A stretch of 64,000 nucleotides of DNA. Source: Thelephora terrestris. Its lineage: Eukaryota > Basidiomycota > Agaricomycetes > Thelephorales > Thelephoraceae. Below, one piece after another: positions 1 through 64,000 of this stretch; the stretch's first letter is position 1; the number at the start of each line of letters is the position of its first letter. The translations under genes and the position numbers were made by a program. The stretch is taken from contig WIUZ02000021.1 of NCBI GenBank assembly GCA_015956445.1, positions 186,001 through 250,000 on the forward strand, given 5' to 3'. The notes under the pieces were generated by a model that was given only the letters and a program-made list of their open reading frames with translations, was not told the DNA's origin and ran no database searches.

Positions 1-651
1 GAGCTCCAGCTTCCGATCCACACTCACGACCTGGGAAAGATGCCTTTCCATTCCGTATCTGAGAACCCTACCGGAATTGGATCTTCCTTGATGGGTCGAC
101 AGGGCCAGGTTGGACAATCGGACCAGGATCAATCCCTCCAGCAACAATGGGCTGACCCGTCGGCCTTTGGTTTCCTAAACGTCCCGATTATCGCTCCTAC
201 TGTTCCTCCTATGCCTGCGGGAGGTATGTCCACGAATCTGGACAACGGGGGTGCATCGTTATTTTCGATCGACCCTCTCGTCTACGACGACATGATGAAC
301 AACTTTGGTGGCGATCTCTACGCCAGCGCGATCGCATCTGGGAGCGGTGGACAGACATTTGGAAACATGTTCAGTGGTGGGCTCGGCCTCTCTTCCCTCG
401 GCCAGGGTCAACCAGGTCCACAATCACAGACACAGCAACCACTCAATCCTTCGATGATGATGCACATCCCGGGGAGCGAGGCTTTGATCAATCCGGACAT
501 GTTGGCGATGTGGACGAACGCGCCGAATGGATTCGAGTGGGTCCTTTTCCGATCCTTCACTTGCTCGTTTGCTGACCTTGCACGATTATTCAGATGGGAA
601 GATTGGGGAGCGTATGCCCACAACTTTAGCGATATGAATCGAAATCAGTAG
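1..651 (+). CDS. 3' end of a Zn2Cys6/fungal_trans-type transcription factor (truncated by window edge)
   Basis: The frame is open from base 1, so the gene starts outside the window. The visible part is a low-complexity C-terminal tail rich in Gln, Pro, Gly and Ser. Near the middle is a short motif, PLVYDDMMNNF, that resembles LMVYNDLMTDI in regulator A (12755-16529) and LMIYNDLMMDI in regulator B. An intron at 537-593 joins GFE to WEDWGAYAHNF, and the protein ends at TAG 649-651. This Trp-containing ending parallels AWERTLYENF at the end of regulator A. No zinc cluster or fungal_trans core is visible here; the family assignment rests on the tail resemblance and on neighbouring paralogs. The gene is probably a fourth member of the regulator family in this window. 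Confidence 0.6.
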   Translation, partial: ELQLPIHTHDLGKMPFHSVSENPTGIGSSLMGRQGQVGQSDQDQSLQQQWADPSAFGFLNVPIIAPTVPPMPAGGMSTNLDNGGASLFSIDPLVYDDMMNNFGGDLYASAIASGSGGQTFGNMFSGGLGLSSLGQGQPGPQSQTQQPLNPSMMMHIPGSEALINPDMLAMWTNAPNGFEWVLFRSFTCSFADLARLFRWEDWGAYAHNFSDMNRNQ

Positions 652-959
652 GCTGGTGAAGGTAATATTGAAGGGCGGAGTTCCGCGGGTGTTTTCTTTC
701 TCGATATTTCACGGTTATATCAATACCTTGTGTCATTTTTCATGTTGACCCCTATAAACCCATCTCAGTACGTTTTTGAATACTACAGTAGTTAGTCGGT
801 ATCTCGTCCATTTCTACCCTTTTGTTACGACATGGAAATGGGCCCCACCGATCACCTTCCATATCAGGCAACAGCTGGCTTTGATAAAAAAAATCCACGA
901 AATCGCGGAACACACCATCGAAGCAGATTGCGCCGTAACCCCCGAAATCGCTGGCAAGC
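652..959. other. intergenic, nothing recognised
   Basis: Presumed 3' flank of the preceding regulator and 5' flank of eIF3e. I see no ORF that looks coding and no clear TATA box. Confidence 0.5.
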
Positions 960-3062
960 ATGGCCGAGTGGGATCTCTCTCAAAGGATTATTCCGTACCT
1001 GGACAGACATCTGGCGTTTCCTCTTCTCGCTTATCTTACCGAGACGGGACTCTTCCCAGCTGAAGAGGTCCAGGCAGCTCAGTATGAGCTCGCGAGGAAG
1101 ACGAACATGGTGGACTATGCCGTCAATCTGTTTGAATCCGTCTACCCTGGAAAAGAGATACCAGCAGGTGCGTGAGATCTGTGCCTCCGAGGAGAGGGGG
1201 GAAGGCTGACTGTGGCTCGGTCGCGCAGAGTTCAACGAGAAGAGAAAAGAGGCACTCCTGACGAACGAGAGGTTGCAGCAGGACGCTCAGGCGGTTTTGC
1301 ATGTGATTGAGAACCCCGATGTCGCTCAGGCCCTGAGGCAAGACAAGAATCAAAATCTCCAATACCTCAAAGAGAACTACAACGTGCGTGTTCCTTCACA
1401 CGTATTACCGCTGGTCTTCTAGCGTATGGATGTTCTGTTCTAACAGCATTTTTAGGTCAACCTGGAGCAGATCACCGCACTCTACAATTTCGGGCAGTTC
1501 CAATACACGGTCGGGAACTACAGTGGAGCGACGGATTATCTGTACCACTTTCGCATTCTCTCCACAGACGCTGATCTCAACACGTCCGCGCACTGGGGCA
1601 AACTCTCATCCGACATACTGATAGGGAAGTGGGACGTGGCTCTCGAGGAGCTAAACTCGCTTAGAGACGCGATTGATTCGAGGTCGACGCCTCTCCCCGC
1701 ATCAGCGTCTGCTGCTGACCCCGCCGCTCTGGGTCAATTGCACGCTAGGACGTGGTGGCTACACTGGTCCTTGTTCATCTATTTCAATCACGATCAGGGG
1801 CGAACGCTCCTGTTGGAAACCTTCCTCTCGCCCACTTACCTGAACACGATTCAGACGAGTTGCCCGTGGATACTCCGGTACCTGGTGGTCTCTTCGATAT
1901 TGTCCCGGAAGGCGCCATCGCCGTCGTCCCGAGTTAGGCATTCGATACGAGAGATCGTGAAGATCGTCCAAATGGAGGAATATCAGTACACGGACCCAGT
2001 GACGACGTTCCTGAAAGAGTTATACGTGGAGTTTGACTTTGAGGCGGCTCAAAAAGCGTTGACAGAAGCCGAGAAGGTGGTCGCGAACGACTTTTTCCTG
2101 GACAACTTTGGAGATGAGTTCATGGATAACGCGAGGTACCTGATCAGCGAGGCGTATTGCAGGATACACCAGAGGATCGATATTGGGTGCGTGATTTGGC
2201 TTGGAATGCAACTTTGGGACGGGTTTTAGGTTCGGATTGGGGATCCTCTTCCGAGTTCTGGAAGGTGTTTTCTCCAGGATCCTCCGCTTGTGGTTGCTTG
2301 GGGACGATCCCGTTCCGCTTGCTGATTACGTCCGACTGCTTCCCGTTTTCTTTTTTTCATGTGGCTGAATGACGAACACGACGCTAACTTGATTTCATCT
2401 ACACGCGTGTCTTGAATGGACCTTTCCATTGTTTGATTGGCCGGGCCTCGTGTTCAGGGACCTGAGTGATCGTCTCAACCTATCTCGGGACGAAGGGGAG
2501 AAATGGATCGTGAATCTGATCAGGGAGACGCGTATGGGAGCTGACGCGAAAATTGACCTGGAGAAGGTGCGGCAAGCCTGGTTTTTTTTTTTTCATTGGG
2601 TCTCGCTTGGACTGGACGTCGACGTCATATTCGGTTGCCCAAACCCTCGCGAACCATGCCAACCTGGGAGTCGTGCTGGTTTCAGGCCTGGACGGTTGAA
2701 GAGTTGGGCGAGTCTAGCCTGCCACCGTTCTGATTCCGTTGGTTGATTGGAGCGTTTTCTGACTTTTTTTTTTGCCTCCGTGTGGCACTCGTTGGACGTT
2801 TTAGAATGTGATTACCATTAACCGACCGCCGCTACCAATCTACCAATCGGTCATCGAGAAGACTCGTGGGTTGGCGTTCCGAACGCAGGCGATCGGCGCT
2901 GCGCTTTCTAGAACGTCTCAACAACAGCAACAGCAGAAACAAAATCAGCAACGAGAACAGGGGCAGCCACCTTCCCAACCGGCCAACGCTGGGGCCGTCG
3001 GAAACAGCGCTGGAGGGCCGACGCAAGGAGAATTGCCTACGGTGGTAGAAGGAGTTCGGTAG
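960..3062 (+). CDS. INT6: eukaryotic translation initiation factor 3 subunit E (eIF3e/Int6)
   Basis: A cytoplasmic PCI-domain subunit of the eIF3 complex, which helps recruit mRNA to the 40S ribosome. Five exons fit: 960-1167, 1229-1383, 1456-2186, 2458-2566 and 2805-3062, giving about 486 residues. The N-terminus [18 protein letters not shown] closely matches human MAEYDLTTRIAHFLDRHL. Further matches are [15 protein letters not shown], the PCI stretch [20 protein letters not shown], and [14 protein letters not shown] near the end. A Gln-rich tail (about eight consecutive Gln with interruptions) follows the PCI domain, and the C-terminal extension is poorly conserved. All introns are GT-AG. 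The ATG at 960 is chosen because it gives the conserved eIF3e N-terminus. Length is close to the usual 440-450 residues plus the tail. Confidence 0.95.
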
Positions 3063-5019
3063 ATGCTGTATGGAGCTAGTATAACATCGCTATCTCCGTC
3101 GCGCCCCTTTGTGTCTTTTTCATTATCGGTAGTGCGATCGTTTGTTATGGACCTCGACGTACGGTTTCCGAGTGGGTCAGATGAATATAACATCGACTCG
3201 GAGGACGATTTGGGAGAGGATGGCCAGAGCGGTCCTTGTTCTATGTTTTAGCAAAGAAACGTGTCGGAGGCCAATGACGATCGAGGATGGGTGTTTGTGA
3301 TGGGCGGAAGGAACGTTACGGTTTCAGTAAGTACCCAGGGCGACCCGACACACGAGCGTGGGAGCGCTCACACGTTTTTGATTCAAAGATAAGAACGTGT
3401 GGTCCTTCCGAGCTGGCAGGTCGTTTGTGTGGGCTGGCCGAACGGTCGCGACCACCAGGTCGCCGGTCTTCGGACGTATATTCAAAAACAAAACGTTCAT
3501 GATGTACATAACGACCTTTCATATATATATACGCATAGACTGTATGCGGTACATAACGCGCTTGACGCTCGCACATACGGCGGTGAATTACATGGCCATG
3601 CATTGCTCTATAACATGCTCTTGCGTGTTTTTCATTTTCCAATCGGTGTTACGGGGTGCGGGAATGACATCATGAGCAGTATAAATGGTTCTCATTTATC
3701 CGCGCGTTGACCAAGCTCTGGACCTGAGGTTTAATATGATTGCCCATGAGAGTTGAGTTGGAAATTTTTCTGTTGTGAATGACCGGCTCGGAGATGAGGC
3801 GTGCGCCAATTGAACGGTGGAAAGTAAGGGAAGATGTACGGCCGTGTGTGTCCGCAAGTAGGTTCCACCTGCAGTTCGTCGTTCCGCCTGAAGGATCGCG
3901 TAGTGGTCGACCGATGGTGAAAGGGGGAAATGCCAAGGATAAGCAAGACGTTCCAGAGAGAGGAACGGGAGCCGGCGCCCGCAATCCCGAAGCTAACACA
4001 GCTCGGAAGCAGACGAGTAAGCATGACTGACCAACGGTGTCGTAAGGCGGTGGTAGGCAGTGGCGCGAACGACGAACAATGGAATGAGTGCAACCAGCCG
4101 GATCGCATCAAGAGAGTTACCGCCGTCTGATGAAGTCTGTCGTCATAACCAGATATTTGCGGAAGACATTGAACTGAAAGAACCCAAGTCCGGGGGGTCC
4201 GCGCTTCCGAGTCGACCGGGAAGGAGAAAAAGGAGGCAAAGGGTCCGCGCGTTCTGGGGATGGCGTGCTGGCTGCCATCCCCATGGGCGTTAGTGAGAAC
4301 GCTGTTTAGACCAGGGGCAGAGACAAAACACGAGTTCTTATCAGGAACGTTGCGGGGGGACAAAGGCACCGGAGGCGATGACGTGCGATCGAGCGAGGAC
4401 CAGTCAGGAAATTTTGTTGTACATTAGTCGAATTGTATCAGGTCATATAGACCTCTTGGGCTCAAAGCCCGAAGTAAAAGGAATACAGGATGCTCTGGTT
4501 GGGCTATCGAGGGTCAAAGGAGCGTAATAAAAAATGTCTATGTGTTTGCACATGTGTATGATCACCATGGATTTCGAGACCGAGTGGGAACTGATGCGAT
4601 TCAGGATGGATCAGGGAAAAACCGAGGGGATGGATCGTGATGTCGTCGTCTGGCGGTTGATAAACGGATGGGAACCAGAGAGTGAGACAGGCAAAAATAG
4701 ACACCGAAGTGGAAAAAAAAAACGATTGTGAAAACAAGAGCTGTGAAACGTGAAGAGAGCAAGGAAAACGAATAATCATAAACCGAAGAGGGTGACGAGG
4801 ATAGCGAGGAGGCGTTGCGGGTGTGAGTACATGCAGGTTGATGGGAAGTTCGATTGAATGGAACGGGGTCGTGAATTCAAGTCGTGATGGTGGGTATAGG
4901 TCAATCTGGAGAATAGATAAGGACTCGCAATGAATTAGAGCGATAAGAGGGCAATGACCTCAGTGACCAGTGTATTAATCCGGCGAGCGGCTTTTGTTTT
5001 TAGATGATTCCAGATCTCG
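3063..5019. other. gene-poor stretch between eIF3e and a minus-strand gene
   Basis: Contains only short overlapping ORFs without protein-like composition. An AT dinucleotide run lies near 3521-3532. The first few hundred bases are probably the eIF3e 3' UTR and the last part the 3' flank of the gene ending at 5020. No RNA gene or repeat was recognised. Confidence 0.5.
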
Positions 5020-5577
5020 TTAAAAGCCACCGAAGATGCCCTCATCGGCGAGGAGGTTACTTCTTAGCGAGCTGTCCGAGGACGACGACGGATTATAGTG
5101 GTCGAGGTGGGTTGAGGGTTGTTTGTGTTGGCGTCTAACTCCCCGTTTCCTGTGTTTCAGCTCGGGTGAACTCAGGTGCAACGGTAATGGCGCCAGTCCG
5201 TCACTGCTCTCATCCGAGGACGAGGACGAGGTGTCCTGTATCAGGGGTGGCGGGAGTAGACTCTCCGTCGACTCGTCGCCAAACAGTGTTCTTAGTCCGC
5301 CAAACTCATTGCTTCGGCGACAATTTCTTTCCAGAGTGTAGGTCCTTCCCGGGCAGCCTCGTTCAGGGAGGGCGCATGAATTTGGGACGACAACGATGGG
5401 GGAACGGTCATAGATGGCTGGCGAGTGCGCCACGAACGTCTTTGAGATAATTGGGGAAGGGGGAAAGTGTACGACGGCCTGTTTGCGCTCCCTGTCCAAT
5501 GAGGAGTTGCTTCGCTTGAGAATTGGGCGAGGGGTAGGGGGCTGAGAGGCCAGAGAGGAGTTGGAGGTAGAGAACAT
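5020..5577 (-). CDS. conserved basidiomycete protein of unknown function (PRPILKRSNS / ALPERGCPGRTY motifs)
   Basis: A single-exon ORF of 185 residues from ATG 5577 to TAA 5020. It begins with a Ser/Pro-rich region containing PTPRPILKRSNSS, then VVHFPPSPIISKTF, then YDRSPIVVVPNSCALPERG and CPGRTYTLER. I recall this motif order from unnamed basidiomycete proteins. The C-terminal half has Ser/Asp/Glu clusters (SSSSSDESSDG) and a basic stretch KHRKRGVRRQHK, which suggests phosphorylation and possibly nuclear location, by inference only. No transmembrane segment or signal peptide is visible. It is divergent from the membrane-protein gene at 5819, with 241 bp between the starts. Function unknown. 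Confidence 0.75.
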   Translation of the reverse strand: MFSTSNSSLASQPPTPRPILKRSNSSLDRERKQAVVHFPPSPIISKTFVAHSPAIYDRSPIVVVPNSCALPERGCPGRTYTLERNCRRSNEFGGLRTLFGDESTESLLPPPLIQDTSSSSSDESSDGLAPLPLHLSSPELKHRKRGVRRQHKQPSTHLDHYNPSSSSDSSLRSNLLADEGIFGGF

Positions 5578-5662
5578 GAGTGAAGATGGGTTGAGGGTAG
5601 GGAGGGATGAGAGGTGGAGGGCTGGGCTGACGAGAAGGGGATGGAGGGAGAGGGATGCTCGT

Positions 5663-5669
5663 TATAAAA
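5663..5669 (+). promoter_or_regulatory. TATA-like box upstream of the RRT8-like gene
   Basis: TATAAAA lies about 150 bp upstream of the ATG at 5819 in the 241-bp divergent promoter shared with the gene ending at 5577. Assigned by sequence and distance only. Confidence 0.4.
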
Positions 5670-5818
5670 GAGAGGACATTCTGGTGGGGGGGGAGTGTTT
5701 GTGTTTATAGATTAAGGGATAGCCTTCCAATCGGCTCACCCCGTTCCGCATCCCGATCTTGGGATAAATAAAAAAATACCAAAAAACAGGAAATCGAATA
5801 AATCTTTGTTCTTCCGAA

Positions 5819-7252
5819 ATGTCTGCAGCAGATCCCCATCCGACTTCCTCCTCTCAATCCCTGGCTGCTTTCCGCTTAGGCTTCCCTCCCTCTTACGTTC
5901 TAGTCGGAGTGTACAGACTCTCCACCGACGCCTCTCTCCGAGTACCAGTCTTGAAAAAGTGCAAGAACGGTTTCATCAGGGGTATACTCGTCGGTTTGGC
6001 ATGGGTAAGCGTCCGAACCACTGCGGCTACAGGCGAAACCCTACAACCGACTTCCCCACTTCTTTGCTCTGTTGTCTCTCCAGGCGTTCTTCACGTTCGG
6101 AATTCAAAAGGGCCTCATCCGACTCTTCTTATCGAAGTAGGCTCGTGTCCGTGACCCAGCGTACCATTCATTTCTGAATCCCGTGCTAGGTCCTCGCGCG
6201 TAACCGGCCTCTCCCACCGTTCCCTCTTCGGGTATCCCCTCCCCTTTGAACTCACGACACGTATGCGCCTCATCTTTCCCTGTGCAACCCTCCCATTTAT
6301 CAACGCCCCTCTCAGTGACCGCTCTCTTCGCCGTCGGAGCCCAGGTAAACGGCATCCTCAACTTCTTCCTCCGTAGGAACGTCGCCATTGCCAAACAGCG
6401 AGTATGGGACCAAACTATCGCCTCCAGGGGTAAAGGTGCATCTTTTTGGAAGCCATACGTCGAAGAATGGGACCACCCCCCGGCCATCACCAAACCTGGC
6501 ATGCAACTTTGGCTTAGTGGCACTGCTGCCCGATTCATCGTCCGCAAAGGTTAGTACCACCAATCATTCTCTACGAGTCCATCTCTCCCCACACAGTACA
6601 CTGATCCGTTCTTCCGACGTAGTACTCTTGTATCCGGTACAGATTTATCCGTTCGTCGGCATCTTCGTATCTGCGTATTTCAAGGCGCTCGGAACCGGCA
6701 GCTATCTTCACAAGCCTGTGCGTCATCACCATCACCGCGTTTGCTACCGCACCATACCGTTGTTAGCTAATCTCGGCCGCTTAACAGTACTTTGAGGCAA
6801 AAGGGATGACGGAACCTCAGGTTGCAATCTTCGTCGAGGAACGCAAGTGGCACTACAGAGGTGTGTGTGTGTGTGTGTGTGTCTTTGTTGAGCGCCGGTG
6901 GGCACTCTGTTCTTGACTAACCCAATTCTGTACGCTTTCCTTCAGCTTTCGGGTTCTGTGCTGCCGTTTTGGAAGATCTCCCTATCATTGGTATCTTTTT
7001 CTCCGTGTCAAATCGTATCGTAAGTCGAGTGCCTCTTGCCCACATCACTCTCGTACCTGGCGTGAAAGTGCCGCCACACCCGGTCGCCTTCCCGAACTGA
7101 CCGCACCCCCTCGTTCTTTGCTGTTTGTTTGATCTCTGTTGGCTGATTGCCCTACCTTCCCACTCGATCCGTAGGGGGCCGCGATGTGGGCTCATGATCT
7201 CGAGAAGCGTCAGCACTTGGTCGCACGGCAAAAAGGCCTCAAACTTGATTGA
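5819..7252 (+). CDS. RRT8/EI24-like multi-pass membrane protein
   Basis: Eight exons fit in one frame: 5819-6004, 6084-6136, 6190-6260, 6316-6549, 6623-6717, 6788-6860, 6946-7019 and 7175-7252, giving 287 residues. Recognisable stretches are FRGI-like GFIRGILVGLAW, RVTGLSHRSLFGYPLPFEL, SRGKGASFWKPYVEEWD, VAIFVEERKWHYRAFGF and NRIGAAMWAHDLEKRQH. These match an uncharacterised fungal family related to yeast outer spore wall protein RRT8 (EI24-type). Several hydrophobic segments, for example TALFAVGAQVNGILNFF and YPVQIYPFVGIFVSAYF, imply a multi-pass membrane protein. The sixth intron begins with eleven GT repeats, so the splice donor lies inside a microsatellite. Biochemical role unknown; possibly lipid-droplet or spore-wall related by analogy with yeast. 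Confidence 0.82.
6861..6882 (+). repeat. (GT)11 microsatellite forming the 5' end of an intron
   Basis: Eleven uninterrupted GT units immediately follow exon 6 of the RRT8-like gene (exon ends at 6860). The first GT is the donor that keeps the conserved HYR-AFGF join in frame. Confidence 0.9.
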
Positions 7253-10200
7253 TCAGAAACCTGAAATCAAAAAGCGTGTCCGATCTTGAGCGTCCGCATC
7301 CCATCCCCTCATGCCACATGCGCTAGTACATATGGGCATGGGCGCGCGGGGCTACGGCTCGGTCTGGCGCTTCGCACCATCTCCCTTTCCCCACCAGCCG
7401 TATCCGTCTTTCTTCCGTCTCGGTAGTTTAGCCTTTCCTGTAGTTTTTGGCGTCCCGGCTCTGTCGCAGCGCCGACTCTACGGACGCAGCTATCTCACTC
7501 CATTGCATTCCTGTTCCCTCCTGAACGGACATTCTGTGTACCTTTGCACCGTCTATACATCCGGGTTTCGGATACGCTACAGTTCAAGATTTATGGAGTA
7601 AGATAAGGCGTGGACGGTAGGTCTAGATCCACAACAACCCGGACATTAAATTCATGGTCGTTGGCAGCTGCCAACGGATTGAATGCGGATACCATCCCAC
7701 GACGCAGTCTCTATCCATTGAACCCGAAGGTTCAATTTAATGCTCCAGTTTGGATGGCGAATATCCCCGGTGTCCGTCATAGCGGTGGCGCTGAGAAAGC
7801 AGGCATTAAACCGCTCAAACCGTCCAAGCACCATCGACTGCAGATCTGAGGGTGCTGTCTGACCCTCGAATACATTTTACGTGACTCTCCCCGGTTCCCG
7901 ACCCCCGTGTTGTGCCTTATGCGTTGGCAAGACGAGGGGGACCGTGTTGGGGTCAGATGAGATGAAGTACACCGTTTCACCTGTAGGGTCGGGGTTCGCC
8001 CCGCGCCCCATGTACGTACAGTGATAGCAGGTCGAATGCCACACGTGATGCTTACCCTTGAACGTTGTGCCTCAAGGTGCGGCCCAAAGCTCGTATTGGC
8101 TATATGCGACTGTATATGGATGCGTGCATAGGGGGCGGATTTTACAATGTGCACCGTACCCGCGCACATACCCCGGTTGGTCACTCTCGAGGATCAGCGG
8201 CGTGATATAATTCAAAGGGCGTGATAGGAGAAGAAGGATGCGAGCGAACCGTGGCTTGCTGTATCCTTGTATATATATCCTGGGAACGCGCGGCGTCGGA
8301 ACAGTATACAGAATCACTTCGCGAACTCTCTCTCTCTCGCTTCTGCACGACAGATTTGGGGTCGTTAACCTGCGCCCCTTCATCCTGAATTTCACAATTC
8401 GAGATTTCTTCTCAAAGTTGTAAGCGCACTCACTTTGCGGGACAGGGAAGATCCTCCTTTTTACGCAATTGTTTTTTTTCACATATCGGACAGCTCACAC
8501 CTCTCGCGTGTGCGAGGGTGGTCGTTGTGGTCACTTGATGTCCATTGGCAATTGGCGGTACGAAATCGCTCCTCAGACTCTCTCAGGATCGGTCGTAAGG
8601 AGCTAGTTTTCCCAGGGTTTCCCTCGCTTTGTTCATCGTCCGTTTGAACCAGCATCTGCGGTCAGTTGGGAATAGGCTGTTGGGAACCCTATTTCCCCAC
8701 GGGCAACAGGGCGACGGATAAGCACAACTCTCAGGGCCATACTGCATCAATCCAGCTGCTGCACTTTACGTCCTTGGAGACAGCTGTCGAGCCGTTCGAG
8801 TCGGTCAAGCGTTCGATTTTTTTATCGCCCTCCCGTAAGTGCGCCACAACCTATTCAAATTCAGGCTCGCGAGCGCTAACGTAACCCTTTGTGATTGAAA
8901 GCGGACGCCCCGCACCGAGCTTACCGGGCGTGTGCTTGTTTGACTTAAGGTAAGTGACCGAGGGGAGGGGTACATTCACTCGCCTGACCCCGGGCCCGCG
9001 TCACCCACTCGAGCTGTGGTCAGCTGGGGAGGGGGGATTGTGAATGGATGCACGCGCCCTCCTGTCCTTTTTGATATCACAACGAGGCGTCGAGTACACA
9101 TAACATCCCAAATCCATCCCGCTAGTCCACTGTATTCCCCCCACCACGTATCACGACCCTGACATGGGCACTTGTGACCCTATTTACGAGAGTGTTCCCC
9201 CTCCTAACGCGCCGGGCCCTTCCCCCACAATCCCTCCTTCCCTCATGTCGTGATTATGAGCGCCCTTTACGATGCAGATTCTCAAACTGAAGTCGACCGG
9301 ACTCTTTTCCCCCACACCACGTTATGGTGTGTAACGTGGCAACGAGACCCGGTTCCGTCATATTTGTTTCCCTCGACGTGGAGCCACGGTCGCGTTCTTC
9401 CCAGAGCTAGTACCCGCTAGTTTCCAAAGGGGTTTGTATACCCGTTGACGTTCTTTTGGTTGTTTTGGGGGGTTGGAGCGGGTTATGTATGTCCCTCCAC
9501 GCTCGCCCTCCCATTGGCTGACTGATTTGAGCCACAGTCTTCAATTCATTCCAAGAATTCCCGCGGATTAGTCGGGGCTATGCGGGGGGGAATCTCTCTT
9601 CCCCCCACGGTAACAACCTTTGGGTTGAAACCGGAGTCATTGAGTGTTATGATTGCCTCAGACATCTCAACGCTCGAATCGTGGAGAACCAACCCCACAG
9701 CCTGCTCAACTTGAAACCGACTGGAACGCCCCGGGTTGGATTACGATTACGGATTCATGCGGACGCTCGTGTGTTCCCCCGAGGTCTCGGGGAGTCGTGC
9801 CAGTGTCGCGTGGGACTGGGGTGGCGCGCCCAATGCACGTTTCCCACCCACCTAAATCCATGAGGTTCCCTAGTCAACGCATCAGGGTACGGCATAGCAT
9901 GTGTGCAGAAACCTGTCAATGAAAGCGGTAAGTGATACACGCCAAATCACTTGGTCTGAAACACAAACGGAGCATCAGAGCTCACAGAGTCCTAAAACCA
10001 GATACCATGCGGAAAGGTCTGTCAAGGCTGTTCAAACACGGTTGGAGTTTTTGTGCTGATCCATTGTGTGCCCAAAGCCGATTCTCCAGTGCCGAATGTT
10101 GACCGTAGTCTGCGCAAACCAGACGACACGGAAGGATCATGGTTTTTAGCCTTCCTTTTTTTTTTTTGCGCTAAAGAGGTTCGACATGTCCCTTCCGACA

Positions 10201-12474
10201 TGTGAAAAATTCTCTATTCGGATCTCGAGAATAAACGGCATCGAGTGACAAACGGGCACCGCCTCGCGTGCTCCACGACGAGGGAATTTTTTTTGCTTGA
10301 GACTCACCTCCTTGAAGAGAGTCCTAATGTCAAATTTGAACGTCTTTTAGCATGGTTCAGTTTGCGCTCAAGGTTTTGGGGCGCCTCGCGGCCGCGGCTT
10401 TCCCCACGGTCCACTGAAAACTTCTCACATCGTGACCGGCACGCTTTGGAGAGCTAAGTACCGTCGTTCCCCCATGTTCGCAGGACTGAATTGAAGGTCA
10501 GGGTCAGGGTTCGGATTCTTGCCCACACCCCCCCACGGAGACATTTTAGGCTTTCGTCGATTTTTTCGCGTCCAATCCACAAACACAAATCTAAAACCAG
10601 GTCTGAGGTGGGGGATGGTGCGCGTGACCGCTTTCACGAATGATCCTCTCTGACCGATGTGTAAATAAGGTGTTTGTGACGCTGGTTTGCACCCGAACCG
10701 CCGAATTTGTCGGTAATCGTTGGTCACCGGTCGACCAGTAAAAACGGGGGAGCGATGCGTCTCGACCCAATTAAAACTTGCTAGATTGCGCCTTTGACCA
10801 TCTCAACGTTCAATGTCAGTGTGGCTAGCCCGAACCCACGAGACCAGACACATCCCTCCACTCTGAAGCCCCCTTTACCGGTCCTCTCGCTCCGTACACC
10901 CGCACTTGAAAACCGGGGCGGTCACGTTTGAATTGGCAGCGGGGTTTCCAACCTTGGCTTCCGGTTCTCCCAAAACCTTTTGATAAGATAGACTCGTTCA
11001 TCAAAAGCGACCGCCACAAGACCTGGCCCAGCCGGCGTCCCAGCGCCGAGCGGCATGCACGTACCGGCGCTGGACATGTGACAGCTCCTTGCCATCCAGT
11101 TCTTCATCCTTCCTTCAATCTACCATCGCAAATCTCCGCCCGAGCCCGGCGTTTTCCTTATCTGGGGTTCGGAGTGCGGAACGGCTCCAGTATTCTCTCT
11201 CGTGGGTGGTGCTTGGTCAGTGAGCGTATGAAGTACGTTTTATTGCGTTTGTATTGAGCGGACGGGGGGACGAAACTCATCTTGGACTATCCTATAGGAC
11301 TCATCGGAAACGTCGGGTCGGTAAGAATGTTCCTGGAAATACACGGTGTTAGTCTCCCTTGAGATCCCCGACGCACACAACGTCATTATGTGGCCCAGAT
11401 ACCCGATGGTTCCGCAGCTACTCGGCTGCTTTCCACCATCTGCTATCATGGTAGGGACCCTGGATCCAGTCCAACTTGGTTGCTCGGAGTTGAGGACAAT
11501 TGCTTCCGAATTGACGCCAAGTTGAATGCGGCGCTTCAGACCGGATCGAACGAGTCCTTTATGGATTCCCCGTTGAAGTTCTGCGCTGTCTGTTTCTTGC
11601 TTGGACGCTCATTTAGACTCTTAGTGTGAGATCAGCGGTCTCAGACTTCCAGGCTCCACTGGGCCTTCACTTTGATGAAGGCGAACGTGCTCGGAGCCTC
11701 GTTCCCGATTGCTGGGAATGTTCCACGCTGCTCGGATTCCGGCTGATATCAGTACGAGGATGGTAATCCAGGTCCCTTCGGCCGCATCGATCCCCCCGTC
11801 GAGTTGCGAAAGCAGGTGGGACAGACGCCCTGACTATGCTCGTGTTTTGGTGTTGTCTGATGGGAGCGGGTGTTTTTCTTACACGAGAAATGGCTCTTGA
11901 TATGACGCCCTGATGTTCGGTTTCATGCCAAGTCCAGGAGTGATACGTGAGGCACCCACCAGTGGTCGTAATCCACTCAGCGTCCATACGTTCAGGCGTG
12001 GTAAGCCAATCTTTGCTGAGGTTTTCCATGCGGTTTGATGGCTTGGGAGGTGATCACAGTTGGGCCGGTCGCTCAAACAACTCTTGTGCGCGCAGCTGTT
12101 GTCCTGATACCCTGATTCTCCCATCGGCCCTCTGATTAAACGGCACTCAACGCGGAGAAACGAAGTGCGATTGTATGCAACCTATGCCAATGCCAAGGAC
12201 ATCTCTCCGCACATATAACGCTGCTTCATTAATCGTAGACTGTGTATCATGCTTCGTATACTTCTGAGACTTCACTAATTAATGGTTATCATCAGTCTCT
12301 ATTCCCCGCTTTCTCCCTCCACGAATTGAAGTCCTTGGCGTGATGATTTTACCAGGACGGCCTCAATGCTTGAAACGCACCAAAATCGTTCCCAAACTCC
12401 CTCGTCGATTTCGTCCAGGATCCCGAATCTAGCCTCTCCAAGCGTCCAACTTTCAGCAGGCAGTTCCGTTTCAA
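7253..12474. other. 5.2-kb gene-poor region
   Basis: No ORF longer than about 140 codons and none with family motifs on either strand. There is a short CT run near 8323-8340 and homopolymer T tracts near 10150. I saw no reverse transcriptase, transposase or tandem-repeat signal. Could hold long UTRs, noncoding transcripts or heavily decayed elements; nothing can be assigned. Confidence 0.5.
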
Positions 12475-12564
12475 GGGCACGTGGTGTAGTTGGTTATCAC
12501 GCTCGCTTAGCACTCCCGCCGAGGAACTTGCGAGAGGGGTCCGGTTCAATCCCGGACGTGTCCA
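12475..12564 (+). tRNA. tRNA-Ala(AGC) with a 16-nt intron
   Basis: The acceptor stem GGGCACG pairs with CGTGTCC and contains the G3:U70 wobble that is the alanine identity element; the discriminator base is A at 12564. The D arm is GTGTAGTTGGTTATCAC. The anticodon stem CTCGC/GCGAG encloses T33 and anticodon AGC at 12509-12511. A 16-nt intron at 12513-12528 sits one base 3' of the anticodon, the canonical position. The T arm is TCCGG-TTCAATC-CCGGA. A run of T from 12565 is a plausible RNA polymerase III terminator. Confidence 0.93.
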
Positions 12565-12754
12565 TTTTTTTCTCTCTCTCTCTTCATCCGTCCAGCGCCA
12601 ATATATACCTTCACACTGATCTTGCTACTGGGTATAAATCATGGGTTTGTGTGGTCAAATTTTGTGCTGGGATTCGGAGAGGGGTATCCTGGTATAGCGG
12701 GCAACGGTCCCGAGACGGCATCCCCGATCAGCCGTCGTTCCACCGCCACCCACC

Positions 12755-15700
12755 ATGCCTCCCGGCACCAAACACAATGATTTCGAGGCGCGGCTTTACA
12801 GAGCTAAACGGAACAGAGCTTGTGACTCGTGTCGTAAGAGAAAAGGCGAGTAGCATGACCACTTCATAAACAAATCACCCCAACTCACCCCCCGGAACGA
12901 TGGGCTCCAGCTCGATGTAAGTCCCCTTTCCTTCCCGGCTTCCCAATTTCTCGGTTAGGAGACTCGTTTGGATGACGCCGACACGTTTCCCGCTGATTAG
13001 GTGATGGGTATGAGATGCTCGATAACGTCTGCACTACCTGTGCCATGTATGGGGTAGAGTGTACCTACTTCGAATCGTCCAAGGTATGACTGCCTTTGCC
13101 CTTCGCACCATATCATCTACATACCTCACAAATTACTTTAGAAACCCACGTCCCAAAGGTGGGCAATTCTCCGATCAATTCTCTACTTCACGGGTCCCCA
13201 ATGACCTTTAGTTATGTCCGAGAGCTTGAAAATAAGCTGGCACAGGTGGAGAGACTCATCCGCGAGGTATGTTTTGGAACCTTTTGCTTGTGTCAATATG
13301 TCGGCCGAACTCTAAACAGGTATCCAATCCCGAGAGCCAAAGTTCAAAGTCCATCCTAGAGGCTCGGAAAGAAAAGAACAAACAGAGTGTAACTACCGGC
13401 CCCTCCATGGACCATGCTCGCCCTTCACCACCGTTTGCTCGTGTTCCTCAAGTCGGTGCCTTGCGTCCGCTTCCCGAAGCAGATGAACACGACGATGACG
13501 ATTTTGTGGCTCTGTACGACCCCAAGAAAGGCTCCTTAGAGTCTCACAAGGAGGGTGTTACCCCAAAGTTCTTCGGAGAGAGCAGCGTCTTCACGTTCCC
13601 CCAGGCCCTGGGACAAAGTCCCTTGTCACCTCGTGTTCCTTCCAGACATAGGCTCGAGTTTTGGGCTGCTCCTACCGTAAGTTCCCTTTGTTGAGCGATC
13701 GGCCGGTCCGTAGAGCATTTTTTGACTTCCTTCGAGTGGCTGTTGCCTGCCTTGCGGGGACCTCGGATGAACCTTGTGTTCCCCGAACCAAGTTTAATGC
13801 GGCATCTTCTGGACATATACTTCGATATCCACAACATCGTCCTACCAATTCTACACAGACCAACATTCGAGCGGTCATTCTCGGATAAATTACACGAGCG
13901 AAACGAATCTTTCGGAGCCGTGGTCATCCTAATGTGTGCAATTGCCTGTCGCCATTCTGATGACCCTCGCATCAAGCATCCTATCGTCACTTCGACATCG
14001 AACACTGGTTGGAAGTTGTACAACCAAGTCGATAGGCTAGGGAGGCCACGGCTGGTGGGGCATCACCTATACGATGTCCAGATATACGCCGTATGTCGAG
14101 TACACTTTCCGAGGGATATACACTCATTGCGACGCTATTCAAGCTAGCTGCTTGCTTCCTTGACGGATACTCTCTTCCACAGACACCGTGGTTGATGGTC
14201 GGCATCGGCTTACGAGTAATGCAGGAGCTCGGAGTCCACAGGCGCAGGTTCACCGTAAAGAAGTCAGTGGAGAATGAGCTCTGGAAACGGTGTTTTTGGG
14301 TGCTAGTCATAATGGACCGCACGTTCAGCAACCTCCTTGGACGGTCGTGTGCGATTCAAGACGAAGAGTGCGCATCTATTTCATTTTCGATCGAGTAAAA
14401 ACTCACCCGTCTGTTGGTCAAGTTTTGACTTGGACCTGCCGTTGAACTGTGATGATGAGTACCTCGAACATCCGGACCCAGAGAAGGCATTTAAACAGCC
14501 GGCCGACATGCCGTCCAAAATGGACTACTTCATCTCGATGATTCGATTGAATCAGATTGTTGGATTTTCTCAAAGGACTCTGGTGCGTGAACCCGATCCG
14601 GACGTGGCGCTGTCGATGCTAAATTTGAATGCATGGCTGTAGTATTCAACAAGAAAGTCGAGATCGGTCCTAGGCTACGTAGGCAATCGGTGGGAAAGCC
14701 GCATTATTTCTTCCCTGGAGGGCGCGTTGAAGAAGTGGTTCGACTCTGTTCCACCGCACCGTACGATGCTTCGAACTATGCTGACAGTTTGACTAATTTG
14801 TGCCGCCCAATAGTTCGCTGGGACGTTCAAAAGAATCAAACCAACATGACCTGGCTCCGCCAAGCACTATCACTTGCTGGCAATTATTACGAACTTCAGA
14901 TCATCATACACCGCCCATTCATCGCTCGGCCTGACCCCACCCTGTCAGAGCCTGCATGGGTTGCGTGCAACAAGGCGGCCAAGAACTGCGTGGTCGCTTT
15001 TGGAAGCGTCAAGGACAAGTTGAATGGGCGGATTCGGTTCCACCCGTACGCGAAACCGATGTTTGTGGCCGCAATCTTTTTGTTGCTCCAGTTCCACGGG
15101 AGAGGCATCGACCAAGGGTCAGAACTATACAAGGCGATCATGACGGTCAAAGAGATGGTTGAGGAGGTTGGGTCAAAGTAAGGATTTCGTCACTCGGGCT
15201 TTGCGTTCTGTCGATCTCATACGCTGATGTCCGCTTTCGTTGTGCCCCGTCCATTGATGGATCAGTTGGACGACAGGGAAGCGACTAATCGGTGTCCTGA
15301 ACGCGGCCCTCATCCTTTGTGACAGCCAATACACGGGGTGGAAGCCTGGGAAGGAGGACTTGATCGACCTCGAATTGCGCATGCTCTGTTTCGTTGACGA
15401 GTACGGGAGGCTTTCGTTTGGGGATGAGGGTGAAACTGTGACCGACTCATATGGCTCGACCTCTTCGGAAAACATACCTTCACCGCAGTCGGTCCCATCG
15501 GTAGAATGTTCGATGTCCGAGTCGAGTCCTAATGATCCCTCAGCCGAGAGTCCCGACAGCATCGAGGCCGACCCAACGCGGCTCGGCCTAAACACCGTTC
15601 TGGCCGACGATAAACCCAGTTTTGTGGCTTCCGAAGCTGGACCTGGACCAATCATGACTACGGAACCACGGAACGCCTCTGTACCCACGAACCTCCAACC

Positions 15701-16529
15701 GAGCTCCATTCCAGAAACGTCCGGGGCGCCAGGTAATCCCCCACCGCAGGACGGGAAGTTCTTCAGCAATCCTGCGAACCTGCGAACTCTCATGACCGGA
15801 AGTGGTGATGGTTATAGGTCACCCGAACCACCGTCCCGGCTCGGCACCATTTCCCCGTTTTATTCCCTGCGCAGAGAACGTCCAACGCTGGATGAAGGAG
15901 CAACGAGTTCTCCATACAACCCATTGGGAGCGGCTACGGAGCAACCCGGGCTGTCGTTCTCTGTTCAACAGTCCGGTACAACCCAATCTCTTAACGGTCC
16001 CAGTCTGGATATGGGGTACGGGTACGAACCACCGCCTGCCTTATCAAGCTCGTCGGTGTTGCCTGTCGAGTTGATGGTATACAACGACCTGATGACGGAT
16101 ATTGCCACGGCGCAATACCTAGAAGCTGAGTTGCAAGGCGTAGGGCCTCCGTTTTTCGTTCACCCGTCGATGTCAACGAATGAGGCTGGCGGTGTCGATG
16201 GCTTCGGCTCGAATACAAGCGGGTATCAGTGGCAAGGTGTCTCACAGAATACGGCGCACGGGCCACCTCAAACGATGCCGCACTATGGCTATCCTCAGCC
16301 AGGTCAACCGCAACATGGAGCGCACACCGCGGCGCAGCGAATGGGGACAGACTTTAGGGGACAGTGGCCTACTGGAGGTATCACAGACTACGAGTGAGTG
16401 GCCCATGACTTGCCTTTTGTTTGGCTGGTCCAGAAATTTCTTGAACGTCTGATCTGCAGCGCATGGGAGCGAACATTGTATGAAAACTTCATGATGGGTC
16501 AACAGGCAAACCATGTGTCCCAATATTGA
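12755..16529 (+). CDS. Zn2Cys6 transcription factor with fungal_trans domain (regulator A)
   Basis: Thirteen exons sum to 3048 nt (1015 residues): 12755-12845, 12911-12916, 13001-13083, 13142-13158, 13212-13266, 13320-13676, 13716-14090, 14144-14367, 14423-14582, 14643-14760, 14814-15177, 15266-16393 and 16460-16529. The zinc cluster is C-x2-C-x6-C-x9-C-x2-C-x6-C at residues 23-53. It is completed only through a 6-nt micro-exon (CTCGAT), and its upstream intron has a GC donor. A short coiled-coil-like linker, VRELENKLAQVERLIRE, follows. The fungal_trans core includes PWLMVGIGLRVMQELGVHRR, ENELWKRCFWVLVIMDR and DFDLDLPLNCDDEY. The C-terminal third is disordered, rich in Pro, Ser and Gln. Expected to be a nuclear DNA-binding regulator; its targets are unknown. 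Confidence 0.92.
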
Positions 16530-16860
16530 GTGGTAGCTGATATCCTGTATCTTGTCTCCCGTTTTCTGGACTTTCTGGACCAAGATGGTGTTGTGGGTGG
16601 GGTCTGTGTCAGTGGTGTAGATCGTTAGTGACCGTTGTTAATGTATATCTGCAAGATATCTCGAGGAGGTCGCAAAGGAGTGGTGGTACAACTGGGAAAG
16701 AGTAAAGGACAGAGTCCGCGCTGAGGGAGACCAAGAAATAATTATGTAACACTTGGAGAAAGGGAAAAGCAGAGTGAAATCCACGACACCTGACGACACG
16801 CTATTACACCGTTAAGTAAAGAAAAGTTGAGCCTAGCAAGAAAAAGAACCTCTACACGTC
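16530..16860. other. convergent intergenic region
   Basis: Lies between the stop codons of regulator A (+) and the membrane-protein gene (-). Probably two 3' UTRs; nothing else seen. Confidence 0.5.
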
Positions 16861-17595
16861 CTACTTCAACAAATATGCGATGATGCCTACAGAAGTACAC
16901 AAGGCCGAGCCCAAGTGACAAACCGTTCCGAATGTCGCACTCACGTCGACGAAAAGAAGAACGGCGGAGAGCGTTGAGGCGAGGAGGCAAGCCATGGGCG
17001 CCATCGCGAAGGTGGCGAAATTGACTTTCAACGAAGGCCCGCTAGATCCGGGACTAGACAACGCAGTGGACTTTGATCGTTGATGGGAGTGCATATACAC
17101 TAGGGAAGAAATGGCTGTAAGAATGATGCAGAGGAGAAGGCCATAGGCGCTGCTCGTTCCACAGGTCATGCCCAACGTCTGTTGAGACGGTGTCGGGTTG
17201 GGGAAGATGGTAGGGAGGACGTTGAGGGATTCGTTAGGTGCGTAGAGGAGGCATCCGGTCACCATATCCCATCCCAGCGCAGAGGCTGCACCTGAAAGCG
17301 AAGCTTGGATGAATGCCGCGAGCGTGAGGCCTTTAGGAATTAGCGGGGGTAGTCGCGACCATCGCAAGGTCCGTCTTGGGAACGAGGAAGTTGCTGGCTG
17401 GGGGAGGTAGCGGCGGTCTTCAATGAGAATTGAGGCTGGTGGTGAGAGGGGTGATGCTGGACTGTCCGAAGGGTGAGGGTAATATGAACAGTGGGGTGTA
17501 GCTGCAGGGGTGACGATTTGAGGGAAAGGTATTATGTTCACCGGTGGGATACCAATCCTCGGCAATAGTGGGCTTTTCTCGCTCGAGGGATGCAT
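16861..17595 (-). CDS. predicted four-pass membrane protein, unknown function
   Basis: A single-exon ORF of 244 residues from ATG 17595 to TAG 16861. The first 85 residues are Pro/Ser-rich and probably cytosolic. Hydrophobic stretches then follow near residues 88-110 (GLTLAAFIQASLSGAASALG), 145-165 (YGLLLCIILTAISSLVYMH), 193-215 (FATFAMAPMACLLASTLSAV) and 220-244 (FGTVCHLGSALCTSVGIIAY). A basic/Ser-rich loop separates the second and third. The ORF is intact and has the regular composition of a coding sequence. I do not recognise the family. Confidence 0.6.
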   Translation of the reverse strand: MHPSSEKSPLLPRIGIPPVNIIPFPQIVTPAATPHCSYYPHPSDSPASPLSPPASILIEDRRYLPQPATSSFPRRTLRWSRLPPLIPKGLTLAAFIQASLSGAASALGWDMVTGCLLYAPNESLNVLPTIFPNPTPSQQTLGMTCGTSSAYGLLLCIILTAISSLVYMHSHQRSKSTALSSPGSSGPSLKVNFATFAMAPMACLLASTLSAVLLFVDVSATFGTVCHLGSALCTSVGIIAYLLK

Positions 17596-17901
17596 GATGA
17601 TGGTTCCGGGGAGAGAAGCAACCGCGTTCTGTCATAGGCCTTATTTATGTCTTGGGGCGCCGACTGCGCGGCTTTGGCCACCCCGGAAAAGTTTCATCTC
17701 GGTTAACATGACGCGTCGGAACAAATCTCTGCATCACAGGCATGAGGCATTGGCGTGTATGTGGATCATGTCGTGTTGTAGAGGTAGAGTGGTGATGATG
17801 TGTGGTGGAGACAACAAAAAGATAAATAGTCTGTCTACTGTCTAGTCGTCTCCCGTGTATGATTATAATGTGAATGTGGTAACGGAACAGAAACGAAATC
17901 C
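17596..17901. other. intergenic between the membrane-protein gene and cytochrome c
   Basis: Upstream flank of the gene starting at 17595 (-) and 3' flank of cytochrome c (-). No feature seen. Confidence 0.4.
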
Positions 17902-18476
17902 TCAAGCGCACTGAAAGACATCGAAAAGGTCAGGATCAGCCTGGGATGGAGTAGAGGAGACCAGGATACGTACCGCGTCCTTAAGGTAGGTAACAAGGTC
18001 ATTACGGTCCTTGTCCTTCTTCAGGCCAGCAAACGCCATCTTCGTTCCAGGGATGTACTAAACCGAAAGCACGTTATAGCTTCAACTGTGGAGAACACAT
18101 TCGGAACGGGCTTCACACCTTTTTGGGGTTTTCAAGGTATTCGAAGAGGGTGCCCTCGTTCCAGGTGATACCCTTGCTCACGTTGGCGGCAGTATATGAG
18201 TAATTTTCGGCCTGGCCGGTCTTACGGCCGAAGAGTCTGAATGCCAACAGGTCAAAAATGCATTCCGCCGGAACAAAGCCATGTCAAGACTTGCCCGTGG
18301 AGGTTCGGTCCAACCTTGTGGGGTCCGCCAGCCTCTACAGTGTGGCATTGGGCGCATCGCGTCTTGAAGAGACTGGCACCCTTGGCAGTGTCACCTGCAA
18401 AACGCAAAGTTCGTTAGAAACCCAGAGAGCGGGAACGACCTGGGAGGAGAGGGAGCTCGCCTGGAGAGTAAGGCAT
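17902..18476 (-). CDS. CYC1: cytochrome c
   Basis: The soluble electron carrier between complexes III and IV in the mitochondrial intermembrane space. Five exons on the minus strand give 108 residues: 18461-18476, 18295-18394, 18119-18236, 17974-18057 and 17902-17910. The heme-attachment motif CAQCH is at residues 19-23, followed by [20 protein letters not shown]. The Met ligand (about residue 85) lies in [14 protein letters not shown]. The first two introns must use GC donors: CCAG/GCGAGC and ACGG/GCAAGT. They join conserved residues exactly (SPG-DTAKGA and [12 protein letters not shown]). The last exon is only 9 nt (CA-stop). Length is normal for a fungal cytochrome c. Transcribed divergently from TFIIF beta. 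Confidence 0.95.
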
Positions 18477-18602
18477 AATTAAGAATGGTATAGGAAGGTA
18501 TGGACGCCTAAAAGAAGGGAGAGAACGGAGGTGGTGGAGCGGGTTGAAGATGGAGTTGAGGAGCGAAAACTCTTGAAATACCCGCTCCGAGATGCCGTCC
18601 AG

Positions 18603-18656
18603 CCAATCCCGCTTTCCCGATTTATTCCGGATCACGTGAATCTCCCTATCACGTGA
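18603..18656. promoter_or_regulatory. shared CYC1/TFIIF-beta promoter elements: CCAAT box and two TCACGTGA palindromes
   Basis: In the 244-bp gap between the two divergent ATGs there is a CCAAT at 18603-18607 and two identical 8-bp palindromes TCACGTGA at 18632-18639 and 18649-18656. CACGTG is the core site of bHLH factors such as Cbf1, and CCAAT is bound by the Hap2/3/5 complex, known to activate CYC1 in yeast. Binding here is inference from sequence. Confidence 0.55.
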
Positions 18657-18720
18657 TGCAATTACCGACTCTTCCGTTTTTGGTAATTCCTGACCACGGC
18701 CACTCCTTGTTCTCATACCG

Positions 18721-19831
18721 ATGGAGGTCGAAGAGAGTGAGAACAAGCCCTTCGATGCCGAGCTCGCCCCAGACGGCGAGGAGACTCAGCCCGAGCCCGA
18801 TGAGCATATGATCACAGACACCGCCACCGGTAGAGTCTGGATAGTGAAGGCGAGTGACCACACCTGCCTAGTCCATTGAAGCCTTCTGACACACTACGGA
18901 CGATCCACCACAGATCCCGAGGTTTTTGATGGAACGCTGGGCGAACGTCAACCGAGAGGATGTCCACCTTGCCACCATCCGCGTCTTCAAGGCTAGTAGC
19001 AGAATAAAGCTCTACCTCCCTGAGAACCCTGCCAGTCCAGATGAGCCCCGGGAGTACGAGCTCGAAATGGTTCAGGAGTCGGTTGACAATCAACTCGTGG
19101 TGGCCGAGAAGGAGAAAGAGTCGGGTAGCCGGGCTAGGACGACGATTCTTGCGGGAAAAGTCAAGCACGAGTGCAACTTACGTCCTGTGTTCACGGAGAA
19201 ATACAGGAAGCGAGTTCGTGAACGGCACAGGGAAGTTAACACGAGGTCAAGGCAGATCAAGATGATTGACGAAGTTACGCCCGGAAGAGGCAGCGTCAAC
19301 ATGCTCAGCAGTGGCGTCGCAAATGCCAGTGCTTTCTCAGATCTTGTGGTGCGTACATCCCCCCATTCCCCTATGTATTCTGGATTAATTGGATGATCCG
19401 CATAGAAAACAAAGCAGAAGCCTACCAAGGGATTCGAGCGCATGGCTCGTATGCCCAGGAACCAGCTTCTCGATATGCTTTTCAAGCTGTATGCGGAGAA
19501 GGAAACGTGGCCAATCAAGCTCCTGCGAGAGAGGACGCAACAGCCAGAGGCATTCTTGAAGGAGACGCTGAGCGATATCGCGTTCCTGCATCGAAGCGGA
19601 GAACACAACGGCACTTGGGAGCTGAAGGAAAACTTCAAAGAGGGGGTGCGTTTCCATTCCATACATACTCTGGCGATTACACATAAATTGACGAAATACC
19701 CTCAGGCGAAACCCGAAGCCGGTCCCAGTGGGTTACCGGGGATGGGTGGCGCCGACTTCAAGATGGAAGACGCTGGCGAGGATGATTACGACGAAGACGA
19801 AGACGACGATGACATGGAGGAGGTGTCATGA
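18721..19831 (+). CDS. TFG2: transcription initiation factor IIF, beta subunit (RAP30/Tfg2)
   Basis: A nuclear general transcription factor that binds RNA polymerase II with TFIIF alpha and stabilises the pre-initiation complex. Four exons give 309 residues: 18721-18849, 18914-19348, 19406-19645 and 19706-19831. GRVWIVK-IPRFLMERW matches the RAP30 N-terminal dimerisation region. RTTILAGKVKHECNLRPVF lies in the middle. The C-terminal winged helix contains NQLLDMLFKLYAEKETW and TWELKENF. The first intron uses a GC donor (GAAG/GCGAGT), fixed by the conserved VK-IP join. The tail is strongly acidic (EDDYDEDEDDDD). Its 5' end faces cytochrome c across a 244-bp shared promoter. Confidence 0.93.
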
Positions 19832-20309
19832 ATGCTTTGACATCTGAATTCTCCTGTCTATGTACGTCATTCGAGGCAAGGGGCCAAGGACTGTGAGTCG
19901 CTGGTCATTAACGACTTGAGCGGACCGGCATCCCGGGCATCCCTACCCAACCTCTTGGGCTATCTGGTTTATTTTTACTAGATATCGCTCACTTCTCTGT
20001 GGACGCCTGGACTCCCCGCATTGCATCTTTCCTTAGGATACTCGGTAGTTGTTCGTTGGTTAGAGTACAGCCTCATTACATGGATCATGACGTTATCTGA
20101 TGTTTGATAAACGCCTGGGTGTGGTCTCGAGACTCGAGGCTTTTTGGCTTCCGAAACTCATTTATTGAGATTTTCCCCTCTTCGCTGGCCAAGAGGAGTC
20201 GACTCAGGTTCCGGACATACCCTCACTTTGAACGGCGACCGTTGTGGTCAATGCGACAATAAAGGGGCTTCACCACGGAACTTTGAACCCAATCTTTCTT
20301 CTTACTCCC
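19832..20309. other. intergenic, nothing recognised
   Basis: Presumed TFIIF-beta 3' UTR followed by the 5' flank of the membrane-protein gene at 20310. Confidence 0.4.
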
Positions 20310-20861
20310 ATGTCGACCATCTCACCTCGACTGGTCTTCCTCTCTTTCTCTTTCAGCATCGCTTCCGGCCTCTGTTTCCTCAACTCCGGGCACACTCTCC
20401 TCCAGACCCTCGGTGTTCCAGGTTTCACGACTCTTCCCCCTGACACCTCCCTCAGGATCGGTTTGGTCGGAGGCGCGTTCACTGCAATACCCGTTCTCGC
20501 CCTGCGTGCTATCCCATCTGAACTGAGCGACTCTCTCGACTGTTCCTACGTGGCCATCTTCTTCCTTGCTATCGTCGCAATTGGTGCTGCTCAGGGGTAT
20601 GTCGGTGCGAAGATGTGGAAAGGAAGGATATACGTGGTAATTGAGGGCGAGAAGCTTCCCGGGGTTCTGGGAGTGGGCAGCGCGTCCCTCGCTGGTGCAG
20701 TGGGAGCTCTGGTGCTCGTCGGAATCACAGTGGGCCTTTTGGTTCTCACTATCATTCTCCTCGAATACCTCTTCCCGAAAGAAAGAAATCCACATAGGCG
20801 GTCCCGCCCGCCCGGCCCAGCACAACTAGAGCCTGCGGAGGTGGAACAGCCCCAACGGTAG
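20310..20861 (+). CDS. predicted four-pass membrane protein, unknown function
   Basis: A single-exon ORF. I prefer the ATG at 20310 (MSTISPRLVFLSFSFS; 183 residues), which starts just before the first hydrophobic helix; an in-frame upstream ATG at 20244 would add 22 residues. Hydrophobic segments cover roughly residues 6-28, 51-72, 85-105 and 132-160, the last being GAVGALVLVGITVGLLVLTI. The C-terminus is short, basic and then Pro/Glu-rich (KERNPHRRSRPPGP). Such a layout is seen in small fungal four-helix membrane proteins, but I do not recognise the family. Confidence 0.6.
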   Translation: MSTISPRLVFLSFSFSIASGLCFLNSGHTLLQTLGVPGFTTLPPDTSLRIGLVGGAFTAIPVLALRAIPSELSDSLDCSYVAIFFLAIVAIGAAQGYVGAKMWKGRIYVVIEGEKLPGVLGVGSASLAGAVGALVLVGITVGLLVLTIILLEYLFPKERNPHRRSRPPGPAQLEPAEVEQPQR

Positions 20862-21636
20862 CTGTTTCTCATCTCTCTACGTGACATGACCATCCCATTC
20901 ACATTTGTGCTCTAGCCATGCGGAATGAAATCGGCCTCGTCTTCCGGCCGCTTATCTCACAGCCATCGACAAACACTCATCACAGACCTTGTTCCCCTCC
21001 CCTTAGTTTATTCTCCTTGTCCTTGTCGTCGGGATCCCAAGGCCCACACTTCGATTCTTAATCCATTGCCCTTGCAACTCCGTTCCATGACGAATAGATT
21101 CGCCCATCAATTCAGTACCATCTGACCCAGTTTCTCTCCTTACGCATCTCCTCCACCCGGCAAACTCTCGGTTTTGCAGCCGCAGTTGGACAGCCTCAGC
21201 GTCTAAAAGTCTAGCCAAGCCCCCTCAGCTGCAGCCGCGAGGTTGCCACACGGTGATCTGATCGATCCCCCCGAAAGGGACAAAGTACTCACGCCTCTCA
21301 TCACTGTTGAACGCAAAGGGTCAGCTCGGGTCTCGTCTGCTGGCCCCCACGGCCCAACAGCCATGGACACGCGACACCGTATGCTTATAAGCCCTGAAAT
21401 GAACGTGGGCAAAACACACACCTCGCCCTCCGCTTGCACACCACACACCGTACGCCGCACCTTGACCGAGTTATTCCCTCCTTCAAACCTGTTCCTCGGA
21501 TTCGTTTCTTCGAACAGGGTCCCCAAGCCAACTACTTGTCACGCATTGCCAACGGGAAACCTCCATCTTCTCTTGCGTTGATAACGGTCTATTGTCCCCC
21601 TCGCAGTGATCGCTTGCCCTCGCCCTACACGCCATA
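20862..21636. other. intergenic, nothing recognised
   Basis: Short overlapping ORFs only. Probably the 3' UTR of the preceding gene and promoter/5' UTR of the gene at 21637. Confidence 0.4.
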
Positions 21637-22402
21637 ATGAACTCTCTGAACAAGCATACTTCATCTCACCATCCAAAGCACGACTCCGGCAAAATCACCA
21701 CCGTCCGACGGATCAGGAGGAGAAGGCTCAGTTCGGAGCAATTGACCATCACACCCGTTCCCAGAGAAGAGCTTCCAGACGAAATGAGGTCGGTGCTGGA
21801 GTCGGTACGTCCGGACTGCCATCTACCAAACCCGCTTGATCAGCACCCTAATAATTACCATTGGTCAGTTCATCTCGTCTCGACGACCTTCCCTAGCTGA
21901 CGTCCGGTTAGCACGTTCGGACGTCCCCCAAGCCGGTACGAGTGCTCGCAGCCAAAGCCAAGGTAGCTCAATCCAGGGTCGTGAACGATACGATTACGAT
22001 GGTCGTGATGACTATGGAATCCAGGGCCCGAACCCCAAGTGGCCCTTCAGCTTTACCTTGGAGGGGAAGAAATTTCCTTCGAGGGTGCACCACACGCACA
22101 AGGTAGTCGCACGCTCCCGACCCAATGCGAAAGAGCAGATGGGGAAGAGGAAGTGGCATCCTTCTAAGCGTCACGGAAGGGTGATTCGGCAGGAGGACTA
22201 CGATGCCCATGCGGCCCACGAGCTTGGTCAGAGAACACAGTTCTTGAACAGCGAGAGTTTGTTGAATCTCTCTGTCAAGGGTGGAAGGGCTGCGAAGGGA
22301 ATGGTAGGGAAAGCGGTGGGTGGAAATGGCTGGTGGAAGTGGCCTTGTAGGTTGAGAGGTAAGTTAGGGAAGGCCACGAAGGGGATGTTTCGTCGTGTTT
22401 GA
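21637..22402 (+). CDS. hypothetical basic protein
   Basis: Two exons (21637-21804 and 21869-22402) joined by a GT-AG intron in phase 0 give 233 residues. The N-terminus is Ser/His-rich followed by the basic run VRRIRRRRLSSEQL. The second exon contains a tryptophan/aromatic patch, GPNPKWPFSFTLEGKKFPSR, and the C-terminal 60 residues are Gly/Lys/Arg-rich (GGRAAKGMVGKAVGGNGWW). No signal peptide, membrane segment or known domain is visible. The strong basic character would fit nucleic-acid binding or a ribosome-associated role, but that is a guess. Downstream begins the tandem-repeat array. Confidence 0.5.
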
Positions 22403-22669
22403 TATGTGGCACGTTCCCCTTTCGATGTATGAACAGTTTTTTTAACCACTCCCCGGCTTTTCCGTCGTTTACGCTATGTCCCGTATTATTGATTAGCACC
22501 TTGAGTCTCCTCTTGTCCCACTTAGCACCCCTTATAATGGAAATGGTTACAAACACGCTGCTATCGTCTCTTCCACCATTATGCCGGGAGGCAGTTCGTT
22601 CCGTTGATCGAACATGACACGCCCAAGGAAAAACTCTAAACGGAAGGCTGCCACACAAAATTAGAGAGC

Positions 22670-25000
22670 GGAAGAGATGAGGATGAGAAAAATAACATGG
22701 GGCCAGACACATTGGATTCCCAAGGTGCCCAACCCCTTGTTACAACCTTGTTCAACTGTCTTTCAGTCAGATGGACAGAGAATCGATTTGAGACTGAACG
22801 GCGGGTTTTCCGAAGAGGCTGTTACATGTGCTTATCTCGTTCCCGTGAGCCCGTTTGAATGGGTTGTGGGAAGGTTGCATCCTCAGGCGGGAAGTGTGGC
22901 TGGCCACGCACATCGGAGTGATCGACTCGTAGCGCCGATCGACGACGTCAAAGCAACACGACTGATAGCCCCAGGCGGACTAAGTAGAAGAATGTTGCAA
23001 AGAGTTCCGTGCGGCTCGCCCAGTCATCAACAAATCCGGCATAGAGATTGGAAGGCCACAGAGTGCAAGCATGGGGGGCGATCCGGCGGGGCGTTCTAAT
23101 TTACGCGAGTGGACACCGGTCAAGAGCTACCGTATAACATGCGCCCAAAGGCGGCGTATAATACTGAAGAGATTTCGACGGCGAATACTGTACATAGATG
23201 CAATAAAGTAGAAGAAAATGATAACAAGAAGCCCAGCGGTCGCCAAGCGGGGCTCGGTTCCTTGTCTGACCTTTGTGAAAACCCCAATTTGTGCAGAAGA
23301 GGGGGCATTGGTTCGGAATCTGGATTATTTACATTGAGAATGTCAGATGCGCCGCAGAGCAGAAGAGATGGAAGTAAGAAGAAAAAAACAGGGACAAGCC
23401 ACCTTTTCGATGCCGTTGGGCCCACGGGATCACTATCAAGGTGGACAGTCCCTGTTACAACCTCGTATAACTTTCATTCATGGTCATGAACAGAGAATCG
23501 CTTTGAGTCTGAACGGCGGGTTTTCCGAAGAGACTGTTACGTATGCTTATTCTCGTTCCCGTGAGCCCGTTTGAATGGGTTTTGGGAAGGTTGTGTCCTC
23601 AGGCTGGAAGTGTGGCTGGCCACGGACATCCGAGTGATCGACTCGTACTAGCGCCAATCGAAGACGTCAAAGCAACGCTACTGATGGCCCCAGGCGGACA
23701 AGAAGAATGTTGCAAAAGAGTTCTGTGCGCCACTCACCCAGGCATCAACGAATCCGGCATAGAGATTGGAAGGTCACAGTGTGCAAGCCTGAGGAGCGTT
23801 TCGACGGGGCGTCACAAGGGAGGCTGGGAGCGGGGATCGACAGGTTGTTTTGTCACCGGTCAAGACTACCGTATAACATGTTCGACAAAGGTGGCGTAGA
23901 ATCCTAATTACGAACCGGAGAGCTTTTAATGGAGAATAAGCCTAAGACGCTCGGCGGTCGTCAAATAGGGCTCGGCTCCTTGTACGACCTTTGTAAAACC
24001 CCCATTTTGTGCAAAAGAAGAGGCGTTGGTTTGAATCTGAACAACCGGTCTTGGGAGGTTGTTTACATGGAGAGTGTCGTATGCGCTGAACAGAAGAGAT
24101 GGACTAGTGAGAAAAGCAACAGGGGAGGGCACCTCTGGGATTCCGTTGGGCCCACGGTATCCGATCTTTTGAGGTGTCCAGTCCCTGTTACAACCTTGTG
24201 CAACTTTCTTTAGCGCATGAACAGAGAACTTTTTTGAGTCTGAACGGCGGGTCTCCAAAAGCATTGTTACGTATGTTTAGTCAAGTCATTGAATGGGCCT
24301 TTAGGAAGGTTACGCCCTCGGGCTGGAAGTGTGGCTGGCTGCGGCACACAGAGGGTGATCGCCTCAGACGCACGATCGGCTGAGTTGAACTAACATGGCT
24401 GTTAGCCCCAGGAAGAGATAATCGGACAGAGGGGATGTCGCAAGGAAGTCTACGCCATCGGCCCGGGGGAATAGTCATTAGAGGGTTACAGAGTGTAAGC
24501 AAAGGGTATGATCCGATGTTGCCTTCTAACTTACGGATGGAGAGGTTGCAGCCGATGGAGGTCCACGGAATACCTAGTCAAAAGTCATCGCACAATATAT
24601 ATACCAGAACGGCGTAGGATCTGTTCATCGTCGAACGTTGATCCGAGGTCCCACTGCGCAAGTACTTTAGGCTCCAATCTGGATCACGAACCACAGACCG
24701 GGAGAACTCTCAACGACGAAGGCCGTACACGAGAGGCTAAGTAGGAGCGTAAGAACAAGAAAATTACAAGGAGTCCAAACCCATTCAGGCCCAGACTCCT
24801 TGTACAATCTTTGTGAGACCTTCGTTCGTGCAAATGGAATGAGATTTGTTTTGAGTTCAAACGGCGGGTTTTCCGAGGACATTACGTGCGTCCATATTAA
24901 CCGTTTGGGCAGGTTCCGGGGAGCTCACGCCCCGTGCACAAAGTGTGGCTGGTGACTTCATGGAGTAATCGTCTCGAGAATGTTGTTCGTCCGACTGATG
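22670..25000. repeat. four diverged tandem copies of a ~0.6-0.73-kb unit
   Basis: The landmark ACGGCGGG occurs at about 22799, 23513, 24244 and 24861, giving spacings near 715, 731 and 617 bp. Other shared landmarks in the same order are CCTGTTACAACCT, GGAAGTGTGGCTGGC, GCCCCAGG and ATCCGGCATAGAGATTGG (first two copies). Also shared are CCGTATAACATG and CTCGG(T/C)TCCTTGT. Copies 1 and 2 are most alike; copy 3 has drifted and copy 4 is partial, ending near 25000. Reading frames are not kept between copies because of small indels, so the unit looks noncoding. I recognise no transposon termini or tRNA/5S signals in it. Confidence 0.8.
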
Positions 25001-25423
25001 AACTATTGTGTGACTTGATCGATACTGAAACTGCTCGCATACAGCCATTGAATGGTACTGTTTAAAGGTGCATAAGACAGAGTTCAACGCTGAACCCTCA
25101 ATTTTTCACAGACAGTGTTGATAAATTCATTCAAAAACTCCCGCGCGTATTTTAGAGCAGGGGAGCCTGGTTCTGTGTCTTCGTTGTCGTGATCAGAGTC
25201 ATGGAGTGGGGATCGTACTCGAGAGAAAGGGTTTGTCTAGTATCCTGGAAGGTCATCGCCCCACCGCCTCCCCAATTACACTATGTAAGATCTATCCTAA
25301 CAGATCTAATGCTGCCTTCTATTGTACAGCGGATTGACTTCATCTGATTTCTATGTCGCCTGCTTGGTTATTTGATCGAGAAAGTTGTCATAAAACGCGC
25401 GATCCCAAGACCTATCTCAATGG
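25001..25423. other. intergenic between repeat array and regulator B
   Basis: Probably the 3' flank of regulator B (-). No RNA gene recognised. Confidence 0.4.
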
Positions 25424-28400
25424 TCAGAGTCCATGACGGACGAGATGTGCTGGAAGGATTTGAACCCACCCCTGCATTGTGCTTGGTAGCTGTGGCCCGG
25501 AACCTTGATCCGGGTGGTAGCCAGCTGGAGGTGAAGACGGTGTTGAAGGAGAGCTAAACAGAACGGAATCCTGGAAGTCCTGACCCAGGAACCTCGCTGT
25601 TCCATCGATGTCCATCATCAAGTCGTTGTAAATCATGAGACCCATCGGTAAGATAGATGAGGGGTCTCCCGTCATACGTCGTCCGTTTATCCCGTTTGTC
25701 TCGTCTGGGCTACTGTATCCTGAGGATGAAAGCATTGCAGAACTTTCGCAGAGGCCGGGGTTGTTTGCGAAGAAAACCGCCGGGGGCAGGTCCCCCGGTT
25801 GAATTGCCCCATACCCAGCCGGCCCATCCGCCCTGAACGTTGGTCGGGGTGCTCCTGAATCAGTGTTCCCTCTTGGTCTTTCCAGGGGGTACGTTTTTCC
25901 TGGGCTGTTGAACGAGGCATTCCGATCGCCGTACTCGTCCTTATCTTGGAACGTCCGGTGGGCTCCGCGGCCGTTTTCCGCGGATGATATCAACCCGTCC
26001 TTGTCAACGTAGAACACTAAACAGGCCTTCATTCTGTCCCAATCTTCAAAGGTGGGTTTCCAACCCATGTAGGGTCCGTCAATCGTTGCCCGCAGAACCC
26101 CCAGGATGCTCCTTATACAAGCACGTCAGGAAGGCTCCCTGGTAATCTCACAAGTATTGTAGACGTACCGTAGGCACAGGGAAGTCCTCCACCTATGAAA
26201 CGTGTTTCCCTGTAAATGATAGCGAGACATTTCATGCGGGAACCAGATGCGTTACCTTTTCAACGTCAGCTGTACCATTTCTGTGACAAACTCGATAGCA
26301 CGATACTCTCGTGAATTGTAATCAATAGCTTTCTTCCTCCAAAACACTAGGAGAAGGAAAACACAGGCGTCGAACATAGGTTTCTAGAGTAAATGATGGG
26401 TGGGACTGAGTATCTGCGGGCTCGACATGGCTTGGGACTTACAATAAAAACGTGGGTGGCGAGCGGGGTTAGCAACAAATCTTTGGAAGATTCAACGATC
26501 CCAATACATTGTTTGGCGGCACTTTTGCAGATGATCATGGAAGACGCGGTCAACTCCGGGTCAGGAGGGTTCCTCAGAGCAAACACCCGGTGGACGTGCA
26601 ATTGTAATTCGTAGAATTGACACCAGAGGAAAGCAGATTGTATCCGGTAGGTTCGATTCTTCTGTACGGACCCAGAGCCCTGGCGCACTATGAGGGGAGT
26701 GGTTAGTCAGGATGGTCAGGTAAGAGAGGGGGAGGCGCACGATGTTCGGGGACAATATCTACCCATTTGTTCAGGGCTGAGTCGAGCGTGACAAGAATAC
26801 GTTGTTCCCACTGTTTCCCAACGAAACCAAGGACGACCCTTGAATTCTTTGTCGAGTACTGCGACCGCCGTCAAAATTTGGTACAGGCGATATCCCGTGC
26901 AACTCACCAGAGTTCTGAGGGCGAATGCTAGGATTTGGGTGAGTTTAGTGAGGGCAATGAAACTGCACATTTCTGTCGGAGATTGTGCAGGTGAGTCCAA
27001 ACCCGACTCCCCAAGGTCTTCGTCGTTGCATGGAAGAGGGGGATCCGCATCGAAGCTGATAGATATCAGACGCAGCGTAGGGTGATGCAGGATACAAGCC
27101 ATACTCTTCATCCTGCAATGCACACGGCCTCCCGAGAAGCGTGCTAAAGGAACGGTCTAACACGACCAGAACCCTGCGTGGTGTTTTCAGTCCCGAATGC
27201 ACACATTCGCAGGAGGTCACCCACCAAAATGCTCGCTTCCACAGCTCATTCTCCAGAGTCTGCTTCTCCGAGAAGAATTTCCGGTGGACGCCATTGTCTT
27301 GCATGACCCTCAGGCCCACTCCGATGAGCACCCAGGGAGTTTCAGGGGGTGAATAACCTTCCAGAAAGAGCGCAGCCAGCTTTTGTAGACTTGATTAAAC
27401 AATGCTGGAAAGGGATCGGGAAGACGCACCGGGTACATTTGAGCTTCATACAATGAGTGGGGAAGATAATTTACTTTCTTCAGCTTGTGAAGTTGGCTGA
27501 ACAACCTCCAAGCAGTGCATGACGTGGAAGTGGTAATTTCGTAGGTTACCCTTGGGTCATCGGTGTATCTGCACCCAATTGCGCAGACCGCAAGTACGGT
27601 AGCGCCGAAGTTGTGGTCGACCTGGTGCAATCCTTCTTCTATGGAGCGCATGAAGGATGGGCGGTGTAGCAGTGGAAGCAGTATGTTTAGATTATCGAAA
27701 TAACAGTCGACGAGGTGTCGCAAAAGGTCAGTGTCGGGGTATTCGAACTGGATTGGGGGGGACTCCAATATGGATGTCATCCACTTGAGGGTTATTAAGT
27801 GACAGAGCACCCGCAAACAACGACTGAACCCACATCAGGAACGGCCCAAAACTGTTTTCTGAGTTTTGGCATAAAACGCGCGCCAGTCTGCTCACGCCTC
27901 TCGTTTACAAGTTTATGGGCGAGCACAACAAGACTGCTCTTGCCGTAGAACCGAGCGTTTTCGTGAGAACCTTCCACTGGGCCCTTCGAAGGACTTGTAT
28001 CGTCCACGGTCGCGAATTCATCATCGCTATACGTCGCCTCTTCTTCCGGAGGGCATAGAGGGTCGATATCTGGCGGTTTGGAGTAGGCGCGCGCCGGGAG
28101 AGGACTCAATTTCGGCTGTGCTTTGGCTTCGTCCTCTGAACTGCTATTGTTCCCATTTGTATGGCCATGGGTTGTTGAGCTCCACGGCGACCCAAGCGTG
28201 TCCAAATAAGAGTACTATCGAGAGGATAGAACTGGTGAGTAAGCGATTAGGGTACATCCGGAAATTTCCCAGACCTTTTGCACGAGTTGCTCCACCTTGG
28301 CTAGACGAGCCTCCAGGATTTGAGTGTATCTTTGAAGATCGTTTGAGTTCATATTTATACCTCCGTCTATCATCCCTACCCTTTCGGTGTGGACCTCTGT

Positions 28401-28711
28401 TAAAATTTAGTGAGGCGCAGTCACGGGGCGAGTTGCGTAGAACAATCGCGCGCACCTTAGGAAGGTCATTGTAGGTACATTCTACTGAGTAAGTGATGCA
28501 AGTCGCACAACGGCCATCAGGCATATCAGAGCCATTGCCTGATACGGGGCCAAATAATCTCAACGGTTGTCAGGACACTCAAGGCTTCCGCGTCAACTTA
28601 CAGCGAGCTGGCTGAACATTTAGCTTCTGATTGGACTCGAGGGAAAGTAGACTTGCCTTTCTTCTTTCGGCAAGAATCACAGGCTCTGCTCCTTTTTGGC
28701 CCTGAGAACAT
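25424..28711 (-). CDS. Zn2Cys6 transcription factor with fungal_trans domain (regulator B)
   Basis: Starts at ATG 28711 and ends at TGA 25424-25426. The first exons are 28657-28711, 28602-28607 (micro-exon CTCGCT), 28456-28538, 28380-28396 and 28275-28329. Exons two to five (6, 83, 17 and 55 nt) have the same lengths as in regulator A. The zinc cluster C-x2-C-x6-C-x9-C-x2-C-x6-C is at residues 11-41, followed by YTQILEARLAKVEQLVQK. The first intron has a GC donor (AAAG/GCAAGT). Fungal_trans motifs include HLVDCYFDNLNILLPLLHRP, GATVLAVCAIGCRYTDDP, VLIGVGLRVMQDNGVHRKF and LLGRPCALQDE. The tail contains MGLMIYNDLMMDIDG but lacks the AWERTLYENF-type ending of regulator A; the 3'-most exon joins are less certain. 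A nuclear regulator of unknown targets. Confidence 0.85.
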
Positions 28712-28959
28712 GGATGCGTAGATCAAAGGTGTTACTGAACACTAGCCTGTGTCAGCATCGATCAAGTGGGGCTTAGGCTCGGAACCGGACCCACAGAGCC
28801 GCGTACTTCCCTCGGCACAAACCGAAGCGAGTGTTCCATCTCCAATAGGATGAGATGTGGATGTCATTACAGTCAAGCATCTAGATATAATAACCTTACA
28901 ATATGCCTAATACAGCATCCAAGTCCCAGAAGATTCTATGCGGATTTTGGTTCATACTT

Positions 28960-31900
28960 CTATGCCCCATCGCGAAAGCTGGTAGCGAATGTTTGAGACC
29001 CTCCCCCGTAGAAAAAATGAGCCAGATCATAAGGCAAGTAGTGACCCCCGTCAATGCCCTGGTCACCAATGCTAGTGAAACCAGTGGAGGATGGACCAGA
29101 AAAGAGGACCGATGGGTCCGTGAAGAGGTCCACCGAAACTGGGTCCACCGACTGAGCGGGATGATCGTTGTCCATTGTAACTCCCTCCCGTTCCGTTCCG
29201 ACGTCTTGGAATCCGATAGGAACGTATTCACCACCCCACAGCAGCTCTGCCGCGACCGGTGGAATGACTCCCTTATTCGCGTGAGCTGCTGTGGGTTCCA
29301 CCCTTCCTACTTGAACCTTATTGGTTAGGACGCCGTCCTGGTCAATGAATCGGACCCCCCTAAATTTAGGTTTTGCCCAATCGCTGAGGGCGGGTTTCCA
29401 TCCAGTGTGGAAACCTTCAACCGTTTCGCGGAGTACTCTTGCGATATCTCTGGGGCGAGCTGGTGAGATGCAGTCGCAAGTAAGGACTTCGCAAACGTAC
29501 TGCAGATGTAGCGAGACGCTCCGTCTGTGAGAGGACATGAGGAGCTGAGGCTTTTCATATCGAGAAAGCGGTACCTTTTTGCTGTTTTCCCAACCATCGT
29601 CGTTCCAGCCTCAATGGCCCAGAATTCTGGAGAATTATAGTCGATCCCCTTTTCCTTCCAGAACATCAGGAGAAGAAAGACTACTGATGTAAACACGGGC
29701 TTCTAAACGTAATCGAAGACTTTAAGCATCTGCACAGTAACACCAAAATTAAGGCTCACAATCAGTAAAAAGGAGTGAAGAGGAACGGTCATTACGTCCC
29801 TCGCAGACTCCATGATAGTAATGCACTGCTTCGAGGCATTCCTACAGATAATCATAGAGGATGCAGACAACTCCGGGTCCGGAGGTTCCCTCAGGGCAAA
29901 CATCCGATGGATGTGGAGTTGCGTCTCGTAAAATTGAGTCCAAAGGAATGCAGACTGTATCAACTCTTCTCGACTCTTTTTTTGAACCTCGGGGCTCCAA
30001 CGCACTGGGGATATGGAAACGATTGATATGACAGGATTTTCAACAAAGTAGTGGGGAAGCGCACGTTGTTCAGGGACGGTATCTTCCCATTTGTTCAGGG
30101 CCGAATCGAGGGTAGCAACGATATGTTTTTCCCAACTTTTTCCAACGTAACCAAGAATAACTCTCGACCTCCTCGTTGAATACTGCAACGAATCAATTCG
30201 AAGACATAGAACAGAGGCGCTAGTGGACGCACGATTGTTCTGAGGACAAATGCGAGAATTTGATTGAGTCGAATAGTCGCCACGAAACAACACATCCGAG
30301 TCGGTGGATCGACACCAGTCGGGGGATCAGTGGGACCATCGTTCAGGTCCTCATCGTTACATATGATGGGGAGGTCTGCATCGAAACTATAAAGAGTAAG
30401 TTCCGAGTTTGATGATACGAGAGGCGAGCGATTTACCCCTCATCCTGCAAAACGCATGCCCTGCCGAGTAAGGTACTGAGAGCGCGGTCAAGCACGACTG
30501 AGACCCTGTATGATAACCTTAAGTGAGTTTCTGGTGTCCATTCTGTCAGCAATGGCTGACCAGAAAGCTCGCTTCCATAGTTCTTCCTCGATCGACCGTT
30601 TTTTCGAAAAGGACTTGCGGTGGACTCCTTTGTTCTGCATAATTCTGAGCCCAGTTCCTATGATCAACCACGAGGTTTCTGGGGGGGAATATGACTCAAG
30701 GAACAAAACAGACAACTTTGCGGAGGTCATTATGCCGGGCCAAACGCAAGAAGAATTGGTGAAGAGTAAACTCACGGGATAGAACTGGATCTCGTAGAGT
30801 GAATGTGGAAGGTATGGAGCTTTTCGTATTCTATTGACTTGGTTATAGAGGGTCCAAGCGGTGCAAGGCGTGGAAGTTGACAATTCGTGAACAACCCCTG
30901 GATGGTCGGAATATCTACAACCTATCGCGCAAACCAACAATACCGTGGCGCCAAAGCTCTGGTCAAATTCGTGAAATCCTTCTGCTATCGAGCGCATGAA
31001 GGAAGGGCGATGGAGAAGGGGAAGGACTAGATCAAGGTTCTCGAAGTAACAATCCACGAGGTGGAGCATGAGACCCATTTCTGGGAACTCAAACCGCACC
31101 GCTGGGGATTCGAGCATCGGAAGGAGCCACTGGAACGGGGAAAACCTGAGGCTCAGAAGTGTGTGGGGAAAAACGAGATCTACCTCAGGCGGGTCCCAAA
31201 ATCCCATCCTACACGTCTGCATCGACCGCAAAGGATCGTTCTTGCACCCTTTCTCTGCAAACGCTAGGTGAGTGGGCACAGATATAGAATATACTTAGGT
31301 GTGATTCTTACCAAAGAATGGTAGCTTGTCTCGGTCCTGTCCCAGCTGCATCGAGAATCCGTCGTTGCCATAATCCGCTTCCTCAGAGTACGAGAAAGGG
31401 TCAAGACCCGGGTGCTGGGAATATGTCCGTGGAGAGAGTGGATCGAATTCCGGGCGGGGCTCGAGGACATATTCTGATTCACTATCACTGGCGTTGAGGC
31501 TGATGTGGTTTGGAGATAACATGTGAGATGTTTCTTTACGTCCGTACTGTGGGGGATTCAGTTAAAACCGAGACGAGGAAGCTAAGGGGAGGACCACGCA
31601 CATGTTGTATCAGGCGTTCCAAATTGGAAATACGAGTCTGGAGAGCTTGGACGTAACTGCGAAAACATGAGCCGGGATCCAAACCACCTCTCATGGCTGC
31701 TTGTTCTCACGTTTTGGGAGTGGCCTTCTGGGCCGGTGGTCGATCAGCGTGTCTCGGGGTGCGCGCCAGCGGGGGATCGTTATAGATGCATTCTACAGAA
31801 TGGGTGATGCAGGTTGCGCATCGGCCACCAGGTACGTCAAAACCGTTACCTAGCGAGAGTCCGTGAGCGGTGCGACCTCCTTACTCTGAGCGCAACTTAC

Positions 31901-32018
31901 AGCGAGCTGGGCGGGTTCTTCAGCGATATTACGAGGATCACGAGAAGAGGGGAGACTCACATTTCCTTTTCCTACAAGAGTCGCAGGCTCTGTTTTTCTT
32001 TGCTTTTTGGGAGGACAT
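28960..32018 (-). CDS. Zn2Cys6 transcription factor with fungal_trans domain (regulator C)
   Basis: Starts at ATG 32018 and ends at TAG 28960-28962, only 248 bp upstream of the start of regulator B on the same strand. First exons are 31961-32018, 31901-31906 (micro-exon CTCGCT) and 31767-31849, then exons of 17 and 55 nt. The zinc cluster is at residues 12-42 with the linker YVQALQTRISNLERLIQH. Intron 1 has a GT donor here, but intron 3 needs a GC donor (GCTG/GCGCGC) to keep the 83-nt exon and the frame. Fungal_trans motifs include HLVDCYFENLDLVLPLLHRP, GATVLLVCAIGCRYSDHP, WLIIGTGLRIMQNKGVHRK and YSTRRSRVILGYVGKSWE. The C-terminal tail is shorter than in regulator A and lacks the (M/L)VYNDLM motif. 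Most similar to regulator B, suggesting a local tandem duplication. Confidence 0.85.
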
Positions 32019-32614
32019 GGATGCGTCCGATTAAGAGGTGTTTGATCGAGACTCTGGGCTTCTGCGGTTAACGACTACACCCACCGATGATGTGTTCTGG
32101 ATGACCTCATCGACCTCCCCACATCAAAATTATCACACGAGCTGCTGTGACCTCAGAAACTTGAAGGCCATACAATCGCAGACTGACCACGCAAAACCAG
32201 CCTGGGTGTTACCCCTGTCCTTGAACAATGCGATGCTGTCACTCGACTACATATACTGAGGCGGGTGTCCTCGATTTTTGGTGGGGACAAACAGCTGTAA
32301 ACAAGAACGCCCTCAGCCTCAGGCTTCTTCTTTCAAATTTCAAGCTGTAGACCAAAACAAATAACTACATCCAGGAGACGTTATTGAATGATAAAAGGTC
32401 GCGAGGATCTGTGAAGCTACGTTAGCCAGAGCCCTCTCCCGGACTCATGCAAAGTCTCAGAAAAAGAGGCTTTCGAAAAAGCCCCACAACCGGACGTATA
32501 TCAAACCGCGTCGCGAAAACGGTGTCGTCTTCCAACGAGTCATATGGCCCCGGCAGCATATCATCGTTTAAAACGTTCCAAACAGTGAAAGTGGCACTCA
32601 CGGATGATGGTAAT
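32019..32614. other. intergenic: regulator C promoter and DHHC gene 3' flank
   Basis: No recognised motif apart from general T-rich and A-rich patches. Confidence 0.4.
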
Positions 32615-34094
32615 TTAATCGTCTTCGGTATCCGTCAACTCCTCGCCCTCTTGGATGCCTCCGTGTGATAAGTGGCCCTGTCGTCGAGCCCAGTGGTACC
32701 CATCTGTGTAGGGAGGTATCCGAAACGGAAATACGAGAGTGTACCACGGGCTAGGTTAGGATCAGCTAAGTGGGACCGCACGTGGGATGGCACGACATAC
32801 TACCGGCCCTCCCCTATGTTGAAAAACAGGGCTAAATTCTGCTTGATCCTGCGTACACCGTAAGCAGTGGATTGTTGTCGCTACGGAGTGACGTTACCCC
32901 AGATCATACGAATTCACAAATTCCTTTAGGGTGGCGTGAACATGGCGACTTTGCTAGCAACGACCGAACCACACACCTGGCCTCGGGACTTGGCAATCTT
33001 CCTGTACTGATCATTATCCTGCGCCTCTACGGATGTCTCGCCTTGTGCTATACTCCACAGGTGCCACCCGAACATGATCAAAACTGCAAATCCGAGCACA
33101 GAGGCCAGGGCAAACTCTGTGATGAACACAATCTCGTGTGTGTAGTGGTCCCAGGATTTCTAAAGAGCCCTCGTCACGCGGAACGTACAGTTGAAATTCA
33201 AAGGTTGCATACGTCTGTAAAGCCGAGTGCATCACCCAGCAGGGGGAAACCGTTGTACACAAAGAAAACGGTCGAAACGAAAAGATATATCCTGCATCTA
33301 TTGTTTCAGCGAAGCACGTGGCATAATTGAAGGAAAGGCCTACATGAAGAGAACGAAATGTCTCTCGTTGTGTAGCCCTACGCATTGATTGATCCCTAGA
33401 TGTTCATCAATATTGATCCCCCAGCTGGTGGAAATCAGCAGTACACTGCGGCGGCGGTCAGCACCGGACGGACCACAACATGCTAGGTCTTACTGGGCAA
33501 TGGTGGTCAAACTTCAGCACACAGTGGTCGCAAATCTTGCAATGGTGAGACCTCTCGTGAAAAGAGGGAGTCAGAGTCAAAATTTTCCGAAAAAACGATA
33601 GGGACAAACCTCTGGTCGGTTCTGCCCACACTTTCTGCACTTCGACGTCGAAGCTGGGGTGATGTTCAGGTTCTCGGACCACCTTACTCCAAAATCTCGC
33701 AGACCTCCGCCCTGCTTACGCTCCTGCGTTTGTAGAGACCAAAAGAATCCGGTGCCAATCTCCCGTGGTGGATCCTCGACAAAACCAGGGGGGACGGTGC
33801 AGACAAAGTAATAATGTGCATATAAGTTGAATGCGATCAGAAGGCACAGTGGGGTCGTGAGCCAAGGATAAGGAAGCGTTGGCCATATGACCTCGACTGG
33901 CACACCCATCGTAGAATTCATTGAACAACCGGAAGGCGGGGATTGGCGGAACCGGACGTACAAAAACACACCGCGCCGACGGATATCAGGACGGCTGCCG
34001 TACCGACAAAGTAAGGCCCTACTGCTCCCACCAGTCTTTCTCCAAGTTTTTCGACGTATCTGAAAGAACGAAAAACCAGACGAGCGCAAAACAT
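32615..34094 (-). CDS. DHHC-type protein S-palmitoyltransferase (Pfa3/Pfa5-like)
   Basis: An integral membrane enzyme that transfers palmitate to protein cysteines. From ATG 34094 the N-terminus runs MFCARLVFRSFRYVEKLGER, then a first membrane helix (PYFVGTAAVLISVGAVCFF) and a second (PLCLLIAFNLYAHYYF). The Cys-rich domain is present: CRKCGQNRPE-RSHHCKICDHC, then FDHHCP with the catalytic Cys, then INQCVGLHNERHFVLFM. Later helices and the conserved FGWHLWSIAQGETSVE segment are followed by EFVNSYDLG and a tail ending in GEELTDTEDD before TAA 32615-32617. The join between FDHHCP and INQCVG does not resolve with standard donor and acceptor signals, so that exon boundary is uncertain. Divergent from YPI1 with 134 bp between starts. 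Confidence 0.85.
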
Positions 34095-34228
34095 TGTTCC
34101 AGTTTCTTCGCTTGGGGCCACAGCGCCGATGACGAGGGTTTGGATCAAAGTGGATTTCGCTTACCAACAACTACCGTACTAGCATCACTGCCACCACCAC
34201 CACTTCTCCCCTACATTCTCCCGTCATC

Positions 34229-34877
34229 ATGTCAAACCTCACTGCGATTGCAAACGGACCATCGACTTCATCCCCATCAGATGGCTCGCGAACACAGACA
34301 ATTCACGACAGTCAACCAAGGGCCGACGATGCCTCCTCAAATCCATCTCACGATCAGGGTAACACACCACAAGGGGTCCTTCGTCTTAGAGGCGGTCCCA
34401 GATCCAGACCTGCTGTAGTTTGGAGGGAGGATGTAATAGACAACGAGAACATGGGCAAGAAATCCACCAAGAGTACGTCCCGAAGTTATCTCTGGCATGC
34501 ATAGTAGCACATCTTTGACTAACGGTGCCGCAATTGCTGTGGCGGAATCAGTTTGCTGCATATACCACAAGGCAAGGAAGTTCGGAGAGTCTTCTTCGGA
34601 AGAGTCTTCCTCAGACTCAGACTCGGAGTGCGATCACGACCACCATCGGCATCAACACCATCGATCCGTCCAGGGAAACGGGGGGACTGAGAAGGAACGC
34701 AACCCCGAGGGTGCAGAAGTGGAAGAACTTGAGAGCGACAACGAACCAAACGCTTATGAACGGCCACCTGGCTGGAAGCGGAAGAAGGGGAAGAGAAAGG
34801 CCAACTGTGAGCTTTCAGATTCCTTACTTCTTCAATCTTCTCTGACCCCTCGAAGCTTAACCGGACTTTTCATCTAA
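34229..34877 (+). CDS. YPI1: protein phosphatase 1 regulatory inhibitor (YPI1/PPP1R11 family)
   Basis: A small nuclear regulator of type 1 phosphatase. Two exons (34229-34472 and 34552-34877) give 189 residues. The family signature is complete: VLRLRGG, then VVWREDVIDNENMGKKSTK, then ICCIYHKARKFGESS split by the intron, then an acidic Ser/Asp/Glu run and a His-rich patch (HDHHRHQHH). ERPPGWKRKKGKRK follows near the end. The RVxW-like element VVW corresponds to the PP1-binding motif of the family. The last 22 residues after KRKAN are not conserved, and a GTGAGC at that point leaves room for an alternative 3' exon. It shares a short divergent promoter with the DHHC gene. Confidence 0.92.
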
Positions 34878-35117
34878 TTTTCGTCATGCACACTGTCTCC
34901 CAAGTTTTCCAAGAGCGATATACTTCGATAAGAATGAGCACGACGTATGACCAGTCTGATAACATACCATCCCTGCCAGTAATCATAGATCTAATTCACG
35001 AAAGAGGGCGAAGAATGCTTCTAATCGCAAAAGCTTCGATCGCCAACGTTGAGGTTCGTTTGTTCGTTCTCAAACGGACAGCAGCTTGAGTGGAACTTCC
35101 ACCCCCTCGTTTCCACT

Positions 35118-36988
35118 ATGCGCTCTCGTCTCTCCAAAGAAACCTCTCCGGGTCTCACCCAGGCCGACCGCAGTCACACATCAACGTCCCGGTACAGGCT
35201 CGAGCGATCCAGATTCTCCCCTGCGGCCTGGCTCTTCGTCGTCCTATTCGCTTTCCTCGGGCTCTCGTTCATCATCTCGGAGCTCCATCGGTTCTGGTAC
35301 TCCCGCCGCTCCGCGGCCGTAAACTCCGTTCTCTCTCGCTTTACGTCAAAGCCACCCCTGGTCGATCGCACCATCCTCGAAAAGATCGCGAGTTTGGATC
35401 TCGAGGACGAAACCAATTCAAACCTTGCGACAGAGTTTTCCATTCCAATCGGCATCAAGTCCTCAGACGTCGTCTCTCCATTCCACCGGCCGCCGAGGGT
35501 CACTCACTTACCGGAAGTTCAGCCACAAGCGTCGCTGAATCTTGAAATGGAGTCCCAGGATCGGGTTTGCTTGGAGGGGAATGCAGATCACATTCTATCA
35601 TCCTGCAAGTTTTTGCTCCCGTTGAAGATCGGGGATCTGGCGGTGAACGCACACGCTCATCTGATACAGCTCTTCGAACTCGCCCGAGCACTGAACAGGA
35701 CACTGGTCTTGCCGACCGTTGGCAAAAACAAGGTGGGGGTGTGCCGTCGATGGGGTTTCGGCGTTTATTATGACGAACAAGCGTTTTCGAGCAAGTCCAG
35801 CCGCGGTTCCAACGCCGTTATTCGACAAGATCGGTTCAGAACCTGGGTTGATTCCCTCGCATCTCCTCCCTCAACGCAAGTGGTGTTTCTGGACCGAACC
35901 TACCCCAAGAACTTTCCACCAGTAGCCGTGGACGAACATGTTCATGGCAATCTAGGCATTTCCATCTACGATAATCCAGATATAGCAACAACACTCCATA
36001 GGCAAACAGGGTGCTTGAACAGAAAGTTTCCACGGTTGGATCTCGTCGGCCCATTCCCTCAGTTATTGGTCGTTGTCGATGACCGCCATAAACAGGAGAG
36101 CGGCGGCGGCGATATATCTAAGATGTTGCTAGCGAAGTTGTCTGAACCGACCCTTACTAACGCCCAGTCCAACCCGCTCACGAAAACCAGTGACCATTCT
36201 ACGGACCACGATCCGGATCGTGCACAAATTTCTCCAGACGTCCTAGTAGTATCCTGGAATATACCCATACCCATCTTCCAACCCTACCAAATCCCAACTC
36301 TCCGCTATTCTCCCCAGTTACGTGCGCTGGCAGCCAGGCTAGTGAGACGTCTAGGCCCATACATTGCTGTCACCTGGGATGTAGAAACATCGGAGGCCGA
36401 TTCTATTCTCGGATGCGCGGAGGCTCTCAGATCCACTCTTCACTATGTGCTCGGCACCTACGATCAACTAGGAATCAGGAAAATTTGGTTGGCCGGAAAC
36501 CTGTCTCCCTTAGACCTCGTACATTCACCTGAGCTCTTCTGCACCAGCAGACCCACGGAGGAGTTCTTCACCACGGACATCAAACTGACCGGGGTACACC
36601 AAGAATTGGAAGGGATGGCTAGGGAGGGAGAAGAAGTCGATGACCTGGCGAATAGCGGAGACGAAGTTGCGCGAAAACAAGAAGTGTTGAATGATGCCGG
36701 CATACTTGGGATCCTGGACAAGCTTGTCTCGATGAGGTCAACCATCTTCGTAACGGCATCGAAGAGCTGTGGAAAAACAAGGTTCGTTCTTCTGTCTCCG
36801 AGGTAGGAGTGCCATTGGGACTAAATTGGCTTTCCTTGGAATCCAGCATTTTCACGAGGGAGATCCTGGATTGGCGCGAGGAGAACGCAGAAACAAGTTT
36901 CTTCACGAGCCTTAGGTCAGGAGATGGTATGGTTTTAGGGAAAACGGACCGGATAGTCACGGGTAGTGCGGTGGTTGAATTTGGATAA
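35118..36988 (+). CDS. type II membrane protein, possible POFUT-like glycosyltransferase
   Basis: Two exons (35118-36781 and 36847-36988) give 601 residues. The intron joins TASKSCGKTS to IFTREILDWREEN in frame. Residues 1-35 are basic and Ser/Thr-rich, followed by one strong hydrophobic helix, AAWLFVVLFAFLGLSFIISEL, so a Golgi/ER type II topology is likely. The lumenal part has CKFLLPLKIGDLAVNAHAHLIQLFELARALNRTLVLPTV, reminiscent of the start of GDP-fucose-dependent O-fucosyltransferase-like folds. It also has YIAVTWDVETSEADSILGCAEAL and the Cys pair VGVCRRWGF. The C-terminal SIFVTASKSCGKTS resembles the conserved S-x-S segment of that fold. The enzyme assignment is inference from motif layout; similar basidiomycete proteins are unnamed. 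Confidence 0.7.
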
Positions 36989-38265
36989 AGCGCATCGGTT
37001 GTCGTATACTTCTCAGGCTAACACGGTCCTCGGGTATCGTTTCAAGAACCTGGTCCGCGAACATCGTCATCCTTTAGAGGCATAAAGGCGGCTTCGACAA
37101 GCAACTCCAGAGAACCCGACCAACGGGTTCAAACACACCGTACAGGGGTAGCATCTCGGAGCCTGTCTCGCATGATAACTCCACAGGACGGTGTTTTGAT
37201 CACAACGAAAACCTTGCGAGATAAGGTTCAGTTCGGATGTACGGGTAGTTGAGGCAAGTTGGAGGAGAACCCTGCGCGCAGGAGGCCTCATGTCGCGACC
37301 ATAAGCGAGCACCGCTGCAAAAACTTTATCGCGCCTCATTACTGCATGTTTTGATAATACTTACACGCAACCTGGGCCCTTTGGCGGTGGCGTAAAGTTC
37401 CAAACACAGATCCGATTCGTTCTTCGATCGGAAGACAATCATAAAGGCAGGGCCAGCACGTTTGGAATGGAACATTGGAGCTCCAAGTCGAGTTAAACCC
37501 AAGAGGGTGGCGTCTGCGTTGACACATCGAGAACTTGTTACGACAGTTGGAGACGTGGCAGGGCATGGTATGTGTGAAGAGACCAACAGCAAGGTTTGAG
37601 GGTCGACAATCAAGGTTGACCGATTCGTCGGAACATTCGACACGATGCTGCGGTAAAGATGAGCCAGAAGGGGGGTTTAAAAACTGTGACAGATAGGGAT
37701 TTGGAGGCTGGTAACGATGAGAACGAGATGTGGGACGGAGGGTTTGGGGACGGTGAGCTTTGAGCAAGCTCGGGGGGTAAATCCCAGCGATTGTCCTCGC
37801 GATAGATAAGTGAAGATATGAATTTGCGTTGTATTCGAGGCGGCGTGGTATCGAATCTGTATTTTGGAGGGTGGAGGAGAATTCAACTGAGAAGGTCAAT
37901 GTGTGGGAATTTGACTGGTGCTTTTGTCTCGGTCTTTGGCGGGCCGCGCGCTGATGCGACCGTCCTTTTTGTCTGACCACTCGATCAACCGGGCGTCGTC
38001 CTCCTTTATTGTTATTTGGGTAAATTGAAAGTAAGAGAGGTCCTCTCTACTCTTGTCTGATCAGAATGTTTCACCGCACAACAAAAGCCTTTTTGTCAAA
38101 TCACTGCTCGTGCCCTCTACCTTTTGTCTCCGAAAGAACTGCACTTATCTCAGGATTCACCAACGCTCCTATATAAGACACGGAGACAATGGCATTATGG
38201 CCCCAACGCACTTCCGCCTCCGCTTTCCAGCCTACATCCCATATTAACCCCGGCAAACAACAACC
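36989..38265. other. intergenic with unconvincing minus-strand ORFs
   Basis: Open frames of up to about 210 codons cover 37067-37980 on the minus strand, but the long ones lack ATG starts (they begin with GTG) and show no family motif. One frame around 37340-37500 reads FHSKRAGPAFMIVFRSKNES, which looks protein-like but cannot be extended to a convincing gene. The right end holds the promoter of the MYND gene. Confidence 0.35.
38170..38177 (+). promoter_or_regulatory. TATA box of the MYND-protein gene
   Basis: TATATAAG lies 96 bp upstream of the ATG at 38266. Assigned by sequence and distance. Confidence 0.5.
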
Positions 38266-39177
38266 ATGGTCTCCTACGCGCACCCCGCTGCTGCCAACTA
38301 CTACACTCAGCCATCCAACCCGACCTCCAAGTCACGAGGACATCGTCTTTGCGACGACTGCGGCTCTGTGGAATCTCCATCCGGTCCTCGATTCAGATTG
38401 TGTGGAGGATGTATGACTACCCAGTACTGCGTACGTCTCGCTCACCACCCCGCCCGACAATTGTTTTACTGATTCTCGATCTAGTCACCTGACTGCCAAA
38501 AGCGTCACTGGGCGTCCCACAAATCGATCTGCCACCATACCGCTTCTCAACTTTCTTCCGCGAAGCAACAACCACCCGATGGCCACTACGATGAGAACTT
38601 GATCAAGGGCCTGCGAAAATTCACTTCCGCTCACCAAGAGCTTCTCAATTGGGCCGTTTTCCAAGCTCTCCAACTGAAGCGCGTCCCTGCAAACGTCCGT
38701 CAACAAGCTCTCATCGTTGAACTCGACTACCATCCGAATGCCTCCGATTCGCTCCATCGGTATGCTAACTTGGTCATATTGACGTATCTGCATATTTACT
38801 CATTTGTGTTATCTAGCTTTACTCTCAAAGGAACTCACGTCGTTCCTCGGACATACGTCACCGGAGCCGATGCAAATGTTGCCGCTGATATTCAGCGACG
38901 AGACGACAGATGCAGGCGAAGCGGCGGCATTGGCGCTGCTGTCGTCTCCATCCAGTGCGGTGGTCTGTCACAAGTGATGCCCGTAGAGGTCGACCCCCCA
39001 AGTCAAATCACCTGGGATTCGCGTGACGATTGGCCAGAAGTTGCCAGACATTTCGTCAACTCTGGTCGAACCGACTTCAAGCCGATATCCAGCACTTCTC
39101 GAGGGTCAGTCTGCCATCTAATCATCTCCGCAATGAGCGTTTGTGTTGACGCCCTTTTCAGAATTATTTACGGATGA
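38266..39177 (+). CDS. MYND-type zinc-finger protein
   Basis: Four exons (38266-38430, 38485-38759, 38817-39104 and 39162-39177) keep one frame through TGA 39175-39177, about 247 residues. The MYND finger begins near residue 29: CDDCGS, then CGGCMTTQYC-SPDCQKRHW and SHKSIC, with Cys/His spacing typical of this protein-interaction domain. The following region (ENLIKGLRKFTSAHQELLNW) resembles the segment found after MYND in many basidiomycete proteins of unknown role. The last exon is a 16-nt exon encoding IIYG, typical of the family ending. No catalytic domain (such as SET) is present. Probably a scaffold or regulatory protein. Confidence 0.88.
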
Positions 39178-39689
39178 TCCACACTCGCCATCCCTATAGA
39201 GAACATTCGAGGGCTGGGAACCCGAATTGCACATCATCTGCATTTATCATCTCGCATCTCATACATCACAATTCCCCTTTGGTGCAAGGACGTTCACAAT
39301 AATCTTCGATATTCGCTTTCGTCTTCGCTTTTAGACTACAAACATGGTCCGCACTTTTGTGTGCGTTTTATCCGCATCCTCCGAATTTAAAAGCACCACC
39401 TTCGCCTTCTTGTACATCTGTAATAATTTTTCGTGTACCTTGTATTGACTTGTACCACCTGAAGCAACGATAATGTAGCAGATTGCTTTCCCATATGCTT
39501 ACGGTGACAGGCGGTTAGAAAACCTGTTTTCTCGTGGGAGACTAGGAGAGACCAATAACTCGGGTGCGGTGGCTTGTGCCTCAAGGCCTGCTCGGATTCC
39601 TGGTCAATCGAGCCGAGCTGACAAAACTGCCTGTGAGATATGATCAAAAGATCCGTAAGCATGACTCCGTCTCTTAAAATTCTCTCATC
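39178..39689. other. intergenic, nothing recognised
   Basis: MYND gene 3' flank and promoter region of the dioxygenase gene. Confidence 0.4.
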
Positions 39690-41256
39690 ATGAATCCCTT
39701 CCCACCAACCAGTTTTCCTGCCCTTCCAGTTCCACCGGGGCCGTCCATGGCCGGGAGAATGCCCAACTTCGACCCGCTCTCACAGTCTCAGCATTTCCTT
39801 GCGCTTCCGCGACCCGATGTGACGCTTGGGCCATTACCCCGCGGTCTCGCAGATACCACAACCGTCGCGGCCCATGACTTCGATGTCGACAATAGAACGG
39901 GTTTCATGCCTCCGGAACCGCCGCTTGCTCGCCTCCCGAGTGAGTGGGAGACCTGGGAAGCGATCCTGGATTCTGCGCTGACAAAGCGCTTGAAGCTTCA
40001 CAACGGACCTACCACTTCCGTTAGTGACCGCGCTGATTCCGCGGCTTGGAGACGAGTTGTGCAAAAGGTGCGTAGGATCTCCGCTGCGATTTGAATGGCT
40101 CCCATTAAATGACACTGCGATCGCTGATCATTCTCGTTCCATTTTACTCCAGCTTCCCGTCTTATCTACCGATGACCTCAAAACCTCGGAAGTGAGGTTG
40201 AGACGCGCTCACCACGTCCTCGTTTGGGTCATGCATTACTACATCTACACTCAGCCAGAAGACATCCAACCAATCATTCCCCGCGGGATCACCATACCCT
40301 TGCTGCGTGTCTGTCAGCAGCTCCTTTTACCCCCGATCATGACCTACTCCGATAATGTCTTATACAATTGGGCTCTTCTACGCCCGCAGACACCCCCCTC
40401 GGACCAAGGCAGTTTTGAAGCCCTCTTGTTCCCCCTTTCCGCTTCCTCCACCGCCTCCACACCCGCTCTGGATAACCTCAAGTGTTTGGCGACATTCACT
40501 GGAACACGCGATGAGGAAGAATTTTACCTCGCCTCCGCTCGTATCGAGTTCCGCGGCACCGAGGTTCTCGAGATCATGCGAGAGACCATGGACGAAGCAT
40601 TCGTTGGCGATAACACCGCTTTGCGGCGTATAACTTCTTACCTTCAGAGGCTGCCCACTGTAATCAAGGACATAACCAAGCTCCTCACAGACGTTCGACA
40701 TGGATGCGACCCCGAGCTCTTCTACAACCAGATTCGCCCCTGGCTTAAGGGCCAGGACTCCGGCCCGGCCTCGATCAAGTGGGTCTTTGAGGGAATCGAA
40801 GAAGATCCCACTCTTGTCCAGCCAACCGAGCTTTCTGGCTCGTCAGCCGGCCAGAGCTCACTCATCTCCGCTCTGGATATCTTCCTCGGGGTTTCTCACG
40901 GAGATAACCCTACCGCAGTACAGTTTTTGAAGAGGATGAGGATGTATATGCCCCGCCACCACCGCAACTTTCTGCGTCATCTCGAGAACAACCCTCGTCC
41001 GCTCAAAGCCCTCGTCGAAGCCAACAGAGACTACCCGGGACTACTGAATGCGTTCAACGCCTCTATTGAGACTTTGAAAGAGTTCAGGGAAGCTCACATC
41101 AGGATCGTGGGCGTTTACATCACTGGGCCTGCAAGAAGGGCTAGGGAACGTCTCGGTCAGACCGGAGAGGGTGCAGTTAAGGGAACAGGCGGAATGAGTG
41201 CGATGGCATTCGTCAAGGGTACTAGGGATGATACGGCAGCATCGAAGCTCTCATAG
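39690..41256 (+). CDS. BNA2: indoleamine 2,3-dioxygenase
   Basis: A cytosolic heme enzyme that opens the indole ring of tryptophan to N-formylkynurenine, the first step of de novo NAD synthesis from tryptophan. Two exons (39690-40067 and 40153-41256) give 493 residues. Family motifs are WVMHYYIYTQPE, FTGTRDEEEFYLASARIE, ELSGSSAGQSSLI and RMRMYMPRHHRNFLRHLE. EAHIRIVGVYITGPARR near the C-terminus contains the His at about residue 441 that corresponds to the proximal heme ligand (His346 of human IDO1). The N-terminal 70 residues are Pro-rich and not conserved. The gene ends 112 bp before tRNA-Val. The symbol follows the yeast ortholog. Confidence 0.94.
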
Positions 41257-41368
41257 TGGATAGTCATAGACAATACTTTAGAAGATACATAGAACCATAA
41301 TCGAGAGATGCCCCAGTTTCCAACTGGTCCGTGGACACTCTGTGGTCAGTAAATCATCCTTGGATGTC

Positions 41369-41450
41369 GTTTCGGTGGTCTAGTGGTTATGATTTTCGCC
41401 TCACATGAAGATATCGCGAAAGGTCCCCGGTTCGACCCCGGGCCGAAACA
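41369..41450 (+). tRNA. tRNA-Val(CAC) with a 9-nt intron
   Basis: The acceptor stem GTTTCGG pairs fully with CCGAAAC and the discriminator is A at 41450. The D region TGGTCTAGTGGTTATGA matches yeast valine tRNAs. The anticodon stem TTCGC/GCGAA encloses T33 and anticodon CAC at 41402-41404. A 9-nt intron (41406-41414) follows position 37, the canonical site. The T arm is CCCGG-TTCGACC-CCGGG. Four T residues follow immediately, a weak polymerase III terminator. Confidence 0.92.
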
Positions 41451-41506
41451 TTTTGCTTTGTGTATCGGCGACTCGTTGTGATTTCTCACAAGTACTTTTC
41501 GTTACA

Positions 41507-42621
41507 TCACCACCATACAGACCCAGTCATTAACCTTCTGCCTGTCCCTACAGCTCTCGCACTCAACACCTCCCCGTTTGCATCGACGCTAGCTCCTACG
41601 CTTAGAATCCCGCTTGGGTGTTTGAGGTTTACAAGCGAGTCGGGGGCTCGAGTTTTCGATGAAGGGACGAGGTCCCACGCAAGTGAACCTCTGATTTTGG
41701 ATGCGACTCCAAGACAAAGGGCAAGGGTCGCGGGGCACGCTCTGTGGAGGACCCCCATAGATAACGCGTGGACGTTGATGTCGGCGTCTGTACCGGGAGG
41801 GGACAGGATGGCGATCTTAGGTTGCCCTTGAACGCTTGGGTCTAATCCCATCCTGATTGCACCGGCTTTGCGAATTGCCTCTGTGATATTGACGACGTCT
41901 GTATCAGAGTAATCGATGGCGGTGTTGGAAGGTACATCGAGAATCTCAAGAAGATCCTGGAAAGCAATGAACACGGTGGGGTTCGTAGCGTCAACGAGAG
42001 ACGCGCGGATCGATAGACCAGATCTGGGAGGAAAATCGACTTGCAAAGTGTCCACGGGGTTGCCAGTTGGAAGCAACTTTCCGGTCGCGGCACCACCGGG
42101 GGATATGAAGTCAAGAACGATTTTTGAAGCGCGCCCGGGTACCCCTGCCAAACTAGTTTGGTCGAGATCCAAAACGGGGATCCAAGATTTCGTTTGGTCC
42201 TTCCAACGAACGGGGAACGTCATGTCAAGGAGGAATCGTTGGGTTGACAGATCCCGTCATCCATGGCGAACACCCCGATCATGGTAGATAAATTCCCGCA
42301 ATTTCCGGAGTAGTCGACTATGCCATCCCGGATTCCGACCTGGGCGAATGCGTAGGCGACGTCGAGCCCTGGAAACCGAGATCTCAGCTCCCGGGAGGGG
42401 GCACCGACGACGCACACTTTTGAGAGGCTCGAAACCCCTCCGCCCATTCCGTTGAGCTGACGAGCGTGGATCGGGTCTGGAGAGCCCATTATTCCAAGGA
42501 AAATCGGGTCCCAGAGGAGCTTGGAGGCGGGGAGATGAGTACGATTGATGTAAACTCCCTTGGATGTCCCGCCTCTGAAGAAGGAGGCTGGAAGAGGGTT
42601 GGGGACCTTCATGGTGGACAT
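41507..42621 (-). CDS. PrpF/AcnD-accessory isomerase family protein, reading frame interrupted
   Basis: The PrpF family comprises cofactor-free isomerases of the diaminopimelate-epimerase fold acting on methylaconitate-like acids. From ATG 42621 the first frame reads PLPASFFRGGTSKGVYI, QLNGMGGGVSSLSKVCVVG and DYSGNCGNLSTMIGVFA, including the catalytic-type SGNCGN. It stops at 42220-42222. A second frame, overlapping by 4 nt, continues VRWKDQTKSW, SKIVLDFISPGGAATGKLLP and on to TGA 41507-41509. No donor/acceptor pair near the junction restores the frame. About 15-20 residues expected between GICQ and TFPV (the TVRxxNTNT region known from relatives) are missing. A small deletion or an assembly error is likely. 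Its stop is 57 bp from tRNA-Val. Confidence 0.8.
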
Positions 42622-45600
42622 GTGATGTGTTGAGCGATGGTGCCAACTCGGAACTCCTGGATTAAGTACTGAGAAACGTTGCGAGTTTTGTCCAGAGGCG
42701 CCTGAGTACTCGCGCCGACCTTCAACTCTATGTTGCTCGCGACTCAGCAGAAAGAACTGGCTTGAGTTTCCCCTGCGGGGAATTCCGAACAGTTCGATCA
42801 AGCTCCCAGTTCCACTTCCACTGTCCCAGTGGCGGCTGGCCACAGGGCCGAACTAGCCATACATGATTTATCATCACTCTTCCCATCGGCTCTCGAGCCA
42901 ACCTCCGTAGGCCGGAATCCAGACTCGAATTCAGAGGCAAGGAGGACACGATTTAGAAGAGGGCGAACCCTCTGATCAACCTCCGCTCGCACATATCAGA
43001 ACTCTCCTTGTTTAGGCTTCACATTTCACCTCTCCTGCTCCTGTGGGAACTGCTCTGGTGTGATCTCGCAGAAATAAATAGGTGTGGAGTGCTGATGCCA
43101 ACGAATGGCTTCCAGAAAGATAGCTTGGAATAACCGAGAAACATGAACCACGTTGGAGCAGATGGGAATCTTTATGCCACCTCTATCTAGCCTCTTGAGC
43201 ACCGCTGACTCTGCCTTTCAAGTGCCACCTTTTCTAGGGGCGCCATAGCATGTATTGGATGGACATTTGCGTTCGTCCTTCTCAGGCGGTTCCAGTTCAC
43301 TCTTCCAGATAATGCCCAAAAGGCTCGTCCCAGTTCTTGGGCGAGAATAAGACAAGGACCAGCGGCTACTGCTCATGGTCACCCTGCCGAAATGCAGGTG
43401 GACTCCCCTGGGGCCCTATACAGCCTTTTATGTACACCAGTAGCCTCGGTTCGTGGGTCAGTTCGCACCTCCATGCTAGGGACCGCAACATCGCCGATCG
43501 CACCACAAAAATGTGCAAAAAGACACCCCTGATCGTGGTCATCGCGTGTAGCCTTCCTTTTCTACTTCTCGTTGTTGCTCTAGAATAAACGTGCCTGTAA
43601 GGCCTTGACTCGACGTGTAAGCAGCTTTGAGCGAGAATGTAATCACGCCCACTTCTTTTGACACCTTTGATGAGACTTCAGTAACCAACGTCGATCTGAA
43701 TGCATAGAAAGCTTCCACAACCTGCGCAGGATCCCACCTCAACCGGAGACCAAGCAGGCTTGTAGCACGTGGATTATTACCCGTACATGAGGTTGAACCT
43801 CCACAACTCCGGGCCTGAATTCGCGCCCCTCAGCCGAACGAGCTCCGGGACGCACGCTCCCCCGTGCGTGAAATGTCTCGGTGACGAGCCGCCTCGGCCC
43901 ATATCAAGATGCTCGTACTCCCCGCTTCGGAGGAAGCGAAGTTTATCGGGGCCAGAGCCTGCGGGTTGTTCCCTGACATGACTCTCGCGTCGGAGAGGGT
44001 GTGATAGAACTTTCGAACCTCTGTGTGCAGATTGGCGCTTACTGATATATTTTAAAATACCACACTTTCCATAACTTCGCCGATATGGACACGCGGTGAG
44101 TTAGACTCGTGGAGACATTCGTTAGCGAGGGTGGTTTCAGCAAAGCCACAGTGAAGTGAGGATCGATCCAGGACCTCGCACACCCTACTGAGACAACCGT
44201 TCGGAAGTTGGGGTTACAGTCACTCAGCGCCGTCTTGTCTTGGCCACGATAACACGGTTGGTGGGTCTACAGGAGCGAGTGTCGGATCTACACTGACATC
44301 AGCAAACCAGCTCTGTTGTTCGGCAAGAAGGCGATCGACGAGTCAGCAGCTTTGAGTTGATTTTGAGTCTAAGCGTCCGACTTCCCTTCGACTTCCCAAT
44401 TCAAAACACCCTACGCGACTCGCCAAGTTGACAGGACGGATTACTGATGCCACCGTATACTCAGATTGGTATAAGTCTCCGCCCGCATAGTTACCTTCGG
44501 CGTCTTCCGTCAGGGCACCATCAGCGTATAAACGTGATATATGGCGTGCCTTGGATTTCGAATTTTTGGCATGCGTTTCGCCTGCGCTCACCCTGTGTCA
44601 AGAGTCAAGACCGTTTAAAAACGCCGGCGTTTGGAGGACTGACTTCAGAACGGATTGGCCCCGACGGTGATCACCTGCAAATTTCCAATACGCTGTGTTT
44701 GTCGCCAGTCCGTCCCAAGGGCAAGTTAGAATGAACCACGAGGGACTTCGCATCTGAAGGACGGTATAGAACTCACGAGGGAGCCTATCTAATTACTGTC
44801 GAGAGTGCCCTTATCTCTATTTTTCAGTTAACGCTCTTGGCCTGCGTCAGAGCGAACGCAAACAGTGGATCATCATCTTGTGGCAAATTTTAGGTTTTCT
44901 GGCACGAGATGCGAATGGAACGGTAGCCCCGATCCAATTCGATCAATCACAGGGCGCGAAAAACGGTCAATGCAGAACGGACGAGGGTGTGGTATCCGCC
45001 AATCCATTGGATGTTTTTTTAATACTGGCGGATTGCGCTCGCGCCCCCCACATGCATCGACGCATCTCAAGTTCGGTAAGTTACCTCTACCGCCTACACC
45101 AGAGTCGTGAAGGATGTTTCTTGCCCCAAGACAATCAGGCTGGCGGGTTAAGAGACCGCCAGCGGCAGGCCTTACGGTACCGAAAACCTCTCAAAATAGT
45201 CCTGACATTGTCCTAGGGATAAGGGTCCTCAGATCTTCAAATAGAGGTCGCTCATGGCAACAGCGGGGGAGATTTGTTCGAAATCTTCCCATCGCTAAGC
45301 ATCAATGCAGGCATTTTGAAGAAGAAATCAAGAACCAGAAGATGCGCTTAAGAATAATAAAAATCATCAGAGCAGCGCTGAAGGACGATATATACTCAAA
45401 ATGCTCGACCGGAGACGTGCGATCGAGCTTCCAAACCAACGGGAGTTTCATGTTGCACGCGTGCAGCTCTTGCTCTGTTCATATACTCGATTGAATTCGC
45501 TGTGACCTATACGTGTAACCGTCCCCCAGGCCTTCCGCTCACGGTAATGCTTCCGCCGCTCGGCCGAGCTCTCAAAAACCAGGGTGGGGCAATTCCCGAC

Positions 45601-45961
45601 GAACGTCACTCTATGACGAGAGGTAAAAATGAAATCTTGACCTGTGGAGTCCCCAGGTGGTCAGAATATCAATGGGTGGGCTTGCAGCGGGCCGTTAAAG
45701 CGTCCGGACCCAGATACGGTGGCGTTTCCTGATTTCTGGATCTGATCGGCGGAATTTTTTGAGATTCAGCGTGGTTTCAAGGGCGAATTCAGAAAACGCC
45801 GTCGAGGGACAATAAAGTGGAGATTAGCGCGGGGTGTGAGGAAATCTTATACGTACTGCAGCGAAGGAAACAACATAGCAAATGTACAAAGCTGTAAGAC
45901 AACACTGGGTTCATCGAAACGTTCGCTGCTATACCCGGACAAGGCAGATCTCGGTCTGCAA
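42622..45961. other. 3.3-kb gene-poor region
   Basis: Only short ORFs without family motifs on either strand. The left end is the promoter side of the PrpF-family gene and the right end the 3' flank of Arp10. No repeat or RNA gene recognised. Confidence 0.45.
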
Positions 45962-48082
45962 TCAAGCTTGTGCTTGGACGTGGGCATTAGCAGCGGGTGC
46001 GCCGATGGGTAAAGGCCCCCTCGTCCAATCAGGCAAGACCTTATTGTAGACCTGTGAGGTTGGCGAGGATGGCACGGTCGTGACTGCCCCATCCTCTGTT
46101 TCTACTTCCTCGCGGACGTCTGCTTCCTCCCATTTTTCTCTGGGTATTTCCACGCCTCCGGTTTTTAACGATCTTCCAAGATTGATATAAGCAACTGCGT
46201 GTCGAGAGAATCTTTCCGAGAGAATTTACGTACCCCGCCAACGAGCCACCGACCCAAGCCATACATGCTGGCGTGAAAGCGGGAGCCTTACCAGCCGCGG
46301 TGGACTTCTTTTGTGAAGGTCCAGAGACTTTCTCTGCTTTCGGCGGGTCGGGGTTATTGAGGATAGCAAAGTGGGGTAGCAGTTGTCTCAGAGGCGCGTA
46401 TCTATCGTAAGGCGGGGGTCTCGGCCGAGCCTTTCGATTCTTGGAGGGTTGTGGCTGTGGAGAGGATGGAATTGCGAGAGCGCGAGCGATCTCAGCGTGC
46501 AATCTTGGGATGAATCCCGGCATCATCGGAGTACCACCAACAACCAAAATTGCAGAGGCCATCGTCTTTCGAAGGTCCACTGGCACCTGCATGGTATCAA
46601 CGAGATTAGCTCGAAAATAATACGTGCGCAATGTAAGAAAACCCACCTTCAAGAGCGACTCGAGGATTACCTCAGCCACGCTCACTTCGTCAACATCCCC
46701 ACCATCAAACAAAACCTCGGCAGCACGCTCCCGAATCCACCCTGGAATCATCAGAACGCCCCTCCCCAATCCGCCGGAAGATGCTGGGGGAGCGACTGGC
46801 ATCTTGATATCACTGGCGGTTGAATGTCGCTTGTACAGATCTGCCAAAACTTGGGAACCTCCGTGTTCACCAAGATGGGAACTCGAAGTCCCTTGAGAGT
46901 CTTCTATCGACACCATCGAGTAACTCGAGGAGGCGACACGTGAGCCCGGGGCGGGACTGTCCACGTCCATGGAAACCCTCGAGAATTCTGATTCGGACTG
47001 AGCGGCGTCGCTAGAGGGGTGGTCAACGTCAATTACGTCGTCATTCGACGAGGCATGGTACGGTGTGACGTGTTGTTGCTGAGAAGGGCGAGAATCTTCC
47101 GCAGACAGCTCGAACGCCTTGCCTACAAGGCAAACCCTCGTCTTTATTTCTTCAACAACAGCATTTGTGAGAGCCTCGGCTGGGACAGATGTTTGCCGCT
47201 GTATCGCCGCTGCGGAACGAGGTGCAGGAAGAGCCGGAGGAGGAGGGGTGTATTTTCCAAAGAGCAGTACAAGAGAACGAATATGCTCCGTTAGTCTTGC
47301 GCCGGCCAACGGCGTGGTTTTCAGATGATGGAAGAGGGGGCGGGAGGCAAAAATCTGGGTTTTATCTGTTAGAGGGGCAAAAATTTACCATGAGGCGAAC
47401 AGACCTACCGGAAGGACGGCGGATTCCAAGTGGCCACAGTCAAGCACCAGACCGGTGATTCTACCGACGGCAAGCAGCGAAAGGAGGTGACTCGGAGCGA
47501 ACGAGACGAACGGAACCTTGAATTCCCGACTCATGAGCACCGTCCTGGACCCTGTAATTTCTTTCGTACCTGCAGATTCGTGAAGAGGATCCTTGCCATC
47601 ATATCTTTGATGTACAACGGCAAAAGCGGGTGCTCGATCACGATGACCCTTCGAGATTTCGGATCTGTAAGGAGGGAACTGTCATGATTCAGCGACCCAC
47701 GGAAGTGCGAAACGACCGTTGGTGCGTACTCGTGAAAAACGGCACGAAGTCTTTCCTGGAGCATGGCTTGTAATGCGCGATCCTCCTCTTCGCGATCAAG
47801 CTGATTCGTGGCTCTAGTCAATCCCCATAAGGGCACACCATCTTGGCCATCCCCAAAGAACACGTCTCTCGGACGTCCTTCTCCGCTGAACCCCACCTTC
47901 CAGATACGAGACCCGGGATCGATCACGATCCTGTCTTCGGTTCCATAGAGAGAGTGTCGTCGAGTCGTTTGATAGTGCGGAGAAGAGTGAACCGTCGAGG
48001 ATGTGGCCGCTACGCGTGATGTCGTGGGTGTCGTGGCCGTGTCGAGGGTGAGGCGTTTGCTCGGGGTGCTAGGGACGGACAT
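45962..48082 (-). CDS. ARP10: actin-related protein 10 (Arp10/Arp11), dynactin pointed-end subunit
   Basis: An actin-fold component of the dynactin complex that caps the Arp1 filament and supports dynein-driven nuclear and vesicle movement. I chose ATG 48082 (MSVPSTPSKRLTL), the first ATG in frame. The N-terminal exon has RIVIDPGSRIWKVGFSGEGRPRDVFF, the actin-like first nucleotide-binding loop. VPFVSFAPSHLLSLLAVG and TGLVLDCGHLESAVLPV, the second phosphate loop, follow across an intron. The middle holds a long Ser/Asp-rich insertion. MASAILVVGGTPMMPGFIPRL and ACMAWVGGSLAG-LKTGGVEIPREKWEE match the actin C-terminal subdomain, and the protein ends at TGA 45962-45964. Exact exon ends in the insertion region were not all verified. 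Confidence 0.88.
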
Positions 48083-50905
48083 CTTGCCATCGGCATCTTC
48101 CGGCGCCAGTTCCGTGCAAGGGTTACGGACCGAACCTGCGGTTTCCGCGTTGCTCCCTTTCCGACTGTGCAATGCTTAGCACCGACCTCAACCTGGACCG
48201 GCTCGAGGCCTGTGAAGGGACAGTTTTACATCGGGATTAATTGGTGAGCTGGGTTAGGGCGAGACTCACTTTTGACCCGGGATTGAGTTATCGTTTGGTG
48301 GACAAACTCACCAGATACTGGGGTGTTCACCACGAGTCGCAGCCTTACTAATCCTTTTGAAATCTGGATAGATTTCTATTTAGCGTTGTTGGATGGCTAC
48401 AAACCATGCGGAAGGAACCTAATGAGTTTATCCGAGCGTGAAGACACCTCTCGGGAATCTCTCCGGTGATTAGCCCGAGGTTTGCAGACTTGATACGCAT
48501 CGCGACCAATTCGCTCTCGTGTAGGTGGCCAATGTCCACGCCTGTATGGGCACTGTCACCTTCTGAGCTACCGGCCCTTGGCGGCCGAGAACTTGGTAGC
48601 TATTTATGCTTTACCCGAGTTAGCTCTGGAGATTAAGGGGGGAAAAGGTGTTGGGTAAAAAACCGACCCCAATTGTGAGTAATGTTCTGCCACCCCTAGA
48701 CCTACTCCCCGCTTCCATGCACGTTCGCTGACGGTTTAATGAAGACTCTTAGGCTGTCGCGGAGCATAAACCTTACGAGAGGAACTTTCACGCTTTGGCT
48801 CAAAGCTCTTATCAATATCGATCTGAAGTACGAGTCACGTTGGGTTCTCCGAGATAGCCTTTGTGGTATTGTGGGGGACTTTGCCATTAATCAATGTGAA
48901 TACAGTCGTGACATTGCAATACAGATACGGCGCCACGATATCTGTGAAGACATTTCGAGATTGCTGGATCCCTGGATCTTTCCAAAAACACAATCAGCAT
49001 TCAATGTTGAATTGGGGGCTCGCGATCTGTTTGGGGGAAGACCGCCTGGGCCCACGGTGTGGGACAGAATTGAGATCTAGATTCGAGCTTGAAATGTAGG
49101 GCACTCGGTCTGGTTTCATATCGTCCACCACGTTTTTCGAAACCACGCCCCATCAACGACGCTCACGGTGCTTGGCTCGCGTTAATTAGATAAAGCCGGC
49201 CACGCCGCTGGATTCGTGGCTTTCATCGTAGAGTCAAACCTGTTTCTCAGAGCGACCCGTTCTTTCGGATTCAAAGGAGCCAGGTGCTGACACCATATAT
49301 TTCGGTCGTATGGTCGTCTGTTCGGACCGTGAATGAACGCGAAAATCCGATCCCACCTCACATATGTACGTGTGGGGGTCACGACCGCTTTGTATGAACG
49401 TATCGTTGACGGTGATATGAGTTAATGGCAAGTGTATCGGCTGTCATCTATCTCGACACATTGGCCAGTTTTTTTTCTTCAATGAACTGATTAATATTGG
49501 ACTGGTGAGTCATGGGGACTGGGTTACTGGAGAAACGTTGCGTTGCACAGCCAGGTCTTCAATTGCTGCTCCACCGATTCTGTTTGCTATTTCTCGTACG
49601 TGGCGTGCTCGGTGGAGGTTACGACATGGGTTAATCTAAGGGTGAAATAGAGTCCGTTCTAGCCACGATTGCGTTTGGAAATGACCTCGAATCTTCCACT
49701 CCACCCCGTTACATTCTTTCCAGATTCCACTTCCCGGATTCGAAGACTGGGAACCTTAATAAGTTATCAACAAGGCGTTTCCAAAGACCTCTCGTCACTG
49801 TTTACTACTTTCCCACTTTCACCCTCATGTTACACGCAGTGTATTTCAGACCGCCTCGCGGCGAGTGTTATGGGAAGCTCCTCATGTAACGCGCTTGTGG
49901 GATTGGTCGTTTACCGCTTAACGTTTAACAGTGATTTTCCTCCATTCCCTGAGCCGATGACTCAGCTTGGCACGGGCGCCACTTTGTGGGGCCCGTTTCG
50001 GGGTCAGCGGGCTCCAAATATCAGTCGCGCGGACATGCTGCACAACTACTTCAATTGGTTTCTGGATTCGAGAGCGGATGCCAGGGGTGTACCAAGCGCG
50101 CAAGGTACAAACAAACAGGTCTGGGCGCATGACACCGACAAGAGAAGTGAATGGAAGTGCACAGGTCGACCGCTCGATGTGATCCTGCACGTCCGAGCCC
50201 CCGACAGCGGGCGGAAGGTTTGGAAGCTTCGGAATTCGTCACGTTGAGGTGCCCTAGGGGGCAAATTCCTGGTCCCCGTGCGATGCACAGAAGAACATAC
50301 GCAGCATATCACCGGATTTTATACCTCTTGGGAGTTATGGGTGTTGGCCGTTTTACGTTGAGCGGGAAGAGAGGTGGGTTGTCCGAAGCGCCCGGTAACT
50401 TGACATAAGCCCTAGCTTGGGCCCAAGCGCTCATTGTGCTTTTGGGGTGTTCAACTTCCCCAGAGCGCATAGGGGTCTCGTCAAGCGGCTCGATGAGGTG
50501 TAAGGTCGACGGAGGTCGTTCGTGCGATGAGCAGAGGACACGGTAAGCGGGTCCGAGATCGCATCTTGCGCACTTTCGGGTGGCCCAACGGTATATGGGT
50601 AAATCATGTTTCGCCCGACTGATTTTTGGTTTCGAAACCGTCTTGTTTGTTTACGGTTTGCGGCTAAGCACCTCGAGAACGTGTCACGGGACTGTGCAGC
50701 TGATACGATCGCGCACGGACCAGGGGCGGCAAGCGATAAAATCGAGAGGGGGTGCGTCCCTTTATCTCTCCTCGCTTATCTCCTCTCACTCTAAAGGTGA
50801 GGGCGATGGGCTTGACGCTGAGAAGGATCTTCCCTCCCTGATTCTGTTCCCAGCCGAACAAGAACTTTCATATCGCAATTGTTATCAAACCCCCAATCTC
50901 TTGAA
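48083..50905. other. 2.8-kb gene-poor region
   Basis: Apart from a low-confidence ORF at 49681-50247, which is listed separately, only short ORFs lacking family motifs are seen. No repeat or RNA gene recognised. Confidence 0.45.
49681..50247 (+). CDS. possible hypothetical protein (low confidence)
   Basis: An uninterrupted frame from ATG 49681 to TGA 50245-50247, 188 residues. It contains FPPFPEPMTQLGTGATLWGP and NISRADMLHNYFNWFLDSRA, which have fairly protein-like composition. No domain, signal peptide or membrane helix is evident, and there is no paralog in the window. Minus-strand ORFs of up to about 90 codons overlap it, so it may be fortuitous in GC-balanced DNA. Confidence 0.25.
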   Translation: MTSNLPLHPVTFFPDSTSRIRRLGTLISYQQGVSKDLSSLFTTFPLSPSCYTQCISDRLAASVMGSSSCNALVGLVVYRLTFNSDFPPFPEPMTQLGTGATLWGPFRGQRAPNISRADMLHNYFNWFLDSRADARGVPSAQGTNKQVWAHDTDKRSEWKCTGRPLDVILHVRAPDSGRKVWKLRNSSR

Positions 50906-51392
50906 ATGCCTAACGAATCAAGCTCAAAGGGATACGTTATCGACAGCACGGGAACAAACAGCCAGGTGAGCCCAAAGATTTTCCTCCGTCCCAATCGGCA
51001 TCTAGATCACCAGACGGTGTGTCAATGAACCCCCGATTCGTGGGGACAATTCTGCGGATCTCAATCGGATTCGCATCGACGAGGTCACTTGCTCTTTCCG
51101 CATATCGAGAGACATCCATCATTGCGGCTATCGGTCGACAGACATCTCAAACTGTTTCATTCTTTATAGGGAAACCACTACTGCAGTCGCGACTACGGCA
51201 ATGATTCCAACTCGTACCATTACTCGAACCAGTACGTACTTCAACCGCTTCCCTCTGCTCAGACGTCTGGCTGATCGTCAGCGTAGGGACGGTAGTTACT
51301 ATTACGCCAATTCGGATGGAAGTAAGTACTACAACGACGGCCAGGGAGCGGCAACGTACACGCCCCCCTCCGAGTCCGACAGCGGAAAGTAA
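50906..51392 (+). CDS. small Gly/Ser/Tyr/Asn-rich protein of a basidiomycete family
   Basis: Three small exons (50906-50965, 51170-51231 and 51287-51392) give a 75-residue protein starting MPNESSSKGYVIDSTGTNSQ. The second exon adds GNHYCSRDYGNDSNSYHYSN. The third adds DGSYYYANSDGSKYYNDGQG and ends SDSGK at TAA 51390-51392. GTNSQGNHYCSRDYG and the repeated SNxDGSYYYxNxDGSxYY pattern match small unnamed proteins I recall from many agaricomycetes. There is no signal peptide, one Cys, and repeated aromatic residues spaced by Gly/Asn/Ser, as in low-complexity, aggregation-prone proteins. Intron phases 0 and 2 fit exactly. Function unknown. Confidence 0.78.
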
Positions 51393-52604
51393 TGAGTAGG
51401 CTGTAAGCCTTGAGCAGTGTTCACCTGAGACGGTTAATCGATTTCCTGTATCTGTATCTTGGCGCCGCGCCACGTGGACGGCGCAGCGGGGAAGCTGCCA
51501 AAGAGGATAACTCGGAATGTTGCTTTGCTCCGTTCCTTGCCCGAAACCGAAACACGCGGGCCTGATTCGTGGTGGAGAACGCTGGGCAGACGATGTGATG
51601 CGGGGTGGGAGGATGAGGAATGCAGTCGGCTTGAACCAGCCATCGCAACAAGCTCGAGCAGAACATTCTGATCCGTGCCTTGCCTGCCCCACGTGCTTTT
51701 ATGTCAACGGATATGTTTTAGTGGATGGCGAAGCGCGGTCGCATTCGCATCCTGTCCCTCGTTTTTGTGTTCGGTTTGAAAAAAGAATTTGTATGTGATC
51801 AATCGATCTTTCGGTTTTCCACTTTGTACTTCGGCGCCCGATATTCCGTAAGCTTCCCAAAAAAGTAGTTTTGGTCCAAAATCTCGTTCGACTTCATCTC
51901 CATTCGCAGCCTAGATCATCTGGCGGATCTATTGGCGCGGCTTTTCGAACCAGATTTTCTCTTTCGCTCTTTCCTGACCGTGCGACCGAGGAATGGGCCA
52001 AGCCGGCCCTTCACATGATTTTTTTTTGGCGCGCGGAACCAAATTTCCCCCGGCTCGCGTCTGCTTTTCGGCAAAATAAAAAATAAACAAAATAATACCG
52101 TAGGATTTTCGTTTTGACTTGTTTTGTCGGATGTCGAGATTCAGATGGTTTCAAATCGGGAAATCGGGATAGAATTCCAAAGTCCGACATGGGAGAGTCC
52201 CGATCTTTGATGATCCAATTTACGGCAAACTTGCCTCTGTTGCCGCCGCTGGACATCTCCTCCCCACTTATATACGTCCGGGTCTGCTCTTGCTTCTCCC
52301 TCTCTCCCTCTCTCCCCCTCTCTCGTGCTGCTTTCCTGTCTCCTCACTTGAGATACAGTCAGAAGTCTTGAGAGTGCGAGCGAATCTGAACTGAACCAGT
52401 AACAGCCCGAGAAGTTCATCTCATACCTGATTAGATCCGCTTCAATCGTGAGATTCGTGAAGAATCCCCTCGTCCCTCTCCCATTTCGGAATAAACCCTC
52501 GTCTCTCGCTCGCCCGCGCCCTCAGATTGGGCCCTTTTAACCCTCTTCCCCCATCTTGCCTGTACCAGCCTTTGCTTTCGCTTCTCTTCTTCTTCACCGG
52601 CTCC
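51393..52604. other. promoter and 5' leader region of the GATA-factor gene
   Basis: Holds the 3' flank of the small protein gene, then a TATATA at 52269-52274 and a pyrimidine (CT) tract at about 52294-52324, 280-310 bp before the ATG at 52605. CT-rich stretches near transcription starts are common in fungal promoters. No coding signal seen. Confidence 0.45.
52294..52324 (+). repeat. CT-rich low-complexity tract
   Basis: A run of CTCTCCC-type units with only C and T, lying 25 bp downstream of a TATATA element. Probably a promoter pyrimidine tract around the transcription start. Confidence 0.6.
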
Positions 52605-55348
52605 ATGACTTCCACCCACCAAAATCCTTACCCATTGCCTCCACTTCCCCAGGCCCAGAACGAATTCAAACTACCGTCGCTCAAGGATCTAAACTTTCCT
52701 TACCGCTCTCCTGCTTCCGGCGGCCCCTCTTCTGCTCAGGAACCTCCTAACCCCCTCGCAAACACATCGGCTTCTTCTGAGCACCCTTCAACCAATTATC
52801 AGCCTCCCCGAGGCGGTTGGACACGCCCAAGTTCGACCTCGGTCTCTACTCCTTCCTCCGTTCATCAAACCCTTCATTCCCCGCAACAACCCCAACGAAC
52901 TCAGTATCTGCCGCAGCACCAACAGCAGCATCACCAATCCTTGCCAAGGCATGTATCATATCCTTATAACTCGCAATCTTCCCATCCACCCCCGCCACCA
53001 TCGCAGATGCCTCCACCACAATCATCACACAGCTTAGGCGCCGGTCCGAGTCCCCGTGACGAGGCTCATCATTCCCATAAACGCCCCCGCTCAGGTTCCA
53101 CACCGATAAGCACCCCTTCCACACATTCTCCGCACGTAAGTTCTTCACTTGGCCTCGTTTTTAGCCATAAATGCTCATATTCGCCTCCCCGTGATCTTGT
53201 TTCTTTGCTTCTGGACTCGCCCAGAATATCTACCAGAACTCGCATCCAACCTATCCCCCTCCCCCTCTATCTCAACATGCCCTTCCCGTCCCACCTCCAT
53301 ACAATCAACCCTCTCACGTACATCCACCTCCGGGAACTCTTCCGAGGGAACCTTCCCATCATGCACCACCTCCATCCTCTTATCAGCCGCACCCCGGATA
53401 TCCTCCCTACCAATCTAACTACCCTACCCAACAACGGCTACCCCCTCCTCCCCCTTCGCACGGCCCTCCTCCTGCGCAATCCCACCCTCACCAACCACCC
53501 CCACCGCAGACTCAGCAAATGAATTCTCCTGTCTACTCCCAGTCTCAACCTCCAACCCACTGGCAACCTCACCAGTCCTCGGCTGCCTCGTTGCCCTTAC
53601 CGTCTGGTCCTCCGCAGCAGGCTGGCTATCATGGACCCGTACCTCCTTCGCCCTTTCCTGGTTCGTATCCACGGCCCCCTTCTCAATCACTGCCCACCCC
53701 GATCGGCGCTGCCAATAACAATCATCCCGTCCCAATTCAAACATCCAAGCTGCCGTCCCCAACCACTGGATCTCGGCAGGCGTTGGTTCAAGAGGTATTT
53801 ATCCAACCATTCCCTCTTCCGACCAAGAGTCTGATATTTTAAGAACCGTGCACAGATCACCTCGAACTGCAAGGTGCTATACGAGTTCGCTAGCAGGTAT
53901 GCTCAACTACAGGCCAGTCGTGGAGACATCAAACCTTCCAAGGAGGAAATCGCCGACATGACCAAACGTGCGGCCAGAGTCGCCCAACTACTCAGGGATC
54001 TCAAAAAAATCGTGAATCCAAACGCCGCTTCCTCCGGCGATGAGAAGTGTGTGGTGAGCGCCACGAGCGATGAATGCAGGGCGCCCAAACGTCCCTGGGA
54101 GGAAATCTCAAAGGATTCGTCTGAGGCCTCGCATACCCCAAAGGTCAGTTCTGCCATCCATTCAATTGTGAAACCCGAGACCTTGACACGTCCATGACAC
54201 CTCTTCTGATTGCCGATGGGATTGTGGCTGATGACCGCTCTTCGCTTTCGCTGTCGTAGGTCTCAAACTCCGGACATCAGAGGACCACAAGTCTATCGGA
54301 GAAATCCGACGTTCAGCAAACTACCGCCGAGAAGGACATGGAGATCATCAGGAACAAGAGAGCTTCGTCTGCTGGCGGTTCCATCGTTGGCCAACAGAAG
54401 ACCAAGTACAGAAAACGAAGCGTGAGTTTTCCGTAATCCTGTCGCGTCGATCTCTTACCCGTTCCACTATAGAGGGCCTCCCCTCCCGGAAAATGTCATT
54501 CTTGCAACATTCGCGAGACTCCCGAATGGAGAAGAGGTCCGGACGGTGCGAGAACTTTGTGCAACGCTTGTGGATTGCGTGAGTGGACTACTGTCCCGTC
54601 TGTCGCCTGGTGCGATACTTAGACTGCTATCCAAACTACAGATTATGCGAAGCTCATGAGGAAGAGGTATAAGGAAGACGGAAAACCCGTGGACTTGCAG
54701 ACCCTTCGTGCCTCCACTGCCCAGGCTCGAGGCGGTGGATCTGGTTCCTTGGGTGATGGTGGTTCTCCCCCTCCTCAGACTCCAACCAGGAGCAGTGACG
54801 GGGGCTCTCCTCCCACCATGCGTAGTCAAAGGCTCTCCGTCTCCTCTGGGACTGGTCCGATAAACAACAGCGGTAATGGTAAGGGAAGCCAGATCTATCA
54901 GATGTCTATCAGCGGTCCACCTCCGCCATCCCCCTCAGAGTTGCCGCTTCCTGGGTACCCGCAACAGGAGAACAACTACATGCCTCCGCCCTCTTCGTCT
55001 GGGTCGAATCTACCACTTCCTCCCCCCCAACCTCCGCAGCCGCCGTCCTCTTCGGTCTCGTCGATGTCCCTCCATTCACCCGCCCCGAATTTACCACCCC
55101 CCTCCCAGATATCTGGGCACCATCACCAATATCAGTCTCAATCCCATCGCCCGCCCCCTTCTCAAGCGTCACATCACTCTCATCCTCACCAGTCACTACC
55201 ACCACCACCCCTCCCTCCTGGATCAACGGGGCATCCTAGTTCGTCTTCAAGTTCCAATGGGATGATGCCGCCGCCCTGGCTGTCCAGGAGTGGGTATGGA
55301 TCTGGAGGTGGTATGGGAGGCATGTACAGAGGTGGTCCGGATCGGTAA
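52605..55348 (+). CDS. GATA-type zinc-finger transcription factor
   Basis: Six exons (52605-53135, 53225-53794, 53856-54143, 54260-54421, 54473-54578 and 54642-55348) keep one frame for 787 residues. Residues 1-375 are Pro/Ser/Gln/His-rich and disordered. A helical region follows ([38 protein letters not shown]). The single GATA finger at about residues 525-549 has the spacing C-x2-C-x18-C-x2-[21 protein letters not shown], then [17 protein letters not shown], split by an intron inside the codon for His. A second disordered Pro/Ser-rich tail ends [10 protein letters not shown]. The finger type (EWRRGPDG) resembles WC-2-like and nitrogen-regulatory GATA factors, but no PAS domain is visible. 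An in-frame ATG at 52527 is possible but less likely. The terminal CGGTAAGAG is stop and potential donor at once. Confidence 0.9.
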
Positions 55349-58300
55349 GAGGTTCTGTTCCCCCCTTCGCGCGACCCCCCTCTCCCCCGCTGCTCTAGAC
55401 AATGCCCAAATACTTTCTCCCTTACAAATCGACCTCTAAATGTTCGCTTCAATGTGTAAACAAATTCCGCGTCCTCTTGCCTGTCCCCACTCATGCGCAT
55501 TTGATCGTTATGTTCTCGCTCTATCCATCCGACTCTTTCGTTGTGCTTTTTTTGGCGTCGAACGTGTTGTTCGTTACTATGTCTCTCTGCGTTCTTGTCG
55601 ACAGCGCTTTCAGTGTGCCTTGTACCATATCAATCATCTCTACATCCCTCTCCTGCTTCTCGACTGTACGCACCATCATTTCCCATCTGGCCACCCATCT
55701 CTCTCACACACGATATCCATTCGGCTTGGCTTCCAGTTCACTGTTTGCCCATGAACCTCTTTGCCCCCTTTCCTTTAATATCGTGTTCTCGCTCCCGTGT
55801 TCCTAGTTCACTTGGTCACCTTTCCATACACACGAGCATTGTACGTAGTTCTTCCGCATCCTGCTGCTCAAGATATGTGATTATGACTCAACCCTTCATG
55901 AAGGCAAACGCTAAGTGACTGCGCCATTGTAATTGATATGTACGTTGTTGCCATTGTTCACCGGCCTGACTTTCACTCACACGCTAGATCAGCTACGTGA
56001 CTCAAGGCTTTTGCCGTTCTTTGACTTGTTACTGGGAAGCATATGCCAAAGGCCGCCTGGCGTGTGGCCCAGATATGTCAAGAATGGTGCTTTATTGTTT
56101 TGGGGGCTTTCACCGGCGCTGGCTACCCCCGGAAGGTAACTGAAATGAAATGAAAGGGAGAGCTAGTGGTCCCCTCCCCCTCTTTCATCTGATATGCGTT
56201 GTGAGTACGACTGTCTATCGCCTAGTGACCGGCCACATCCCGGACCTTCCCTCCATATCTTTGTCTGCTGATTGGACTCTGTGATGCGAGCCGGGGCGCT
56301 ATTTCTGTTTGTGGAATTTAATGGTGGCTCCCGTTGATCAGGTTTTCGTTCGCTTCCTGGGCCGTACGCTCGGGGGACTGGAAGTGTGAAACTCTGGCCG
56401 TCGGGTCCCCCCCGTTTTACCCCACCGTCTGGAGGTGAAATTCGCTCGGGCGATCTTATTTGATCTGGATTCTGTGGACGTTCTATCGTTCGTACTCCGG
56501 TGGCACCTCAGGACACTTCCGGGAACGCACACGGACGTGCAGATGGTGCGGAAGAAGCGTTAAGAGTGCCGTAACGATGGCGAGGGGGAATTGAAAAAGA
56601 GATCTTGTGCTTGGACCAATTTGTTGAATTGGCCGCAAGGCTTTTTCAGGAGGGTGCCGAATGCGGGAATTCTACTGTTTCTGGATAGCGCGGTCGCTTG
56701 TCACGAAACACGTTATAGATCACGGTCTTTGAGTTTTTTTTTCTTCCACGAGGCACTGCGGTAAGTAGAATATAGGAGGGGGAAATACAGTTCAGCGTTC
56801 TAAATGGCAAGTCGAAGAATGCGGATCGGAAAATGGGACAGGGGGATGGGAAGCGGAAGTAAGCGGGTCGTAGAACGGTAGTGAAGAATGATAAAATGTT
56901 ACAGTGATGAGAGGTGAGTCAGCAGCGATTGGTCGCCGTGTTGTGTGTGTTTTTGTGTTGGCCAGCTCTCTGGCAGCTTTCACCCATTCGAAACTTGGAA
57001 GCACGCAGGTGCGCTTCTTCGATTTTGTTCGTCCCTTGGAGTCGATCGGTACCACTGGGGTGGTGCTCTCAGGAACGGCAGGGCACAGTACGTCTATCCA
57101 CCCCCCCCTCTCTCTCCTGATGCAGGGGTGGTTCCTTCTGTTCGCTGTCCTACCAATGACCGCGTGACCGGTGGTACTTCCCGAACAGTCACCCTCAAGG
57201 TCGAGTCGTTGTTTTAGTTTCACATTTGACATCTGTGAAATTCGTTTGCGCGTGTCGAGTGGACTTGCGAATGCTGTAATCTAACCAACGGAGGGTGGTG
57301 GTGGGTGGAGCCCTGGGCCTCGTACGTTTTCTCGTTTTTTTTCCTGGGTTAATTTACTCTGATTAATGAAAACGAATACTTTCGTATCTTCATTCGAGAG
57401 GGCGGAATGAGGATTGGAAGCTGGAGGGAGCCCATGTCCCTGGGTATTCCGGAAATTTCGAGGACCAAGATCCGCGGGGTGTCTCCGCTGAGGATCTTTT
57501 CTTGGTTGGAGTGATCACCGAAGACGTGCGACACGAATCTCGACCATTGCACCCGGGGCACTAGGGTGCGGCCTGGTCCCCCCCTCCTCAGCACGCTTTT
57601 TCACTCATCTATAGATTCCGGAAACCCCAGTGAGCAACAGGTGGCTCTGTGGGATGGACGCTGATTAGTGCCGGAGTTTCGTTTCCCTTCTCGCCTGGGC
57701 CCGCGAGCTAATGCGGTCTCATGAGTTTTCTCTCGGGAGTTCTTTTCCCAATAGAATTCACAAACCCACCCCGTCGGTTTCTATGAATTACATCGGACGC
57801 CGGTTCAATCGGCTCTCGGCGTCTTGATTATTTGGATGATGATGGAAGGGGTGAAAAACAAAAAAGAAATGCCAATTAGGATTTTTTTTCTCTCGTCATG
57901 CTCACTGGTGGCGTCCGCCGTCCCAAATCACTTCGGGCTCTTTCTCTCGCGCTCAGTTCCCGCATCTGGGGCTTCGAAGCATACGGCTCTCGTCATCTTG
58001 CATCTGGTCGCTCGAGGAAGTGTGTGTGTGGACGCCGCGCACCCTCTAGAAAACTGAGTTTGAGGTTATCAGGGTCTTTTTTTTTATAAGTGAAAACGTC
58101 GGGTAACAGCTCCAATTTTGCCGACGTGACGTCGCATTACCACGCTGTCCCACGTCGCACCCTCGTCTTCTTCCTCTCCGGATACCGTCATTATTTCAAA
58201 CGGGGGTGGCTGACGGCAACTGGCATTTAGTGATGGGGAGATTGACCTGGATCGTCGGAGCCGCACGCGTGCGTTTCCCGAATTTACTTCCGTGGGTGCG

Positions 58301-59712
58301 TAGTGCGGCCGTTGTCCGACCGTGGTTTCACGGAATATTAGAGTCGCGCCCTACGACCACTCTCGCGTGATGCAATACAGATCTAACAGACGCTCGATGG
58401 CGAACGGGCCCCGTTAGGCCAGCGAAAGGAGAAAAAGGAAAACAGGAACTTGTTGGCGGAAACAAACACCGAAGCGGATGACGGGTAATTTGATAAGACG
58501 CCGGTCTCTCGAGAACAGCGGAAATCTCCAGTCTCGAGGTATCTTTCATTCCTTTGAAATACCTTTCCCGGTTCTCAAGTTGTGTGAGGCCGACGTATGC
58601 AGTACACAACAACGGGGGGGAAACTTCGCAACAGCGCCGTTTACGGAAGAAGGGAGGTATGCGAAAGAGATTGAGAACGACGATACAGCGAAACAAGCAC
58701 GGGAACGCAATGAATCTCATCATTTTACGTCCGGAGGAATTGATCGACGCCGCTCGTCCGTGTGTCTCCAAAGTCGAGGGGAACTGTCGCCGTCCAGTCG
58801 TCCTACCCCGCCGCCTTCGCCCGTTTCCCCCTCTTTTTTGCGACAGTTTGCTCCTCACAAAGGCAAGAGTGACCCTGGCTTATGGTATAGGTTCCTTGGC
58901 GTCTATCGGGCGAGGGGGGCGGGCGTGTGCCCGCCATCGGTAATTGGTACGTTTTTTTCCCTTTCTTAGTGCCTTTTGTAGGCGCCTGTTTAGAAATTTC
59001 CGAAGTTTCTTCGCGATCGTTCTCCACGATCCCCCATCTCGCATCTCCCCCTCGTCGTTTTCAGAACGGGCAATCCCCGTCATCTGGAAACCCATCCCGA
59101 CATTGCACAGCTGGTTCCCCCCTCCCTATTCCCCAAATGAAGGGAGAGAAACTGCCAGCTCATGTGGCCACAAGCTCGTGCCTTTGACACGATCTACCGC
59201 TCTTTCGGCCCATCTGATCCATGATCGCTTTCGTAAGTTGTTTGTGCGAACAACATGGCAGGAGAGTTAAAAAGAATTTTGCTTCCTCAGATCCTGATGT
59301 CTGTTCAACATCATCTGATGTAGACCAACGCCCAGGCGTGGCTCTGCCGTACCCTACTTACTTTATTCGGTGCCCCGGAGCGCACTTCCTCCGATAAACG
59401 AATGATTCCCGAGATCTGCGAACGGTTTCATAACCTTATTCCACGCATGCGGCGTATCCGGATCCCCAAAATACGCACAAAATCCACCCTTGGCTCACGA
59501 GTCCTGCGACACATGATGGAGGGTCGGTAGCATCATGTCATGCGAGAATCAAAACAAACAGTCTCAGTTGAGAGCTTAAGTCAATTTTCTAGGCGACAAG
59601 TGCAGCAAACCAGAACTACTGCGGATCGGATCTCTTCCCATTTCTCTCTCTCCTCTCTGTCCCCGATCTTTCCCGCACTCCACATCGAACAGGCTCGGAG
59701 GAACTTTTCAAA
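55349..59712. other. 4.4-kb convergent gene-poor region
   Basis: Lies between the stop codons of the GATA factor (+) and GMP synthase (-). It holds only ORFs of up to about 176 codons on both strands, for example 58478-58969 (+), without family motifs. A 7-bp stem with 14-nt loop (GACGCCG...CGGCGTC) lies at 57796-57823. Long T runs occur near 56740, 57330 and 58080. No RNA gene or element recognised. Confidence 0.45.
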
Positions 59713-62068
59713 TCAGAGCCATTCTACGGTCTGAAACCGGTTCGATCATGTTAGAACATCAGAGAGAACTTCACAGAAGAAAGGACCCTGATCAAGGTCA
59801 CAAGAACACGAGACTTACAGCGGGTGGTTTGGATGAGACATCATATGTCACGCGGTTAATTCCAGCGACTTCGTTCGTGATGCGCGACGATATTTTCCGG
59901 AGGACATCAGGTGGGAAAACGTACCTACCCAAGGGGGAAAGATTCGGGGTCAGATTGTGAGGCACAAGTGGAGCGACAAGTTAGGCAAAGAGGAACGGAT
60001 TCATTGGGCCCAGATCCCTGGTTCACCTTCTTCCCTCGATATGGAGCGCTGGGTGGATAGGATTACCGGATAGAGCAGTCAAGTGAACTTACCAGTCAGC
60101 GGTCATGAAATCTTCTGACTGAACTGCACGTAAAGCGATGACCTAACCATGACGCTTGGTCATAAATATCTTGAAGGGAAAACCCATCTCGAGAAAAGGG
60201 TGCTTACCTGTTCGTACGTTCTCTTGTCTCCCATGACACCAACGGCTCGAACTGGCAATAGCACGGCAAAGGCCTGGCTGATCTGATTGTACAATCCGGC
60301 CTTCCTGATTTCCTCGATGTAGATAGAATCTGCTTGCTGAAGGATCTTGACTTGATCCCTATTCACAGGCCCGAGGATGCGGATGGCCAAACCAGGTCCT
60401 GGGAACGGGTGACGTTGGACCAGCGGAGCGGGGATATTCAACAGGCGACCCAACGCTCTGACCTCATCTGCAAAAACAAAAAGCGGACATTAAACTCTGC
60501 CCAAGGCCTCGACCGATCGGACGATATCGCCCACGGACGAACCCTTGAACAACTCTCTGAGCGGCTCGATGAGTTTCAACTTCATGTCCTTCAACAACCC
60601 CCCGACGTTGTGGTGTGTCTTGATCGTTGCGCTTGGTCCCTTGAAGCTTATGCTCTCAATAACATCTGGGTAGAGCGTCCCCTGGAGTAGCCACTCGATC
60701 TTTCCCTTCTTATCCTCCCCTTCGGCCTCTGCCTTCTCAGCTTCAGCCTCTAACTTTGCCGCCTCATCCTCGAAGACGTGGATGAACGTATTCCCAATTA
60801 TTTTCCTCTTCTGCTCCGGGTCCTCAACGCCCTCAAGGCGCCCGAGGAATAGGTCGGAAGCGTCGACGACTGTGAGGTTTACCCCCAAGTTTTGACGCAA
60901 CATCTGATCAACTTGAGCAGCTTCGTCCAGACGGAGGACGCCATTGTCCACCATAATGGCATGGAAACTTCAAGTCCGACGCTCAGCATGAAGACGAGAC
61001 CGCAGCGCCATACGACGAAGATTCTTACCGGTCGCCGATGGCCTCGTGCATGAGTTTAGCAGCAACAGTGCTGTCAACACCACCACTGACCGCCCCGATC
61101 ACCCGTCCCTTTGGTCCACAGACCTCGCGAATGCGCGCGATCTCCTTGCCGATGAATTCCTCCTGAATACGATGCAAGTAGCCGTCAATAACACCCCGCC
61201 ACGCACAGGATTCTTTTTAACCGACCATCGTCCAGTGTGTTGAACAGCGGCAGACGCCAAGAACGAACTTTCCGATAACCTCTCGTCCGCGTGGAGAGTG
61301 GGTAACTTCGGGATGGAACTGGATACCATACCATGGTTTGTCGTTGTGGCCGATGGCTGCGAAGGGAGCGGTGGGGGTATGTCCAATAACATGAAAGTCG
61401 GCAGGGATTTGGGAGAGTTGATCCCCATGGGACATCCAGACCTGTGAACGTTTTTGGGTAAGCCTACGTAACTCTGCGTCATTACAATCTTCCCTCCTGA
61501 CCTCGAGTTCTTCCCCAAGTCCTTCGAAGAGTATATCAGCACCGTTTCCGATTTTCTCAACGTGAATTTGGGCGAATCCATATTCTCGATGGTCGCATTC
61601 AGCCACTTTCCCTTTCAACTGCCATGCCATTTCCTAAACCTTGGTTGAGTATTCGCAGATTTAAAGTGTGTGGGGCGTCACACCTGTAGACCATAACAGA
61701 TCCCAAGGATCGGGACGCCAAGACTCCAAACTTCGGGGTCCACATGGGGCGATCCGTCGTCGTATACCGAGTATGGGCCGCCAGATAAGATGACGCCTGT
61801 GAGACGAAATCAGACGACTTCTGCCACCTGGCAGTCATATCGTACAGACCTTTTGGTTTGAACTCGAGTTCGCTCAGTTTCTGGGTGCAAGGCAACAACT
61901 CAGCGTAAACGTTGAGCTCACGGCACCGTCTTGTGATCAGGTGGCTGTACTAGATTGGACCGTTGAATCCTTCATGAGGTCTTCCAGTGTAAATGTGAGT
62001 TGACTTCTGACCTGGGACCCAAAGTCTAGGATGAGGATCGTGTCGAACTGATCGTGAATTTCAGCCAT
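59713..62068 (-). CDS. GUA1: GMP synthase (glutamine-hydrolysing)
   Basis: A cytosolic enzyme converting XMP to GMP with ATP and glutamine, the last step of guanine nucleotide synthesis. From ATG 62068 the protein reads [19 protein letters not shown], then [18 protein letters not shown] and [25 protein letters not shown] carries the amidotransferase nucleophile Cys, and [13 protein letters not shown] the His/Glu of the triad. The ATP-pyrophosphatase part includes AVNDTT-region residues, [18 protein letters not shown] and TLYPDVIES. The dimerisation domain has [31 protein letters not shown] and [20 protein letters not shown]. The last exon is an 18-nt exon encoding TVEWL before TGA 59713-59715. 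Many short GT-AG introns interrupt it; not every boundary was checked. Confidence 0.93.
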
Positions 62069-63245
62069 GATCTCTTCCCCTGCGAACCTCTCTTGCGCGT
62101 CAAAGTTCCAGACAAGATTGGAAGATTTTGGTGGCCCGGAGATCCGCCGGAGACTTCCGGACCTGCCCCTCCCGTCGATCTTCCCACCCCTTGTCGCTCA
62201 CCAAGGCATTCGGCCCCGTTCAGTACCCGCTATAGTATTCCAGGCCCTCCACCCTTTTAGCCTTCGGAAATCGAGCTGTGCTAAGCTGTATGATCGACGA
62301 CATTTATAGGCCAGGCACCGGCCACGTTGCGCCTGCAGTCTTGCACGAGGCCGCCACCAGACTTTGATCAGGAAGTTCTAACCCACCGCACACGCCAGGC
62401 ATCAGTGAACGTGCACACGACTTTTCTACTCGGCACAAGACTTGGCCGGTCAAGCTGCAAGTCCCCTTCACCACTCCCGCCGCTCACCTCCCCTCCCTTG
62501 CGCCCATCGTTTACGTGGATGACAACTCGTCGTCAAATTTGGTATTACTCGGGAGAGAACCGACGAGTCGCCCCGCGCTTCCATCTTCCTTTCCAACTAG
62601 ACTTCATAAATCCTCCAACCCTCCCACAAGACCATGGTTCGCCGCCCACTTCATCCCTTCACGTGCAAGTACGAGAGCTATCTACCCCCATCGATCTTGA
62701 TAATAGACAGTGTCATCCTCCCACAATATTGGACGGAACCAAGGCTCCATCGCAACCTTGCCATTCTGGGGTCAAGGCTGTGAACACCTGGCCTGTCTTT
62801 TCTTTCTCCTGTGAGGTTGTAGTCCGGGAGCCGTCCACCTGGGAAGGATTGGAGTAAAATTAAATGTCAGGGCTGGCTCGCCCAGCCCTAGATCCTTCCA
62901 CCGCTCTGTTCGGCTTCCGGATCCAGGCTGCCGCCATCATTCAGGTATCCTTTCTCGTGGTCCACATCCCCGTACTCTAGCCGATATCACCCCAACCGCC
63001 GGGGGCCACCCTCGGGAGTGAACAATGAGTTGTACCCGAATTACAGCAAAGGTCCCGGGGCACTACTGCTCGTCATTTCCGATGCTTGACGTGACACTTT
63101 CGTTTCCACGGCTGCCTTTCTGCGCTGGACAATTGCTCGGGTGAATTTGTGCTAGGTTTATGGGAGTGGGGCGAGATAAAAGGAACTGGTTGAGCGTCTC
63201 CCTATCGCCTCTCCCCTCCGTCCCCTTCCCCTCTACCTTCCGACG
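62069..63245. other. divergent intergenic region between GMP synthase and the DUF6534-like gene
   Basis: 1.18 kb containing both promoters. A CT-rich leader lies just upstream of the ATG at 63246 (about 63200-63240). The ORFs here (for example 62327-62857) show no family motif. Confidence 0.45.
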
Positions 63246-64000
63246 ATGGTAATCAGTTTGGACCTCAGCAGCACGTTGGGTGCCGCTTTTATCGGCATGG
63301 TCGCCGCTATTGTGTGAGTTCCATCCGGATGCGGGCCGAGCCGTTCCGGGCGCTGACCTCAGCCCACGATGCAAGGTTGTTCGGCGTGTCCAACCTTCAG
63401 ACATACATCTACTATATGCAGTATCCTCGTGATTGGATCGTCTACAAGATCTTTGTGAGTCGTTTTTTGTGCCCCATACCATGAGCGCGCCCTTACATGT
63501 GCACTTTAGGTTGCCGTGCTGTGGTCCGTGCATTACATCGACTCAGGCGACAGATATTGACTTCTGCGGCCCTCATAGGTTGCTCGATGCTTTCAACCTG
63601 ATACTCACGATTCATGCGATGTACTACTATCTAGTGGTTAACTTCGGCGGGGTTGAAGCCCTCATTCAGGTCGTGTGGTACGTTTGATTTATCCACCCTA
63701 TTCCCGGGTCGTGCTAAATTTATGTCCAGGAGCTTCAAGGTCCAACAGATTCTTCTCGTTTGGGAGGGCTTCCACTTACGAGCCATTCTTCTAGCTTCAA
63801 ACGGTCATGAACGTGCCAATAATCGTCATGGTACAGGGATTGTATGCCTTGAAGCTGTGGAGGCGTACGTTCCCCCGCAAACTCACTTTATTCGACGTGC
63901 CGAATTGATTCGTCTCTAGTTAACTATCGGGGAGACTGGATTCCGCGCCTGATGGTGTGTAGGAGACTAGTACTAAAATAAAGGGTGTATCTGTTGCTAA
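63246..64000 (+). CDS. DUF6534-like multi-pass membrane protein, 5' part (continues past window)
   Basis: Exons deduced are 63246-63313, 63376-63454, 63510-63523 (14 nt), 63579-63677, 63730-63739 (10 nt) and 63795 onward. They read VISLDLSSTLGAAFIGMVAA, LFGVSNLQTYIYYMQYPRDW, VAVLW-LLDAFNLILTIHAMYYYLV, NFGGVEALIQVVWSFKLQ and MNVPIIVMVQGLYALKLW. This pattern of short helices with QTYxYY, D-x-W, LLDxxHxxxxxHxxYYYL and WSxKLQ is the agaricomycete DUF6534 family, predicted seven-helix membrane proteins of unknown function. The two micro-exons are required to keep the motifs. The remaining C-terminal exons lie after the last exon seen or beyond base 64000. Confidence 0.8.

Follow-up and report, generated by a model that had tools for sequence, protein, structure and literature searches.

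A predicted six-nucleotide coding exon within the zinc cluster of seven paralogous GAL4-type regulators of Thelephora terrestris

The window, a 64,000-nt stretch of Thelephora terrestris contig WIUZ02000021.1, contains gene A on the plus strand and genes B and C on the minus strand. By sequence, the three are paralogous GAL4-type (Zn2Cys6) transcription factors, for which zinc-dependent DNA binding is predicted. Translated with the 6-nt exon described below, A, B and C match the Zn_clus model (PF00172) at 36.1, 41.0 and 41.7 bits (cut-off 21), and this included form of B also matches GAL4 structures (six distinct PDB sequences, E≤0.01). The Fungal_trans domain (PF04082) scores 101.5 bits in A, and the B and C loci were matched as well in a genome search.

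In the splice model of gene A (+), exon 1 (12755-12845, 91 nt) ends with ...CDSCRKRK and the first base of an Ala codon. It is followed by intron 1 (12846-12910, 65 nt; donor GCGAGT, acceptor CCAG), the 6-nt exon CTCGAT (12911-12916), which supplies part of Ala, Arg and the first base of the third cysteine (Cys3), and intron 2 (12917-13000, 84 nt; GTAAGT...TTAG). Exon 3 (13001-13083, 83 nt) encodes the remainder of the zinc cluster, exon 4 (13142-13158, 17 nt) a linker, exon 5 (13212-13266, 55 nt) a coiled-coil-like linker, and exons 6-11 (13320-15177, modelled part only) the Fungal_trans domain. Gene B (-) is modelled with exon 1 (28657-28711, 55 nt), intron 1 (28608-28656, 49 nt; donor GCAAGT, acceptor CCAG), the 6-nt exon CTCGCT (28602-28607), intron 2 (28539-28601, 63 nt; GTAAGT...TCAG), exons 3 to 5 (28456-28538, 83 nt; 28380-28396, 17 nt; 28275-28329, 55 nt) and exons 6-13 (26256-28214, modelled part only), which align to the Fungal_trans part of A. 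Gene C (-) comprises exon 1 (31961-32018, 58 nt), intron 1 (31907-31960, 54 nt; GTGAGT...CCAG), the 6-nt exon CTCGCT (31901-31906; part of Ser, Arg and the first base of Cys3), intron 2 (31850-31900, 51 nt; GTAAGT...CTAG), exon 3 (31767-31849, 83 nt if the next 39 nt are an intron), exon 4 (31711-31727, 17 nt, which may form one exon with exon 3), exon 5 (31602-31656, 55 nt) and exons 6-14 (29575-31546, modelled part only), which likewise match the Fungal_trans region of A in the alignment.

The initial annotation had placed the three 6-nt exons at these positions, and the letters are indeed present there with splice signals on both sides, CCAG directly 5' and GTAAGT directly 3' in each gene. 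Its description of the coding content needed correction: the exon holds an intact Arg codon, preceded by two bases of the codon for Ala or Ser and followed by one base, the first, of that for Cys. The downstream exon sizes of 83, 17 and 55 nt, proposed for all three genes, hold for A and B, but gene C is divided into 83 and 17 nt only by a putative 39-nt intron (31728-31766), which may be exonic since it has no GT, its donor would be GCGCGC and the in-frame reading through it is open. The donor of intron 1 is GC instead of GT in A and B, with an otherwise strong consensus as in GC-AG introns, and GT in C and in four further paralogues of the same genome, D to G; the two GC donors may be weak. 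Taking a microexon as an internal coding exon of at most about 30 nt, all seven genes carry one of this length with AG before and GT after it.

Splice paths through GT or GC donors and AG acceptors, with introns of 40-150 nt, were enumerated in A to G for the target CX2CX6C...CX2CX6C. Not one of the enumerated paths with a single intron rebuilt this pattern in any of the seven genes, which supports the earlier proposal that Cys3 is created only when the 6-nt exon is spliced in. The exon is the sole restoring solution in A, B, D, E and F (5/7) and the best one in C and G, where weaker alternatives (two and one, respectively) use GC or off-consensus donors. Any one gene is weak evidence, because chance is not negligible when site quality is ignored: some restoring path occurred in 221 of 1050 shuffles (21%) and a 6-nt one in 94. 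A 6-nt exon with sites at least as good as those observed was found in 8 of 7000 shuffles, and one with equally good sites plus a basic residue before the Cys in 0 of 7000. The 6-nt paths that arise by chance when site quality is ignored speak for an artefact, in which the genes are pseudogenes, or a chance acceptor-donor pair stands in for another unrecognised exon or start. The uncertain start of exon 7 in B points the same way, and B may not be fully functional for this reason. However, the exon recurs in 7/7 paralogues, the shuffles never matched its site quality together with the basic residue, the downstream exons are coherent and the Fungal_trans domain is present, and we regard an artefact as very improbable.

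In D to G the exon lies at the identical codon position with other letters, and the seven paralogues share 41-69% identity in aligned blocks. The microexons read CTCGAT (twice), CTCGCT (twice), TTCGCT, TTCGGT and TACGCT. They encode Ala, Ser or Val, then an Arg that never varies although its codon takes three synonymous forms, and end with the T of Cys. A genome-wide search with CAGCTCGNTGTAAGT, exact and with one mismatch, returned 15 places, four of them exact (A, B, C and C15:448246). The pattern used for a half zinc cluster found none in the 150 bases upstream of the 12 places outside A to C; letter identity is thus unsuited to finding this class of exon, whereas protein homology worked. 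Relatives in other genomes were absent from the viral contigs and genome contigs collections, both of which are without fungal relatives, as expected for a fungal gene. A further gene, H (C1:3.69 Mb), is intronless at the microexon place and was considered as a family root that would date the gain of the exon; it is at most a tentative root, since in the unrooted tree it sits next to G at the end of a long branch.

A wider survey covered 50 other Zn_clus matches at E≤0.05 (49 above the cut-off), drawn from 67 candidates and not a census, with at least two basic residues required between Cys2 and Cys3 on spliced paths. In 18 of the 50, the best path contains a 13-nt exon, whose place in the cluster is likewise fixed but differs from that of the 6-nt exon. 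A 13-nt path as good was seen in 0 of 1080 shuffles, and any 13-nt path, with site quality ignored, in 108 of 1080. The 18 include three near-identical copies (L085, L088 and L090) and L107, where the 13-nt path ties with a contiguous reading that lacks the matched half cluster; six of the 50 matches are without a resolved path (L101, L104, L106, L110, L112 and L117). With A to G included, a microexon is found in 25 of the 57 clusters examined. Two loci found by another search, outside the 50 (L065 and L071), have single introns. Relatives with one intron at the microexon places (positions 17 and 30) hint at how such exons could originate, by successive introns.

The initial annotation had also proposed that skipping the exon would be an in-frame switch which removes two residues beside the zinc-binding Cys. 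The frame is kept in 7/7 genes, as claimed, while the predicted loss takes that form only in C, where Cys is re-formed with two residues missing; in A and B a Gly is formed and the Cys is gone, and D, E, F and G lose the Cys as well. If the exon were skipped under some conditions, the in-frame protein would keep Fungal_trans but could not bind DNA, and might be dominant-negative. A length that is a multiple of three and the removal of Cys3 in 6/7 genes fit such use, and the GC donors of intron 1 in A and B speak weakly for it. The skipped forms of A, B and C still score 22.7, 25.6 and 31.2 bits against Zn_clus, above the 21-bit cut-off, so a skipped product is still compatible with the family model. 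Frame-keeping is nevertheless no evidence of regulation, since, with both introns in phase 1, the CX6C spacing already fixes the length at six. Skipping would require introns of 111-160 nt, compared with 39-86 nt (median 54) for the 29 other introns of A to C, whereas the introns flanking the microexon, at 48-88 nt, are of near-ordinary length. Identity between paralogues in the flanking introns barely exceeds that of shuffled introns (56% vs 52% and 54% vs 51%), so that no conserved regulatory element is apparent, and we rejected conserved intronic control elements on this ground. An in-frame switch is impossible for the 13-nt class of this family, as skipping such an exon would shift the frame. 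A weak precedent comes from the 20-nt microexon of Trichoderma virens Xlr2, whose use is glucose-dependent. The Xlr2 forms without it are two separate transcripts, and no reads joined its exon 1 to exon 3 (PMC11121469), so this precedent is itself not one of skipping. Collectively, these observations do not support the switch, which we consider quite unlikely, and the microexons more closely resemble obligatory coding segments than switches.

We therefore favor, with good confidence, the reading of the 6-nt exon as a coding microexon that is included by default and was already present before the paralogues diverged. What the DNA itself shows is where the exon lies, which splice signals border it, how its coding content is constrained and that seven paralogues carry it. 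Inclusion of the predicted exon in mature mRNA was judged from conservation, and we infer default inclusion from the flanking introns, both of which are short and ordinary and would be recognised by intron definition. A simple pattern scan, in itself uninformative, picked up clear branch-point motifs in only 5 of the 14 flanking introns of A to G, which counts, if at all, against this reading. Two short phase-1 introns, six coding bases apart, would flank the Arg codon before the third zinc-binding Cys. They would be removed one after the other, as two spliceosomes hardly fit on six bases; in plants, both introns surrounding a microexon tend toward consecutive removal, according to the part of the study drawn on here (PMC8831610). 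The exon would have been kept because its loss would break the DNA-binding domain. The 13-nt class would be a repeat of this event in another branch of the family, with two introns 13 bases apart and basic DNA-reading residues carried by the exon between them.

A likely by-product of default inclusion is that fully spliced mRNA is produced in low yield, possibly varying with conditions; one retained intron would account for most of the shortfall, and clean skipping for less. An alternative is that intron 1 is removed slowly and under regulation once intron 2 is out, and that this step sets the amount of active regulator, with retained forms mostly stopping early. Retention of intron 1 leads to a stop within 3-40 codons in 6/7 genes, the upstream intron is often detained at plant microexons (PMC8831610, excerpt), and Xlr2 intron 1 is kept in some T. 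reesei transcripts in a sugar-dependent manner (PMC11121469, excerpt). However, the outcome of retention is not uniform, since G stays open with intron 1 retained and F with both introns retained, and we hold such control to be unlikely. There is likewise a small chance that the two closely spaced splicing events form a shared checkpoint, through which the splicing capacity of the cell doses the active regulators of many pathways at once. If so, temperature, nutrient state and spliceosome load would be inputs, and unspliced or skipped forms inactive partners, with 6- or 13-nt exons encoding the DNA-reading residues in roughly half of the clusters examined.

The T. terrestris microexons have close precedents in Trichoderma, Phanerochaete and plants, compared here from the excerpted parts of each report. 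The T. virens Xlr2 microexon also lies inside the Zn2Cys6 cluster, is needed for the DNA-binding domain and was missed by gene prediction (PMC11121469). Xlr2 is from an ascomycete and its exon has 20 nt encoding PCRRCE with two cysteines, read here as the fourth and fifth, whereas the T. terrestris exons have 6 or 13 nt, lie before Cys3 and recur in many genes; none of them is of the Xlr2 type. The P450 genes of the basidiomycete Phanerochaete chrysosporium have exons down to 6 bp and 45-55 bp introns family-wide, but encode enzymes with no DNA-binding domain, and the excerpt describes no fixed exon class in a metal cluster (PMC1184071). Fusarium CYP621A also has a tiny exon in a conserved motif that was found by comparing homologues, with correct splicing shown by transcript reads; it is 1 nt long, in a P450 and confined to one orthologous group (PMC12940212). 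Plant microexons resemble those of T. terrestris in their fixed size and phase across a family and in lying, in some cases, in the DNA-binding domains of transcription factors (PMC8831610; PMC7714060, AP2/ERF and MADS), and the conserved ones are mostly constitutive in the excerpt (PMC8831610). They belong to unrelated protein families and were fixed by RNA-seq, whereas the T. terrestris exons are predicted from the DNA sequence. Exon 2 of the basidiomycete Rhodotorula DAO1 is a 6-nt coding exon too, but in a metabolic gene, and in the excerpt it appears only within a promoter construct (PMC4624585).

Because standard prediction misses 6- or 13-nt exons, many GAL4-type regulators of such fungi may be absent from annotations or appear there lacking a functional DNA-binding domain, and regulator counts would come out too low. 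The about 25 genes in one genome would provide a natural set for studying the intron-defined splicing of very short exons and its regulation.

The genome comprises 40.6 Mb in 60 contigs with dense introns of 50-60 nt, and the window corresponds to positions 186001-250000 of contig C14. Three paralogous Zn2Cys6 regulators, A (starting at 12755, forward strand), B (28711, reverse strand) and C (32018, reverse strand), were modeled exon by exon, short of the gene ends. The predicted spliced products read CDSCRKRKARCDG...CTTCAMYGVEC, CDSCRKKKARCNG...CATCITYSVEC and CDSCRKRKSRCNG...CATCITHSVEC, and match the zinc cluster model PF00172 with 36.1, 41.0 and 41.7 bits, respectively. Additionally, A matches PF04082 (101.5 bits), and the identity to A is 45% for B and 42% for C in the alignment. 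These models confirm the 6-nt exon where the initial annotation had placed it, i.e., CTCGAT at 12911-12916 in A, and CTCGCT at 28602-28607 in B and 31901-31906 in C. The following exons had been given as 83, 17 and 55 nt in all three genes, which holds for A and B, but the 83/17 boundary of C is doubtful because the 39 nt between these exons lack a GT and are open in frame. This presumed intron between exons 3 and 4 (31728-31766, reverse strand) has a GCGCGC donor, is a multiple of three in length and contains no stop codon, allowing in-frame read-through; the segment may be coding rather than intron. In gene B, the start of exon 7 is uncertain (about 27740-27835, reverse strand): the expected first residues lie out of frame beside a C run, and the gene may be damaged or the C run misread.

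Some other features of the window were observed. Just upstream of A, inspection by eye revealed an intron-containing tRNA-like gene (about 12475-12563, forward strand) with AGC in the anticodon loop and a T run after it; it is not in the ARAGORN output (bacterial setting). ARAGORN does list a selenocysteine tRNA at 41369-41450 (forward strand), which would be unexpected in a fungus of this kind and is probably spurious. An indoleamine 2,3-dioxygenase (40024-41253, forward strand; PF01231, 357 bits) adjoins a PrpF-family protein (41510-42223, reverse strand; PF04303, 106 bits), and a reading frame at 46044-47309 (reverse strand) matches actin over part of the profile (PF00022, 33 bits, cut-off 27).

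Searching this genome at the protein level added four more paralogues: D (C14:149 kb), E (C14:155 kb), F (C14:184 kb, immediately outside the window) and G (C12:2.10 Mb). Each has a 6-nt exon in the corresponding position (CTCGAT, TTCGGT, TTCGCT and TACGCT, respectively). Across A-G the exon encodes Ala, Ser or Val, then Arg in 7/7 genes (CGA, CGC or CGG), and then the T of the Cys. By eye, A-F have an exon 3 of 83 nt, and in G its length is 83 or 80 nt according to the donor chosen; exon 4 is 17 nt except in F (20 nt), and exon 5 is 55 nt except in G (about 46 nt). The aligned-block identities among A-G are 41-69%, so the 6-nt exon predates these duplications. H (C1:3.69 Mb), the closest gene lacking this exon, has its cluster uninterrupted; in an unrooted tree it is a long branch next to G (support 89), a placement that fits either gain or loss of the exon. 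Paralogue F contains KRGPPKGYVESLENRL, which we take to be a family feature and which, together with the dense 50-60 nt introns, points to a probable mushroom-group basidiomycete. Six of the paralogues (D, E, F, A, B and C) lie within about 68 kb (C14:149-217 kb; 12755-15177, 26256-28711 and 29575-32018 in the window), and this group is a local expansion.

The third Cys of the cluster had been proposed to depend on the 6-nt exon, and this was supported when all GT/GC-AG splice paths starting at the first half cluster were enumerated in A-G. No single-intron path restores the zinc cluster in any of the seven genes, and in A, B, D, E and F the 6-nt exon is the sole solution with two introns. C has two further restoring solutions and G has one; each of these uses GC or off-consensus donors. 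With site quality ignored, chance paths are not rare: some restoring path occurred in 221/1050 shuffles and a 6-nt restoring path in 94/1050. An acceptor and donor at least as good as those observed were found in 8 of 7000 shuffles, and in none of 7000 when a basic residue before the Cys was also required.

Skipping had been expected to remove two residues next to this Cys, which is correct for C only, where T + GT restores a Cys in a chain two residues shorter. In the other six genes (A, B, D, E, F and G), the last base of exon 1 is G and exon 3 opens with GT or GC; therefore skipping yields Gly, and the Cys itself is lost. The skipped forms of A, B and C score 22.7, 25.6 and 31.2 bits with PF00172, still above the cut-off of 21, and thus the Pfam model alone is no proof of function loss. 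In GAL4, the zinc ligands and the invariant CX6C spacing are established as needed, and the Ala-Arg of B aligns with GAL4 Leu-Lys before the same Cys. Judged from sequence, the skipped forms would likely lose function through the lost zinc ligand or the CX6C spacing. Retention of intron 1, which precedes the 6-nt exon, gives an early stop in 6/7 genes and stays open in G, while retention of both flanking introns leaves F open.

Whether skipping acts as an in-frame switch, as first proposed, can be weighed against inclusion by default. The flanking introns (48-88 nt) are near-ordinary compared with the 29 other introns of A-C (39-86 nt, median 54), while skipping would need introns of 111-160 nt. 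For fungi whose introns are short, splice sites are usually held to be recognised across the intron. The flanking introns show hardly any sequence conservation from one paralogue to another, and the length of 6 is set by the protein, such that no regulatory reason is needed. Intron lengths, low intron conservation and the protein-set length favour default inclusion over a switch. For plant microexons, one study reports that the two neighbouring introns tend to go one after the other, the upstream intron often being removed late (PMC8831610).

At E<=0.05, the genome holds 50 further PF00172 matches, none of them A-G, and in all of them a path from Cys1 to Cys3 was sought with exon length constrained only to 1-24 nt. 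For 18/50, the best solution has two introns separated by an exon of precisely 13 nt; in every case this exon runs from position 17 (within the Arg codon after Cys2) to 30 (ahead of Lys/Arg-Cys3) and encodes residues such as RKKK. The cluster is uninterrupted in another 13 and carries a single intron in 13 more (two at position 17, four at 19, one each at 26 and 27, two at 30, three at 33); six were without a solved path. Among shuffles, 108/1080 gave some 13-nt path and 0/1080 one as good as observed. L085 (C60), L088 (C58) and L090 (C11) are recent, near-identical copies sharing the same introns and 13-nt exon, and the independent cases are therefore fewer than 18. The single-intron genes at 17 (L004, L007) and 30 (L074, L078) look like two halves of the 13-nt arrangement; none of the 13 single-intron genes has its intron at position 28 or 34. 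In-frame skipping of a 13-nt exon is impossible. Three genes, L084/L115 (C1:3452957-3453600), L095 (C56:504939-505560) and L096 (C21:50760-51421), have twin clusters in one chain, which looks unusual: an open exon joins Cys3 of the first to the CxxCR of its downstream neighbour, and all six clusters have a 13-nt exon of their own.

Published work describes a 20-nt microexon in the zinc cluster of Trichoderma Xlr2, used without glucose, with no reads joining its neighbouring exons (PMC11121469), exons down to 6 bp in Phanerochaete P450 genes (PMC1184071), a 1-nt exon in Fusarium CYP621A (PMC12940212), a 6-nt exon 2 in Rhodotorula DAO1 (PMC4624585), and enrichment of microexons in plant AP2 domains (PMC7714060). 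Among the matches listed in full-text searches covering part of the literature, none described recurring exons of 6 or 13 nt in zinc clusters of basidiomycetes. With A-G included, 25/57 clusters bear a predicted microexon, in a survey of one genome rather than a census.
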